A stretch of DNA of 32,718 nucleotides from a virus. Shown here piece by piece: positions 1-32,718 of this stretch. Positions within the stretch are counted from its first letter, which is position 1. The number at the start of each line of letters is the position of its first letter. A program made the position numbers and the translations under genes. The DNA lies in IMG/VR virus record IMGVR_UViG_3300042469_000063, positions 1 to 32,718 of that record. One strand, written 5' to 3'. The notes beneath the pieces are model-generated. The model ran no database searches. It saw nothing but the letters and a program-made list of their open reading frames with translations, and was not told where the DNA came from.

Positions 1-126
1 AACTGCTATTAAAGCACATCTTTTGCTTTCATCTAAATTTTGATGAAATAAAAATTCACCATTAACTTTATCGTGAGTAAAATTAAATTTACCTATCAAT
101 TCTATTGCCTTCTCTTTTGCTGTCAT
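1..126 (-). CDS. Small MTxxEKA-family protein, 3' end cut off by the window
   Basis: The first 42 codons of a gene that leaves the window at base 1. The protein begins MTAKEKAIELIGKF and reaches KRCALIAV. The same start and the same CALIAVDE-like stretch occur in the 65-residue protein at 26931-27128, and the start recurs at 31895-32089, so this is one of several paralogues in the window. Its ATG overlaps the TGA of the gene at 123-386 in an ATGA arrangement, which supports the start and suggests translational coupling. Function is unknown. Such short proteins are common in the early regions of Bacteroidetes phages, and nothing catalytic is visible. Confidence 0.7.
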   Translation of the reverse strand, partial: MTAKEKAIELIGKFNFTHDKVNGEFLFHQNLDESKRCALIAV

Positions 127-386
127 TTTTTAAATCTTTTTGCGTGAAACTTATATAATTCCATTGTTTTTTTTAATCCTTCATATTCTGTAAATTCTAA
201 ATCTACATTGTTTTCCTTTAAGTAAAATATTTCATTGTAGTTACTGATTTGATATTTTATAACATTATATCTATTTGCAGTTTTTGCTGGTTTAATAACA
301 TAAGCTAAATCATTTTTCCAACATAAACTCATAGCATCAACTTCATCTGGTTTAGGTACAAACTTTTCTTCTTTAACTTTCACCAT
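123..386 (-). CDS. Hypothetical protein, 87 aa
   Basis: A charged, lysine- and glutamate-rich protein with no signal peptide or membrane segment. The start MVKVKEEKF is an ATG lying 14 bases inside the 3' end of the preceding small gene (373-543), and its TGA overlaps the ATG of the next gene. This tight chain of overlaps argues that it is translated. I do not recognise the family. Its place in the run of small genes after the methyltransferase and sigma factor suggests an accessory role in phage-host interaction, which is inference only. Confidence 0.65.
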   Translation of the reverse strand: MVKVKEEKFVPKPDEVDAMSLCWKNDLAYVIKPAKTANRYNVIKYQISNYNEIFYLKENNVDLEFTEYEGLKKTMELYKFHAKRFKK

Positions 387-543
387 TAGTTACATTCTTT
401 TTAAATATAGATTTTAATAAAGTTGGATGCCAACCTTGTGATAAACAAATATCATAAAGTATTTTGCCTAAATCATCAATATTAATATCATCAAAAGTTT
501 CTATTGTTGATGTTTTACCATAAGATGTATATGTTATTTTCAT
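373..543 (-). CDS. Hypothetical protein, 56 aa
   Basis: A short gene starting MKITYTSYGK and ending VTNGES. Its ATG shares one base with the TAA of the upstream gene (TAATG at 541-545), and its end overlaps the start of the next gene by 14 bases. The middle is acidic (FDDINIDDLG), followed by a short helical part. No domain recognised. The evidence for coding is the perfect fit in the overlap chain and the lack of any other use for this 150-base interval. Confidence 0.6.
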   Translation of the reverse strand: MKITYTSYGKTSTIETFDDINIDDLGKILYDICLSQGWHPTLLKSIFKKNVTNGES

Positions 544-899
544 TAGTCTAATTTTAAAAATTCAGCATTACCATTTTCCATAAACCATTCTTTATTCTCT
601 TTGTATTTATCTACAACTGCATCAATCATTACCAGTTCATCTATTGTTGAAGTTTGCAATTTGCTAACTATATTTTCTATTGAACGTAATATATTTGTAG
701 TCATTTCTGGGTCTGTTTTATAAATATTTGTATATTCTAAAAACACTATTTGTTCAAGTTCTTTGTTTAACCTATTAATTAAGTTCTTAATAGTTTGTCT
801 GTATTGTGTTGTAAAGATTAAACTTTCATTAGCTTCTAATAATAATTGTGCTAATAATACAGATTTTAAATACTCTAACTGAATTGGATTTTCTTTCAT
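543..899 (-). CDS. Hypothetical helical protein, 118 aa
   Basis: Predominantly helical by composition, with leucine, isoleucine and glutamate spaced as in amphipathic helices (LLLEANESLIF, INRLNKELEQIVF, ILRSIENIVSKL). No membrane segment and no cysteine or histidine cluster that would suggest metal binding. It lies 10 bases after the stop of the 130-residue gene at 910-1302 and is coupled by TAATG to the next gene. I do not recognise the family. A small structural or regulatory early protein is plausible. Confidence 0.7.
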   Translation of the reverse strand: MKENPIQLEYLKSVLLAQLLLEANESLIFTTQYRQTIKNLINRLNKELEQIVFLEYTNIYKTDPEMTTNILRSIENIVSKLQTSTIDELVMIDAVVDKYKENKEWFMENGNAEFLKLD

Positions 900-909
900 A
901 AATTTATTT

Positions 910-1302
910 TTATAATTGTTTTGCTTTTGTTATTTCTAAATATGTTACTTCTTTATCTATTTTTTCTCGGTTGTTAAAATATGTTGTTGCTGGATTTTTA
1001 TTGTTTATTTCCCAAATTGGCTCAATCAAATGTAGATTAAAACTATAAACTCCTTTTGGTGTTGAATTAATATATATTGGTATATCTAAATGCTTTTCAC
1101 ATTCTTGTATAATAGCATCATATTTAACTCTTTCTAATAACAAAGTTTTATAATGCGTTTGCCTACATTTTAATTCAATCCTATGTGCAGTTGATGGACT
1201 GTAACAATCCCATCTACTCATTTGATTTTTTGCCTTAACTAAATCAGGATAAATATTTTCAACTAAATAGTTAAATAAATCAATTTCTTTCCAGTTATTC
1301 AT
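910..1302 (-). CDS. PD-(D/E)XK-like nuclease candidate, 130 aa
   Basis: The segment around residues 31-61 reads WDC...RIELKCR...HYKTLLLERVKYD. It gives D32 followed by E43-x-K45 on a predicted strand and then a helix, which is the core pattern of the restriction-endonuclease fold (acidic residue, ExK, helix with conserved charged and tyrosine residues). The length suits a minimal single-domain nuclease. The start overlaps the end of the preceding gene (1295-1675) by 8 bases. Established knowledge: phages often carry small nucleases of this fold for recombination, DNA repair or host DNA breakdown. Substrate and specificity cannot be read from the sequence. It lies about 1.2 kb downstream of the C5-methyltransferase but is separated from it by other genes, so a restriction-modification pair is possible yet weakly supported. 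Confidence 0.6.
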   Translation of the reverse strand: MNNWKEIDLFNYLVENIYPDLVKAKNQMSRWDCYSPSTAHRIELKCRQTHYKTLLLERVKYDAIIQECEKHLDIPIYINSTPKGVYSFNLHLIEPIWEINNKNPATTYFNNREKIDKEVTYLEITKAKQL

Positions 1303-1675
1303 TTACTTCATAAGTATCATAAACTTTGCGTAAATCACTCATTATAGTTCTCCAGCAACTTGAACAATTTGAATTATCTAATTTTTCATTAAATACGTTT
1401 AAATAAATATCTTTAATTGTGTGCTGCTGTTTTGGTGTTAATTGATTTACTCTATTGTCGTATAATATTTTTAAAAACATATATTCATCTTCTTTAAGAC
1501 AATTTACGTTTCTACGATATGGAATTAAATTGTTTAGTTTTGCTTTACGTTCATCACATTTACAATCTATTCCTGTTGCTTTGCTAAATAATTCAACTAC
1601 TGCTTTGATACCAGTTGCTTCTGTGATTTGTTCAATAGTATCACCTAATCCTGTTGCTTTCTTTTTACGTCCCAT
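1295..1675 (-). CDS. Cysteine-containing phage protein with GLGDTIEQIT start, 126 aa
   Basis: The protein opens with a basic stretch (MGRKKKATG) followed by GLGDTIEQITEATGIK, then a cysteine pair with acidic and basic residues (DCKCDERKAKLN) and a second cysteine pair (NCSSCW). This layout resembles a widespread small protein of Bacteroidetes phages whose role is unknown to me. The cysteines could bind zinc, but the spacing is not diagnostic. The ATG shares one base with the TAA of the sigma factor gene (TAATG), indicating coupled translation. It may act with the sigma factor or with DNA; that is inference from position. Confidence 0.7.
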   Translation of the reverse strand: MGRKKKATGLGDTIEQITEATGIKAVVELFSKATGIDCKCDERKAKLNNLIPYRRNVNCLKEDEYMFLKILYDNRVNQLTPKQQHTIKDIYLNVFNEKLDNSNCSSCWRTIMSDLRKVYDTYEVNE

Positions 1676-2223
1676 TAGTACATTGTGTTATAATCGTTAT
1701 TAATATAATCTTGATAATCTTTCATAAACTTTGTGTTTAACACTTCTTTATAATTTTTAATTGAATGAAATATAGAAATTAAACTAATACTTGTTTCTTT
1801 TGCAATATCACGCATACTCATATCAGTATCTCTATACAGTTTAAACAGCTTCTTATCATACCAATGCCAGTTTTCAATTTCTTCATCAATCATTAAGCAA
1901 ATATCATTGTATGCTTTGTGTTCATTTATATTGCTTTCATCACTTAAATTAAACAAAGTATCTATTCCTATTTTATCAACCTTATTACGTTTGTTTAAAT
2001 ACTGAAAACATAAACTTTTAATAGTAAAAAAAACATAACCTTTACGAACATTACCTTTTGCATCAATTATCTTATCAGCATCAGCATATTTCCATAATGC
2101 TATATAAACTTCTTGTACAATATCTTCTGCGTAATCATCTACTTTATAAAGGTTAGCAATTTTTACCCATTCTTTATGATGTTGGGCAACCTGTTCTAAC
2201 CAATAGTTTGTAGACAATTCCAT
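1675..2223 (-). CDS. Phage RNA polymerase sigma-70 family factor, 182 aa
   Basis: Residues 31-50 contain DDYAEDIVQEVYIALWKYAD, the region 2 signature (DxxQEVFxxLW-like) that contacts core polymerase and the -10 element. Residues about 130-170 hold a region 4-like helix-turn-helix (DMSMRDIAKETSISLISIFHSIKNYKEVL). The length of 182 residues fits a small ECF-like factor. Similar proteins are frequent in Bacteroidetes phages. It would redirect host RNA polymerase to phage promoters, probably late ones, which might explain the lack of obvious -7 boxes upstream of most structural genes. Located in the recombination/modification block, three nucleotides after the 97-residue gene. Confidence 0.8.
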   Translation of the reverse strand: MELSTNYWLEQVAQHHKEWVKIANLYKVDDYAEDIVQEVYIALWKYADADKIIDAKGNVRKGYVFFTIKSLCFQYLNKRNKVDKIGIDTLFNLSDESNINEHKAYNDICLMIDEEIENWHWYDKKLFKLYRDTDMSMRDIAKETSISLISIFHSIKNYKEVLNTKFMKDYQDYINNDYNTMY

Positions 2224-2225
2224 AA

Positions 2226-2519
2226 CTAATACATTTTAATTGTTATTTTACCAGTTTTTGCTACTGGTACTTCTTTTACTTTAATCTTCAAATCTACTTC
2301 AGTTAATTCAGTATCTAATTTTAATATAGAATTAAAAGCATTTTGTATTTCATTCCAATTTGCTTCATTTTCCATTTCATTTAATATATACAAATATTGT
2401 AACTTTTCTTGCAAGTCTTTAAAATAACTTATTAACATACTGTTATCTGAATTTAATACAAGCATTCTTGCAGCAGATATTTGTAATTCTTCTATGTGGT
2501 GTTTCATTGTATCTTTCAT
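2226..2519 (-). CDS. Hypothetical protein, 97 aa
   Basis: A mostly helical protein with an acidic middle (NEMENEANWNEIQNAF) and a basic C terminus (KVKEVPVAKTGKITIKMY). There are no membrane segments and no recognised motif. The start codon overlaps the stop of the methyltransferase gene as ATGA, so the two are probably translationally coupled. A methyltransferase partner role is conceivable from coupling alone, but no sequence feature supports it. An alternative ATG lies four codons downstream. Confidence 0.7.
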   Translation of the reverse strand: MKDTMKHHIEELQISAARMLVLNSDNSMLISYFKDLQEKLQYLYILNEMENEANWNEIQNAFNSILKLDTELTEVDLKIKVKEVPVAKTGKITIKMY

Positions 2520-3370
2520 TGTTTTATAAATTTAAATATATGTTCTATAATTGGTAAAGTCCAACCATCGCCAAGTAAGCTTCCTGCTTTTGCAGTTGTA
2601 AGAATATCGCAATAATTATCGGGAAAACCTTGTAACCTACACATTTCAATTTTATTTACTGTTCTTACTTTTTCGTTTTCTTTAATTAAAGTAATCATTC
2701 CAGTAGTTTCGTTTCTATGTAATAAATATTCTTGTTTTGCTTGTTCAGTTGCACCACTACCAGTATTTAAACAAGTATGTTTATCTGTATCAACACATCC
2801 ACTTGTTATAATATCTTTAAACATTATTCCTTTGTCTTTAGGTTGTGGAATATCAGTAATTATATCACCAAACATTCCATCTTGTCTTGTTCTTATATTA
2901 CTCCAATAATACCTATCCCTTAATTGTGCAGTAACAAGCGAACTATTAATTCTAACTGGATAAACTCCTAAAGCCCTACTCATAATTCCAACATCTAATT
3001 TTGCTGCACTCCCTACATTTTCTTGAAGAAATAATACTTTAGGATTTAATGATTTTATATGTTCTAATATTTCTACAAACACAAAAAATAAACTACTTCT
3101 ACTTCCATTAATTCCCGCTCTTTTACCAGCAGCAGATAAATCTTGACAGGGTGAACCTGATAAAACTAAATTAATACTTTTCCAATCAATATTCCATTCT
3201 TTCCATTTTGTTACATCTCCAACTTGAATAGTATCTGGAAAATGGTATTGTGTTAATTCTATTGCATAAGGTTTAATTTCACTTGAATAATATTTATTTA
3301 CTTTAATACCTACATTTTCTAATGCTTGTCTGCCAGTATTCATTCCGTTAAATAGTGATAATACATTCAT
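2516..3370 (-). CDS. C5-cytosine DNA methyltransferase, 284 aa
   Basis: All main motifs of m5C methyltransferases can be seen in order. The AdoMet-binding motif I is LFNGMNTGRQALE (residues 6-18). Motif IV is SGSPCQDLS with the catalytic cysteine C75. Motif VI is QENVGSA (E117). Motif VIII is QLRDR (149-153). Motif IX is IEMCRLQGFPDNY, and motif X is GSLLGDGWTLPIIEHIF near the C terminus. The target recognition region between VIII and IX is short. It transfers a methyl group to C5 of cytosine in DNA at a site I cannot deduce. No cognate restriction gene adjoins it. In this genome it most likely supplies 5-methylcytosine to the TET/JBP dioxygenase at 29445-30311, as in phage cytosine hypermodification pathways. 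The gene ends in ATGA overlap with the next one. Confidence 0.93.
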   Translation of the reverse strand: MNVLSLFNGMNTGRQALENVGIKVNKYYSSEIKPYAIELTQYHFPDTIQVGDVTKWKEWNIDWKSINLVLSGSPCQDLSAAGKRAGINGSRSSLFFVFVEILEHIKSLNPKVLFLQENVGSAAKLDVGIMSRALGVYPVRINSSLVTAQLRDRYYWSNIRTRQDGMFGDIITDIPQPKDKGIMFKDIITSGCVDTDKHTCLNTGSGATEQAKQEYLLHRNETTGMITLIKENEKVRTVNKIEMCRLQGFPDNYCDILTTAKAGSLLGDGWTLPIIEHIFKFIKQ

Positions 3371-3371
3371 C

Positions 3372-4226
3372 TTAAAATATATCTTTTAATGGGTCATAAA
3401 ATGCTCCTTCTACTTGTGGTAATCCAAAGTTATTTACTTTAAAATTAAAATCTTCAAATGGTGCATTTCTACTTCTTTTACAACTTACTTTAACTAATCC
3501 TTTATTAACTGTATTTAACTCTAAACTAATTTGTGTTTCTGTTTTCTTTTCCAAGAATGAACCTAAATGACCAGTTGGTTTATCAGTTCCAAAATTAGAA
3601 TGTATTACAGTTACAATATGACAATCTAATTCTTTTGTCCATTTCATTAGCTTTTGTACTACATTATTGCTTTCTTCAATGTTGTTTACATCACTACATA
3701 AATCAGCAATACCATCAATAATAACTAAACCTATATTTTTACCATCTAATCTGTCATATAAGTAGTGTTCAATTATTTCTATTCTGTCATTAAAGCTATA
3801 TTGTCTTAAAGCTAATGTATGGTATTTATCTATGTTCTTTAATCCTGCCATTTCTAATGGTCTTTTAAAAACCATTTGTGCGTGAAAATTACCTTGTTCA
3901 GTATCAAAATGTATTAAGTGTTTATCATTTCTATTTGCTTTTAAATCACCACAAAACTGATGTAAATCTTCTGCTAAATAAATTGCTGATAATAATGATA
4001 CAAAAAATGTTTTTTTACTTTTAGGTGGTGCTTGTACAAAACTAAAGTTACCATAAGTTCCTATTGGTACTGGAAATATAATTTCGCCATCTTTGCTTTC
4101 ATAACTTTTAAAACCAAATGATATTGCTGGTTTTGGATGTTCTACTTTTTCTAATGGATTTAATATAGCTTCATCAACTATAAATTCCATCATTAAACGT
4201 TTTTCTTGTTTTTGTTCTTTTGTCAT
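3372..4226 (-). CDS. RecA/DnaB-like AAA ATPase (RepA-like), 284 aa
   Basis: A RecA-like P-loop ATPase. The nucleotide-binding loop is atypical: APPKSKKT (residues 66-73) replaces the usual GxxxxGKT, keeping the final K-T. Walker B is IGLVIIDGIADL with D171 (about 166-175). A later segment, about 190-215, reads CHIVTVIHSN and GHLGSFLEKK, as in the RepA/AAA_25 group of plasmid and phage replication helicases. A likely role is replicative helicase loading or strand exchange during phage replication. I chose the ATG at 4226: an upstream TTG at 4265 would put the first 13 codons inside a clear terminator hairpin. Neighbours SSB and ERF support a DNA replication/recombination operon. Confidence 0.8.
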   Translation of the reverse strand: MTKEQKQEKRLMMEFIVDEAILNPLEKVEHPKPAISFGFKSYESKDGEIIFPVPIGTYGNFSFVQAPPKSKKTFFVSLLSAIYLAEDLHQFCGDLKANRNDKHLIHFDTEQGNFHAQMVFKRPLEMAGLKNIDKYHTLALRQYSFNDRIEIIEHYLYDRLDGKNIGLVIIDGIADLCSDVNNIEESNNVVQKLMKWTKELDCHIVTVIHSNFGTDKPTGHLGSFLEKKTETQISLELNTVNKGLVKVSCKRSRNAPFEDFNFKVNNFGLPQVEGAFYDPLKDIF

Positions 4227-4236
4227 TGTTTTTGTT

Positions 4237-4263
4237 AAAAAAAGGGTAGCTTTTACACTACCC
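4237..4263 (-). terminator. Rho-independent terminator after the SSB gene
   Basis: On the minus strand the six-base stem GGGTAG/CTACCC with an eight-base loop is followed by seven U. It lies between the SSB stop at 4271 and the ATPase start at 4226. It can end or attenuate transcripts coming from the SSB/ERF genes, and it rules out the upstream TTG as start of the ATPase. Confidence 0.85.
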
Positions 4264-4270
4264 AATTAAA

Positions 4271-4567
4271 TTAAAATGGTAAATCACTTTCAACTGTTGC
4301 AGCAGATGCTTTTTCTTTTTTAGGAGCAGTTTTGATATTACCATCAGTCCAAACTACATTACCATTTCCTAAATAAACTTTAGCTTTCTTTGCTTCACGT
4401 TCTTCTTGTGATTGACTATCAGTTAAAGAAACATTTTGCCCATACTGATTTGGTTCATCATTTACACCTATAGTAAAATTGTAATAAACAGCACCATCTT
4501 TTCCTGATACAAATTTTTCTTTTGGTAATTTGTCTACTCTTAAACTAACATTAATAATTGCACTCAT
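4271..4567 (-). CDS. Single-stranded DNA-binding protein, short form, 98 aa
   Basis: The N-terminal part has the beta-strand character of an OB fold (INVSLRVDKLPKEKF, YYNFTIGVND). It is followed by a flexible, charged stretch with KKEKASAA and a C-terminal acidic tip ESDLPF, the hallmark of SSB proteins, which use this tip to recruit partners. At 98 residues it is shorter than bacterial SSB and probably lacks part of the OB fold periphery. It would coat single-stranded DNA during phage replication and recombination. It sits between ERF and the RecA-like ATPase, the expected company. A terminator follows directly. The domain assignment rests mostly on the tip and context. Confidence 0.72.
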   Translation of the reverse strand: MSAIINVSLRVDKLPKEKFVSGKDGAVYYNFTIGVNDEPNQYGQNVSLTDSQSQEEREAKKAKVYLGNGNVVWTDGNIKTAPKKEKASAATVESDLPF

Positions 4568-4614
4568 ATTTTTTTTATTTAAAATTTGCTTACTCTATAT
4601 AGTTTTCAGCTTCC

Positions 4615-5184
4615 CTATTTTACTTTTAATAATTCATCTTTAACTGCTTTAGCTAATTTATATTTATTTTCAATAGTTGCAATATTACCACCATTTTTTA
4701 AATATTCAATAGCTTTGTTAAATTCTGGTGTATTTTTATTTAACCATTTTAAATCATCTTCTGCTTTTACTTCTTTGTCGTGTTTATTAGTTGCATCAGC
4801 ATCTTGTGTATCATCAATTAAAAGTAAGTTACCTAATGCATATTTTTTAGCATAAGAAGAAGCTGAACCAAATTGTTGTGGTACTTGCATTCCTTTTTGG
4901 TTTAAATCTACACCTACAATAGCTGTTGCTGATATTTCATTTACACCATTATTATCATAAATTGTAGCAGTACTTTCTAACATTGGTAAATATGCTTCAG
5001 TTGATATTATTCTTTCACTAATTACAAAAGATACTTCATACTTTCCATTAAATGGTTTTAATGCTTCTAATATATCTTCAGCACTACGAAAATTGTATTT
5101 ACCAAAACTATTAAATTTTGATTTGTTTGCTTTAAATTCTTTTTGAATTAAAGATAGTTTTTGATTTAAGTTTAAATCTTTCAT
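4615..5184 (-). CDS. erf: ERF family single-strand annealing recombinase, 189 aa
   Basis: Residues 1-135 match the ERF superfamily. The features are NFRSAEDILEALKP near residue 31, a central beta sheet with ERIISTEAYLPMLESTATIYDNNG, and the diagnostic block QFGSASSYAKKYALGNLLLIDDTQDADATN split around residues 103-132. The C-terminal third is lysine-rich and helical, probably for DNA or SSB binding. ERF proteins anneal complementary single strands in phage recombination and circularisation. Normally they act with a 5'-3' exonuclease. Here the RecE-like exonuclease is at 30816-31580, at the other side of the window. It lies directly upstream of SSB. Confidence 0.9.
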   Translation of the reverse strand: MKDLNLNQKLSLIQKEFKANKSKFNSFGKYNFRSAEDILEALKPFNGKYEVSFVISERIISTEAYLPMLESTATIYDNNGVNEISATAIVGVDLNQKGMQVPQQFGSASSYAKKYALGNLLLIDDTQDADATNKHDKEVKAEDDLKWLNKNTPEFNKAIEYLKNGGNIATIENKYKLAKAVKDELLKVK

Positions 5185-5185
5185 T

Positions 5186-5365
5186 TTACTTTGTTTTTAA
5201 ATTGTATAATTCCTTTTTTATAATTGTTTTGTACTCTTTTGGGCATTGTTCATCTGCTAATTCAAAGCAATAAGTTTCTAATGTGCTTAATAAGCTTTCT
5301 AATTCGCAAATCTTGTTTTGCATTGTTTCAATTCTAAATCTGTTGTAGTCTAATAAATCTTTCAT
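5186..5365 (-). CDS. Hypothetical protein, 59 aa
   Basis: A small gene starting MKDLLDYNRFRIETMQNK and ending YKTIIKKELYNLKTK. It begins two bases after the stop of the 79-residue gene and ends one base before the ATG of erf, filling the gap exactly. The protein is helical, with heptad-like leucines (ICELESLLSTLET) and three cysteines. No family recognised. Its location in the recombination operon suggests an accessory recombination role, but this is inference. Confidence 0.65.
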   Translation of the reverse strand: MKDLLDYNRFRIETMQNKICELESLLSTLETYCFELADEQCPKEYKTIIKKELYNLKTK

Positions 5366-5367
5366 TG

Positions 5368-5607
5368 TTATTTGTTTTTAAAGTTTTCATTATAATATTC
5401 TTCTCCTGTTAAAATATAAGTGTAATTTGTAATACCACCAGATTTTTTTTCTTTATTTCCGTGTGCATCTATTAATTGTTGCTTTTCTAATTCAAAAAAT
5501 TTATAATAATCATTTATAAACTTTCTGCCTTCTAAAGTATTTGTGTTAAATAAATTAGGATGCTCAATTTCTAATTGGCTGAATAGTTCTTGTATTGCTG
5601 TTTTCAT
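5368..5607 (-). CDS. Hypothetical protein, 79 aa
   Basis: First gene of the erf/SSB transcription unit. It lies 24 bases downstream of a TAGATTTG -7 box. The protein is soluble and mixed charged, with HPNLFNTNTLEGRKFINDYYKFFELEKQQLI and an aromatic-rich C terminus (YYNENFKNK). I do not recognise it. Being promoter-proximal, it may be among the first proteins made from this unit. Confidence 0.7.
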   Translation of the reverse strand: MKTAIQELFSQLEIEHPNLFNTNTLEGRKFINDYYKFFELEKQQLIDAHGNKEKKSGGITNYTYILTGEEYYNENFKNK

Positions 5608-5630
5608 AATGTTTGTTTTTAATTATGGTA

Positions 5631-5685
5631 CAAATCTAACTATTAAATTAATACAAAAATAAACTTTAACATTTCTTTAACATTT
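5631..5685 (-). promoter_or_regulatory. Bacteroidetes-type promoter with tandem CTTTAACATTT element
   Basis: The minus strand carries TAGATTTG at 5638-5631, matching the Bacteroidetes -7 consensus TAnnTTTG. Upstream lie two perfectly adjacent copies of the 11-mer CTTTAACATTT as read on the plus strand (5664-5674 and 5675-5685; AAATGTTAAAG in the direction of transcription). A convincing -33 TTG is not present at the usual 19-21 base spacing. It would drive the 79-residue gene, erf and SSB. Confidence 0.6.
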
Positions 5686-5689
5686 AGAC

Positions 5690-5717
5690 AAAAAAAAGAG
5701 TGGCTATAAAACCACTC
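5690..5717 (-). terminator. Rho-independent terminator after ninG
   Basis: Minus-strand stem GAGTGG/CCACTC with an eight-base loop followed by eight U. It lies 26 bases downstream of the NinG stop and separates the ninG transcript from the erf promoter. Confidence 0.85.
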
Positions 5718-5743
5718 CTTCTTGACAAAAACAATTTAAAACA

Positions 5744-6142
5744 TTATGTAAATTTATGCAGAATATTTACTTGTTGTTTATAGTAATCAATCATATCAAT
5801 TAATTCTACATCAGCAAATTTAACTATTTGTTTTGATTTTAAATAAAGTTCTTCAGCTAACTTATTACCAAGATATAAACTATATTTATATTGTTCACCT
5901 GAATGATAAACATTGCACCCTACACATTGAACTTGACAGTTATCTTCGTCCCATCTTGTTGAGTAATTTGCTCTACTCATAAAATGCCCGTTTTGCATCT
6001 TTTTCCAATGGTCTTTTTTACCACAAGTTACACATTCAGCAATTTCATTTTTAGCATATCTTAACCTGATAAATTGACTAAAAACAGTATCTAATTCTTT
6101 TATTAGATTTTTTCTTAAAGGTTTCTTTGCTACTTTAGCCAT
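5744..6142 (-). CDS. ninG: NinG/Rap-like recombination protein, 132 aa
   Basis: The protein shows the NinG arrangement. A basic N terminus is followed by the zinc-binding pair CVTCG (residues 38-42), then NGHFMSRANYSTRWDEDNCQVQC around 52-74, and a second CVGCN with H81 further on. These cysteines and histidines form an HNH-like treble-clef zinc finger. Lambda NinG (Rap) is a structure-specific endonuclease that cuts branched recombination intermediates. This copy is shorter than lambda NinG (about 200 residues), as usual in this family outside lambdoids. It is transcribed from its own promoter at 6169-6176 and closed by a terminator at 5690-5717. Confidence 0.85.
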   Translation of the reverse strand: MAKVAKKPLRKNLIKELDTVFSQFIRLRYAKNEIAECVTCGKKDHWKKMQNGHFMSRANYSTRWDEDNCQVQCVGCNVYHSGEQYKYSLYLGNKLAEELYLKSKQIVKFADVELIDMIDYYKQQVNILHKFT

Positions 6143-6168
6143 ATAACGTATTTTAGATATGATTTAAA

Positions 6169-6176
6169 CAAAGATA
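6169..6176 (-). promoter_or_regulatory. -7 box of the ninG promoter
   Basis: Minus strand TATCTTTG matches TAnnTTTG and lies 26 bases upstream of the ninG ATG. No clear -33 TTG at the standard distance, so strength is uncertain or an activator is needed. Confidence 0.55.
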
Positions 6177-6371
6177 ATTGATTTTAAGTATACTTATATA
6201 ACTTGACTAAAAATAGTGTTTTAAAAACGTTTATTTTATTTATTAATAATATATATAATATAAATAACTTATTTAATTCAAGAATATTTAAATATATAAT
6301 ATAATATATATATTAAAAAATATAATAATAAATATATAATATATTAAATAAATAATTTTAAAATATTAAAT
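6177..6371. other. Extremely A/T-rich segment between lysis and recombination genes
   Basis: The interval 6143-6343 is the largest gene-free stretch of the window (201 bases). Apart from the ninG promoter it holds almost only A and T, rich in TATA and AATAT steps. Bases 6283-6371 contain no G or C at all (89 bases), running into the last codons of the spanin gene. No open frame of interest. It could be an unwinding element of a replication origin or a flexible transcription boundary. Confidence 0.6.
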
Positions 6372-6838
6372 CTATATTTATAAATCAAATATAATAATAT
6401 AATTAATAATAATAAATAAAAATATACAACTAAACTTTCTTTTTTATGTATTTTCTTTTCTTTTAATACTTTTGAAGTAGAAACAACTTGCTTACTATGC
6501 TTTATTTGTTGTTTTAAAGCGTTTTTAGACACTTTCTTTTGATTTATATGTAAACTATTGTCTTTTGTTTTTTTGTGTCTTATTTTAACGTTTTTATAAG
6601 TTTTACCATTTACAACTATTTCTTTTGTGTTGTCTATTGGTTCAATTATAAATTCATCTTCTGTTTTATCTATTTTAGAATTGTTGTTTATTTCAGTATT
6701 TTCATTTGTTTTTATTTCTGTTTTTACATCAATAACTAAAACACTATCTTTTTTTTCTTCTATTGTTGTTTTATTAACTTTTCTTGAACCACAAGATAAA
6801 AATAATAAACTAACTAAAATATAAATCAGCTTCTTCAT
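6344..6838 (-). CDS. Unimolecular spanin (u-spanin) candidate, 164 aa
   Basis: The N terminus is a lipoprotein signal, MKKLIYILVSLLFLSC, with the modified cysteine at C16 and G-S following. A long, highly charged, lysine-rich periplasmic part follows (about 17-132). The C terminus holds one hydrophobic segment of about 19 residues (136-154) and then a basic tail (YKYR). An outer-membrane lipid anchor at one end and an inner-membrane segment at the other is the architecture of unimolecular spanins such as T1 gp11. These bridge the envelope and fuse outer and inner membranes in the last lysis step. The gene overlaps the lysozyme gene by 29 bases, exactly where a spanin is expected. The sequence itself is not one I recognise. 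Confidence 0.75.
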   Translation of the reverse strand: MKKLIYILVSLLFLSCGSRKVNKTTIEEKKDSVLVIDVKTEIKTNENTEINNNSKIDKTEDEFIIEPIDNTKEIVVNGKTYKNVKIRHKKTKDNSLHINQKKVSKNALKQQIKHSKQVVSTSKVLKEKKIHKKESLVVYFYLLLLIILLYLIYKYRFNILKLFI

Positions 6839-7256
6839 TTCTTCTATTTGTTAAACCATTAAGAACTTTACCACCAGCTTTATTCCATTTTAAAAATTCA
6901 TCTTTAATAGTCAAATCATCAGGGTTTCTATTTACTTTTTTTAATAAAGTACTTGAACTAAAATTACCAGTTCCAACATTATAAGCAAATGAAACTAAAG
7001 AATTAAATTGATTTTGATTTATATTTGATGTTACTAATGTATCTACTCTTTTAGCAAATCTATTAGCTATTTCTTTAAACATTTCAAAAGCTTGTTGTTT
7101 AGTAATATCTTTATCTAATAAAGTTACTCTTTTACCATCTGTATAATATGTATTTCCATAACCAATAGTTGGTATTTTAGCTGGACACAAATATGGTTTT
7201 AAACTCAATCCTTCGTGTTTAGTTATTAATAAATAACCTTTATTATCTAATATCAT
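6810..7256 (-). CDS. Endolysin, T4-type lysozyme (GH24), 148 aa
   Basis: Has the GH24 catalytic triad pattern E-x8-C/D-x5-T: E15 in HEGLSLKPY, C24 and T30 in PTIGYG. A cysteine in place of aspartate, as in P21/R21-type lysozymes, is seen here. Further family features are FNSLVSFAYNVG (about 85-96) and the C-terminal block KWNKAGGKVLNGLTNRRNEEADLY. It cleaves the glycan chain of peptidoglycan between MurNAc and GlcNAc. There is no signal peptide, so release depends on a holin. The start forms an ATGA overlap with the 53-residue membrane protein gene. Confidence 0.92.
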   Translation of the reverse strand: MILDNKGYLLITKHEGLSLKPYLCPAKIPTIGYGNTYYTDGKRVTLLDKDITKQQAFEMFKEIANRFAKRVDTLVTSNINQNQFNSLVSFAYNVGTGNFSSSTLLKKVNRNPDDLTIKDEFLKWNKAGGKVLNGLTNRRNEEADLYFS

Positions 7257-7414
7257 TTGTCATCTTTTTTATTTAATAGTTTAATCGTTTGTATTAATGT
7301 ATAGACTATTGATACAGTCAAAAGTATTATTTTTAATGTTTGCTCTATATTACTGAATGATATAATCATTGAGGCAGTATTCAAAGTGTAGATTTTTAAA
7401 GATTGAGGAATCAT
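7253..7414 (-). CDS. Small single-span membrane protein of the lysis cassette, 53 aa
   Basis: A 53-residue protein (start MIPQSLKIYTLN, end NKKDDK) with a hydrophobic segment at about residues 26-46 (LKIILLTVSIVYTLIQTIKLL) and a basic C-terminal tail. Its TGA overlaps the lysozyme ATG. It lies six bases after the 60-residue holin candidate. Size, topology and position suit a second holin, an antiholin or a holin regulator. Which of these applies cannot be told from the sequence. Confidence 0.65.
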   Translation of the reverse strand: MIPQSLKIYTLNTASMIISFSNIEQTLKIILLTVSIVYTLIQTIKLLNKKDDK

Positions 7415-7420
7415 ATTATA

Positions 7421-7603
7421 TTATGTTTTTAATTTTGCAACAATATCAGTAAATCCTTGAATGCCTATATATGCAGTGGCAACAATTACCCAGTCACCAG
7501 ATGTTATATTACTAAAAAATAAACCTACACAAGCTACTATAAAAACTAATAGCTTTCTGCTAATCCATTTATTCAACAACCTATCTAATGTTTCTTTGCT
7601 CAT
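7421..7603 (-). CDS. Putative holin, 60 aa, two membrane segments
   Basis: After a basic N terminus (MSKETLDRLLNKWISRK) come two hydrophobic stretches: about 18-32 (LLVFIVACVGLFFSN) and about 38-54 (WVIVATAYIGIQGFTDI), then a short lysine tail. Two spans, about 60 residues, and a location one small gene before the endolysin fit a class II-like holin that permeabilises the inner membrane at the programmed time. The family is not recognised with certainty. Confidence 0.65.
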   Translation of the reverse strand: MSKETLDRLLNKWISRKLLVFIVACVGLFFSNITSGDWVIVATAYIGIQGFTDIVAKLKT

Positions 7604-7605
7604 TG

Positions 7606-8043
7606 TTATATTTGTATTGCTTCTGCTTGTTGGAATATTTCGTCTACTTGGTCATCAGTCATTTGTGTAACTGACTGAATAAATAATACAGTCTGCGAGT
7701 ACCTTTCTACTGTTGTGCCATAGTTCCAAACATTTTTAGCAGCAGTTTTATTTGGTTCTTCTAATTGGTCTAATGCACTCTCTATTGTAGCTATTAGATT
7801 CATTAAATTTAAAATAGTTCTCAATCTCCAAAGTTGTACCTCTGCTGGTGTTTTGTCTTTAAATGCTTGTTCAATTTCTTCTTGTGTTGCTCCCTCGTAA
7901 AATTCTCGTGTATCAAAGTTAAAATAAGGTTTAACCATTACAACTTGTAAAAGTTCATCGATTAATGTTTGACTTTCTAAACATTCATTTGAGTAGGTTA
8001 CTCCTACAACTTGATTTGTTGCTATTTCTATTATTGTTTTCAT
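7606..8043 (-). CDS. Fibre-associated or accessory phage protein, 145 aa
   Basis: N-terminal half is beta-rich (MKTIIEIATNQVVGVTY, VVMVKPYFNFDTREFYEG). The C-terminal half is helical, with EVQLWRLRTILNLMNLIATIESALDQL and VWNYGTTVERYSQTVLFIQSVTQM. This second half resembles small proteins that follow tail fibre genes in many phages and prophages, of unclear function, perhaps fibre assembly. It starts one codon after the fibre gene (abutting at 8043/8044) and precedes the holin by two bases, so it closes the structural module. Confidence 0.6.
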   Translation of the reverse strand: MKTIIEIATNQVVGVTYSNECLESQTLIDELLQVVMVKPYFNFDTREFYEGATQEEIEQAFKDKTPAEVQLWRLRTILNLMNLIATIESALDQLEEPNKTAAKNVWNYGTTVERYSQTVLFIQSVTQMTDDQVDEIFQQAEAIQI

Positions 8044-10044
8044 TTAATTAGATATTGATAACATATTACCGATTATACTATCTGATGCATTTGCTAGTTG
8101 AATAGTAGCAAAAATAAAAAATTGATTTGCTGGATTTAAAGTAGTTGATGTCAAAGTCTGTCCACTTGCAATAATATCAGTTAACGTACTTGATGTAAAT
8201 GCAAATCCATATAAATTACCGCCATTCAAATTAAAATTTCTTTGCATTATATTAACTTGAGCAGTTGCAGTTCCACTATAAGTGGCAATAGTTGGCGCTC
8301 CAACAACAGTATTTGTTGTGTTAATTCTTAAACGTAAAGTATAAGTTCCTAACGCAGTTGTTTTATTTGCTCCAAATAACACTCTTATAATGTCAGTACT
8401 ACTAAAAGCAGTAGCTGGAATTGTTGCAGTAAATAAAGGAGGACTTTCACTAGTTGTTCCAGTGTGAACAGTTTGTGATGTTTGTATATTTTTATAAGGA
8501 GTATATGATAATACAGCTTGTTTTAAAGCCAAAGCATCAAATACAGCATTTTGACTTGGTGCAATAGTTGTAACTCCATCTGTAATACTATCAGCTACTT
8601 TTGCATCAATAGCAGTTTGTTGTGCAGTTGAAACTGGTTTGTTTGCATCAGAAGTATTATCAACGTTTCCTAATCCTACAAAAGTTTTATCTATTGTTTT
8701 ATTTTTCCATAAATCTGTTGAAGTTTCATAAACTAAACCTTGATTGTTTAATGGTGTATCTATAAATACATTGTGAAGTTCATCTAATTCCCAACCATTC
8801 ATTATTTTTACATATATCTTACCATTGTTTGCGTGAGCATATTCTACATAACCTATAATAACAATATGACCAGTTGAACCATTTGGTTTTATATTTGTAA
8901 TTCTACCAGCAGTTGTTGGACTTAAATATAAAACATCACCATCTGACCAAGTTTCACTTTGTAAACTTCCTGTTGTATTTATTCCTTCTAATTGACCTAC
9001 TGTAATAATAAATCCTTCTTGATTTGCAGCAATAGTTTCTGTTACAATACCTAAAGTATCAGCACTATTTAAATCATTATTTGCTTGTGCTAAATTAACT
9101 GCTAATCTTTGACCTTGAGCACCACTAACTTTTACAACTTGATATGCTGCTTTTGTTAATGTAGTATTTGGTGAAACTTTGTTTACTACTCTTGCTACTA
9201 AATCAACTCCATTTTTTAATATAACAGAACCACCTTTTAAAGTAGTTTCTGAACTACCTATTGTATCATTCCATCTTGTAACAGCAACTCCAGCAGTTCC
9301 AGTTGGTGTTGTGTCTAATTCTATTTGTCCAGCCTTTAATTCATATTCACCTAAATCAACATTAGCATTTGCACCAGTGTATGGTACTAAAGTGGAAACA
9401 TCTGGAATAGTTGGCTTATTTAATATTTGTGCTACTCCAGAAACGGCATTCCAATCGCTATTAACTTGTGCTGCTGGTATTGTAGGTTTATTTAATATTT
9501 CAGCAACTCCACTTGTTGCATCCCAATCAGCATTAACTTGTTCGAATTCTTGTAATTCCCAAACTGCTGCATCTTCTGTTGGGTCTGTACAAAGATAAAC
9601 ATCACCATTATCTAAAATCCATCTTGTGTTTTGAACAAAACCTTTTGTTACATCATCTGTTGCAGTTGGCACTTCAGTAAAATTATATGATACTTCACGA
9701 ATAACATTACCGCTACTATTCGTTATATAAAGTCTACCAGCTTCCCATTTATGCTCATATCCTAAACCACATATTTGAGCAATACCACCTAAACCACCAT
9801 TACCAGCATCAATAGTTCCTTTTTTAAGCATTGAACCATTATCTAATATAACAGCATCACCATTAGAAATACTTATATTTTCACCATCAGTAATATTACC
9901 TAATACTAAAGTTTCTGCTAATGTTTGTGTTCCACCACCACCACCAGTTATTTTATTAATATTAACTGTAATAAGATTATCAGTTACATTAATAGTAACT
10001 TCTTCAATGGTTTCATTTACGTTTATATCTATAATATCACTCAT
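8044..10044 (-). CDS. Tail fibre / receptor-binding protein, 666 aa
   Basis: A long, threonine-, asparagine- and glycine-rich protein typical of fibres. The first about 40 residues form beta strands ending in a run of five glycines. Residues 170-214 hold two copies of a module with SGVAxILNKPTIP, followed by PYTGANANVDLG, a motif common in phage fibres. Residues about 250-425 resemble a decoration/capsule-like fibre domain (VSGAQGQRLAVNLAQAN, SDGDVLYLSPTTAGRIT). About 440-510 contains KTFVGLGNVDNTSDANKPVSTAQQ-like collagen-tip spacer motifs. The last 150 residues are beta-rich and probably form the receptor-binding tip. Start overlaps the previous stop by one base. Confidence 0.82.
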   Translation of the reverse strand: MSDIIDINVNETIEEVTINVTDNLITVNINKITGGGGGTQTLAETLVLGNITDGENISISNGDAVILDNGSMLKKGTIDAGNGGLGGIAQICGLGYEHKWEAGRLYITNSSGNVIREVSYNFTEVPTATDDVTKGFVQNTRWILDNGDVYLCTDPTEDAAVWELQEFEQVNADWDATSGVAEILNKPTIPAAQVNSDWNAVSGVAQILNKPTIPDVSTLVPYTGANANVDLGEYELKAGQIELDTTPTGTAGVAVTRWNDTIGSSETTLKGGSVILKNGVDLVARVVNKVSPNTTLTKAAYQVVKVSGAQGQRLAVNLAQANNDLNSADTLGIVTETIAANQEGFIITVGQLEGINTTGSLQSETWSDGDVLYLSPTTAGRITNIKPNGSTGHIVIIGYVEYAHANNGKIYVKIMNGWELDELHNVFIDTPLNNQGLVYETSTDLWKNKTIDKTFVGLGNVDNTSDANKPVSTAQQTAIDAKVADSITDGVTTIAPSQNAVFDALALKQAVLSYTPYKNIQTSQTVHTGTTSESPPLFTATIPATAFSSTDIIRVLFGANKTTALGTYTLRLRINTTNTVVGAPTIATYSGTATAQVNIMQRNFNLNGGNLYGFAFTSSTLTDIIASGQTLTSTTLNPANQFFIFATIQLANASDSIIGNMLSISN
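9403..9537 (-). repeat. Two tandem copies of a 24-codon fibre module
   Basis: Residues 170-190 and 194-214 of the fibre protein share NxDWxAxSGVAxILNKPTIP with few changes. The DNA copies differ more than the protein, so the repeat is maintained by selection or is old. Such spacers repeat along fibre shafts. Confidence 0.8.
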
Positions 10045-10379
10045 TATCTTGTTACATCATTTTTAATTACAAAATTTCCACTTATGTAAGTCTTAACAGT
10101 ACCATCACCAAATTCTATTTCTATATCATATAAATAGTTATATGCACAAATATCAATTATCTGCTCATTTATCTTAAATAAACCATTTACATCATCAGTA
10201 ATTGTTATACCAGCATCGTCAACTGAAGTTAAAGATAAAGCTGGAATACCACCATATTCTTTTCTTAACTGCATTCTAATAATAGCATCTTCTAAACTAT
10301 ATGGTTCATCGTTTAATAGTATCTCAAAAGGTACTTCTTCAAATGTGTCTCCTTTAATGCTTTGAAAATTTAATCCCAT
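10044..10379 (-). CDS. Baseplate/fibre attachment protein, BppU-N-like, 111 aa
   Basis: A compact beta-rich protein: LNFQSIKGDTFEEVPFEILLNDEPYSLEDAIIRMQLRK, then ITITDDVNGLFKI and YNYLYDIEIEFGDGTVKTYISGNFVI. The order matches the immunoglobulin-like N-terminal domain of baseplate upper proteins, where it anchors receptor-binding proteins to the tail tip. Here the domain stands alone and immediately precedes the fibre gene, joined by TAATG. It is therefore probably the adaptor between tail tip and fibre. Confidence 0.65.
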   Translation of the reverse strand: MGLNFQSIKGDTFEEVPFEILLNDEPYSLEDAIIRMQLRKEYGGIPALSLTSVDDAGITITDDVNGLFKINEQIIDICAYNYLYDIEIEFGDGTVKTYISGNFVIKNDVTR

Positions 10380-10461
10380 CTTTAGTTTTGTTTTCTATTT
10401 TTTTTAAAAATATTTCTAACTTCTTAATGTTAGCTTGTTTTGGTTTATACTTATTTATCAT
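10354..10461 (-). CDS. Hypothetical basic peptide, 35 aa
   Basis: A 35-residue frame starting MINKYKPKQANIKKLEIF. Its ATG overlaps the TGA of the connector gene as ATGA, and it runs 26 bases into the next gene. The product is strongly basic. Coding is supported only by the overlap arrangement, which recurs throughout this genome. Confidence 0.45.
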   Translation of the reverse strand: MINKYKPKQANIKKLEIFLKKIENKTKDGIKFSKH

Positions 10462-10958
10462 AGTACCCATCCAGTAAAATAAGCATCTTTATCTGGATAC
10501 ATATCACCATTTGAATTAGAATTGTATTCAGGAAAATCTGCTTGATTAAAACTCATAAAATCTATAAACCTATTTGTGTAATGTTGTGCTATATCCCTTG
10601 CTTTTTCTACCAAAAAATCAATTTCATTCTTTTCAACATTTGTAGCGTTTTCTGATGTATGTTTGTAAATACCTTTTCCAGCGATTGTAATGGCTAAAAA
10701 CGGCAAAGCTTCTACCATAGACCAGTGTATTACCATAGGTTTAATATACTTGCTTAAAAGCGTTGTATATGGTTCTGTTAAGTCGTCATTTACAATATCA
10801 TCATTTAGTCTATTAAATAATTGTGTACCTAAATATGTTTGTATATGTGTGTCTTGTGCGATTTTTGTATACTGAATGAAACGGTCTACATCAATGTTGC
10901 CATTTAATGCTGTAAACCTAACTATATCATCCCTACTTATAAATAATGCCTGTGCCAT
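10458..10958 (-). CDS. Head-tail connector / head completion protein, 166 aa
   Basis: A helical protein with ISRDDIVRFTALNGNIDVDRFIQYTKIAQDTHIQTYLGTQLFNRL in the first 50 residues and YTTLLSKYIKPMVIHWSMVEALPFLAITIAGKGIYKH at about 64-100. This layout is that of the gp6/gp15-like head completion adaptors common in Bacteroidetes phages (DUF6712-like). It would form the ring below the portal. It lies three bases downstream of the portal gene, where connector genes normally are. Confidence 0.75.
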   Translation of the reverse strand: MAQALFISRDDIVRFTALNGNIDVDRFIQYTKIAQDTHIQTYLGTQLFNRLNDDIVNDDLTEPYTTLLSKYIKPMVIHWSMVEALPFLAITIAGKGIYKHTSENATNVEKNEIDFLVEKARDIAQHYTNRFIDFMSFNQADFPEYNSNSNGDMYPDKDAYFTGWVL

Positions 10959-10961
10959 ATC

Positions 10962-12770
10962 TTAATTTTTAAATCCCATTTTGTCCCAATACTCTTGTGT
11001 AAAACCTTTTGTTGGCATATCTGCTGGTTTCATAGCAACTTCTTTTTCATTTCTTATTCTATAACCATACTTTTCAGCAATAGCTGGACTAATTACTTTT
11101 TCTTTTGCTTTTGGATTTGTAGGGTCTATTTTAACACCTTCAAAGTTTGCATAAGTTCTGCGAAGCCATTTATGGAGGCATCTGGGACCGCCTTTATACA
11201 ACCAGATTGAGTAATTATCAGCACCACCTTTTCCAAAACCAGCATTAACTGCTTGACTTTCCATAGCAATAATATCTTCTTTTCTATATACCTTATCAGC
11301 ATTAATCATTTTATTGCAAAATTCTCTTTGACCAGTAGCATTACCACTATAAACATATCTTGTAATGAATTGTACGCCATCAATAAGTTCATCTTGTTCT
11401 TGACTTTTAGCATTTGGTCTTGCTACACCTGTTGAAACAAATTGCCATAATTTAGATAATGTACTTTTGCTTTTTTTATTATTTTCGTTTATGAAATTAA
11501 TTTCAGCATCATATTCATCTTCTTTTTCATAATCAACTTCTACTTCATCAACTAAAGTCCATTCATTACCTAATATTTCACCTTTAGAAATTAAAGCATC
11601 AGCAATATCAGAACTCAAACAATTATGTGAACTTAAACCAGTTTCTTCTTTTACTTGTTCATCTGTTTGTGCGTTATCTAATTCAGTAAATTCTAATGGC
11701 TGTATAGTTTTAAAGTATAATTTTAAACTAATATCATTGTAAAATAATATTTCATCTAATGCTTCAATAATTTCATATTGGTATGGTTTAATAACTATAT
11801 TATCAAATAATAGCGTAGCAGTCTTTATTTCATCTGCATTGTTACCTAAACCACCATCACCATTTCTAATTCCTAATAACATTGGTGAAGTAACTCTATG
11901 CCCTACAATTAATTTATTAAAGCATTCATTACTTAAATATTCATAGTGTGCTGGTGCATCATTTAATGGTATATCTTCAACTGTTGTTTTGCTTTCAGCA
12001 TTTGCATTAAAAGCTACAATTACTTTATCACCTCTTGAACCAGTTAGTTTGTTTTTAACATCTGCTTTAATCTGGTCACGCATCTCCTCTGTTGGAATTC
12101 CATTATTGAAATTTATAACTTTTGTTCCGCTGAAGCCACATTTAACGTCATTAATTTGATATTCAGATATTTCTTCTTCTAATACTGCATAATCTAAAGC
12201 ACCATTATAATCAACTGGTGTATAATAGTGAAATATTGGTAAATAAGGTTTAATAACCATTATTTCAATTTCATTACCATTTCCAAAACCAAATGCTGGT
12301 ATTCTTTTTAATACTTCAGAAGGTTTAACTTTACTCCAATCAGCACAATAAAAGTATGCTTCTATTTCTCCTTTATCATTACATTTTTCTGCTCTTAAAG
12401 TATGAATAGGAAAATGCTCAACTTTAACTACTTTATTCTTTTGCTTTACTATTTGCATAGAAGCCATACCCATTAGTTTGCGTTCTAAACATACTTTACG
12501 CAACATATCTGGCTTAAATAAAGTTTTCATTTGTGCGTATTCATTTGGCTTTCTTGATGCATCTAAAGCATCTAAACCTTTACCATATATCATATTAGAT
12601 ATACCTGTAATAATAGCACCATTTGTTGTTGAATACAAGAACCTATCAATTAAAAACTGAAAGTAATTATTATCATCACCATACTCAATATAACCTTGCT
12701 TTTTATTTTCTTGTATTTTAGGTGATGTATAAGCACTTAAATTTACAATAGAAATATTTGAATTACTCAT
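10962..12770 (-). CDS. Portal protein with C-terminal gpF-like domain, 602 aa
   Basis: Residues 1 to about 400 have portal features: QGYIEYGDDNNYFQFLIDRFLYSTTNGAIITGISNMIYGKGL near the start, an extended stem, and NECFNKLIVGHRVTSPMLLGIRNGDGGLGNNADEIKTA (about 280-320) preceding the crown. From about residue 444 a separate domain begins: YSGNATGQREFCNKM (C485), RKEDIIAMESQAVN, YSIWLYKGGPRCLHKW (C531, H533). This Cys...CxH pattern resembles the C-terminal part of Mu gpF/SPP1 gp7-type head proteins. The portal forms the dodecameric DNA gate. The fused domain may replace a separate minor head protein. The start overlaps the preceding gene by 8 bases. Confidence 0.82.
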   Translation of the reverse strand: MSNSNISIVNLSAYTSPKIQENKKQGYIEYGDDNNYFQFLIDRFLYSTTNGAIITGISNMIYGKGLDALDASRKPNEYAQMKTLFKPDMLRKVCLERKLMGMASMQIVKQKNKVVKVEHFPIHTLRAEKCNDKGEIEAYFYCADWSKVKPSEVLKRIPAFGFGNGNEIEIMVIKPYLPIFHYYTPVDYNGALDYAVLEEEISEYQINDVKCGFSGTKVINFNNGIPTEEMRDQIKADVKNKLTGSRGDKVIVAFNANAESKTTVEDIPLNDAPAHYEYLSNECFNKLIVGHRVTSPMLLGIRNGDGGLGNNADEIKTATLLFDNIVIKPYQYEIIEALDEILFYNDISLKLYFKTIQPLEFTELDNAQTDEQVKEETGLSSHNCLSSDIADALISKGEILGNEWTLVDEVEVDYEKEDEYDAEINFINENNKKSKSTLSKLWQFVSTGVARPNAKSQEQDELIDGVQFITRYVYSGNATGQREFCNKMINADKVYRKEDIIAMESQAVNAGFGKGGADNYSIWLYKGGPRCLHKWLRRTYANFEGVKIDPTNPKAKEKVISPAIAEKYGYRIRNEKEVAMKPADMPTKGFTQEYWDKMGFKN

Positions 12771-13092
12771 AAACTATATAATCATTAGTTGTTTGATTTG
12801 CTACATATTGACCATCGTTAATTGAAAAATTAGCAATAACTTGATTTGTGCAAAATATTTTATCTTTATAAACTACATCAGTATTGTTAAGAATAGATAA
12901 CGTATAAAAGTTACCTTCTTTTAAATCAAATGTAGCTGTTGTGTATAGATAATAACCATCTATATAAAAATCAGATGTTATAGTAGTACTTTCATTTGTC
13001 ATTTCATTTACCAAAACTATTGATGTAGCAGCATAAGTTCTTGGAATGAATTTCAAAGATTGTTCTTCTACTTGCTCTTTTAAAATTATCAT
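12763..13092 (-). CDS. Small beta-rich structural protein, 109 aa
   Basis: Begins MIILKEQVEEQSLKFIPRTYAATSIVLVNEMTNESTTITSDFYIDG and continues with alternating strands (YLYTTATFDLKEGNFYTLSIL, KDKIFCTNQ). It resembles single-domain immunoglobulin-like structural proteins placed between tail tube and portal genes in similar phages. A head decoration or neck protein is possible. It follows a terminator, so it is likely the first gene of the portal transcript. Confidence 0.6.
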   Translation of the reverse strand: MIILKEQVEEQSLKFIPRTYAATSIVLVNEMTNESTTITSDFYIDGYYLYTTATFDLKEGNFYTLSILNNTDVVYKDKIFCTNQVIANFSINDGQYVANQTTNDYIVYE

Positions 13093-13135
13093 TATCTTTT
13101 TATTTAAAAATAAAAGTATATTAAAATTGTTTTAA

Positions 13136-13166
13136 AATAAAAAAGGGACACTTAAAGCATCCCTTA
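13136..13166 (-). terminator. Rho-independent terminator after the 176-aa gene
   Basis: Minus-strand stem AAGGGA/TCCCTT with an 11-base loop and a T-rich tail. It lies 24 bases after the stop at 13190. Confidence 0.75.
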
Positions 13167-13189
13167 ATTAAAAAACAAAAAAACAATTA

Positions 13190-13720
13190 TTAATCTGTAA
13201 TAATTACATTAAATCCAGTAGTTGATAAATCATTCAACAAGAAGTTTGCTGGAACTGGTTCCATTCCTGTAAGTGTTAATGTATAACCACTTAAATCACC
13301 CATAGCTGCACCAGTTACAACAGTTCCACCTGTTACATCCATTCCGTGTTCTAATCCACAATAAAAGAAATTACCATTGTTATCTTCAACAATTACTTGT
13401 GGTCTACCATAAGACAAAAGCTTAATTTGTTTGTTGTCTGTTATTGATAATTTTTTCAAAGTCAATGCCAATTCTTGTTGAAAGAATGTAGTACCATTTT
13501 CTCTAGAAGATGTAATTGTTTGTGTAAAAGATGAATTACCTTTTAACTCATATCTGTAAGCATCTGGAGTTCCACCTATTTCATCAATAGCATCTGTTTG
13601 GTCACCTGTACCATAAGTAAAACTTGTTACTTCCCCCCAATTTACAAAGTAAACTGCTTTTAATCCACCATTGCTATCTTTGCAAGGTTCTAATCTACCT
13701 AAACTAATATCACAAGCCAT
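13190..13720 (-). CDS. Putative major tail (tube) protein, 176 aa
   Basis: A beta-rich protein: ISLGRLEPCKDSNGGLKAVYFVNWGEVTSF (residues 4-33), RYELKGNSSFTQTITSSRENGTTFFQQELALTLKKL (56-91), then VIVEDNNGNFFYCGLEHGMDVTGGTVVTGAAMGDLSGYTLTLTGMEP (108-154). The fold pattern, length and high-expression context, being enclosed by its own terminators, fit a tail tube subunit. Closely similar proteins are standard in Bacteroidetes phages but are usually left unnamed. It lies next to the capsid gene instead of next to the chaperone gene, which is unusual. A head decoration protein is the main alternative. Confidence 0.6.
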   Translation of the reverse strand: MACDISLGRLEPCKDSNGGLKAVYFVNWGEVTSFTYGTGDQTDAIDEIGGTPDAYRYELKGNSSFTQTITSSRENGTTFFQQELALTLKKLSITDNKQIKLLSYGRPQVIVEDNNGNFFYCGLEHGMDVTGGTVVTGAAMGDLSGYTLTLTGMEPVPANFLLNDLSTTGFNVIITD

Positions 13721-13740
13721 ATTTTTATATATTTAAAGTT

Positions 13741-13769
13741 AAAAAAAAGGTGGTGTTTATTGCACCACC
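13741..13769 (-). terminator. Strong rho-independent terminator after the capsid gene
   Basis: Minus-strand stem GGTGGTG/CACCACC, seven perfect pairs with a seven-base loop, followed by eight U. It lies 24 bases after the capsid stop. As the strongest terminator of the window, it fits an abundant separate capsid mRNA. Confidence 0.9.
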
Positions 13770-13793
13770 CTTAATTTGATTAATAATTAATTA

Positions 13794-14756
13794 TTAGTTA
13801 GCAGCGTTAGTAATACCGTAAGTAGTAATATCTTCTACTATTCCGTATTGTACACCAGCTGTAAATCTCATTACAACTCTAACATTTTGCGAACCATCAA
13901 TATCAGCCATATCAATCAATTTAACTTCTTGGTTATCTGATAAAAGACCAGTTCCAAAGTACAAGTTAGATTTTTGAGCAGCAATAGCAACTGTTGGTGC
14001 TAATCCGTTTGCAACAAATATTTTAATTCCATCAAAAGAAAGTGAACCATTATTCCACCATTGTGTTCCCATTGCGTTTGTACCATTAGCACCTAAACCT
14101 GATGCACCAAATCCACCTAATGCTCTTACATATGCTCTTGCTGTTGCTTGAGAAACGTATAAGTATAAATCTTCTTTTCCGTATAATGTAGCTGGAATAG
14201 CATCAACTAATTTTCCTAATTCTGCGATAACTGTTGCAGCAGCAGTAATGTTTGTTGAAGTAGCAGCAACTTCTTGAGCAGCTGGTAAACCAGCATCTAA
14301 AGTAAGCAATCTTGTAAATCCGTTAAATTCTCCAGCATTAGCAGTAACACCAGCCCAAATGTTTCTTTCTGTTTTGTCAGCAACTTTAGCAGCAACGTGA
14401 GCTAATAAGAAATCAGCAAATGAAGGTGGCAAATTGTCGAAAGCAGAATATCCCATTTGAACGGCTTCCCAATCACTACGGAAATCTTTCTTACATAATT
14501 GTAGATTTACTTGGAATTCTTCTGGTTGTAAGATTTTTTCTGTTAAAGTTAAAGTAGAAGTTGCATCAAAATCACAAGTTGCATCTTTTACGATTGCATC
14601 AGTAGCAATCTTCTTAATTACTTCTTTGTATTTAACATTTGGTTTTACTTCAATACCACCATTTTCGATAGTTGAAGCACTTAATAAAGCTGCTGATATG
14701 TATTTACCTGCAAACTCACCAGCATAGGTTGTTGTAATACTTGTTGTTGTAGCCAT
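13794..14756 (-). CDS. Major capsid protein, 320 aa
   Basis: The N terminus is threonine-rich (MATTTSITTTYAGEFAGKYI). The central part holds DFDATSTLTLTEKILQPEEFQVNLQLCKKDFRSDWEAV (about 63-100), then LLAHVAAKVADKTERNIWAG. The C-terminal portion has VLYVSQ-like strand YLYVSQATARAYVRALGG and NLYFGTGLLSDNQEVKLIDMADIDGSQNVRVVMRFTAGVQYGI (about 260-310), as in HK97-fold capsid proteins of Bacteroidetes phages. Its codons are less A/T-biased than its neighbours, as for highly expressed genes. Scaffold and protease genes lie directly upstream and a strong terminator directly downstream. Confidence 0.88.
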   Translation of the reverse strand: MATTTSITTTYAGEFAGKYISAALLSASTIENGGIEVKPNVKYKEVIKKIATDAIVKDATCDFDATSTLTLTEKILQPEEFQVNLQLCKKDFRSDWEAVQMGYSAFDNLPPSFADFLLAHVAAKVADKTERNIWAGVTANAGEFNGFTRLLTLDAGLPAAQEVAATSTNITAAATVIAELGKLVDAIPATLYGKEDLYLYVSQATARAYVRALGGFGASGLGANGTNAMGTQWWNNGSLSFDGIKIFVANGLAPTVAIAAQKSNLYFGTGLLSDNQEVKLIDMADIDGSQNVRVVMRFTAGVQYGIVEDITTYGITNAAN

Positions 14757-14779
14757 TTTTTATTTAATTTTTATTTTTA

Positions 14780-15325
14780 TTATTTGTTTAATTTATTCAA
14801 TACTACATCAAATGTTGTAGCTTGTCTTTTTCTTGAATATAAATTCATTTTAACTTCATTAGTAGCTTCTGGATTGTGTGATAAAACTTCAATGTTATCA
14901 TTTGATAATTCTACTGTTTCTGTTTTAACACTTTTCAATTCAGCAATTTCTGCTCTTAATTTTTCAATTTCTGAAAAGAACATTTCTTTAGTTACACTTT
15001 CAACTACTCTTTTTGGTGTAGCTGTTTCAGTTGCCATTTCTTCTTCTTTTTTAGTAGTTTCTACTTCTTCTTCAACTTCAGGTGCTTCTTCTGGCATTTC
15101 AATAGATGCAATAACACCTTCAGTTTCTACTTTCAAAACATTACCATCTTCTAACATATATTCACCAACTGGCATTGGTACTCTTTCATCTTCATTAACA
15201 ATAAAGACTGCCATTTCTGGTTCAAATGTTTCTGCTTCAATAACAGTAACACCATCCATTAGTTTCATTTGAGCAAGTTTTACATCCATACCCAAAAGTT
15301 CTTTAATTTGATTTACTACGTTCAT
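14780..15325 (-). CDS. Scaffolding protein candidate, 181 aa
   Basis: An acidic protein. Residues 75-100 are rich in glutamate (EMPEEAPEVEEEVETTKKEEE), followed by a coiled-coil segment (MFFSEIEKLRAEIAELKSV, about 116-135) and a basic C terminus (LYSRKRQATTFDVVLNKLNK) that could dock to the capsid protein. Acidic, helical and placed just upstream of the capsid gene, it fits a scaffold removed by the XkdF-like protease. The N-terminal part (LAQMKLMDGVTVIEAETFEP, VPMPVGEYMLEDG) is a small beta domain also seen in comparable phage proteins. Confidence 0.65.
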   Translation of the reverse strand: MNVVNQIKELLGMDVKLAQMKLMDGVTVIEAETFEPEMAVFIVNEDERVPMPVGEYMLEDGNVLKVETEGVIASIEMPEEAPEVEEEVETTKKEEEMATETATPKRVVESVTKEMFFSEIEKLRAEIAELKSVKTETVELSNDNIEVLSHNPEATNEVKMNLYSRKRQATTFDVVLNKLNK

Positions 15326-15349
15326 ACTTTTTTTATTTACTTATTATTA

Positions 15350-15685
15350 TTATAAAGAATTATACAACTTCATATATTCACTGCTTAATTTTTCAGCATC
15401 ATTCTTTAATTTTTTAAATTTATCAGCAACTTCAGTAGCATCTAAATCAATAGCTTTTTTTATAGCATTATCAGCTTGTGCTGGTATATTTTGGTCTAAA
15501 ATAATTAAAGCTTGTGAATACATATTTTTTACTTTTTGTTTTTCAGCATTAGCTTCTTTTATCATATTAAAACCTTTATCAAATAAAGCTTGTAAATCTT
15601 GTAAAATTCCTAATTCTACTTTTGTATTTGCTAATTCTACTTTGTCAAATAACTTGTTACCAATCTTTGTTACTTCTGGTGTCAT
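15350..15685 (-). CDS. Coiled-coil head-module protein, 111 aa
   Basis: Almost entirely helical with heptad patterns: VELANTKVELGILQDLQALFDKGFNMI, IKEANAEKQKVKNMYSQALII and FKKLKNDAEKLSSEYMKLYNSL. It has no cysteine and no membrane segment. Placed between the protease block and the scaffold candidate, it may be a second scaffold component or an internal head protein. Family not recognised. Confidence 0.65.
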   Translation of the reverse strand: MTPEVTKIGNKLFDKVELANTKVELGILQDLQALFDKGFNMIKEANAEKQKVKNMYSQALIILDQNIPAQADNAIKKAIDLDATEVADKFKKLKNDAEKLSSEYMKLYNSL

Positions 15686-15734
15686 CTATTTTTTTATTTA
15701 AAAATTATTATTATTTAAACTTGTTATAAATTGG

Positions 15735-15923
15735 TTAGCCATTTGTTCTAACCATTGTTCTTACTCCATCAACTTGTGTTACTGTTGAAGTACCTTGTGC
15801 AACTGTTGAACCAATACCTTGATTTATTAATTCACCTTTGCAACATTCTGCTGAATATGTGCTATCATCACATAAACAACCTCTTTTAGCGTCTTTTGGA
15901 CTTGTGTATTTATTTTTTCCCAT
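15735..15923 (-). CDS. Cysteine-rich small head-module protein, 62 aa
   Basis: From the preferred ATG the protein begins MGKNKYTSPKDAKRGCLCDD and contains two cysteine pairs, CLC and CC, followed by GELINQGIGS. This is a well-preserved type of small protein next to protease and capsid genes in Bacteroidetes phages. The function is unknown to me; metal binding is possible. An upstream in-frame ATG at 15941 would add six residues but overlaps the protease gene end. The downstream ATG leaves a normal 10-base spacer and matches the usual protein start. Confidence 0.65.
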   Translation of the reverse strand: MGKNKYTSPKDAKRGCLCDDSTYSAECCKGELINQGIGSTVAQGTSTVTQVDGVRTMVRTNG

Positions 15924-15933
15924 TTTAAATATG

Positions 15934-16521
15934 TTAAACATTAATTAGTATTTGTTTTATTTTTTCAATCAATTCTTGCTCTTTACTTTCTTGTAGATTT
16001 AATTCTGCTTTTTCAGAGAAATATCCTTCTATGCTATATCCTTGATATAAACCATTTTTAACATCTGCCCAAACTTCATCATTGTCTATTCTTTGAACTA
16101 CAACCCAAGCACCTTCAACTGCATTTAAATTATAAATAGCTGATTTATCTTTTTTAATATCTTCAACTATCCAACTTTCAATTGTATAAACACCTTCTGT
16201 TTTCTTTTCGTGTTCTAATGTTGAATTATGTATTTTAAGTTTCTTTAAATATAATTCTGATGCTTTTCTAACTGTATCTTTTGAAAATCTAATGTTGTAT
16301 TCATAATCACCATTACGTCTGTAAATATCTTTTTCAGGAATTAAAGCTAAACCAATAACTATTCTTTTATCTTCATCAATAGTTTTTAATTCTACTTTGT
16401 GTTCATTTAGTGCAACCCAATTTTCTTCAATAGCTGGAAATTTAACTAAACTAATAGCATCAATTCCATCTTGAATATTTTCTTCGTCTATATCTAAATA
16501 AATAGTTTCTAACTTTTTCAT
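15934..16521 (-). CDS. XkdF-like prohead serine protease, 195 aa
   Basis: Residues 55-170 follow the XkdF-like protease pattern: VIGLALIPEKDIYRRNGDYEYNIRFSKDTVRKASELYL, then LKIHNSTLEHEK with the likely catalytic H104, and GLYQGYSIEGYFSEK with the likely nucleophile S163. Established knowledge: herpesvirus-type prohead proteases use a Ser-His core to mature capsids and remove scaffold. The protein is short and ends soon after the catalytic domain. In many related phages a long C-terminal extension follows; a domain of that kind is here on the portal protein. The 9 residues before residue 10 resemble the usual ETIYLDIDEE start. Confidence 0.85.
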   Translation of the reverse strand: MKKLETIYLDIDEENIQDGIDAISLVKFPAIEENWVALNEHKVELKTIDEDKRIVIGLALIPEKDIYRRNGDYEYNIRFSKDTVRKASELYLKKLKIHNSTLEHEKKTEGVYTIESWIVEDIKKDKSAIYNLNAVEGAWVVVQRIDNDEVWADVKNGLYQGYSIEGYFSEKAELNLQESKEQELIEKIKQILINV

Positions 16522-16566
16522 TATGCTTTTTTTTAAAAATTAAATTATTTATATTTTGTTTTAAAT

Positions 16567-16605
16567 AAGTATCATTAAGTCTGTTTTTATTAGTTAATGA
16601 TACTT
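16567..16605 (-). terminator. 12-bp inverted repeat, possible terminator after the tape measure gene
   Basis: AAGTATCATTAA at 16567-16578 is perfectly complementary to TTAATGATACTT at 16594-16605, with a 15-base loop. On the minus strand the U-tract after the stem is weak (TATTT), so termination may be partial, or the hairpin may protect the 3' end of an mRNA. It lies 11 bases after the tape measure stop. Confidence 0.6.
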
Positions 16606-16615
16606 TTAAGTAACA

Positions 16616-18634
16616 TTATCCTAAAGTAGCGTTTTGCACTATACCTCTATTTAAACCTTGTTGTGTAGTTACATCCGAACCAACAACAAATGCTTTTATT
16701 GGTTGACTATCTCTATTAGCTATACTTTCTGCTATTTGATTTGCACCACCTTGACCAACTACATTAAAACTTGGCGCACTTGGAGTACCGCCAGTTGAAG
16801 GAGAAGCACTACCACCACCACCGCCATTAGGTGTTTTAACTGCTAAAATCTTTTTAACAGATGCGTAACCTGAAGCTAATGCACCAGCTGCTGCAACTGC
16901 TCCCAAAGCAATACCTACGGGTCCTGGAACTGCTGATACCATTCCTTTAAATGCTGAAACTCCGGATTGTATTGTGTCTATTGTTGTTGCTGCTATTGCT
17001 GCTGCTTTTCCAGCTGCTGTACTTTCACCTAATAAAGTTGCTGCTGTTTTAAGACCAGATGACATTGATTGTAATGCTTTTTGTTTTGCTGCTGCTTCTT
17101 CTTCTGCTATTTTAACCCTTGCATCTTTATTTTCTTTTAGTAATTTTGTACGTTCTTCTTCTGATATATTAGTAGCTTCAGTTATTAATCTTTCTTGTTC
17201 TGTTAATGCTTCTAATTTTGTTTCAAAAGTTGCTTTATCATTTTCAATAATTAATTGTTCTTTTTCTAATTTTTTATTAAATCTATATGTATCAATTTCA
17301 TCTTGTGTAAGTGTAATTTGATTTTCTATTTCTTGTTTTTTAGTAGCGTATTCATTTTCAGCATCTATTCTTGCTTGTGTACCTTCTTTAGTTGTGTTAA
17401 TTACGTTTTGTAATCTTTCTAATTCTTGTGTTTGTGCAAATTCTAATGCTGATTTTTTAGCTAATAAAATAGCTTCTTCATCTTTTAATCTTTCAGCATC
17501 AAATTGTTTTTGGTCTATTGCTAATTGTGTTTCAGCTTCATTTTTGCTTTTTGTTAAATCTAATAGTTCTTTATTAAGTGCTAAATCATTTGCTTTTTGT
17601 TCTGACCTTAATCCTTCTATTTGTGCTAATACACCTTCCCTATTTGCTAAAGCATTAGTTAAAGCAACTTGATTTTCTATACTTTTGTTTTGTTGTAATG
17701 TAGCATTTGCAGCAGCTATTTGGGCATCAGCAGCACCAAGCATAGCTTTTTCTTGATTGTTTAAAACATTTTTTAAATCATTATTAGCTTTTATTCTATC
17801 ATCAACACTATTCCTTTCTTCATCTCTAATTTGTCTTAATTTTTCTGCTTGTCTATCATATTGTTCTACTAACCTTGCTTGATTTGCTTCTGCTAATTTT
17901 GCGTTATTTTGTAATTGTGTATTTGCTTTTGCTTGTTCATAAGCAGCAGAAACAGATATTTTAGAAACACCATCAATAGTTCCTTCAACAACTGCGCCTA
18001 CTTCACTAATAGCTGTACCAATATTATTTGCAACTTTCTTACCAGCTTCTAATGCATCTTTACCAACTTCAACAATATTATCTTTTGTAGTTGAAATTCT
18101 TTTATTTAATTTTTCTATTGTTTTAGCATCACCATCACCAAAGAAACTTTCTTCCCAAGCAAGTTTTGCTTCATCAATAGCTAAAGAAATTGAATAAAAA
18201 CCTAATTTTAAAGGTGTTAATGATAGTGTAATTAAACCAGATATTACTGCTGATAATCCTTTAAAGCCATCACTTGATTGATTTACTTTTTCAACAACTG
18301 AAACAACAACATCAACAACTTTACTAAATACATTTACAACAGTACCCATAGCAGTAGCGACTGTATCAGCAACTTTTTGATTGCTCATAAATACTTCTTT
18401 CAATGTACCCATAGCACTAATCACAAGACCAATGCCCATAGCTTTAATTGCTAATCCTACACCTTTAAACCCATCAGCTAAAGTCTTTGTACTTTTCTCA
18501 ACTTCATCTGTACTTTTACCAACTTTTTTTACTTCATCAGTTGTATTATCTAAATTTTTATTTAAAGATTTAATTTCTTTAGTTACATCATCAATGTTAC
18601 TATTTATCTTTAAATTTATTTCTTTGTTTTCCAT
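16616..18634 (-). CDS. Tape measure protein, 672 aa
   Basis: Residues 1-50 are charged helix. About 55-160 contain hydrophobic helices (GLAIKAMGIGLVISAMGTL, LSAVISGLITLSLTPLKLGFYSISL). Residues about 240-525 form a very long coiled coil rich in A, E, K, Q and N. About 530-600 are again hydrophobic and glycine/alanine-rich (GPVGIALGAVAAAGALASG), followed by a glycine/serine linker (GGGGGSASPSTGG). This is the classic tape measure arrangement. At the usual 1.5 angstrom per residue it predicts a tail near 100 nm. It is the last gene of the tail module, followed by the inverted repeat at 16567-16605. Confidence 0.88.
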   Translation of the reverse strand: MENKEINLKINSNIDDVTKEIKSLNKNLDNTTDEVKKVGKSTDEVEKSTKTLADGFKGVGLAIKAMGIGLVISAMGTLKEVFMSNQKVADTVATAMGTVVNVFSKVVDVVVSVVEKVNQSSDGFKGLSAVISGLITLSLTPLKLGFYSISLAIDEAKLAWEESFFGDGDAKTIEKLNKRISTTKDNIVEVGKDALEAGKKVANNIGTAISEVGAVVEGTIDGVSKISVSAAYEQAKANTQLQNNAKLAEANQARLVEQYDRQAEKLRQIRDEERNSVDDRIKANNDLKNVLNNQEKAMLGAADAQIAAANATLQQNKSIENQVALTNALANREGVLAQIEGLRSEQKANDLALNKELLDLTKSKNEAETQLAIDQKQFDAERLKDEEAILLAKKSALEFAQTQELERLQNVINTTKEGTQARIDAENEYATKKQEIENQITLTQDEIDTYRFNKKLEKEQLIIENDKATFETKLEALTEQERLITEATNISEEERTKLLKENKDARVKIAEEEAAAKQKALQSMSSGLKTAATLLGESTAAGKAAAIAATTIDTIQSGVSAFKGMVSAVPGPVGIALGAVAAAGALASGYASVKKILAVKTPNGGGGGSASPSTGGTPSAPSFNVVGQGGANQIAESIANRDSQPIKAFVVGSDVTTQQGLNRGIVQNATLG

Positions 18635-18765
18635 TCTCTTTTTATTTGTTTAAATGTTCTTGACCAAGTTGTTGGTAATTCATATTTACCTTTTGCAATT
18701 TCTATTGTTTCTGATTGTCCGTAATGCTCATCTAATTGTAGCATTTCAAGTATTAACTTTATCAT
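18616..18765 (-). CDS. Hypothetical protein between tail tip and tape measure genes, 49 aa
   Basis: A 49-residue frame (start MIKLILEMLQLDEHYG, end REWKTKK). Its ATG overlaps the TGA of the 867-residue gene as ATGA, and it runs 19 bases into the tape measure gene. The product has an acidic start and a basic C terminus with two tryptophans (TTWSRTF, KREWKTKK). Position just before the tape measure gene is where small tail assembly proteins occur, but no family is recognised. Confidence 0.6.
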   Translation of the reverse strand: MIKLILEMLQLDEHYGQSETIEIAKGKYELPTTWSRTFKQIKREWKTKK

Positions 18766-21365
18766 ATTCCAGTTTGTGTTACAATTATATTTTCAAGTTT
18801 TGCTGTTGAACCACCTATTTTATATTGTATTGTTATTAATTCAGTCCTATCTAATCCAGTTGTGTTTTCTGGAACTGTAACTGTTAATGTTATATCACTT
18901 ATATTATTACTTGGGTCACTATAAATCAAATATCCAGTCGAAGTTTTTACATTAAAACTATCATAATCATTTAAGTATATTTCTAAATCAAATGTTAATT
19001 CTTCTTTGTCTGTTTGAATTATATCCATACTTGCAAATCTATAACCTACTGTACTTGCTGCATCAACACCTCTGTAATCTGTTAATAGTTCTAAATCAGT
19101 TTCTCCAGTTGTTAAATCAGTAGTAAATGAATTTATAATATATCTTTTATTTCTTATTACTAATCTATCATTTAATGCAATTCCTAAAGGTATTCCAGCA
19201 CCATTTGTTACACTACTTCCTAATAAACTTGGTGGCAATAATGCTTTTGCTTTTACTAATCTTGTTTTTATGTTATAAAGATTATCTATAAAGTTTTTAT
19301 AGTGTCTAAAATACAATCCTTGTGGTGCTAATTGGTTTAACCAACTTGATTGTTCATTACCAAAATTCATTGTCATTAATTGAGAATGTGTAACATCTGT
19401 TGGCATATTATCGTATTCATTTGAGAAACGATTATAAGCATTTATTTGTGTTGCTGCCCCTACACTATTAGTTACATAAATTTGGTCTGTTCCAGTTAAA
19501 CCGGTTACTCTTTGACTTAAATAAATAAGCATAGGTTTTGGAATATAAGGTTTTTGGTCTTTGTCTATTAAAGTTGCAGTCTGAAATAATTTTCCTTGTT
19601 TTGGAACTTCAAATAAAACATTTTCAAATGGCAGTTTAATATCATAAGTAGAGTTCTCTGTAATCCTTTCTGAATTATAAATTAAGTCACCATAGTTTTG
19701 TTGGTATAAACCTTTATACGCTTCATTTAAGATGTTTTTACTCTCCTCATAAGTAAAGTTAATACTCTTGAATAACTTTGGCTTATTTATGCTCATTTCA
19801 TTTTCGTAAGTGTACTCTGTTATATCCAAAATCTTACCAGCATTGTAATACATTTCAAGTGGTAAAAACTCATAAGTATTATTCTGCCTTGGAATAATCA
19901 TTAAATTAAATGCTTTTATTATACCAGTTATAAAATCTATAATTTTCATATCTGGCATATAATTACCTATATTTATTATAGAACTTATATTATTAATTAA
20001 ATTTGTTATTACTCTAGATTGAGTTGTAACAAAATTACTAGTAGTATAATTAAAATATTGTTTTTGATAAAATAAAGATGCATTGTAAGTTAATGGAGAA
20101 GTCGCTGATAATTTAAAAGTATATCTATGATTTGCAGTTGGGTCATCTCTTCTTCTTACTCTATCAACTTGTATATCTTGAATTCCAGTTTGTGTAATTG
20201 TTGAAAGTAAAACCCCGTTTTTATATGTATATAAAACATAAGGAATAGTAGTAAAACCAGCATCTGGATTTACCCTAACAAATACTGTAAAATTTTGAGT
20301 GTTTCCACTTGAACTACCCCATCCCCAATTTGTTGTTAAAGTGTCTGTTGTTAAATTGAATTCTGGGAATGTTGGTGTATTAGGCGAAGAAGTTACAACA
20401 GAAGTAAAATTTAAATTTTCTGGCTGTGATATATATTCCATTTTTAAACTTGGCTTTAAATATAAATACAATTCAATCCATTGTTGTAAATTAAAAAAAC
20501 TTCCATTAAAATTAACTCCATATTTTGCTTCTATTCTTGCAAATATATTTTGTACTGTTATTGCTGGAAATAACTCATTCCATTTTATTGCCCCTCCTAC
20601 TGTAGTTATATCTGTTGGACTTCCATCTTGATAACTATATTTATTTGCGTTGCCTATTAAAGGATATCTAACATTAAAAAAACCAGTTATCCTATTTCTT
20701 ACCTCTGATGAAGTATAAATATGGTTAAAACTTGAAAAATCTAAACTTTGTAGTTTATCATCTTTTATTATATCTTTTAACTGCACCAAGTTTCCATAAA
20801 ACGTAACTGTATAACTTTCAATAAATCCGTCTTTTTTGTCTGCTTTTTCTAATTGAATAGTTCCATCTTTAAATCTATGTGTGTTTACTTCGATATAAGC
20901 ATCGTATCTCATTCTATGGTCAAAACCATTATCGATACTGCTTTCGTACCAATGCGATAAAATTTGATTATTATTCTTTGATGCTGGAATAGTAAAAGAC
21001 TGCGTGTAGTCTGTATATAATTTACCTATGTCGTTTGCGTTCCCAATTTGTGAAGTGATGCTAATTTTTTCATCTTTGAATAAATCTAACCTTTGGTATT
21101 CACTTTTGTATATTTCAAAATCATCTCCATTCGCTAATGGTATTGCAGTTTCAAAATCTATTTTAGTAGTATCGTTACCAGTTATCCAAGCTATTAATCC
21201 AGTGCTATCGCCAGAAATAATTTTAACATAATGACCTAAATATTGATTTGTGGTCATTGTCAAATTAGTACTCATTCCCAAAAATGGCGATGAATTATTT
21301 GCAGTAGTTTTGCCAGCAATTTCTAAAGTATTTTTCTTAATATAAACTTCTGTACTTAATTTCAT
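18762..21365 (-). CDS. Large tail-tip protein with C-terminal BACON-like domain, 867 aa
   Basis: N-terminal region contains RLDLFKDEKISITSQIGNANDIGKLYTDYTQSFTIPASKNNN (about 92-135), typical of a large tail protein found in Bacteroidetes phages. The middle (about 470-720) includes IDFITGIIKAFNLMIIPRQNNTYEFLPLEMYY, resembling tail hub proteins. The last 83 residues (785-867) resemble a BACON-like beta domain: LEIYLNDYDS, then LTVTVPENTTGLDRTELITIQY and a final IIVTQTGI. BACON domains in Bacteroidetes proteins and crAss-like phages are thought to bind glycans or mucin. It is probably part of the tail hub or tip. It is joined to the 356-residue gene by TAATG. Confidence 0.78.
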   Translation of the reverse strand: MKLSTEVYIKKNTLEIAGKTTANNSSPFLGMSTNLTMTTNQYLGHYVKIISGDSTGLIAWITGNDTTKIDFETAIPLANGDDFEIYKSEYQRLDLFKDEKISITSQIGNANDIGKLYTDYTQSFTIPASKNNNQILSHWYESSIDNGFDHRMRYDAYIEVNTHRFKDGTIQLEKADKKDGFIESYTVTFYGNLVQLKDIIKDDKLQSLDFSSFNHIYTSSEVRNRITGFFNVRYPLIGNANKYSYQDGSPTDITTVGGAIKWNELFPAITVQNIFARIEAKYGVNFNGSFFNLQQWIELYLYLKPSLKMEYISQPENLNFTSVVTSSPNTPTFPEFNLTTDTLTTNWGWGSSSGNTQNFTVFVRVNPDAGFTTIPYVLYTYKNGVLLSTITQTGIQDIQVDRVRRRDDPTANHRYTFKLSATSPLTYNASLFYQKQYFNYTTSNFVTTQSRVITNLINNISSIINIGNYMPDMKIIDFITGIIKAFNLMIIPRQNNTYEFLPLEMYYNAGKILDITEYTYENEMSINKPKLFKSINFTYEESKNILNEAYKGLYQQNYGDLIYNSERITENSTYDIKLPFENVLFEVPKQGKLFQTATLIDKDQKPYIPKPMLIYLSQRVTGLTGTDQIYVTNSVGAATQINAYNRFSNEYDNMPTDVTHSQLMTMNFGNEQSSWLNQLAPQGLYFRHYKNFIDNLYNIKTRLVKAKALLPPSLLGSSVTNGAGIPLGIALNDRLVIRNKRYIINSFTTDLTTGETDLELLTDYRGVDAASTVGYRFASMDIIQTDKEELTFDLEIYLNDYDSFNVKTSTGYLIYSDPSNNISDITLTVTVPENTTGLDRTELITIQYKIGGSTAKLENIIVTQTGI

Positions 21366-22435
21366 TATACGATGTTATTAATTAGTTTATTTGCAAAGTC
21401 AAACTCTAAAGTATAATTAATAGTTTTATCATTAAGAGATGTTTTCTTTTGCATACTTGTGGTCTTAATTGTAACCGGTGTTGCTGGGTTTAACAATATA
21501 GTATCGCTTAACATCATTTGCTCAATCCACTCGTAATAATCTTCTGTAACCCATCCAGTATTTACTTTTAAACTTCCATTTCCGTTTATATTAAATGGCT
21601 TTGTCTGTCCTTTACGATAATCATAATCAACCTCTTTTTGCATTAAAGCATAATCGCTATTTTTAACATCAATAGAATTGTAACTTGCTTTGAAAAATGC
21701 AAATTGATTCCAACCTCCTAGCTTATTTACGAACCACATTATTTGAATAGGGTATTTAGGCTCACATATTTTTTCAGTTTCTATTTTATAAATATTTCCG
21801 TATTTTTCACTATATATTTCAACTCTTACACTTTCTTTATATATTAAAGGAATTGCGTAATTAAAAAAATCATTATCTCCAGAATAAAATATTTCTCCTT
21901 TTAAAGCAGCTTCATCTTTATCTATCCATATAGCAGTATATTCATCTGATGTGTCTTTACATATAAAATTATAATAAGGTATAGTAGTACTCCAATATAC
22001 TTTTATTAATGGATTTGCAAGTAATAAATAATCTTTTTCTAGTGCTGGATAATAATTTAGTCCCTGTTCTACTGTTGAATATCCATTTACTGCACAAAAA
22101 GAAACTGTATCTAACAAAGTAAATTCAGTTTCATTTGTTTCATAAAAAGTCTTGTATTCTCCTATGCACCATTCCTTATTATCGGCTTGAGTTATTGTAC
22201 TTGACGAATATTGCAATTTAAACTTATCTATAAACTCTAAAATAAATGGCGATATATTATAATTGGTTTCTCTTTGTGTTACAGATGCAATTCCTTCACT
22301 CATTATATAAGTTGCATTTGTAGGTCTTGTACCTCCCTTATTCCAAAGTCTTAATTCAACCTTTGTTCTTATTTGGTTTGCCTCGTTTATAACAACTTGA
22401 TAAGGACTTCTAGCTAATATTACATTTATTGCCAT
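21365..22435 (-). CDS. Tail-tip / distal tail protein candidate, 356 aa
   Basis: Begins INVILARSPYQVVINEANQIRTKVELRLWNKGGTRPTNATYIMSE, a start I associate with a tail protein of Bacteroidetes phages. Further on it is beta-rich with many aromatic residues (YYPALEKDYLLLANPLIKVYWSTTIPYYNFICKDTSDEY) and near the end KPFNINGNGSLKVNTGWVTEDYYEWIEQMMLSDTILL. No membrane segment. It precedes the large hub-like protein, so a distal tail or hub role is likely. The exact equivalent in lambda-type phages is unclear. Confidence 0.65.
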   Translation of the reverse strand: MAINVILARSPYQVVINEANQIRTKVELRLWNKGGTRPTNATYIMSEGIASVTQRETNYNISPFILEFIDKFKLQYSSSTITQADNKEWCIGEYKTFYETNETEFTLLDTVSFCAVNGYSTVEQGLNYYPALEKDYLLLANPLIKVYWSTTIPYYNFICKDTSDEYTAIWIDKDEAALKGEIFYSGDNDFFNYAIPLIYKESVRVEIYSEKYGNIYKIETEKICEPKYPIQIMWFVNKLGGWNQFAFFKASYNSIDVKNSDYALMQKEVDYDYRKGQTKPFNINGNGSLKVNTGWVTEDYYEWIEQMMLSDTILLNPATPVTIKTTSMQKKTSLNDKTINYTLEFDFANKLINNIV

Positions 22436-22436
22436 A

Positions 22437-22997
22437 TTATTTATTTGTTATTGTATAATCTATTAATGTTTCTATATCGTCTCCAAATGCTTTTATTAAA
22501 TCTGTATCTATGTATTTTTTATATCCAGCTTCAAATGGTTTTGTAAAAAATAAAGAAGGTTTAATTCCCCTTGCCCATACATTCTTTGCTATAATATAAC
22601 CTATTGATTTATAATTGCCTTTTACAAATTTACCTTTTGCATCACGTAATCTTATGTTTCTAAACTTTGCCCATTGTTCAAATGGTGCTGAAGGTATTCT
22701 TCTTTTAAATTTAAATCTACTATTCGGTGCTTGTTGCCCTTTTACTTTTGCGTTAGGTGATACTTGTGTTGGGTCTGCACCTTTAACACCTTCATCTTGA
22801 TAAAAACCATAATCAGGCATACTAAAGCCTAATAAGAAATAATCTTTTTCAAATAGTATTTCACCTTTAATATTATTATAAAGTTGTTTAGAAACGTTCT
22901 TATTGCTTTTAGAAAGGTTACTTCTTGCTTGTTGAATAACATATTTCTTATATGCTTCTAAAACTTCTTTTGTAGATGTTAAATTATTAGCATTCAT
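22437..22997 (-). CDS. HK97 gp10-like neck / head-tail joining protein, 186 aa
   Basis: Contains a helical N terminus (EVLEAYKKYVIQQARSNLSKSNKN) and a central part with MPDYGFYQDEGVKGADPTQVSP, RFKFKRRIPSAPFEQWAKFR, and near the C terminus GIKPSLFFTKPFEAGYKKY. These features, the YxDEGVKG turn and GIKPSLFF followed by a helix, fit the HK97 gp10 family of neck proteins. I chose the ATG at 22997 over an upstream GTG at 23003. The gene overlaps the preceding tail completion gene by 11 bases. The order neck then tail completion is swapped compared with lambda-like genomes. Confidence 0.72.
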   Translation of the reverse strand: MNANNLTSTKEVLEAYKKYVIQQARSNLSKSNKNVSKQLYNNIKGEILFEKDYFLLGFSMPDYGFYQDEGVKGADPTQVSPNAKVKGQQAPNSRFKFKRRIPSAPFEQWAKFRNIRLRDAKGKFVKGNYKSIGYIIAKNVWARGIKPSLFFTKPFEAGYKKYIDTDLIKAFGDDIETLIDYTITNK

Positions 22998-23454
22998 CTT
23001 CACAACTTGTCATTTCATTAGCAACCATAACATCAAATGTAACTGTCCAACCAGCTATCTTATTTTCAAACCTATCTACAAATGGTTCACAATTTGGTGT
23101 GCCTTGTAACTGGTATAAATCATCATATAAAGTTCCACGTCTTAATACTTCTAATAATCTATTAATAACCATTAGTTGTGTATGTAATACATCTTGTTCA
23201 TTATCATTTGTTAAAAACTGGTCTGTTTGTTCAGTCTTACTAAAGTCAACAACATCCATACATAGAACTGATATATTAAACAACCAAGTGTTGCCATTGT
23301 ATGTAGCATTGTTTACAATAATATGCGACAAAGGAAATATAGTTTGCTTGTTTAAATCTATTTCAAATATATCACCAGATGAAACTGTATTTACAAATAT
23401 ATCTTTATATAGTTGGTCTTTTATTGCTGTTGTTATTTGATAAAATCCTTTCAT
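22987..23454 (-). CDS. Tail terminator / tail completion protein, 155 aa
   Basis: Starts MKGFYQITTAIKDQLYKDIFVNTVSSGDIFEIDLNKQTIFPLSHI, with the helix-then-strand arrangement of tail terminator proteins. It then has NATYNGNTWLFNISVLCMDVVD and AGWTVTFDVMVANEM, strands that would line the ring, and ends with an acidic CEDEC. Similar proteins in Bacteroidetes phages are placed between chaperone and neck genes. Its ATG shares one base with the TAA of the -1 frame of the chaperone gene, which strongly supports that frame being translated. Confidence 0.7.
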   Translation of the reverse strand: MKGFYQITTAIKDQLYKDIFVNTVSSGDIFEIDLNKQTIFPLSHIIVNNATYNGNTWLFNISVLCMDVVDFSKTEQTDQFLTNDNEQDVLHTQLMVINRLLEVLRRGTLYDDLYQLQGTPNCEPFVDRFENKIAGWTVTFDVMVANEMTSCEDEC

Positions 23455-23705
23455 TATTTACTTCTTATTAATTCAGTTTCTATTTCGTTCTTTTCTTTTT
23501 CAAATGTTAAAAATGTTAATGCAACTGAAAGTTTAAGTCTGGAAACATCTTCAAATCTTCTAACGTCTCCTTGAGCAATAGCATAGAATGATGAATACCA
23601 ACCCCATTTACTTCCAAATTGTGATTGTTTACTATATTCTGAAATTCCTGATTGTTCTCCAAATAGTGTATCGTAGACTTCAGTAATTCGTTGCCTAAAT
23701 TGTAA
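23454..23705 (-). CDS. -1 frame extension of the tail assembly chaperone, 83 aa
   Basis: From the slippery T run the -1 frame is open for 83 codons, without any ATG, to a TAA that forms TAATG with the next gene. It encodes an aromatic, conserved-looking segment: EVYDTLFGEQSGISEYSK, SKWGWYSSFYAIAQGDVRRFEDV and a helical end (FLTFEKEKNEIETELIRSK). An open frame of this length without a start in such A/T-rich DNA is unlikely by chance. The product would be a 246-residue fusion with the first 163 residues of the chaperone, comparable to lambda gpGT. It overlaps the frame-0 tail for 62 codons. Confidence 0.78.
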   Translation of the reverse strand, partial: LQFRQRITEVYDTLFGEQSGISEYSKQSQFGSKWGWYSSFYAIAQGDVRRFEDVSRLKLSVALTFLTFEKEKNEIETELIRSK

Positions 23706-24193
23706 AAAAAAACCACAGCACCTAATACAACATCAACTGGTGCATATTTCATTGCATCACAATAAGTATAGCTTCCATTGTATTCTTCAATCTGATATTT
23801 ATCTTTTAACTTCTTTGTTATTGGTCTATATAAAACTGCCATAGCATTATGCATCTTATCCCAATCACTTATGTATTTATCTAAATCAGTATATTCACCT
23901 AATGTTATTTCATCAAGGTTAGTTATAAAACCAAATTCAGTATTACCTAATTTAAATGTTTTTTTCAAATCATATTTTTGTGTGAATAGATTTGATAGGT
24001 TACTTGTTATTTCATTAACATCTTTAAAACTTATTTTAGCAGCATTCTTTAAATCTATACCACAAAATATTTCTACCATTTTATGTTGAAGGAAATCACC
24101 ATCAGGATTATCTTTAGCTATTGATAAAAACTTTTGATACTGCTCTAATGTTATTTCATCTAAACTTGTTGGTATTGTAATCTGTAACTTCAT
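23516..24193 (-). CDS. Tail assembly chaperone, frame-0 product, 225 aa
   Basis: Begins MKLQITIPTSLDEITLEQYQKFL and has a second similar stretch (LDEITLGEYTDLDKYISD), then VLYRPITKKLKDKYQIEEYNG and PVDVVLGAVVFFYNLGNELL (about 150-170). This resembles large tail chaperones in Bacteroidetes phages. Frame 0 continues past the slippery run for 62 codons to a stop at 23516. That tail (TIHYLENN, NGVGIHHSMLLLKETLEDLK) also looks like real protein. It would bind the tape measure protein during tail assembly. It follows a terminator and is probably the first gene of the tail transcript. Confidence 0.75.
   Translation of the reverse strand: MKLQITIPTSLDEITLEQYQKFLSIAKDNPDGDFLQHKMVEIFCGIDLKNAAKISFKDVNEITSNLSNLFTQKYDLKKTFKLGNTEFGFITNLDEITLGEYTDLDKYISDWDKMHNAMAVLYRPITKKLKDKYQIEEYNGSYTYCDAMKYAPVDVVLGAVVFFYNLGNELLKSTIHYLENNQEFQNIVNNHNLEVNGVGIHHSMLLLKETLEDLKMFPDLNFQLH
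23705..23711 (-). promoter_or_regulatory. Slippery heptamer T TTT TTT for -1 ribosomal frameshifting
   Basis: Codons GTT TTT TTT TAC lie within a run of nine T (plus-strand A at 23704-23712), giving a perfect X XXY YYZ heptamer in frame 0. Re-reading one T yields codon TTA and the -1 frame. Both tRNA slips keep full pairing. No strong downstream pseudoknot was identified by eye. Confidence 0.72.
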
Positions 24194-24237
24194 TGTTTTT
24201 TATTTAAAAATAAAATAAAGTCTAAATTGTATTAAAC

Positions 24238-24267
24238 AAAAAAAAGACCTACATTTCTGTAAGTCTT
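24238..24267 (-). terminator. Rho-independent terminator upstream of the tail chaperone
   Basis: Minus-strand stem AAGAC-TACA paired to TGTA-GTCTT with one mismatch and a four-base loop, followed by eight U. It ends the transcript of the two small genes at 24292-24659, so the chaperone needs its own promoter, not recognised, or read-through. Confidence 0.8.
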
Positions 24268-24291
24268 AATTCAACCATTATTAACCAAAAT

Positions 24292-24462
24292 TTAAACCAA
24301 TTCTTCTATACTTTCTATTTTACGATATACTAATCTTTTATCTAAAAATTGTTTCATAGCATCTAATTCATTTAATGCTTCTATAATAATTTCTACATCT
24401 GTGCTTTCATCATTACGTTCTGTCCAGTAAGTTATTATATACTTTGTCATATATGTTTTCAT
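24292..24462 (-). CDS. Hypothetical protein, 56 aa
   Basis: Starts MKTYMTKYIITYWTERNDES and ends KRLVYRKIESIEELV, with a helical middle (VEIIIEALNELDAMKQFLDK). It begins five bases after the stop of the 63-residue gene and is closed by the terminator at 24238-24267. A second ATG is four codons downstream. No family recognised; a regulatory protein of the early type is possible. Confidence 0.62.
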   Translation of the reverse strand: MKTYMTKYIITYWTERNDESTDVEIIIEALNELDAMKQFLDKRLVYRKIESIEELV

Positions 24463-24467
24463 TTTAT

Positions 24468-24659
24468 TTAATATCCTTTTAAATTTACATTTATATTTCT
24501 TGTTTGAATTTTATTATTTGAATTACAAAACCATACTTTATAAGTAAATGAAGTTTTACCTTCTTTTATTGTTTCTACGTTTGTACGTTCACCTAAAGAA
24601 ACTTCTAATAAATCAGCTTTGATTGTCATTAATTGGTATGCTTTGTCTTGAGTTGTCAT
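24468..24659 (-). CDS. Hypothetical protein, 63 aa
   Basis: A small mixed alpha/beta protein: MTTQDKAYQLMTIKADLLEVSLGER, then TSFTYKVWFCNSNNKIQTRNINVNLKGY. The start TTQDKAYQLM slightly recalls the MTPxEKA proteins of this genome. It is preceded by a clear -7 box at 24692-24699 and forms a two-gene unit with the 56-residue gene downstream. An insertion of an early-type unit between terminase and tail genes is suggested by its promoter type. Confidence 0.65.
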   Translation of the reverse strand: MTTQDKAYQLMTIKADLLEVSLGERTNVETIKEGKTSFTYKVWFCNSNNKIQTRNINVNLKGY

Positions 24660-24691
24660 AATTTCTGTTTTTTTGTTTGTTTTAACTTGTA

Positions 24692-24755
24692 CAAATATAT
24701 AAACATTTTATTAACTAAAAAACTATTTACAAATTTTAACAAAACTTTAACATTT
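24692..24755 (-). promoter_or_regulatory. Bacteroidetes-type promoter with CTTTAACATTT element
   Basis: Minus-strand TATATTTG at 24699-24692 matches TAnnTTTG and lies 33 bases upstream of the ATG at 24659. A copy of the plus-strand 11-mer CTTTAACATTT is at 24745-24755. The -33 region is T-rich without a clear TTG. It drives the two small genes down to 24292. Confidence 0.65.
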
Positions 24756-24810
24756 ACAAATGTTTTATATTATGTACATAAACTACAATATTGTTTTAAA
24801 TATAATACAT

Positions 24811-25035
24811 TTAACTTTCAAAGTTTTCATCATATATCATTCCAATATGCAAATCAATTAATGCTAAACACTTTCTTTTTATTTCTTTAATCTTATACGT
24901 ATCTTTTTCATCAATCATATACGTATCAAAACCTTCAACTGCATTTAAAGCACTATTGCACATAGATATTATTTCATATCTTGTATCTGCTGCTTCAAAT
25001 TCCATATTCTCAAATATATCTTCTTCTTCTTTCAT
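24811..25035 (-). CDS. Hypothetical acidic protein, 74 aa
   Basis: From the ATG at 25035 the protein starts MKEEEDIFENMEFEAADTRYEIISMCNSAL and ends HIGMIYDENFES. It is acidic and helical. A TTG at 25050 in the same frame would add five residues but lies in a TATATTGA promoter-like stretch, so the ATG is preferred. Family not recognised. The 150 bases downstream hold the promoter of the next unit. Confidence 0.6.
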   Translation of the reverse strand: MKEEEDIFENMEFEAADTRYEIISMCNSALNAVEGFDTYMIDEKDTYKIKEIKRKCLALIDLHIGMIYDENFES

Positions 25036-25076
25036 TACTTTTTGTGTCAATATAAACCCTAATTTTAATAGTTATG

Positions 25077-25226
25077 TTACAACAAAAGGTAATCACTTGC
25101 CACACTATACATTTGTTTCATTTTCTTTATTTCACCTACGTTTCTTGGTAAGTTAATCTGAACTTCTTTATTAGTCATATGATGTATATAACATTGTATT
25201 GCTGCTATTATTTGTCCGTAAGTCAT
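25077..25226 (-). CDS. Hypothetical protein after the large terminase gene, 49 aa
   Basis: Starts MTYGQIIAAIQCYIHHMTNKEVQINLPRNV and ends MKQMYSVASDYLLL. Alternating helical and strand-like parts; two histidines and one cysteine at residues 12-16. It lies 85 bases downstream of the terminase stop, in between which two operator-like palindromes occur. A small DNA-binding regulator acting there would be attractive, but no helix-turn-helix can be proven. Confidence 0.5.
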   Translation of the reverse strand: MTYGQIIAAIQCYIHHMTNKEVQINLPRNVGEIKKMKQMYSVASDYLLL

Positions 25227-25232
25227 TAGTAA

Positions 25233-25313
25233 AATGATAATATAATGTTATTTTGCATATATTTTAAATATTAAAAGTATTAAATACACTTAAAATAACA
25301 ATATAATGTTATT
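25233..25313. promoter_or_regulatory. Pair of operator-like palindromic 20-mers
   Basis: AATAACA-ATATAA-TGTTATT at 25294-25313 is a palindrome with seven-base arms. A second copy at 25233-25252 differs at two bases in one arm. The copies are 61 bases apart, six turns of DNA, flanking a gene-free stretch between terminase and the 49-residue gene. This looks like a binding site pair for a dimeric regulator. Confidence 0.5.
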
Positions 25314-26478
25314 AATATATGAAATAGTTTCCTTTATGTGGATTTTCTAATTGACTTGTCATTGCATAACGCATAGCATCTATTGCGTGGTTGTATGCAT
25401 CTATTGGTCTATTCATTTTCACACCTGTTTTATCTGTTTGCCAAATGTAGTTTCTTAATTCGTTAATTAAGTTCTTGCTTCTTGATGTAACATAAACTTT
25501 GTTTTGATTAATTAAATTAAGACCAAATAAGATACTATCTTTTCCTTTTGTAACTGGTAATACATTATGACCATAACTATTTAATTCAGCTATTGATTTT
25601 GGCTCAGCACTATCAGCGTAAACAATTTCGTTTACATTATTTGCTTTTAACAAATTAGATATTTCACTATTTAATAAACCCTTTTTATAAATTACTTCAT
25701 CAAATATATATGCATCATTGTATTTATACATAGTTACTAATGATGTTGGGTCATTTGAATATCCAAAATCCATTCCGTAACATAATATTCTTGCATCAGT
25801 TGGTAAATCTATTTCTTGCCAATCTGGAATACATACACCTTCTAAACTTCCTGTTTGACCTAATCCATAAACTTGCCACCAGTTTGCCCAATATGTAGAT
25901 GTTAATGCTTTTACTTTAGCTGCTTCTATTTCATTTACTATTGTTTCTGATAATGCTTCATTGTCTAAATAAGTCAATGTAATAAAATCAGTATCGTTTT
26001 GCGTTAGTATTTCTTTATCAACCCAAAATGCTGAAGTAGGATTATAATCTAACCATATATCACCTGATGTTCTAATTGCTAATTGATAGTAACTTTCAAA
26101 ATCTATATTGTTGCACTCGTTTACATATAAAATGTTTCTTCTTGCACCTCTTAATTTATCTGGTTGGTCTACACTAAAAAATTCAATATAACTTCCGTTT
26201 GCAAATGTGTACTTTAAAGTACTTTTATTAAACTGTGCATCATTATACCTACCTAATGCCATTATAATCTTTAAGAAGTCTTTTAAAGCACCTCTACGCA
26301 AATGTGGTATGCTTTCAGATACTACACTTATTTCTAAATTTGGTTCTTTAATTGCTTTATCAATTAACAAAGGCAGAATACCAAATGTTTTACCAGCTGA
26401 TGTTCCACCTCTAATAACTTTAATACGCTTCTTTAAACGCAATAACTTTTTAATTGCAGTAGTAAGTATAAACTCCAT
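25312..26478 (-). CDS. terL: Terminase large subunit, 388 aa
   Basis: The ATPase half has Walker A GGTSAGKT (24-31) and Walker B with catalytic glutamate NILYVNEC (E121). A coupling motif region follows (WLDYNPTS, about 142-149). The nuclease half has the metal-binding aspartates D237 in GMDFGY, D289 in VYADSAEP, and D367 in YNHAIDAMRY. The protein is of the PBSX/XtmB type. It packages DNA into the prohead and cuts concatemers. The small subunit gene lies 12 bases upstream. The stop codon overlaps the palindrome at 25294-25313. Confidence 0.95.
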   Translation of the reverse strand: MEFILTTAIKKLLRLKKRIKVIRGGTSAGKTFGILPLLIDKAIKEPNLEISVVSESIPHLRRGALKDFLKIIMALGRYNDAQFNKSTLKYTFANGSYIEFFSVDQPDKLRGARRNILYVNECNNIDFESYYQLAIRTSGDIWLDYNPTSAFWVDKEILTQNDTDFITLTYLDNEALSETIVNEIEAAKVKALTSTYWANWWQVYGLGQTGSLEGVCIPDWQEIDLPTDARILCYGMDFGYSNDPTSLVTMYKYNDAYIFDEVIYKKGLLNSEISNLLKANNVNEIVYADSAEPKSIAELNSYGHNVLPVTKGKDSILFGLNLINQNKVYVTSRSKNLINELRNYIWQTDKTGVKMNRPIDAYNHAIDAMRYAMTSQLENPHKGNYFIY

Positions 26479-26489
26479 AAGATAGTTTC

Positions 26490-26747
26490 TTAAACCTCGT
26501 CTAAATCAATATTAAATATAGGTTGCTCATTACTTACAGTTATATCTTTTGTTTCTCTTGGTTTACCAGCATAGTAGTTATAAAATAATTGTGTGAATTT
26601 AAAATCACCATTTGCCAATCCTTTTTCTAATGCTGCAAATGCTAAAGGTTCTAATGGTGTAAGTTTCTCAATCAATGCTACTTCTTCTGCTTTTGGTTTA
26701 CGACCACCATTTGAATGACCACCATTATATTTTCTTTTATCTTCCAT
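26490..26747 (-). CDS. Putative terminase small subunit, 85 aa
   Basis: Basic glycine-rich N terminus (KRKYNGGHSNGGRKPKAEEVALIEKL) with the GRKPKA motif often seen in small terminase or DNA-binding proteins, then two helices (LEPLAFAALEKGLANGDFKFTQLFYNYYAGKPRETKDI) and an acidic tail (NIDLDEV). It lacks a full helix-turn-helix domain and is shorter than classical TerS, but its position directly before terL and its helical middle fit a DNA recognition subunit. Assignment is from context and composition. Confidence 0.65.
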   Translation of the reverse strand: MEDKRKYNGGHSNGGRKPKAEEVALIEKLTPLEPLAFAALEKGLANGDFKFTQLFYNYYAGKPRETKDITVSNEQPIFNIDLDEV

Positions 26748-26787
26748 AATTGAAATTTATTGAGTTCAATTTAAAAATAAATAAAAC

Positions 26788-26934
26788 TTATAGTTGTTTA
26801 TATAACTTACCTAATTCAATAGCTATTTCTTTCCAATCAGTTCTACCTTGTTTGATATAACCAGCTACTACAAATCTATTATATGCTTTTGTGTATTTAT
26901 TAAATAATATGTATGCTCTTTGTTCTGGTGTCAT
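26788..26934 (-). CDS. Small MTPEQRA protein, 48 aa
   Basis: Starts MTPEQRAYILFNKYTKAYNR and ends WKEIAIELGKLYKQL. The ATG overlaps the TGA of the gene at 26931-27128 as ATGA. The N-terminal block resembles that of the MTPxEKA proteins of this genome but the rest diverges. No function recognised; the product is basic and helical. Confidence 0.62.
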   Translation of the reverse strand: MTPEQRAYILFNKYTKAYNRFVVAGYIKQGRTDWKEIAIELGKLYKQL

Positions 26935-27128
26935 AAGTTTTCTATTTCTTGTTTAACATTAATCCAATATCTTTGTCTAATATTTGGAACTTCAAATTGT
27001 GTTTCATAAATTAATTCATCAACTGCTATTAATGCACATTGTTTTGCAAAACTTATAGGAACATATAAATGTTTACCTAAATTATAATATACTAAAGTTA
27101 TTTCTTCTGCTTTTTCTTTTGGTGTCAT
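26931..27128 (-). CDS. MTPxEKA-family protein, 65 aa
   Basis: From the ATG at 27128: MTPKEKAEEITLVYYNLG, then KQCALIAVDELIYE and the C-terminal RYWINVKQEIENL. This is the most complete member of the family, which is widespread as small proteins in Bacteroidetes phages. An upstream TTG at 27158 in the same frame is rejected because the ATG forms a precise ATGA with the preceding gene. The role is unknown. CALIAVDE and YWxxVKxEI recur in the copies at 1-126 and 31895-32089. Confidence 0.7.
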   Translation of the reverse strand: MTPKEKAEEITLVYYNLGKHLYVPISFAKQCALIAVDELIYETQFEVPNIRQRYWINVKQEIENL

Positions 27129-27355
27129 AAGTTCACTTGTATTTTCATTGTTGCACAACTCATTTTGTGATTATCATTTTCTAAATTGCAGTGTATACAT
27201 TTACCATTAGGGTAAAACATTTCACAATTATCTGCATCACCTTCCCTATTGAATATTCCATACGATTGCCATACTTTTGATGCTGGTGCTGTAAACCTAT
27301 AACAGTATTTTTTTGAAGGGCATAAACTATCATTACATTTTGCTATATCTGCCAT
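27125..27355 (-). CDS. Cysteine-rich protein, probable zinc binder, 76 aa
   Basis: Contains seven cysteines: AKCNDSLCPSKKYCYRF (residues 6-22), DNCEMF, KCIHCNL and MSC. The first cluster CxxxxCPxxxxCYRFTAP is a common motif in small phage proteins, and the CxxC with H57-like histidines suggests zinc coordination. No fold is firmly known to me. It is coupled by ATGA to the MTPxEKA gene. The likely function is DNA or protein binding, not enzymatic. Confidence 0.7.
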   Translation of the reverse strand: MADIAKCNDSLCPSKKYCYRFTAPASKVWQSYGIFNREGDADNCEMFYPNGKCIHCNLENDNHKMSCATMKIQVNL

Positions 27356-27357
27356 AA

Positions 27358-27465
27358 CTAAAATTTTATATCTATTATTACTAATGCTATTGCTATTGAT
27401 ATTTCATTTTTACCAATTACAATTCCTAAACTAAATCTATCTGTGTAGTTTGTTTCTATTCTCAT
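27358..27465 (-). CDS. Hypothetical peptide, 35 aa
   Basis: A short frame (MRIETNYTDRFSLGIVIGK, ending ALVIIDIKF) lying four bases after the DnaA-like gene and two bases before the cysteine-rich gene. Strand-rich with hydrophobic residues. The exact fit between neighbours is the only argument for coding. Confidence 0.45.
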   Translation of the reverse strand: MRIETNYTDRFSLGIVIGKNEISIAIALVIIDIKF

Positions 27466-27469
27466 CTTA

Positions 27470-28006
27470 TTAAAGTTTAATGTTTCTATTCATTTTATAT
27501 AATGCTTGTAATCTTTCTACAATTATTTGCCATTGTTCTGTACCTTCTGTTTCTAATAGTAATTGTTGTATGTTGTTTACTATGTTGTAATTGTTTCTTG
27601 GTTTTTGTAGGTTAGTAATTGTTTCTTGCAAGTTTTCTATTTCATTTGATAGTTTCATTACATCTATTTGTAAACTTTGTATGTATTCATCTTTTGACAT
27701 ATCTAATATATGTTCTGGTGATGCATAATTTAATCTTTGCATTATTTGTTTTCTAAATAGTTTTAGTGTTGGATTAAACTGCTCAAACATATCATAGTTC
27801 TTTAATGAATGTAATACTGTTGCGTGGTCTTTTCCTACTGAAGCACCAATAGATTTTAAAGACTTCTTTTTATCTATTTGCTTTAATACTTTATAATAGA
27901 TTGCTCTTGCTTCTATTGTTTCTCTTTTGCGTGTAACTTCATTTATATCTACACCTGTTATTTCTTGTATTGCTTTTTTTAATTGTAATGTTATTTGCGT
28001 TTCCAT
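27470..28006 (-). CDS. Protein with DnaA domain IV-like DNA-binding region, 178 aa
   Basis: Residues 31-72 match DnaA domain IV: ARAIYYKVLKQ, then KSLKSIGASVGKDHATVLHSLKNY, with the GxDHATVxH signature that reads DnaA boxes. Residues 108-142 form a coiled coil (LQIDVMKLSNEIENLQETITNLQ) and the rest is helical. There is no AAA domain, so it is not a full initiator. It could bind phage origin or host DnaA boxes, or act as a replication or transcription regulator. It overlaps the 75-residue gene by 16 bases and lies just after the hypermodification genes. Confidence 0.8.
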   Translation of the reverse strand: METQITLQLKKAIQEITGVDINEVTRKRETIEARAIYYKVLKQIDKKKSLKSIGASVGKDHATVLHSLKNYDMFEQFNPTLKLFRKQIMQRLNYASPEHILDMSKDEYIQSLQIDVMKLSNEIENLQETITNLQKPRNNYNIVNNIQQLLLETEGTEQWQIIVERLQALYKMNRNIKL

Positions 28007-28218
28007 CTAATTTTTATTTTTTGTTTTTTACTTTGTTTTATTAATTCTGTTAGTACATTAAATAATACTATTTCTAATGCTAAATGTATTCCCTGACATT
28101 CTTCGTATAATTCTTCAGCTTCATATTCTTTTAATATAAACCTTATTTGTTCAATAGTCATCCCTTGTTCTATTTCATATAAGGTAATATTATAGTGTTC
28201 TGTTGCTATATCATTCAT
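27991..28218 (-). CDS. Hypothetical protein, 75 aa
   Basis: N-terminal half acidic and helical (LYEIEQGMTIEQIRFILKEYEAEELYEECQGIH), C-terminal half hydrophobic helix then strongly basic tail (KQSKKQKIKIRWKRK). Its ATG shares one base with the TAA of the glycosyltransferase gene (TAATG). It may be an accessory protein for the modification genes or a DNA-binding regulator. Family not recognised. Confidence 0.62.
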   Translation of the reverse strand: MNDIATEHYNITLYEIEQGMTIEQIRFILKEYEAEELYEECQGIHLALEIVLFNVLTELIKQSKKQKIKIRWKRK

Positions 28219-28985
28219 TAAAACAATGTAGTTTGATTTGTATTAATGTTTGCCCAATGTATTTTTAAATCATTCCTTCCATCTGGTTTTATTATATGTT
28301 GGCATATATTATCACCCCATAATTCAACCATTTTTAAACACATATCTCTTTCAATACCATTAACATCATAAGCTATTTCTTTTAAGCCACCTTTGTTACT
28401 TCCATTAGGTGGTACACTAAAAGCGTAAAATGTATCCCTACCAGTTTTATTTCCTGATTTTATTGTTTTTATACAAAAGTCCCTATCTACTTTTAGTTTT
28501 AAATCTAAATTATATCTTAAACCCATTGTTAATTTATTATCAATATAAACTGCAGAGTCACAAAATGTATTTTCAATTAACCTTTTATTTGCTGACCAAG
28601 CATATTGCCTATATTCTAAAGCACCTACTGCAATATTATTTTCTTTAAAAAAATTTTTTGAATTATTAAGGCAAGTTTCAAAATCAATTCTATTTAATTT
28701 AGTACCTTCTCTTTCATAAAAATAACTAATATCATCATCTAAAACCCAATAATCTTTTACATTATCTTCTTCTGATTTTATTTTAATAAAGTTTCTTGCA
28801 TAAGCTAAACCTTTATTGTTTTCTGGTAATTGCAATATATTAAAATCATTATATTTATTTTTATATTGTTGGTATTCTTGTGGTTCTACAATTATATAAA
28901 GATTTTTATAATTACCTATTAAATCAACTGTTTTGCAGTTATCATACCTTCCTTTAGTTGTTACATATATAAATAATTCTTCCAT
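28218..28985 (-). CDS. TET-associated glycosyltransferase (TAGT), 255 aa
   Basis: A GT-A type fold with TTKGRYDNCKTVDLI at residues 9-23, IIVEPQEYQQY (31-41), NNKGLAYARNF (56-66) and the metal-binding YWVLDDDIS, D83-D85. Later parts include a helical acceptor region and IHWANINTN at the C terminus. This pattern corresponds to the glycosyltransferases found next to TET/JBP genes in phages. They transfer a sugar from a nucleotide-sugar donor to 5-hydroxymethyl pyrimidines in DNA. The dioxygenase lies two genes upstream, and the operon ends in the DnaA-like region. Sugar and donor cannot be deduced. Confidence 0.83.
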   Translation of the reverse strand: MEELFIYVTTKGRYDNCKTVDLIGNYKNLYIIVEPQEYQQYKNKYNDFNILQLPENNKGLAYARNFIKIKSEEDNVKDYWVLDDDISYFYEREGTKLNRIDFETCLNNSKNFFKENNIAVGALEYRQYAWSANKRLIENTFCDSAVYIDNKLTMGLRYNLDLKLKVDRDFCIKTIKSGNKTGRDTFYAFSVPPNGSNKGGLKEIAYDVNGIERDMCLKMVELWGDNICQHIIKPDGRNDLKIHWANINTNQTTLF

Positions 28986-28986
28986 A

Positions 28987-29442
28987 TTAAAATAATTTAG
29001 TTTGTTTAGTTATTTTTTCAATACATATCCTATCTGCTTGTTTCTTACTTAATAAAAAACCTTTTTCAATACCATTCTTAATACTTTTAAACCCATCGAA
29101 TAATGCTGGTTTATTAAATTCATAATACTGCTTTAATTGTTTTGTTGAAAATATATAAAACAAATCTTCATTACCTATAACATATAACCAACTTTGATTT
29201 TTATAAATACCTGACTCATATTTTGTATAACCATAATCACGTTCAACACTTATAAATAAATTACCAGTTTCAATAAACCTTTGGTCATTTTTTATTTCAA
29301 TACCTTGTCTATTTTCACCTTTTTCAATTTGTTCTTTTAATAAAGTATAATGGCTTAAGTTAATGTTTTTTTGTTTACTAAACCAATCCATAATAAATGA
29401 TTCAAATTCGTACCCTTTTTGTAGTTTAATTGTTGTTTCCAT
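28987..29442 (-). CDS. PD-(D/E)XK-like protein between dioxygenase and glycosyltransferase, 151 aa
   Basis: Around residues 41-53 it has KGENRQGIEIKND, that is E43-x5-E49-x-K51, the active-site pattern of the restriction-endonuclease fold. Upstream is the helix GYEFESFIMDWFS with E12 and E14. Downstream are GNLFISVERDY, SGIYKNQSWLYVIGNEDLFYIFSTKQL and a helical end. I recall similar phage proteins without a named function. It starts one base after the glycosyltransferase gene start side and two bases from the dioxygenase gene. It might be a nuclease that cuts unmodified or differently modified DNA, or a catalytically altered recognition module for the modification enzymes. Confidence 0.65.
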   Translation of the reverse strand: METTIKLQKGYEFESFIMDWFSKQKNINLSHYTLLKEQIEKGENRQGIEIKNDQRFIETGNLFISVERDYGYTKYESGIYKNQSWLYVIGNEDLFYIFSTKQLKQYYEFNKPALFDGFKSIKNGIEKGFLLSKKQADRICIEKITKQTKLF

Positions 29443-29444
29443 AT

Positions 29445-30311
29445 TTATAAATTTAAGTAACCTGTTTTATCCATTTTCATATTTAATAATTCTTCTGCTG
29501 GTTGTTTGCATTTATACATATATTCTCTATAATATAACACAAAACTAATGCGTAAGAAGTTTTCATCTGTATTTATAAAATCTGTATTTCCGTGCCATTG
29601 ATGCACATCAACAAAAAGCATATCAGTATTTTGTAAATCTATTGCTACTTTATATTGTGGTAAACAAAAATAACCACCAGTCCAATCGCCTTCACGATAT
29701 GCAATTAAATTACCAAAACCATCTGGATAATCACCAGCGTCTTGGTGTACTGCTGTTCTAAAATTTTTATTAACTGTTACAGTAGTAAATGAAGTATCAT
29801 CTATAATATAATTTTTATTTGTACCATCTGCTATTGCTTTTTGTTTTGCATAATGTGCTGGGCAAAGTTCTTTATATTTATTATCTACAAATTGTACAAA
29901 CGGAATGCCCTGTTTAAATTTATCAAAATAGTTTTTTGCAAATGCAGTTTTCCTACAATATTTAACCATAGCTGATGAGTCCATATAACCTACACTACCT
30001 GACTCTACTTTATTACCTACTGTTATATTACTAACTGAACCATCTTTACGAATACGTTTATGGCTGCTGCCAGAAGCATAACCTCTACTTTCAGTTACTT
30101 CTATACTATCTTTAAATGAATTTACACCCAACATTAATGTTTCTAATGGCATAGCATTTTTTCTAAATCTAAATAATAAATTACCATTTACATCATAACC
30201 ATCAGCATCTTCTGTAATTAATAAATCATAATTTTTTTCATTAAGGTATTTACCTTTTAATTTTTCTGTTTGTTCGTCAGTTAGTTGTTTTTTTAATTTA
30301 TAAGTTTCCAT
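29445..30311 (-). CDS. TET/JBP-family 2-oxoglutarate/Fe(II) dioxygenase, 288 aa
   Basis: The double-stranded beta-helix core runs from about residue 170 to 262. Iron ligands are H189 and D191 in FRTAVHQDAGD, and the distal H240 in VDVHQWHGNT. R254 in LRISFVLYYRE binds 2-oxoglutarate. Flanking motifs TTVTVNKNFRTA, GFGNLIAYREGDWTGGYFCLPQY and VAIDLQ match JBP1/JBP2-type enzymes closely. Phage TET/JBP enzymes oxidise the methyl group of 5-methylcytosine (or thymine) in DNA to hydroxymethyl. The methyltransferase at 2516-3370 is the likely source of substrate. The N-terminal 130 residues are a helical and strand-rich extension (MVKYCRKTAFAKNYF). It overlaps the 72-residue gene at 30298 by 14 bases. 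Confidence 0.92.
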   Translation of the reverse strand: METYKLKKQLTDEQTEKLKGKYLNEKNYDLLITEDADGYDVNGNLLFRFRKNAMPLETLMLGVNSFKDSIEVTESRGYASGSSHKRIRKDGSVSNITVGNKVESGSVGYMDSSAMVKYCRKTAFAKNYFDKFKQGIPFVQFVDNKYKELCPAHYAKQKAIADGTNKNYIIDDTSFTTVTVNKNFRTAVHQDAGDYPDGFGNLIAYREGDWTGGYFCLPQYKVAIDLQNTDMLFVDVHQWHGNTDFINTDENFLRISFVLYYREYMYKCKQPAEELLNMKMDKTGYLNL

Positions 30312-30516
30312 ATCTTTCTTTTAAAATAATTAATAATAAATCACTTAAATTTCCTTTTTGCTGGTATTCTAAACCAAATTCTTTTTTAATACCTTTTTTG
30401 CATAATGCTTTAAATTCTTTTAATTCTTCTGTACTAAAATATAACAATGTAGTTGTAATTTCAGTATTGTCTATTGGTGAATTATCTACACCCCAATCGT
30501 CTTCAAATAGTTTCAT
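30298..30516 (-). CDS. Hypothetical acidic protein of the dioxygenase operon, 72 aa
   Basis: Starts MKLFEDDWGVDNSPIDNTEITTTLLYFSTEELKEFKALCKKGIKKEFG and ends NLSDLLLIILKERYGNL. The N terminus is acidic with a DDWG motif, the rest helical and charged. It overlaps the dioxygenase gene by 14 bases, indicating coupled translation. A partner of the dioxygenase or a small regulator is possible. The DDWG and YFSTEELKEFK stretches look conserved-like, but I do not recognise the family. Confidence 0.65.
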   Translation of the reverse strand: MKLFEDDWGVDNSPIDNTEITTTLLYFSTEELKEFKALCKKGIKKEFGLEYQQKGNLSDLLLIILKERYGNL

Positions 30517-30522
30517 AATATT

Positions 30523-30741
30523 TTATTTTATAATTCTTCCGTTTAATGGAAATAATTCAGTTAGTACTTCATTACCTTTTTTAATTTTTTTTCTTTTAAT
30601 TATTAAATCTTCAGTTAATAATTCTTTTTGCCTACCTAAATAACCAAATACATCTCTATCTTTTTTGCATACTAAAGAACCAATATATTTTTTATCTAAA
30701 GTATAATAATCTTTTGAGTAACCTACTATTTCAAATTCCAT
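30523..30741 (-). CDS. Hypothetical basic protein of the dioxygenase operon, 72 aa
   Basis: A small strand-rich protein: MEFEIVGYSKDYYTLDKKYIGSLVCKKDRDVFGYLGRQKELLTED, ending LTELFPLNGRIIK. Basic overall. First gene after the gap containing the 16-base repeated element at 30801-30816, hence likely promoter-proximal. It may be a DNA-binding or SH3-like protein given its strand-rich composition; not recognised. Confidence 0.62.
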   Translation of the reverse strand: MEFEIVGYSKDYYTLDKKYIGSLVCKKDRDVFGYLGRQKELLTEDLIIKRKKIKKGNEVLTELFPLNGRIIK

Positions 30742-30765
30742 TTTTAGTTGTTTTTAATTTCTTTG

Positions 30766-30816
30766 TAAAAGTATTATTTAATTTAATTATATAAAATTAA
30801 TTAACATTTTTTTAAC
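30766..30816 (-). promoter_or_regulatory. Putative promoter of the hypermodification cassette with repeated 16-mer
   Basis: The 16-mer TTAACATTTTTTTAAC at 30801-30816 is identical to 32257-32272. About 25 bases downstream in the direction of transcription the minus strand has TACTTTTA (30773-30766), one mismatch from TAnnTTTG. This suggests a separately controlled start for the cassette. Confidence 0.45.
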
Positions 30817-31580
30817 TATAAAATCCCTCTTAAAACATACTGGTTTAAATCCATATCTTCTTCACCAAAGAAGTATTTATAGTTAGATATTGCTTGTTCT
30901 AACTTTGCTTCACCTTTAGCATAAAATTCATCACTACATTCAAAGATTGCTATATCTAAACTACCTTTGTCTATTGCAACAAAAAGAAAGTCATCAACAT
31001 CAAACATCTTTTTATATAAATATGCTTGTAAATCATAGCTATATTTGTCAGCACTATATCTAAAGTCTTTAACACCTGTTGTAGTTTTTAAATCTATAAT
31101 CATATTTGGTTTTAATATATCTGCTTTTGCTCTAAATGGTATTCCATCAATCATTTCAATAGCTGGTATTTCAGTTTGTGATTTACTCATTAAAGATACA
31201 ACTTCATTGTTTTTCATTAATGCATCAGTTAATCTTTCAGCATCATTGTATTCTTTTCTTGTGTATACTTCTAAACCTTGTTCTTTAGCCAGTTTGTATT
31301 CTTTTCCAGCTTTAGTTGCTACATCTACAATAACTAAATCATTTAATTTGTGTGGTTCTAAAATCATTGTGTGGAATAGTTTACCATCACGTAATGCTTG
31401 GCTTTCATCTGAACCATATTGTGTAACGTATTTATAAGTTTTAGGTGAACTAATAAGCATTTTAGCTGATGAACTACTTAATGCGTTTTTACCTAAATAA
31501 CCATAGTAGAAACCATCATCATACATATTATCTAATAGTTCTTGTTTATTCCATTGTTTGTTGTCAAATGTTGTTATCAT
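30816..31580 (-). CDS. RecE-like / PDDEXK exodeoxyribonuclease, 254 aa
   Basis: RecE/DUF3799-type nuclease. ISSPKTYKYVTQYGSDES (44-61) and ALRDGKLFHTMILEP with H70 form the N-terminal signature. The catalytic core has IPFRAKADIL with D154, MIIDLKTT with D163 and K165, and YSYDLQAYLYKKMF with Q185 (181-194). Such enzymes resect double-strand ends 5' to 3' and give the single strand to an annealing recombinase. The likely partner here is ERF at 4615-5184. The stop codon overlaps the repeated 16-mer by one base. Confidence 0.88.
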   Translation of the reverse strand: MITTFDNKQWNKQELLDNMYDDGFYYGYLGKNALSSSSAKMLISSPKTYKYVTQYGSDESQALRDGKLFHTMILEPHKLNDLVIVDVATKAGKEYKLAKEQGLEVYTRKEYNDAERLTDALMKNNEVVSLMSKSQTEIPAIEMIDGIPFRAKADILKPNMIIDLKTTTGVKDFRYSADKYSYDLQAYLYKKMFDVDDFLFVAIDKGSLDIAIFECSDEFYAKGEAKLEQAISNYKYFFGEEDMDLNQYVLRGIL

Positions 31581-31581
31581 C

Positions 31582-31785
31582 TTATCTAATTTTAATGTTG
31601 TTTAATAATTCATAGGTGTTATCCATATCTAATACTTCTCTAATTTGTTGTGCATAATTATCTGATGCATTCCATTCGTTAATTAAATCTTGCTTAATTG
31701 AATTAATTAATGTAATTTGAAATGTATTATACTCACCTGTTGTTTTTAAAAGTAAATCTAATTTTTCAATAATTTGTGTTTTCAT
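31582..31785 (-). CDS. Hypothetical protein, 67 aa
   Basis: Helical throughout: MKTQIIEKLDLLLKTTGEYN, INSIKQDLINEWNASDNYAQQIREVLDMDNTYELLNNIKIR. It lies one base before the exonuclease start side and is coupled to the preceding 38-residue gene by ATGA. A companion of the exonuclease is possible by position only. Confidence 0.62.
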   Translation of the reverse strand: MKTQIIEKLDLLLKTTGEYNTFQITLINSIKQDLINEWNASDNYAQQIREVLDMDNTYELLNNIKIR

Positions 31786-31898
31786 AATTTTATAATTGTT
31801 ATTGTTAATAATACTAATGCTGCTATTACTGCCCCTATTAAAATTCTTGTTGCTTGTTTTAATACAAAATCTAATTCTTTTTTATCTTCTGGTGTCAT
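31782..31898 (-). CDS. Small single-span membrane protein, 38 aa
   Basis: Starts MTPEDKKELDFVLKQATR, followed by a hydrophobic segment (LIGAVIAALVLLTITII, about 20-36) and a basic end. It is linked by ATGA on both sides. The first residues look like a shortened MTPxEKA start. It might insert into the inner membrane, e.g. as a superinfection or membrane-associated factor; unproven. Confidence 0.55.
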   Translation of the reverse strand: MTPEDKKELDFVLKQATRILIGAVIAALVLLTITIIKL

Positions 31899-32089
31899 AT
31901 TAAATTGTTTTTATAATTCATAATTTCATTTTTAACTTTATCCCAATATTGTAAATCTTTATATTCAATAATATTTAATACTTCATCAACTACATTTAAT
32001 GCAGATAAAATACCTTCACGTTCTGCTTGACTTGTATTCCAATAAGTAAACTTATTAATCAACTGTATTGCTTTCTCTTGTGGTGTCAT
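31895..32089 (-). CDS. MTPxEKA-family protein, 64 aa
   Basis: MTPQEKAIQLINKFTYW at the start, ILSALNVVDEVLNII in the middle and LQYWDKVKNEIMNYKNN at the end. It shares the start, the VDE stretch and the YWxxVKxEI end with 26931-27128 and the start with 1-126. Helical, no membrane segment. Coupled by ATGA to the downstream membrane peptide. Unknown role; repetition of the family in one phage suggests a modular adaptor or inhibitor. Confidence 0.68.
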   Translation of the reverse strand: MTPQEKAIQLINKFTYWNTSQAEREGILSALNVVDEVLNIIEYKDLQYWDKVKNEIMNYKNNLI

Positions 32090-32090
32090 A

Positions 32091-32180
32091 TTAAATTACG
32101 TTTAAAAGGATTAATGAACCAGTGAAAAATACAACCCATAATAATAATGCTAATGCGAAATCTTTTAATAATGTTTTCAT
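32091..32180 (-). CDS. Very small membrane peptide, 29 aa
   Basis: MKTLLKDFALALLLWVVFFTGSLILLNVI: a basic start and one hydrophobic segment of about 20 residues (8-28). It is the first gene after the promoter at 32213-32244 and ends one base before the MTPxEKA ATG. The short length limits confidence, but size, position and hydrophobicity agree with a real peptide. Confidence 0.5.
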   Translation of the reverse strand: MKTLLKDFALALLLWVVFFTGSLILLNVI

Positions 32181-32212
32181 AATGTTTGTGTTTTTAATTG
32201 TTAATTGTTTAG

Positions 32213-32244
32213 CAAATATAATACTTATTTTTAATTATAAACAA
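32213..32244 (-). promoter_or_regulatory. Bacteroidetes-type promoter with -7 and -33 boxes
   Basis: Minus strand TATATTTG (32220-32213) matches TAnnTTTG. TTG (32244-32242) lies 21 bases upstream, the expected -33 distance. It is the best promoter of the window and starts the unit of the exonuclease and small genes. Confidence 0.75.
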
Positions 32245-32254
32245 CTTATTAAAA

Positions 32255-32272
32255 CTTTAACATTTTTTTAAC
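32255..32272 (-). repeat. Copy of the CTTTAACATTT / TTAACATTTTTTTAAC element
   Basis: The plus-strand 11-mer CTTTAACATTT at 32255-32265 recurs at 5664-5674, 5675-5685 and 24745-24755. The overlapping 16-mer at 32257-32272 recurs exactly at 30801-30816. It sits about 35 bases upstream of the -7 box. Confidence 0.7.
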
Positions 32273-32299
32273 AAAAAAGGATAGCTATTAAACTATCCT
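32273..32299 (-). terminator. Rho-independent terminator after the 53-aa gene
   Basis: Minus-strand stem AGGATAG/CTATCCT, seven pairs with an eight-base loop, followed by U. It ends the DUF3310 transcript six bases after the stop at 32305. Confidence 0.85.
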
Positions 32300-32304
32300 A
32301 ATTT

Positions 32305-32466
32305 TCAATTTGCAAATCGCAATTTGTGTTGTATTGCTCGTATCTTATCATTTATCTTTTCATCATTTAAACCTTTTAAATAAAGTGCTTCCCTTTTCTT
32401 TAATAGATTTGTTAATATAAATTCTAATTGTAAAGTTTCAAATTCTATTTTTGTTTCTCTATCCAT
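32305..32466 (-). CDS. Hypothetical helical protein, 53 aa
   Basis: MDRETKIEFETLQLEFILTNLLKKREALYLKGLNDEKINDKIRAIQHKLRFAN is nearly all helix with basic C terminus. Overlaps the DUF3310 gene by 22 bases. Closed by the terminator at 32273-32299. It could be a small helical partner of DUF3310; not recognised. Confidence 0.6.
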   Translation of the reverse strand: MDRETKIEFETLQLEFILTNLLKKREALYLKGLNDEKINDKIRAIQHKLRFAN

Positions 32467-32672
32467 TGTTCCTGTTCTTTTCTTAAATATTGTAATTCTC
32501 TTTCTAAATAGTCAATAGCTTTTTCCAAGTCTTTAATATGTGTGCCTTTGTGTTTTGCTCTGGCTACATATTTAATTACATTTCCTTCATTAAAGTTTAA
32601 ATCATAGTCTTTAATAAAATCAATAACATCATAGTTTTTTTTGTTGTCGTAGTGTAATGGTACTCCTATCAT
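32445..32672 (-). CDS. DUF3310 protein, 75 aa
   Basis: Typical DUF3310 pattern: HYDNKKNYDVIDFIKDYDLNFNEGNVIKYVARAKHKG (residues 7-43), then DLEKAIDYLERELQYL. The glycine/asparagine-rich EGNVIKYVARA core is shared with small proteins of many phages, sometimes called nucleotide kinase-like although no activity is established. It is an early gene in these phages. ATG overlaps the stop of the partial gene to the right (ATGA). Confidence 0.85.
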   Translation of the reverse strand: MIGVPLHYDNKKNYDVIDFIKDYDLNFNEGNVIKYVARAKHKGTHIKDLEKAIDYLERELQYLRKEQEQWIEKQK

Positions 32673-32718
32673 AATTGTATATCTTTTAATTTTAATTCTT
32701 TTGCAAAATTTTCTATTT
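32669..32718 (-). CDS. Partial gene, C-terminal end only
   Basis: The last 15 codons of a frame (IENFAKELKLKDIQL) with TGA overlapping the DUF3310 ATG as ATGA. The overlap makes coding likely, but the protein cannot be named. The start lies beyond the window. Confidence 0.45.
   Translation of the reverse strand, partial: IENFAKELKLKDIQL

Follow-up and report, generated by a model that had tools for sequence, protein, structure and literature searches.

Tail chaperone genes with a programmed slip are already known. The frame-0 stop usually follows the slip after no more than some tens of nucleotides, and the short form is then roughly a truncated version of the long form. U_UUU_UUU is a classical ribosomal heptamer. 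In phage lambda, gpG and gpGT are encoded in the tail module, share their N-terminal part and are separated into a short and a long form by a -1 transition at G_GGA_AAG, and the extension can be reached only through the slip. The characterised tail chaperone slip sites are ribosomal (PMC5009743), and frameshifting of 6-7% has been measured for two of these genes (PMC3711429). The distance between the slip and the frame-0 stop has a mean of 26 nt in the SEA-PHAGES training set and of 36 nt in the set of Xu et al. (PMC10885494). We have analyzed a gene on a viral stretch of DNA of 32,718 nt (IMG/VR record IMGVR_UViG_3300042469_000063; hereafter the window) that resembles lambda G/GT in all the general features named above, with the fusion protein being predicted from the sequence. 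However, it slips at nine T's, and, unlike lambda, it encodes two selected C-termini in one shared stretch of ~190 nt. The first-pass annotation had claimed that the frame-0 stop lies much farther from the slip site than in lambda G/GT, and the averages of 26-36 nt for known chaperone sites bear this out. There is no detectable sequence family match between lambda G/GT and the window gene. We consider it probable that the locus is a G/GT-like tail chaperone gene with a selected short-form C-terminus and a programmed slip to the long form.

The features of the gene and its surroundings are collected in Table 1. Residues 1-163 of the window ORFs are common to both products, and the -1 part adds 83 residues to give a predicted fusion of 246 aa. 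The perfect in-frame T TTT TTT heptamer described in the first-pass annotation is present and lies inside a longer run of nine. Its figures of an 83-codon -1 frame without ATG, of a TAATG junction and of 62 further frame-0 codons in the ORF 24193-23516 are all correct in the window. The -1 codons span 23705-23457, and the TAA at 23456-23454 overlaps the start codon of the next gene. The homologue comparison reveals a conserved KWGWYSS...FEKEKNE domain in the extension. A separate start for the -1 part was rejected, since the -1 frame of the window holds no ATG in any of its 83 codons; likewise, the first 45 -1 codons are free of ATG in 70 of 78 representatives. The third frame offers no way on either, being shut within 10 codons in all 78, usually after two.

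Table 1. Position of the slip gene, its coding parts and neighbouring genes in the window
Feature	Position	Strand	Evidence or remark
Terminase large subunit, upstream of the slip gene	25312..26478	-	P12024S/L have the same neighbourhood
Frame-0 ORF, short 'G'-like product, 225 aa	23516..24193	-	phrog_32199, E 3e-21
Slip site, unbroken run of nine T's	23704..23712	-	Codons 161-164 = GTT TTT TTT TAC (23713-23702)
In-frame T_TTT_TTT heptamer within T9	23705..23711	-	Third base of codon 161 and codons 162-163
TAG shutting the third (+1) frame two codons past T9	23695..23697	-	Window sequence
-1 extension, 'T'-like, 83 codons and TAA	23454..23705	-	Weak phrog_38404 match
Dual-coded stretch, frame-0 codons 164-225 and stop	23516..23704	-	Overlaps the -1 extension; ~189 nt
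Next gene, 155 aa	22987..23454	-	phrog_30964
Following module gene, 188 aa	22437..23003	-	phrog_29822
Tape measure protein, five genes downstream	16616..18634	-	phrog_3336, E 3e-14

Searches were made separately with each half, and hundreds of viral contigs, mostly metagenomic, as well as bacterial genome assemblies were found to carry both. The gene family is large and belongs to phages of Bacteroidota, mostly Flavobacteriia. The two halves stand in a -1 relation in all 198 distinct homologues, down to ~30% identity, and the claim of a programmed -1 frame transition is thus supported by conservation in hundreds of relatives. Among the 196 correctly anchored homologues the run counts nine T's in 187 and ten in 9, and none has fewer than nine; the other two loci, L163 and L123, were mis-anchored, and the contig of L163 has T9 as seen through L115. 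From these sequences, the conserved run length seems to be nine rather than seven. Wherever the run is placed, it contains a correctly phased T_TTT_TTT, while the run itself occupies three codon phases (e.g. GGT TTT TTT TTG or ATG TTT TTT TTT CTG). In the usual phase the two slip-site Phe codons are always TTT, and TTC makes up 21% of the upstream Phe codons. One T9 copy (L322) belongs to a prophage carried by a chromosome contig of 3.9 Mb, of the family of a Flavobacterium genome.

An assembly error, a decaying gene or a phase-variable T run would be another way to account for two half-frames at one run. A different T count, which the first-pass annotation had named as evidence against its reading, was found out of phase in only 1 of 198 contigs: L123 (IMGVR_UViG_3300008259_001646) is the sole relative with an out-of-phase T10 that would place both parts in one frame, and it may be either an assembly error or a natural variant. 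Against this single contig stand the identical T9 and phase in independent assemblies, in an isolated phage pair and in a chromosomal prophage, together with the conservation of both halves. The conserved phase, from which L123 alone deviates, contradicts phase variation or assembly error, and we give this whole group of explanations hardly any probability.

The isolated pair, Nonlabens phages P12024S and P12024L (L146 and L147), are true homologues with the same T9, the same -1 domain and the same post-terminase neighbourhood. They differ from the window gene in a frame-0 tail of only 25 codons. GenBank splits the locus into hypothetical proteins of 175 aa and 55 aa (gp38/gp39 in P12024S, gp40/gp41 in P12024L). 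By their sequences, each of these pairs seems to be a single gene whose -1 transition at T9 was overlooked, and halves that are annotated apart would hence belong together.

The length of the frame-0 tail was surveyed in 78 representatives under 85% identity. In 64 of them the tail runs over 52-65 codons, and that of the chromosomal prophage L322 counts 67. The 13 members of a sister clade (L154-like; e.g. L237-L256 and L284) have tails of 18-54 codons, so the length of the tail has changed more than once. This clade offers a natural series for overprinting studies. Regarding an interrupted frame, which had been put forward as a possible refutation, neither frame is broken in the main clade, but the tails of P12024S/L and of the sister clade are shorter or variable.

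The shorter tails would suit a passive tail, in which only the -1 extension is functional and the frame-0 tail is a by-product that merely lacks stops. However, the avoidance of stops is far above chance: tails of at least 50 codons occur in 40 of 42 representatives, while 2.0 are expected when the synonymous codons of the -1 frame are randomised. On a tree of 131 sequences, frame-0 changes to or from a stop make up 1 of 1068 in the overlap versus 54 of 339 just downstream. Synonymous change in the -1 frame is suppressed as well. At -1 codons with an identical amino acid in divergent pairs, the same codon is used in 75% of cases in the overlap versus 55% in the single-coded part upstream; saturation predicts 53%, and the single-coded part is thus near saturation. 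Of the changes in the overlap that are confined to the frame-0 third base, 78% leave the frame-0 amino acid as it is (67% expected), whereas the same class of changes downstream of the frame-0 end is synonymous in 41% (56% expected).

Constraint is also visible at the level of residues. Under a more stringent null in which frame-0 stops are forbidden as well, the frame-0 BLOSUM excess is 1.47 for tail codons 1-16 and 0.73 for codons 43-54, compared to 0.51 in the control region. A cleaner control that leaves out the start region of the next gene did not change the result of this amino acid test. A hydrophobic heptad is found at frame-0 positions 200, 204, 207, 211 and 214, and position 207 (L207) is hydrophobic in 98% of sequences versus 39% expected. 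Tail codons 17-42 show an excess no higher than the control, and this weak constraint in the middle of the tail is again what a passive tail would predict. Because the excess is present at codons 1-16 and 43-54 and absent at 17-42, we take both ends of the overlap to be dual-coded and its middle to be at least kept open; for codons 17-42, selection may act mainly against stops. Given the constraint at both ends and the conserved heptad, we regard a passive tail as improbable. The parsimony and codon tests were made on clustered representatives rather than with a full codon model. As judged by these substitution patterns, both frames are under purifying selection across the overlap, most weakly at frame-0 tail codons 17-42. 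The alignment in both frames with a test of constraint, which the first-pass annotation had proposed as a check, therefore finds both frames constrained, and the long dual-coded overlap that it described is genuine on the grounds of stop avoidance, suppressed -1 synonymous change and residue-level constraint.

Two machines could perform the slip. If RNA polymerase slips on T9, some mRNAs would carry ten U's and would be read normally as the fusion. Transcriptional slippage sets in at nine A/T in many bacterial genomes (PMC1088944), and runs of 9 A or T are listed as slippage-prone (PMC5009743). The slip site is the only A/T run of at least nine in the 32.7-kb window, where 9.9 are expected from base neighbours. 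When the slip site is left out, A/T runs of at least nine reach 0.18 of expectation in 1.08 Mb from 160 related loci; the reduction is mild for lengths of five to eight, at 0.59-0.78 (0.59 at eight). The abundance of A/T runs hence drops at nine, matching the transition described in PMC1088944. However, this avoidance of long runs may stem from replication slippage. The observation that the run never falls under nine in three codon phases also favours polymerase, although the amino acids of both frames favour flanking T's too. Known genes with 9A/9T slippage (Thermus dnaX, IS elements and Shigella genes; PMC1088944, PMC5009743) likewise have an unbroken run of nine A/T and two products, and polymerase slippage is a candidate reading for the window gene. 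We found no phage tail gene with 9A/9T transcriptional slippage in the openly accessible literature.

Alternatively, the ribosome slips on U_UUU_UUU, as the ribosome does in lambda G/GT at its own site. The correct phase of the heptamer in all placements and the precedent of ribosomal slip sites in tail chaperone genes (PMC5009743; PMC3711429) speak for the ribosome and, in the latter case, against polymerase. For a ribosomal slip, however, seven T's or an interrupted U_UUU_UUC should suffice, yet none occur. Furthermore, no stimulatory RNA structure was found: the single-sequence fold has a z of -0.04 and is no better than shuffles, and no base pairs appear in the consensus computed from 27 homologues. 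Each of four Shine-Dalgarno-like motifs occurs in the 20 nt before the run in at most 3 of 78 representatives. The lack of a conserved structure and of such an element is in line with polymerase slippage. The run-length rule slightly favours polymerase, to which we give about an even chance, over the ribosome, which we place just short of even. Concerning the 'programmed frameshift' of the first-pass annotation, the -1 transition stands, but its ribosomal origin is not established and polymerase slippage fits at least as well.

What the two products do can be approached through gene context and protein models. The slip gene is located in the tail module, on the same strand as the tape measure gene and upstream of it, but not adjacent to it as in lambda. 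The order is terminase, two small ORFs, slip gene, genes for 155, 188, 356 and 867 aa, and tape measure; the succession of terminase, slip gene and small genes is common to P12024S. The wider order in the window (10962-26478) is unusual: the terminase is followed by the slip gene, the small tail genes and the tape measure, and after these come the protease and the probable capsid and portal genes. The frame-0 ORF matches phrog_32199 at E 3e-21. With E values up to 1 allowed, the window protein matches no Pfam family, and 41 relatives yield one weak Phage_TAC_7 match (E 0.099); phrog_166 ('tail protein') is matched weakly in 8 of the 41.

The frame-0 and -1 parts of the fusion were modelled separately. 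The AlphaFold model of the frame-0 protein has a pLDDT of 81.6, and its helix 153-180 runs across the slip point. The -1 model also begins with a helix, at lower confidence, and both products probably continue one helix with different residues past the slip. Foldseek of the models against the PDB gave nothing at E 0.001, and a sequence search of solved structures gave nothing. The VIA rows mostly align with the helical tail only. Among the re-aligned chains, the one tail chaperone structure is HK97 gp13 (PDB 2OB9), placed on the N-terminal residues 1-71 of the model (Z 3.6, 66 residues, rmsd 4.0, 4% identity), a weak match that could be chance.

The tail chaperone claimed in the first-pass annotation is therefore upheld in part: its gene neighbourhood and the design with two products agree with this identity and make it likely, not proven, while the tape measure lies five genes off, no Pfam tail chaperone match is above threshold and the HK97 fold match is weak. 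In the mechanism that we propose, one tail-module gene would give two proteins with a common N-terminal part of 163 residues. Without a slip, the 225-aa short form would be made, whose last 62 residues form the selected and largely helical tail. A slip of one base back at T9, equal to one extra U, would produce the 246-aa form with its 83-residue domain. From the likeness to gpG/gpGT we infer the chaperone function and the stoichiometry, with many short and few long copies that would act as chaperones of the tape measure and bring in tail-tube subunits. The ratio of the products of the slip gene probably matters.

A tail chaperone gene with polymerase slippage or with a functional, overlapped short-form C-terminus was not found in the openly accessible literature, and as far as that literature goes neither so long and conserved a dual-coded overlap nor a strict T9 has been described before. 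About 60 codons that are open and constrained in two frames imply products with different, separately selected C-termini. The family is thereby a natural overprinting system with hundreds of variants, and the T-run rule provides a testable case for telling polymerase from ribosome slippage in a structural gene. Frameshift finders that are trained on short slip-to-stop distances likely miss such genes. A tentative view, which we hold to be somewhat less probable than its opposite, is that in a widespread family of Bacteroidota phages the chaperone ratio is set by polymerase slippage on T9, and that the short form has a functional C-terminal helix overlapping the T-like domain.

Some observations concern more distant sequences. 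Five single viral ORFs of 226-258 aa in BFVD (A0A6J5SVK3, A0A6J5N3F3, A0A6J5MY57, A0A6J7WDG4 and A0A516L611) match both half-models, which suggests that they may be distant relatives encoding the fusion without a slip. DNA of slip-free fusions was not found in the distant scans, in which all the true homologues that turned up had the frameshift too. Two candidate distant homologues, L327 and L328, seemed to match by chance. In Flavobacterium phage 6H (L235, 10048-10927), gp10 is an ORF of 191 aa and corresponds to R9VW65, a weak fold match; neither a T run nor an evident -1 homologue is present at gp10. The unannotated gap of 300 nt that follows holds an open frame ending ...LWEILIRMYDITKRSLDEEAAYKKLEKK. 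Within the overlap of the window gene, TATTTGGAG at 23657-23665 (frame-0 residues 177-179, -1 codons 14-16) codes Leu-Phe-Gly in the -1 frame and Tyr-Leu-Glu in frame 0. It is kept in 26 of the 27 homologues of alignment A7, and the remaining one has TTTTTGGAG.

Follow-up and report, generated by a model that had tools for sequence, protein, structure and literature searches.

The question raised by this locus is whether a phage that encodes a TET/JBP-type dioxygenase together with a glycosyltransferase carries glycosylated 5-hydroxymethylcytosine (5hmC), produced after replication and serving as an anti-restriction shield, as was proposed in a first-pass annotation. The stretch of DNA analyzed here (the window) represents the whole of the 32.7-kb IMG/VR virus record IMGVR_UViG_3300042469_000063, positions 1 to 32,718. 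Nearly all of its genes are located on the minus strand, and its gene content includes terminase and portal genes, tail-region genes, a sigma-like factor, and an exonuclease; no clamp gene was recognized in the window phage, the hosts of which are presumed to be marine Flavobacteria-like bacteria. The relevant features are collected in Table 1, among which the C5-methyltransferase, the nature of the middle cassette gene, and the QxxLF tail common to the cassette proteins are additions to the first-pass annotation. As detailed below, we propose, with moderate confidence, that the locus specifies a post-replicative base-hypermodification cassette which is coupled to the host replisome through clamp-tethered enzymes.

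TABLE 1 Features of the hypermodification cassette and the associated methyltransferase gene in the window
Feature	Size (aa)	Coordinates	Strand	Basis of assignment
C5-cytosine DNA methyltransferase, possible 5mC donor, without clamp-type tail	284	2516..3370	-	PF00145, E = 7.9e-29
TET-associated glycosyltransferase (TAGT), C-terminal QTTLF clamp-type tail	255	28218..28985	-	PF20691, PHROG 842
PD-(D/E)XK-like protein, C-terminal QTKLF, TET companion	151	28987..29442	-	E43, E49-x-K51; AF2 model; Foldseek
TET/JBP Fe(II)/2-oxoglutarate dioxygenase	288	29445..30311	-	PF12851, Fe(II)/2OG residues, TET2 profile match
Conserved ORF, possible TET partner	72	30298..30516	-	Overlaps TET start; strand-helix-helix prediction

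The TET/JBP dioxygenase and its associated glycosyltransferase

The 288-residue protein matches the Pfam family Tet_JBP (PF12851) with an E value of 1e-22 and a score of 80.6 bits (gathering cutoff, 34.9 bits), the match covering positions 12 to 164 of the 164-position profile. Residues H189, D191, and H240, corresponding to the HxD...H Fe(II) triad, and R254, corresponding to the 2-oxoglutarate-binding arginine, are invariant among 26 homologues with at least 40% identity. Searches of the PDB with the single sequences of the TET, the glycosyltransferase, and a Melnitz TET returned no match; a profile of diverse phage TETs matched human TET2 in the PDB (E = 1.2e-5) with the H-x-D motif, the distal histidine, and the arginine in register. 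The identification of this minus-strand gene product as a genuine TET/JBP dioxygenase, as made in the first-pass annotation, is thus confirmed at the sequence level, and oxidation of a 5-methylpyrimidine is predicted.

The 255-residue protein, correctly placed by the first-pass annotation two genes downstream of TET with the 151-aa open reading frame (ORF) in between, matches the TAGT family (PF20691) with an E value of 4.1e-20 and 73 bits (gathering cutoff, 27.5 bits), as well as PHROG 842, described as 'beta-glucosyl-HMC-alpha-glucosyltransferase' (2.6e-27). Across 20 such glycosyltransferases, R13, the acidic metal-binding motif D83/D84, and D167 are conserved, and Q251 and F255 are invariant at identities down to 18%. 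A GT-A fold has been predicted for the TAGT-family member of phage T6 (PMC13216743), and by family the window TAGT would likewise be of the GT-A type. No other glycosyltransferase was recognized beside it. As dozens of independent contigs, along with one isolated phage, have the TET and glycosyltransferase genes side by side, their pairing is not a product of chance.

The 72-aa ORF precedes TET in most of the 42 loci that were inspected first. Its AF2 model (pLDDT 88.5) adopts, with high confidence, a strand-helix-helix arrangement for which no fold match was found in the PDB; it may be a ribbon-helix-helix protein. Some divergent members of this family start with a sequence reminiscent of an N-terminal clamp motif (QAELF, QGELF, QNELF, or QGFLF), while others begin with MKLF. 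The protein encoded directly downstream of the cassette, at positions 27470 to 28006 (minus strand), probably contains a coiled coil, and its DNA-binding domain resembles the C-terminal domain IV of DnaA (PF08299, 2.4e-9); its gene is kept in the same position in many loci, hinting at a possible link to replication.

Relatives of the cassette and the exchangeable slot downstream of TET

A scan of IMG/VR with the TET profile indicated that 426 stretches encode candidate TET relatives, of which 80 were retrieved. Among isolates, Nonlabens (Persicivirga) phage P12024L stands closest; it infects a member of the Flavobacteriaceae, and in its genome a 72-aa ORF, a TET (73% identical), a TAGT (51%; annotated in RefSeq as beta-glucosyl-HMC-alpha-glucosyltransferase), and an N6A/N4C-type methyltransferase are encoded in a row. 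The earlier statement that such cassettes are rarely documented in Bacteroidetes phages therefore holds for the literature searchable here but not for the cassette itself, which is common, as judged from these 426 loci and P12024L. Among the bacterial genomes scanned with the same profile, a single distant match was obtained, on a Winogradskyella metagenome-assembled (MAG) contig.

To describe the slot, defined as the gene which follows TET or TET plus the 151-aa gene, 96 loci comprising 1839 genes were surveyed. Its occupant is a TAGT in the window and many relatives, and elsewhere a P-loop protein similar to nucleotide kinases (by weak family matches only), an amino-acid:DNA transferase (ADDT; PF18724, 5e-18 in L019) with this P-loop kinase-like protein, a GT32-type enzyme plus a TAGT (L012), an FkbM methyltransferase (pelagiphage HTVC112P), or, in L032 (positions 8861 to 10739), a radical SAM/SPASM protein with an uncharacterized 309-aa protein, both bearing QxxLF tails, and no glycosyltransferase. 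Loci L097, L012, L087, and L090 harbor extra slot genes, being a second TAGT or a GT32-type glycosyltransferase, which suggests disaccharide modifications.

The tailoring type switches at least 11 times on the TET tree (83 labeled tips; a quick tree with weak deep branches). The clearest individual case is the comparison of the window with L002 (TET 99% identical), the two being 95.5% identical until the tailoring gene begins, unrelated across that gene (a glycosyltransferase/kinase swap), and about 87% identical from the stop codon onward. Tailoring genes in the slot downstream of TET are, therefore, exchanged as whole genes.

The 151-aa protein located between TET and TAGT is likely PD-(D/E)XK-like: E43 and E49-x-K51 are invariant among its homologues, and its AF2 model (pLDDT 84.5, with the last three residues disordered at below 50) retrieved I-Ssp6803I (probability 0.93, E = 0.067) and RecU as its top but weak Foldseek matches, none falling below E = 0.001. 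Given that the better of these is a homing endonuclease, and that the tree of TETs implies no fewer than 13 gains or losses of the gene, it may be argued that the protein acts as a free-standing homing-type nuclease which drives the exchange of tailoring genes and stands outside the modification machinery. We regard such a role as unlikely, since a roaming homing gene would be expected at other sites also, whereas relatives retrieved with the protein's own profile immediately follow TET in 50 of 52 loci and are hardly found elsewhere; the two exceptions are a contig that starts inside the 151-aa gene and a protein with only 32% identity. No description of a TET-tied PD-(D/E)XK-like companion was found in the literature searchable here.

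A shared C-terminal QxxLF tail

The TAGT and the 151-aa protein of the window end in NQTTLF and KQTKLF, respectively, and similar termini are present on unrelated proteins of the relatives, namely, the kinase-like proteins (QQSLF or QQTLF), the ADDT of L019 (EQIKLF), the radical SAM protein of L032 (LQSKLF), C5-methyltransferase-like proteins (QIELF), and the N6A/N4C-type methyltransferases of L008, L022, and P12024L (QTKLF or QQTLF). A C-terminal Q..[LIM]F was observed in 57 of 108 genes located within 1.4 kb downstream of TET, compared to 5 of 811 other genes and none of 43 TETs. Such gene counts are inflated by relatedness, unlike the count in which protein families are the units, where the tail is found in 6 of 33 slot families versus 2 of 424 elsewhere (Fisher p = 2e-6). 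By family, in the 96-locus set, it is carried by 67/69 glycosyltransferases, 19/19 kinase-like proteins, and 3/3 C5-methyltransferase-like proteins; the 151-aa family is mixed (QxxLF in 30 of 59, QxxLxL in a further 11, and neither in about 18), eight of nine ADDT proteins are tailless, and the HTVC112P cassette contains no tailed protein. In this larger set, 9 of the 10 tailed proteins outside the glycosyltransferase, kinase, and 151-aa families were DNA-modifying or slot proteins. QxxLF-ending DNA methyltransferases of the N6A/N4C type are encoded at L044:18039-18674, L008:1917-2546, and L022:9900-11093. That the tail is a general TAGT feature was rejected, since the TAGTs encoded by Aeromonas phage 65, by L172, and on the Winogradskyella contig end without it.

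The window/L002 swap described above resumes at the LF-stop codons, and a common 3' end of this kind could in principle represent a by-product of recombination, that is, a gene-exchange junction rather than a docking peptide. This explanation appears highly improbable. The codons of the tail vary synonymously (TTA, TTG, CTT, CTA, or CTG for leucine and CAA or CAG for glutamine, with the phenylalanine codons also varying), and the genes that come after the glycosyltransferase gene belong to about 16 different families, which argues that the peptide rather than the DNA is conserved; furthermore, the tail is present on the 151-aa protein and on methyltransferases encoded 3 to 7 kb away (L008 and L022).

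The sequence QLxLF, usually positioned at the C terminus, is the beta-clamp-binding motif of bacteria (PMC4549789), exemplified by the QLNLF of Escherichia coli UmuC (PMC3716654), and the UmuC proteins of Flavobacteria-like genomes bear Q[LIVM]NLF-type motifs. In the case of phage T4, alpha-glucosyltransferase is known to bind the clamp gp45 (Sommer 2004, confirmed in PMC13216743), although glucosylation levels are not set by this interaction (PMC13216743). Since the window TAGT and 151-aa protein each terminate in a Q-x-x-L-F peptide, the end of the latter being flexible in the model, both probably dock on the DnaN sliding clamp of the host, and the tails suggest that DNA is modified while it is being copied. 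In the literature searchable here, we found no account of unrelated tailoring enzymes that share clamp-type tails.

The C5-methyltransferase and the identity of the modified base

A C5-cytosine methyltransferase gene, lying away from the TET cassette, is also present in the window and makes a route from 5-methylcytosine (5mC) through 5hmC to glycosyl-5hmC possible in this phage. Based on gene content, 5mC made by this enzyme would be the likeliest TET substrate in the window phage. The gene is, however, optional, and sister phages differ at this position solely by its presence or absence: G032 possesses an 82%-identical copy, and in G014 and G006, whose TETs are 90 to 91% identical to that of the window, it is cleanly absent, with the flanking genes 2 bp apart. 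PF00145 methyltransferases are encoded by only 2 of 16 related contigs of at least 26 kb (14 being without), and none was detected in the two complete isolate genomes, those of P12024L and HTVC112P (TET 40% identical). Elsewhere in the family, host-made 5mC or thymine may serve as the substrate. GpC dinucleotides, whose depletion might have betrayed GpC methylation, are not depleted and were thus uninformative, the observed/expected ratios being 1.3 to 1.4 irrespective of the presence of the methyltransferase.

The sparse distribution of the methyltransferase lends weight to an alternative in which the TET of this clade oxidizes thymine in a JBP-like manner, giving rise to glycosyl-5-hydroxymethyluracil (a base-J analogue) or to amino-acid or phospho derivatives. 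We nonetheless consider a thymine route improbable for the clade, though not negligible. D194, which is conserved and lies three residues past the Fe-binding D191, corresponds in the alignment to TET2 Asn1387, a residue that contacts the cytosine amino group, and this alignment favors cytosine as the substrate. Characterized phage TETs reportedly act on 5mC (Burke and colleagues, 2021), and the required 5mC could be provided by host methyltransferases where the phage encodes none. A further point in support of thymine is that the ADDT-plus-kinase occupant of the slot resembles known thymidine hypermodification pathways (PMC9599517). With regard to the proposal of glycosylated 5hmC made after replication, the TET/TAGT cassette and the C5-methyltransferase speak for it, whereas the choice of 5hmC as the base is weakened by the sisters that lack the methyltransferase.

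Restriction-site avoidance and the question of a shield

One reading is that glycosylated 5hmC is made in bulk following replication and acts as a general anti-restriction shield. The co-occurrence of TET, TAGT, and C5-methyltransferase in the window fits this reading, as does the cytosine preference suggested by D194. However, the window contains no GATC (36 to 60 expected), no CATG (93 to 110 expected), and only 8 CTAG sites (67 expected), while AGCT is near expectation (93 versus 105). The absence of GATC and CATG and the near absence of CTAG extend to the sister phages; P12024L avoids other sites, with GGCC at 0/35 and CCGG at 2/37 (observed/expected). Restriction, therefore, still selects strongly on the window genome, and blanket, T4-like protection is contradicted. 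Together with the close sisters that lack the methyltransferase, this renders the shield put forward by the first-pass annotation, when taken in a strong form, a poor candidate, with a probability which we place below that of the thymine route. Because full protection would remove counter-selection against such sites, the modification would be partial, context limited, or recently acquired.

The 151-aa protein was considered as a nuclease responsible for the avoidance of GATC and CATG, and this was rejected, as sisters without the gene avoid the same sites and the 151-bearing L072 and L080 show no CATG avoidance.

Proposed model for clamp-tethered hypermodification

In the model that we favor, TET would act on phage DNA by hydroxylating a pyrimidine at its 5-methyl group, most likely that of 5mC generated by the phage's own C5-methyltransferase in the case of the window, and the TAGT would, as predicted from its family, add a sugar to the resulting hydroxymethyl group. 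The QxxLF-tailed TAGT and the 151-aa companion probably dock on host DnaN, such that newly synthesized DNA would be modified near the fork. Replacement of the slot gene by kinase-like, ADDT plus kinase, or radical SAM functions, most of which carry the tail, would alter the chemistry and leave delivery unchanged. The outcome, in view of the observed site avoidance, would be a partial or context-limited modification rather than a blanket one. In a broader formulation, the clamp peptide would be what admits enzymes to a modular slot after TET throughout this large lineage of small phages. Nonhomologous enzymes (glycosyltransferase, kinase-like, ADDT, radical SAM, and methyltransferases) and the PD-(D/E)XK-like protein would each carry it at their end, hypermodification would take place on the host clamp during replication, and whole-gene swaps would change the chemistry, perhaps with thymine as the substrate, giving DNA akin to base J, where a C5-methyltransferase is lacking. 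This formulation is in our estimation evenly poised between being right and wrong.

Clamp tethering would offer a small phage without a recognized clamp gene a simple way to modify its DNA in time, and would explain how the chemistry can change by gene exchange while delivery is kept. It also makes the replication coupling of phage DNA modification in general testable, P12024L being an isolated phage with a similar cassette that is open to direct tests, and phage genomes may be searched for the tail peptide as a way to recognize DNA-modifying enzymes that are still unknown.

Comparison with known systems

Judged by sequence, the window cassette is a genuine, if variant, representative of the phage TET/TAGT hypermodification systems. 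Clusters combining phage TETs with C5-methyltransferases were reportedly described by Burke et al. (PNAS, 2021; cited in PMC11347163), and, as in the window, TET is accompanied there by a glycosyltransferase and further tailoring genes; the window genome also encodes a C5-methyltransferase. In contrast to such clusters, most close relatives of the window lack a phage C5-methyltransferase, and the window clade possesses clamp-type tails on its tailoring enzymes and a PD-(D/E)XK-like companion. P12024L (gp25 to gp28; NC_018272) shares with the window the 72-aa ORF, TET, and a TAGT ending in QLEIF but is without the 151-aa gene and the C5-methyltransferase, its next gene encoding the N6A/N4C-type methyltransferase with a QQTLF tail.

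The T4 alpha-glucosyltransferase/gp45 pair resembles the proposed system in that a DNA-base glycosyltransferase binds a replication clamp, binding being a prediction in the case of the window. T4 has a clamp of its own, its glycosyltransferase is of the GT-B type, and its 5hmC arises at the nucleotide level, whereas the window phage would rely on a TAGT (GT-A by family), post-replicative oxidation, and probably host DnaN, with the tail being distributed over unrelated enzymes. The T6 enzyme belongs to the same Pfam family as the window TAGT but adds a second glucose to glucosyl-5hmC, while the window TAGT follows TET and is the sole glycosyltransferase recognized there. Finally, the beta-clamp-binding transposases (PMC4549789) parallel the window clade as unrelated enzymes with a convergent C-terminal QLxLF which contacts the host clamp, although in that instance the purpose is transposition and not base modification.

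Follow-up and report, generated by a model that had tools for sequence, protein, structure and literature searches.

Why should a small nuclease-like gene stand between two genes for DNA hypermodification enzymes in a phage genome? The question is raised by a 151-aa open reading frame (ORF; positions 28987 to 29442, minus strand, ATG start) in a 32,718-nt stretch of viral DNA from IMG/VR, which is called the window here. The ORF, which encodes a putative nuclease and is hereafter called the nuclease, is separated by 2 nt from an upstream TET/JBP dioxygenase gene (29445 to 30311, minus strand; Tet_JBP, PF12851, E = 1e-22) and by 1 nt from a downstream TAGT glycosyltransferase gene (28218 to 28985, minus strand; PF20691, E = 4e-20). 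These coordinates and family matches agree with the original prediction for this DNA, which had described an ORF squeezed between two hypermodification genes with gaps of one or two bases. The translation reads G42-E43-N-R-Q-G-I-E49-I-K51-N-D53, and the ENRQGIEIKND pattern on which that prediction was built is found with E43, E49 and K51 at the positions it had given.

Around this cassette, a conserved 72-aa ORF without a family match (30298 to 30516, minus strand) overlaps the start of TET and is found ahead of TET in almost every locus, and a DUF3799/exonuclease VIII-like PD-(D/E)XK exonuclease is encoded upstream (30816 to 31580, minus strand). Adjoining the cassette, positions 27470 to 28006 encode a protein with a DnaA C-terminal DNA-binding domain (PF08299, E = 2.4e-9), a possible phage replication initiator. 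Elsewhere in the window, an 867-aa protein (18762 to 21365) carries a weak, below-cutoff match to a C-terminal BACON domain (PF13004), which would fit a Bacteroidota host.

Conservation and predicted fold of the nuclease family

A pattern-based family scan, together with earlier scans, gave 86 sequences, which were dereplicated at 90% identity to 49 clusters; these surveys cover IMG/VR fragments and relatives similar enough for pattern detection. Two alternative patterns were used, one including GENxQG[IV]E and the second holding neither E43 nor E49, and members caught solely by the second still keep both residues. E43, E49, K51, G42 and G78 are present in 49/49 clusters, Q38 in 48 and D53 in 47, with the proviso that some of these residues were written into the scan patterns. 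The original prediction had staked itself on homologues retaining E49 and K51, as every cluster does. Comparison of the window nuclease with 17 relatives gave dN/dS values of 0.07 to 0.22 (0.06 to 0.09 for TET), ratios that indicate purifying selection.

Database searches returned little. Pfam-A gave no plausible match among the 49 members (one stray Tospovirus hit), NCBIfam and PADLOC gave nothing for the nuclease, and no relative was detected when solved structures were searched by sequence. The sole family match of the window nuclease was phrog_13596 (PHROG 13596, function unknown; E = 5.8e-6), whose HMM matches 44 of the 49 members at E ≤ 1e-3. Profiles of the TET-linked clade described below detected no relative in 84,980 bacterial and archaeal genomes, and among cultured phages only distant phrog_13596 relatives were found, with no close ones.

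An AlphaFold2 model built from the 49 sequences reached a pLDDT of 91.2 and a pTM of 0.84; an earlier model from 26 sequences (pLDDT 82.6) pointed the same way, if less distinctly. In the model, a long helix (residues 2 to 25) and a short helix (35 to 41) are followed by a strand (48 to 52) bearing E49 and K51, by strands 61 to 69, 86 to 90 and 94 to 99, by a helix (100 to 110), and by further strands and a helix. The conserved alpha/beta core and the pairing of an acidic residue (E43) with an ExK motif on a core strand are both characteristic of PD-(D/E)XK enzymes. When the model was aligned by VIA-align with the structures on Foldseek's list, the best match was I-Ssp6803I (Z = 8.0, 3.0 Å, 114 residues, 12% identity), followed by Eco15I and HinP1I (6.5 each), D212 and Hjc (6.2 each), MspI, RecU and PvuII (5.8 each), and HhaI and EcoRV (5.1 each). 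Nearly all of the best 25 matches belong to the PD-(D/E)XK superfamily, with modest single Z values, and Foldseek by itself was weak (best E = 0.08). I-Ssp6803I, the nearest structure, is a PD-(D/E)XK homing endonuclease and, unlike the nuclease, an intron homing enzyme. The restriction-endonuclease fold that the original prediction had proposed, and for which it had asked for structure prediction and a fold search, is thus supported by the model. Taken together, the conserved E43, E49 and K51, the low dN/dS and the predicted PD-(D/E)XK fold argue that the initial observation was more than chance.

The nuclease gene follows a TET or an MT-A70 gene

The family comprises two clades, one linked to TET (25 clusters) and one linked to MT-A70 (23 clusters, including L126), and a single cluster (L140) has neither partner. 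The nuclease lies directly downstream of a TET or MT-A70 gene in 48/49 clusters, so that an endonuclease gene adjoins a modification gene as in restriction-modification (R-M) pairs; linkage to modification genes elsewhere, on which the original prediction depended, is borne out. Within the TET clade, TET is directly upstream in 63 of 64 loci, the remaining locus beginning at a contig edge, although some contigs contribute more than one locus, which makes the 25 clusters the better basis for counting. In the MT-A70 clade, the nuclease gene stands directly behind a ParB-MT-A70 gene (PF05063, E = 1e-21 to 2e-26 in complete genes), usually with overlapping reading frames. The TET clade is monophyletic in the family tree (100/99), which suggests that the partner was switched once and then long retained.

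The slot behind the nuclease is filled differently from locus to locus: by TAGT, by divergent TAGT-like glycosyltransferases, by a DXD glycosyltransferase, by a P-loop NTPase (possibly a kinase) or by ADDT (PF18724, amino acid:DNA transferase). Because this slot varies while TET is constant, the nuclease goes with TET and not with TAGT; of the repeated TET/TAGT linkage that had been anticipated, the TET part stands and the TAGT part does not. At one locus (L002:3397-3942) the TAGT slot holds a 182-aa P-loop protein (GNCGVGKT) of no clear family that ends in QQSLF and may be a base kinase.

The window also encodes a C5-cytosine methyltransferase (2516 to 3370, minus strand; PF00145, E = 7.9e-29), a possible source of the TET substrate, so a route from 5mC through 5hmC to glycosyl-5hmC is plausible here. 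Presence of such a methyltransferase was rejected as an explanation of the linkage: among 23 related records, which include many fragments, PF00145 was detected in just 2, and this rarity points to TET as the linked gene. Where the partner is a P-loop NTPase or ADDT, the end product may be a different one.

Beside TET, the nuclease is optional. Loci retrieved with TET as the query contain the nuclease in 17 cases and lack it in 25 (n = 42); L056 encodes a 99%-identical TET with the glycosyltransferase immediately next and no nuclease, and the cultured Nonlabens phage P12024L has the order TET-TAGT-MTase, likewise without it. TET can therefore do without the nuclease. The MT-A70 clade, the optional nuclease, the variable gene behind it and the clamp-type tail described below all go beyond the original prediction.

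Two further arrangements were seen behind or near TET. At L084:5861-7739, the places of the nuclease and glycosyltransferase are taken by a radical-SAM-like protein and by one of unknown family (309 aa), both of which end in QxxLF. Four nuclease-less loci (L070:6701-7162, L090:2428-2943, L091:2436-2632 and L104:4001-4462) encode a small protein (154 to 172 aa) near TET with a D..D...E[IF]K pattern (GDIDF..AEIK). This protein matches no family and does not end in QxxLF, and a scan for it added just one locus; by its motif it is possibly a second nuclease type.

Proteins of the TET cassette share a clamp-type C-terminal tail

The nuclease ends in QTKLF (28987 to 29004 with the stop codon, minus strand), which matches QxxLF, the bacterial sliding-clamp-binding consensus, whose copy in PolC is also C-terminal (PMC12309361). 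Its position at the C terminus, where the model falls to a pLDDT of about 62, is accessible. Of 50 coding-strand ORFs in the window, only the nuclease and TAGT (QTTLF) end in QxxL[FLV]. Across TET loci, the tail is found in 32/36 nucleases (35/36 when near variants and the hexapeptide form are counted), 25/26 TAGTs, 23/23 members of three other glycosyltransferase groups, 4/4 P-loop NTPases and the one ADDT, compared with 0/49 TETs and 9/770 remaining ORFs. For the nuclease tail, Fisher's test gave a p of about 1e-44, a descriptive value since the sequences are related. Six of the nine other tailed ORFs are modification-type enzymes, several of them assigned from sequence motifs alone: three C5-MTase-like proteins, one N6/N4-type MTase, a radical-SAM protein and its neighboring slot gene. 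In P12024L, TAGT ends in QLEIF and the MTase in QQTLF. TET C termini have a conserved ending of their own, K.GYLTL (e.g., 29445 to 29465), in nearly all of the 49 copies, without QxxLF.

The tail separates the two nuclease clades, being present in 24/25 TET-clade clusters (a few in near-variant or hexapeptide form) and in 0/22 MT-A70-clade clusters, a distribution suggesting that the tail was acquired on joining the TET cassette. DNA-level sharing was rejected as its origin, as the L codon varies (TTA, CTA, TTG, CTT or CTG); this variation argues for selection on the tail peptide. No phage clamp gene turned up in 19 records, of which many are incomplete, so the tail is presumed to bind the clamp of the host. 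Judged by its sequence, the QTKLF tail probably docks the nuclease on the host sliding clamp, as would the tails of the modification enzymes, which are unrelated to it. A literature search found no described phage clamp-binding modification cassette, and the ORF may have been mentioned earlier in papers on TET gene clusters. The tail could be used to search sequences for phage DNA-modifying enzymes not yet recognized, and it offers a cheap, direct test of enzyme action at the replication fork.

A putative restriction partner for phage DNA modification

With its catalytic residues intact, a modifying partner of either of two chemistries, and a partner that can dispense with it, the nuclease has the appearance of the restriction enzyme in an R-M pair; being optional beside TET, it resembles a restriction gene and not an essential modification subunit. 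We therefore favor, at an even chance, the reading that it is a PD-(D/E)XK endonuclease that forms the restriction half of a phage modification and restriction pair, would cut unmarked DNA and, in the TET clade, would be docked on the clamp. Starting from what was computed (the gene, its fold and residues, the linkage and the tail motif), we infer cleavage, its dependence on modification, its target and clamp binding as follows. The MTase, TET and glycosyltransferase would mark phage DNA, and the nuclease would cut DNA without the mark, most likely the host chromosome or the DNA of a coinfecting phage. In the TET clade, the tail would hold the nuclease on the host clamp and bring it to replication forks, where unmodified host or rival forks would be broken and hemi-modified phage forks spared. 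A broader version is a tentative possibility: the nuclease, the methyltransferase and the glycosyltransferase (or another tailoring enzyme) would all sit on the host clamp through the shared C-terminal QxxLF, so that the fork both marks DNA and cuts what is unmarked, with self and non-self read during replication and TET hypermodification being protective.

Several points weigh against the restriction reading. Chief among them, distant phrog_13596 relatives in Pelagibacter phages lack an adjoining modification gene, which suggests a modification-independent role in the wider family. A clamp-bound nuclease could also harm nascent phage DNA, and C5-MTase genes, the possible source of a TET substrate, are rare in the related records. 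Homologous to the nuclease, phrog_13596 shares the IE[IV]K.D...TGN motif region and differs in having neither GENxQG (no equivalent of E43 is evident) nor QxxLF. In T7-like Pelagibacter podophages, such relatives, likely also PD-(D/E)XK proteins and annotated as hypothetical or left unannotated, are encoded with a DNA polymerase gene on one side and an exonuclease gene on the other (L099:4986-5390, L101:4001-4351, L102:3959-4336 and L108:2974-3342). In phage C75C1 (L015:5031-6823), the gene for a distant relative comes after an exonuclease gene and shares bases with a gene for a C5-cytosine methyltransferase.

A role in replication or recombination is thus possible, and the strongest rival, which we nevertheless consider unlikely, is a clamp-tethered structure-specific nuclease (a Holliday junction resolvase or fork nuclease) blind to modification. 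The Pelagibacter phage setting fits it, as do the exonuclease gene near the cassette, recombination genes in some loci, and the presence of Hjc and RecU among the best structural matches, with Z values close to those of restriction enzymes. However, the sequence-specific enzymes I-Ssp6803I, HinP1I, MspI and PvuII match equally well or better, and neither the strict pairing with modification genes nor the existence of near-identical phages without the nuclease (L056) is expected of such an enzyme.

That members of both clades directly adjoin their modifying enzyme, with overlapping frames in the case of MT-A70, would also suit a noncatalytic accessory whose nuclease fold binds DNA and directs TET or MT-A70. 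Invariant active-site residues and the many TET loci without the nuclease, P12024L among them, make this quite improbable. MutH has the site spacing D-x6-E-x-K. The similarly short E43-x5-E49-x-K51 spacing, the clamp-type tail and the modification linkage recall a MutH-like nickase that would act on hemi-modified sites in mismatch repair or fork processing, cutting the new strand, which is unmodified, but the structural match to MutH is weak (Z = 2.3) and no MutS or MutL genes were noticed in the stretches read; we regard this as very improbable. A Type IV-like, modification-dependent nuclease aimed at rivals with a different modification is the least credible, hardly to be expected when the 151 aa are modeled as one fold with no reader domain and one family serves both MT-A70 (m6A-type) and TET pathways, even though the N-terminal domain of Eco15I bound to methylated DNA matches high and the variable gene behind the nuclease makes hypermodified rivals plausible.

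The restriction reading suggests that phage hypermodification, besides hiding phage DNA from the host, would license attack on unmodified DNA. A nuclease family absent from Pfam and tied to base-modification genes of two unrelated chemistries is now named.

Comparison with known viral systems

Clamp binding by a phage DNA-modifying enzyme has a precedent in T4, whose alpha-glucosyltransferase binds the gp45 sliding clamp (PMC13216743). T4 gp45 is phage encoded, whereas the TET loci, where no clamp gene was found, presumably rely on the host clamp. For attack on unmodified DNA, the T4 endonucleases II and IV (DenA and DenB) are cytosine specific, leave the modified phage DNA intact and initiate degradation of host DNA (PMC6071114). 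The likeness is one of function: the T4 enzymes are not paired behind a modification gene and have no TET pathway. DenA is a GIY-YIG enzyme, and both belong, as far as is known, to families other than that of the nuclease. Among eukaryotic viruses, chloroviruses carry neighboring genes for an MTase and a restriction enzyme and degrade host DNA (PMC7019647), and a marseillevirus R-M pair attacks rivals instead of host DNA (PMC7253447). These viruses use simple methylation, and the accounts consulted report no TET, glycosylation or clamp-type tail; what they would share with the nuclease locus is an endonuclease gene beside a modification gene and an attack on host or rival DNA.
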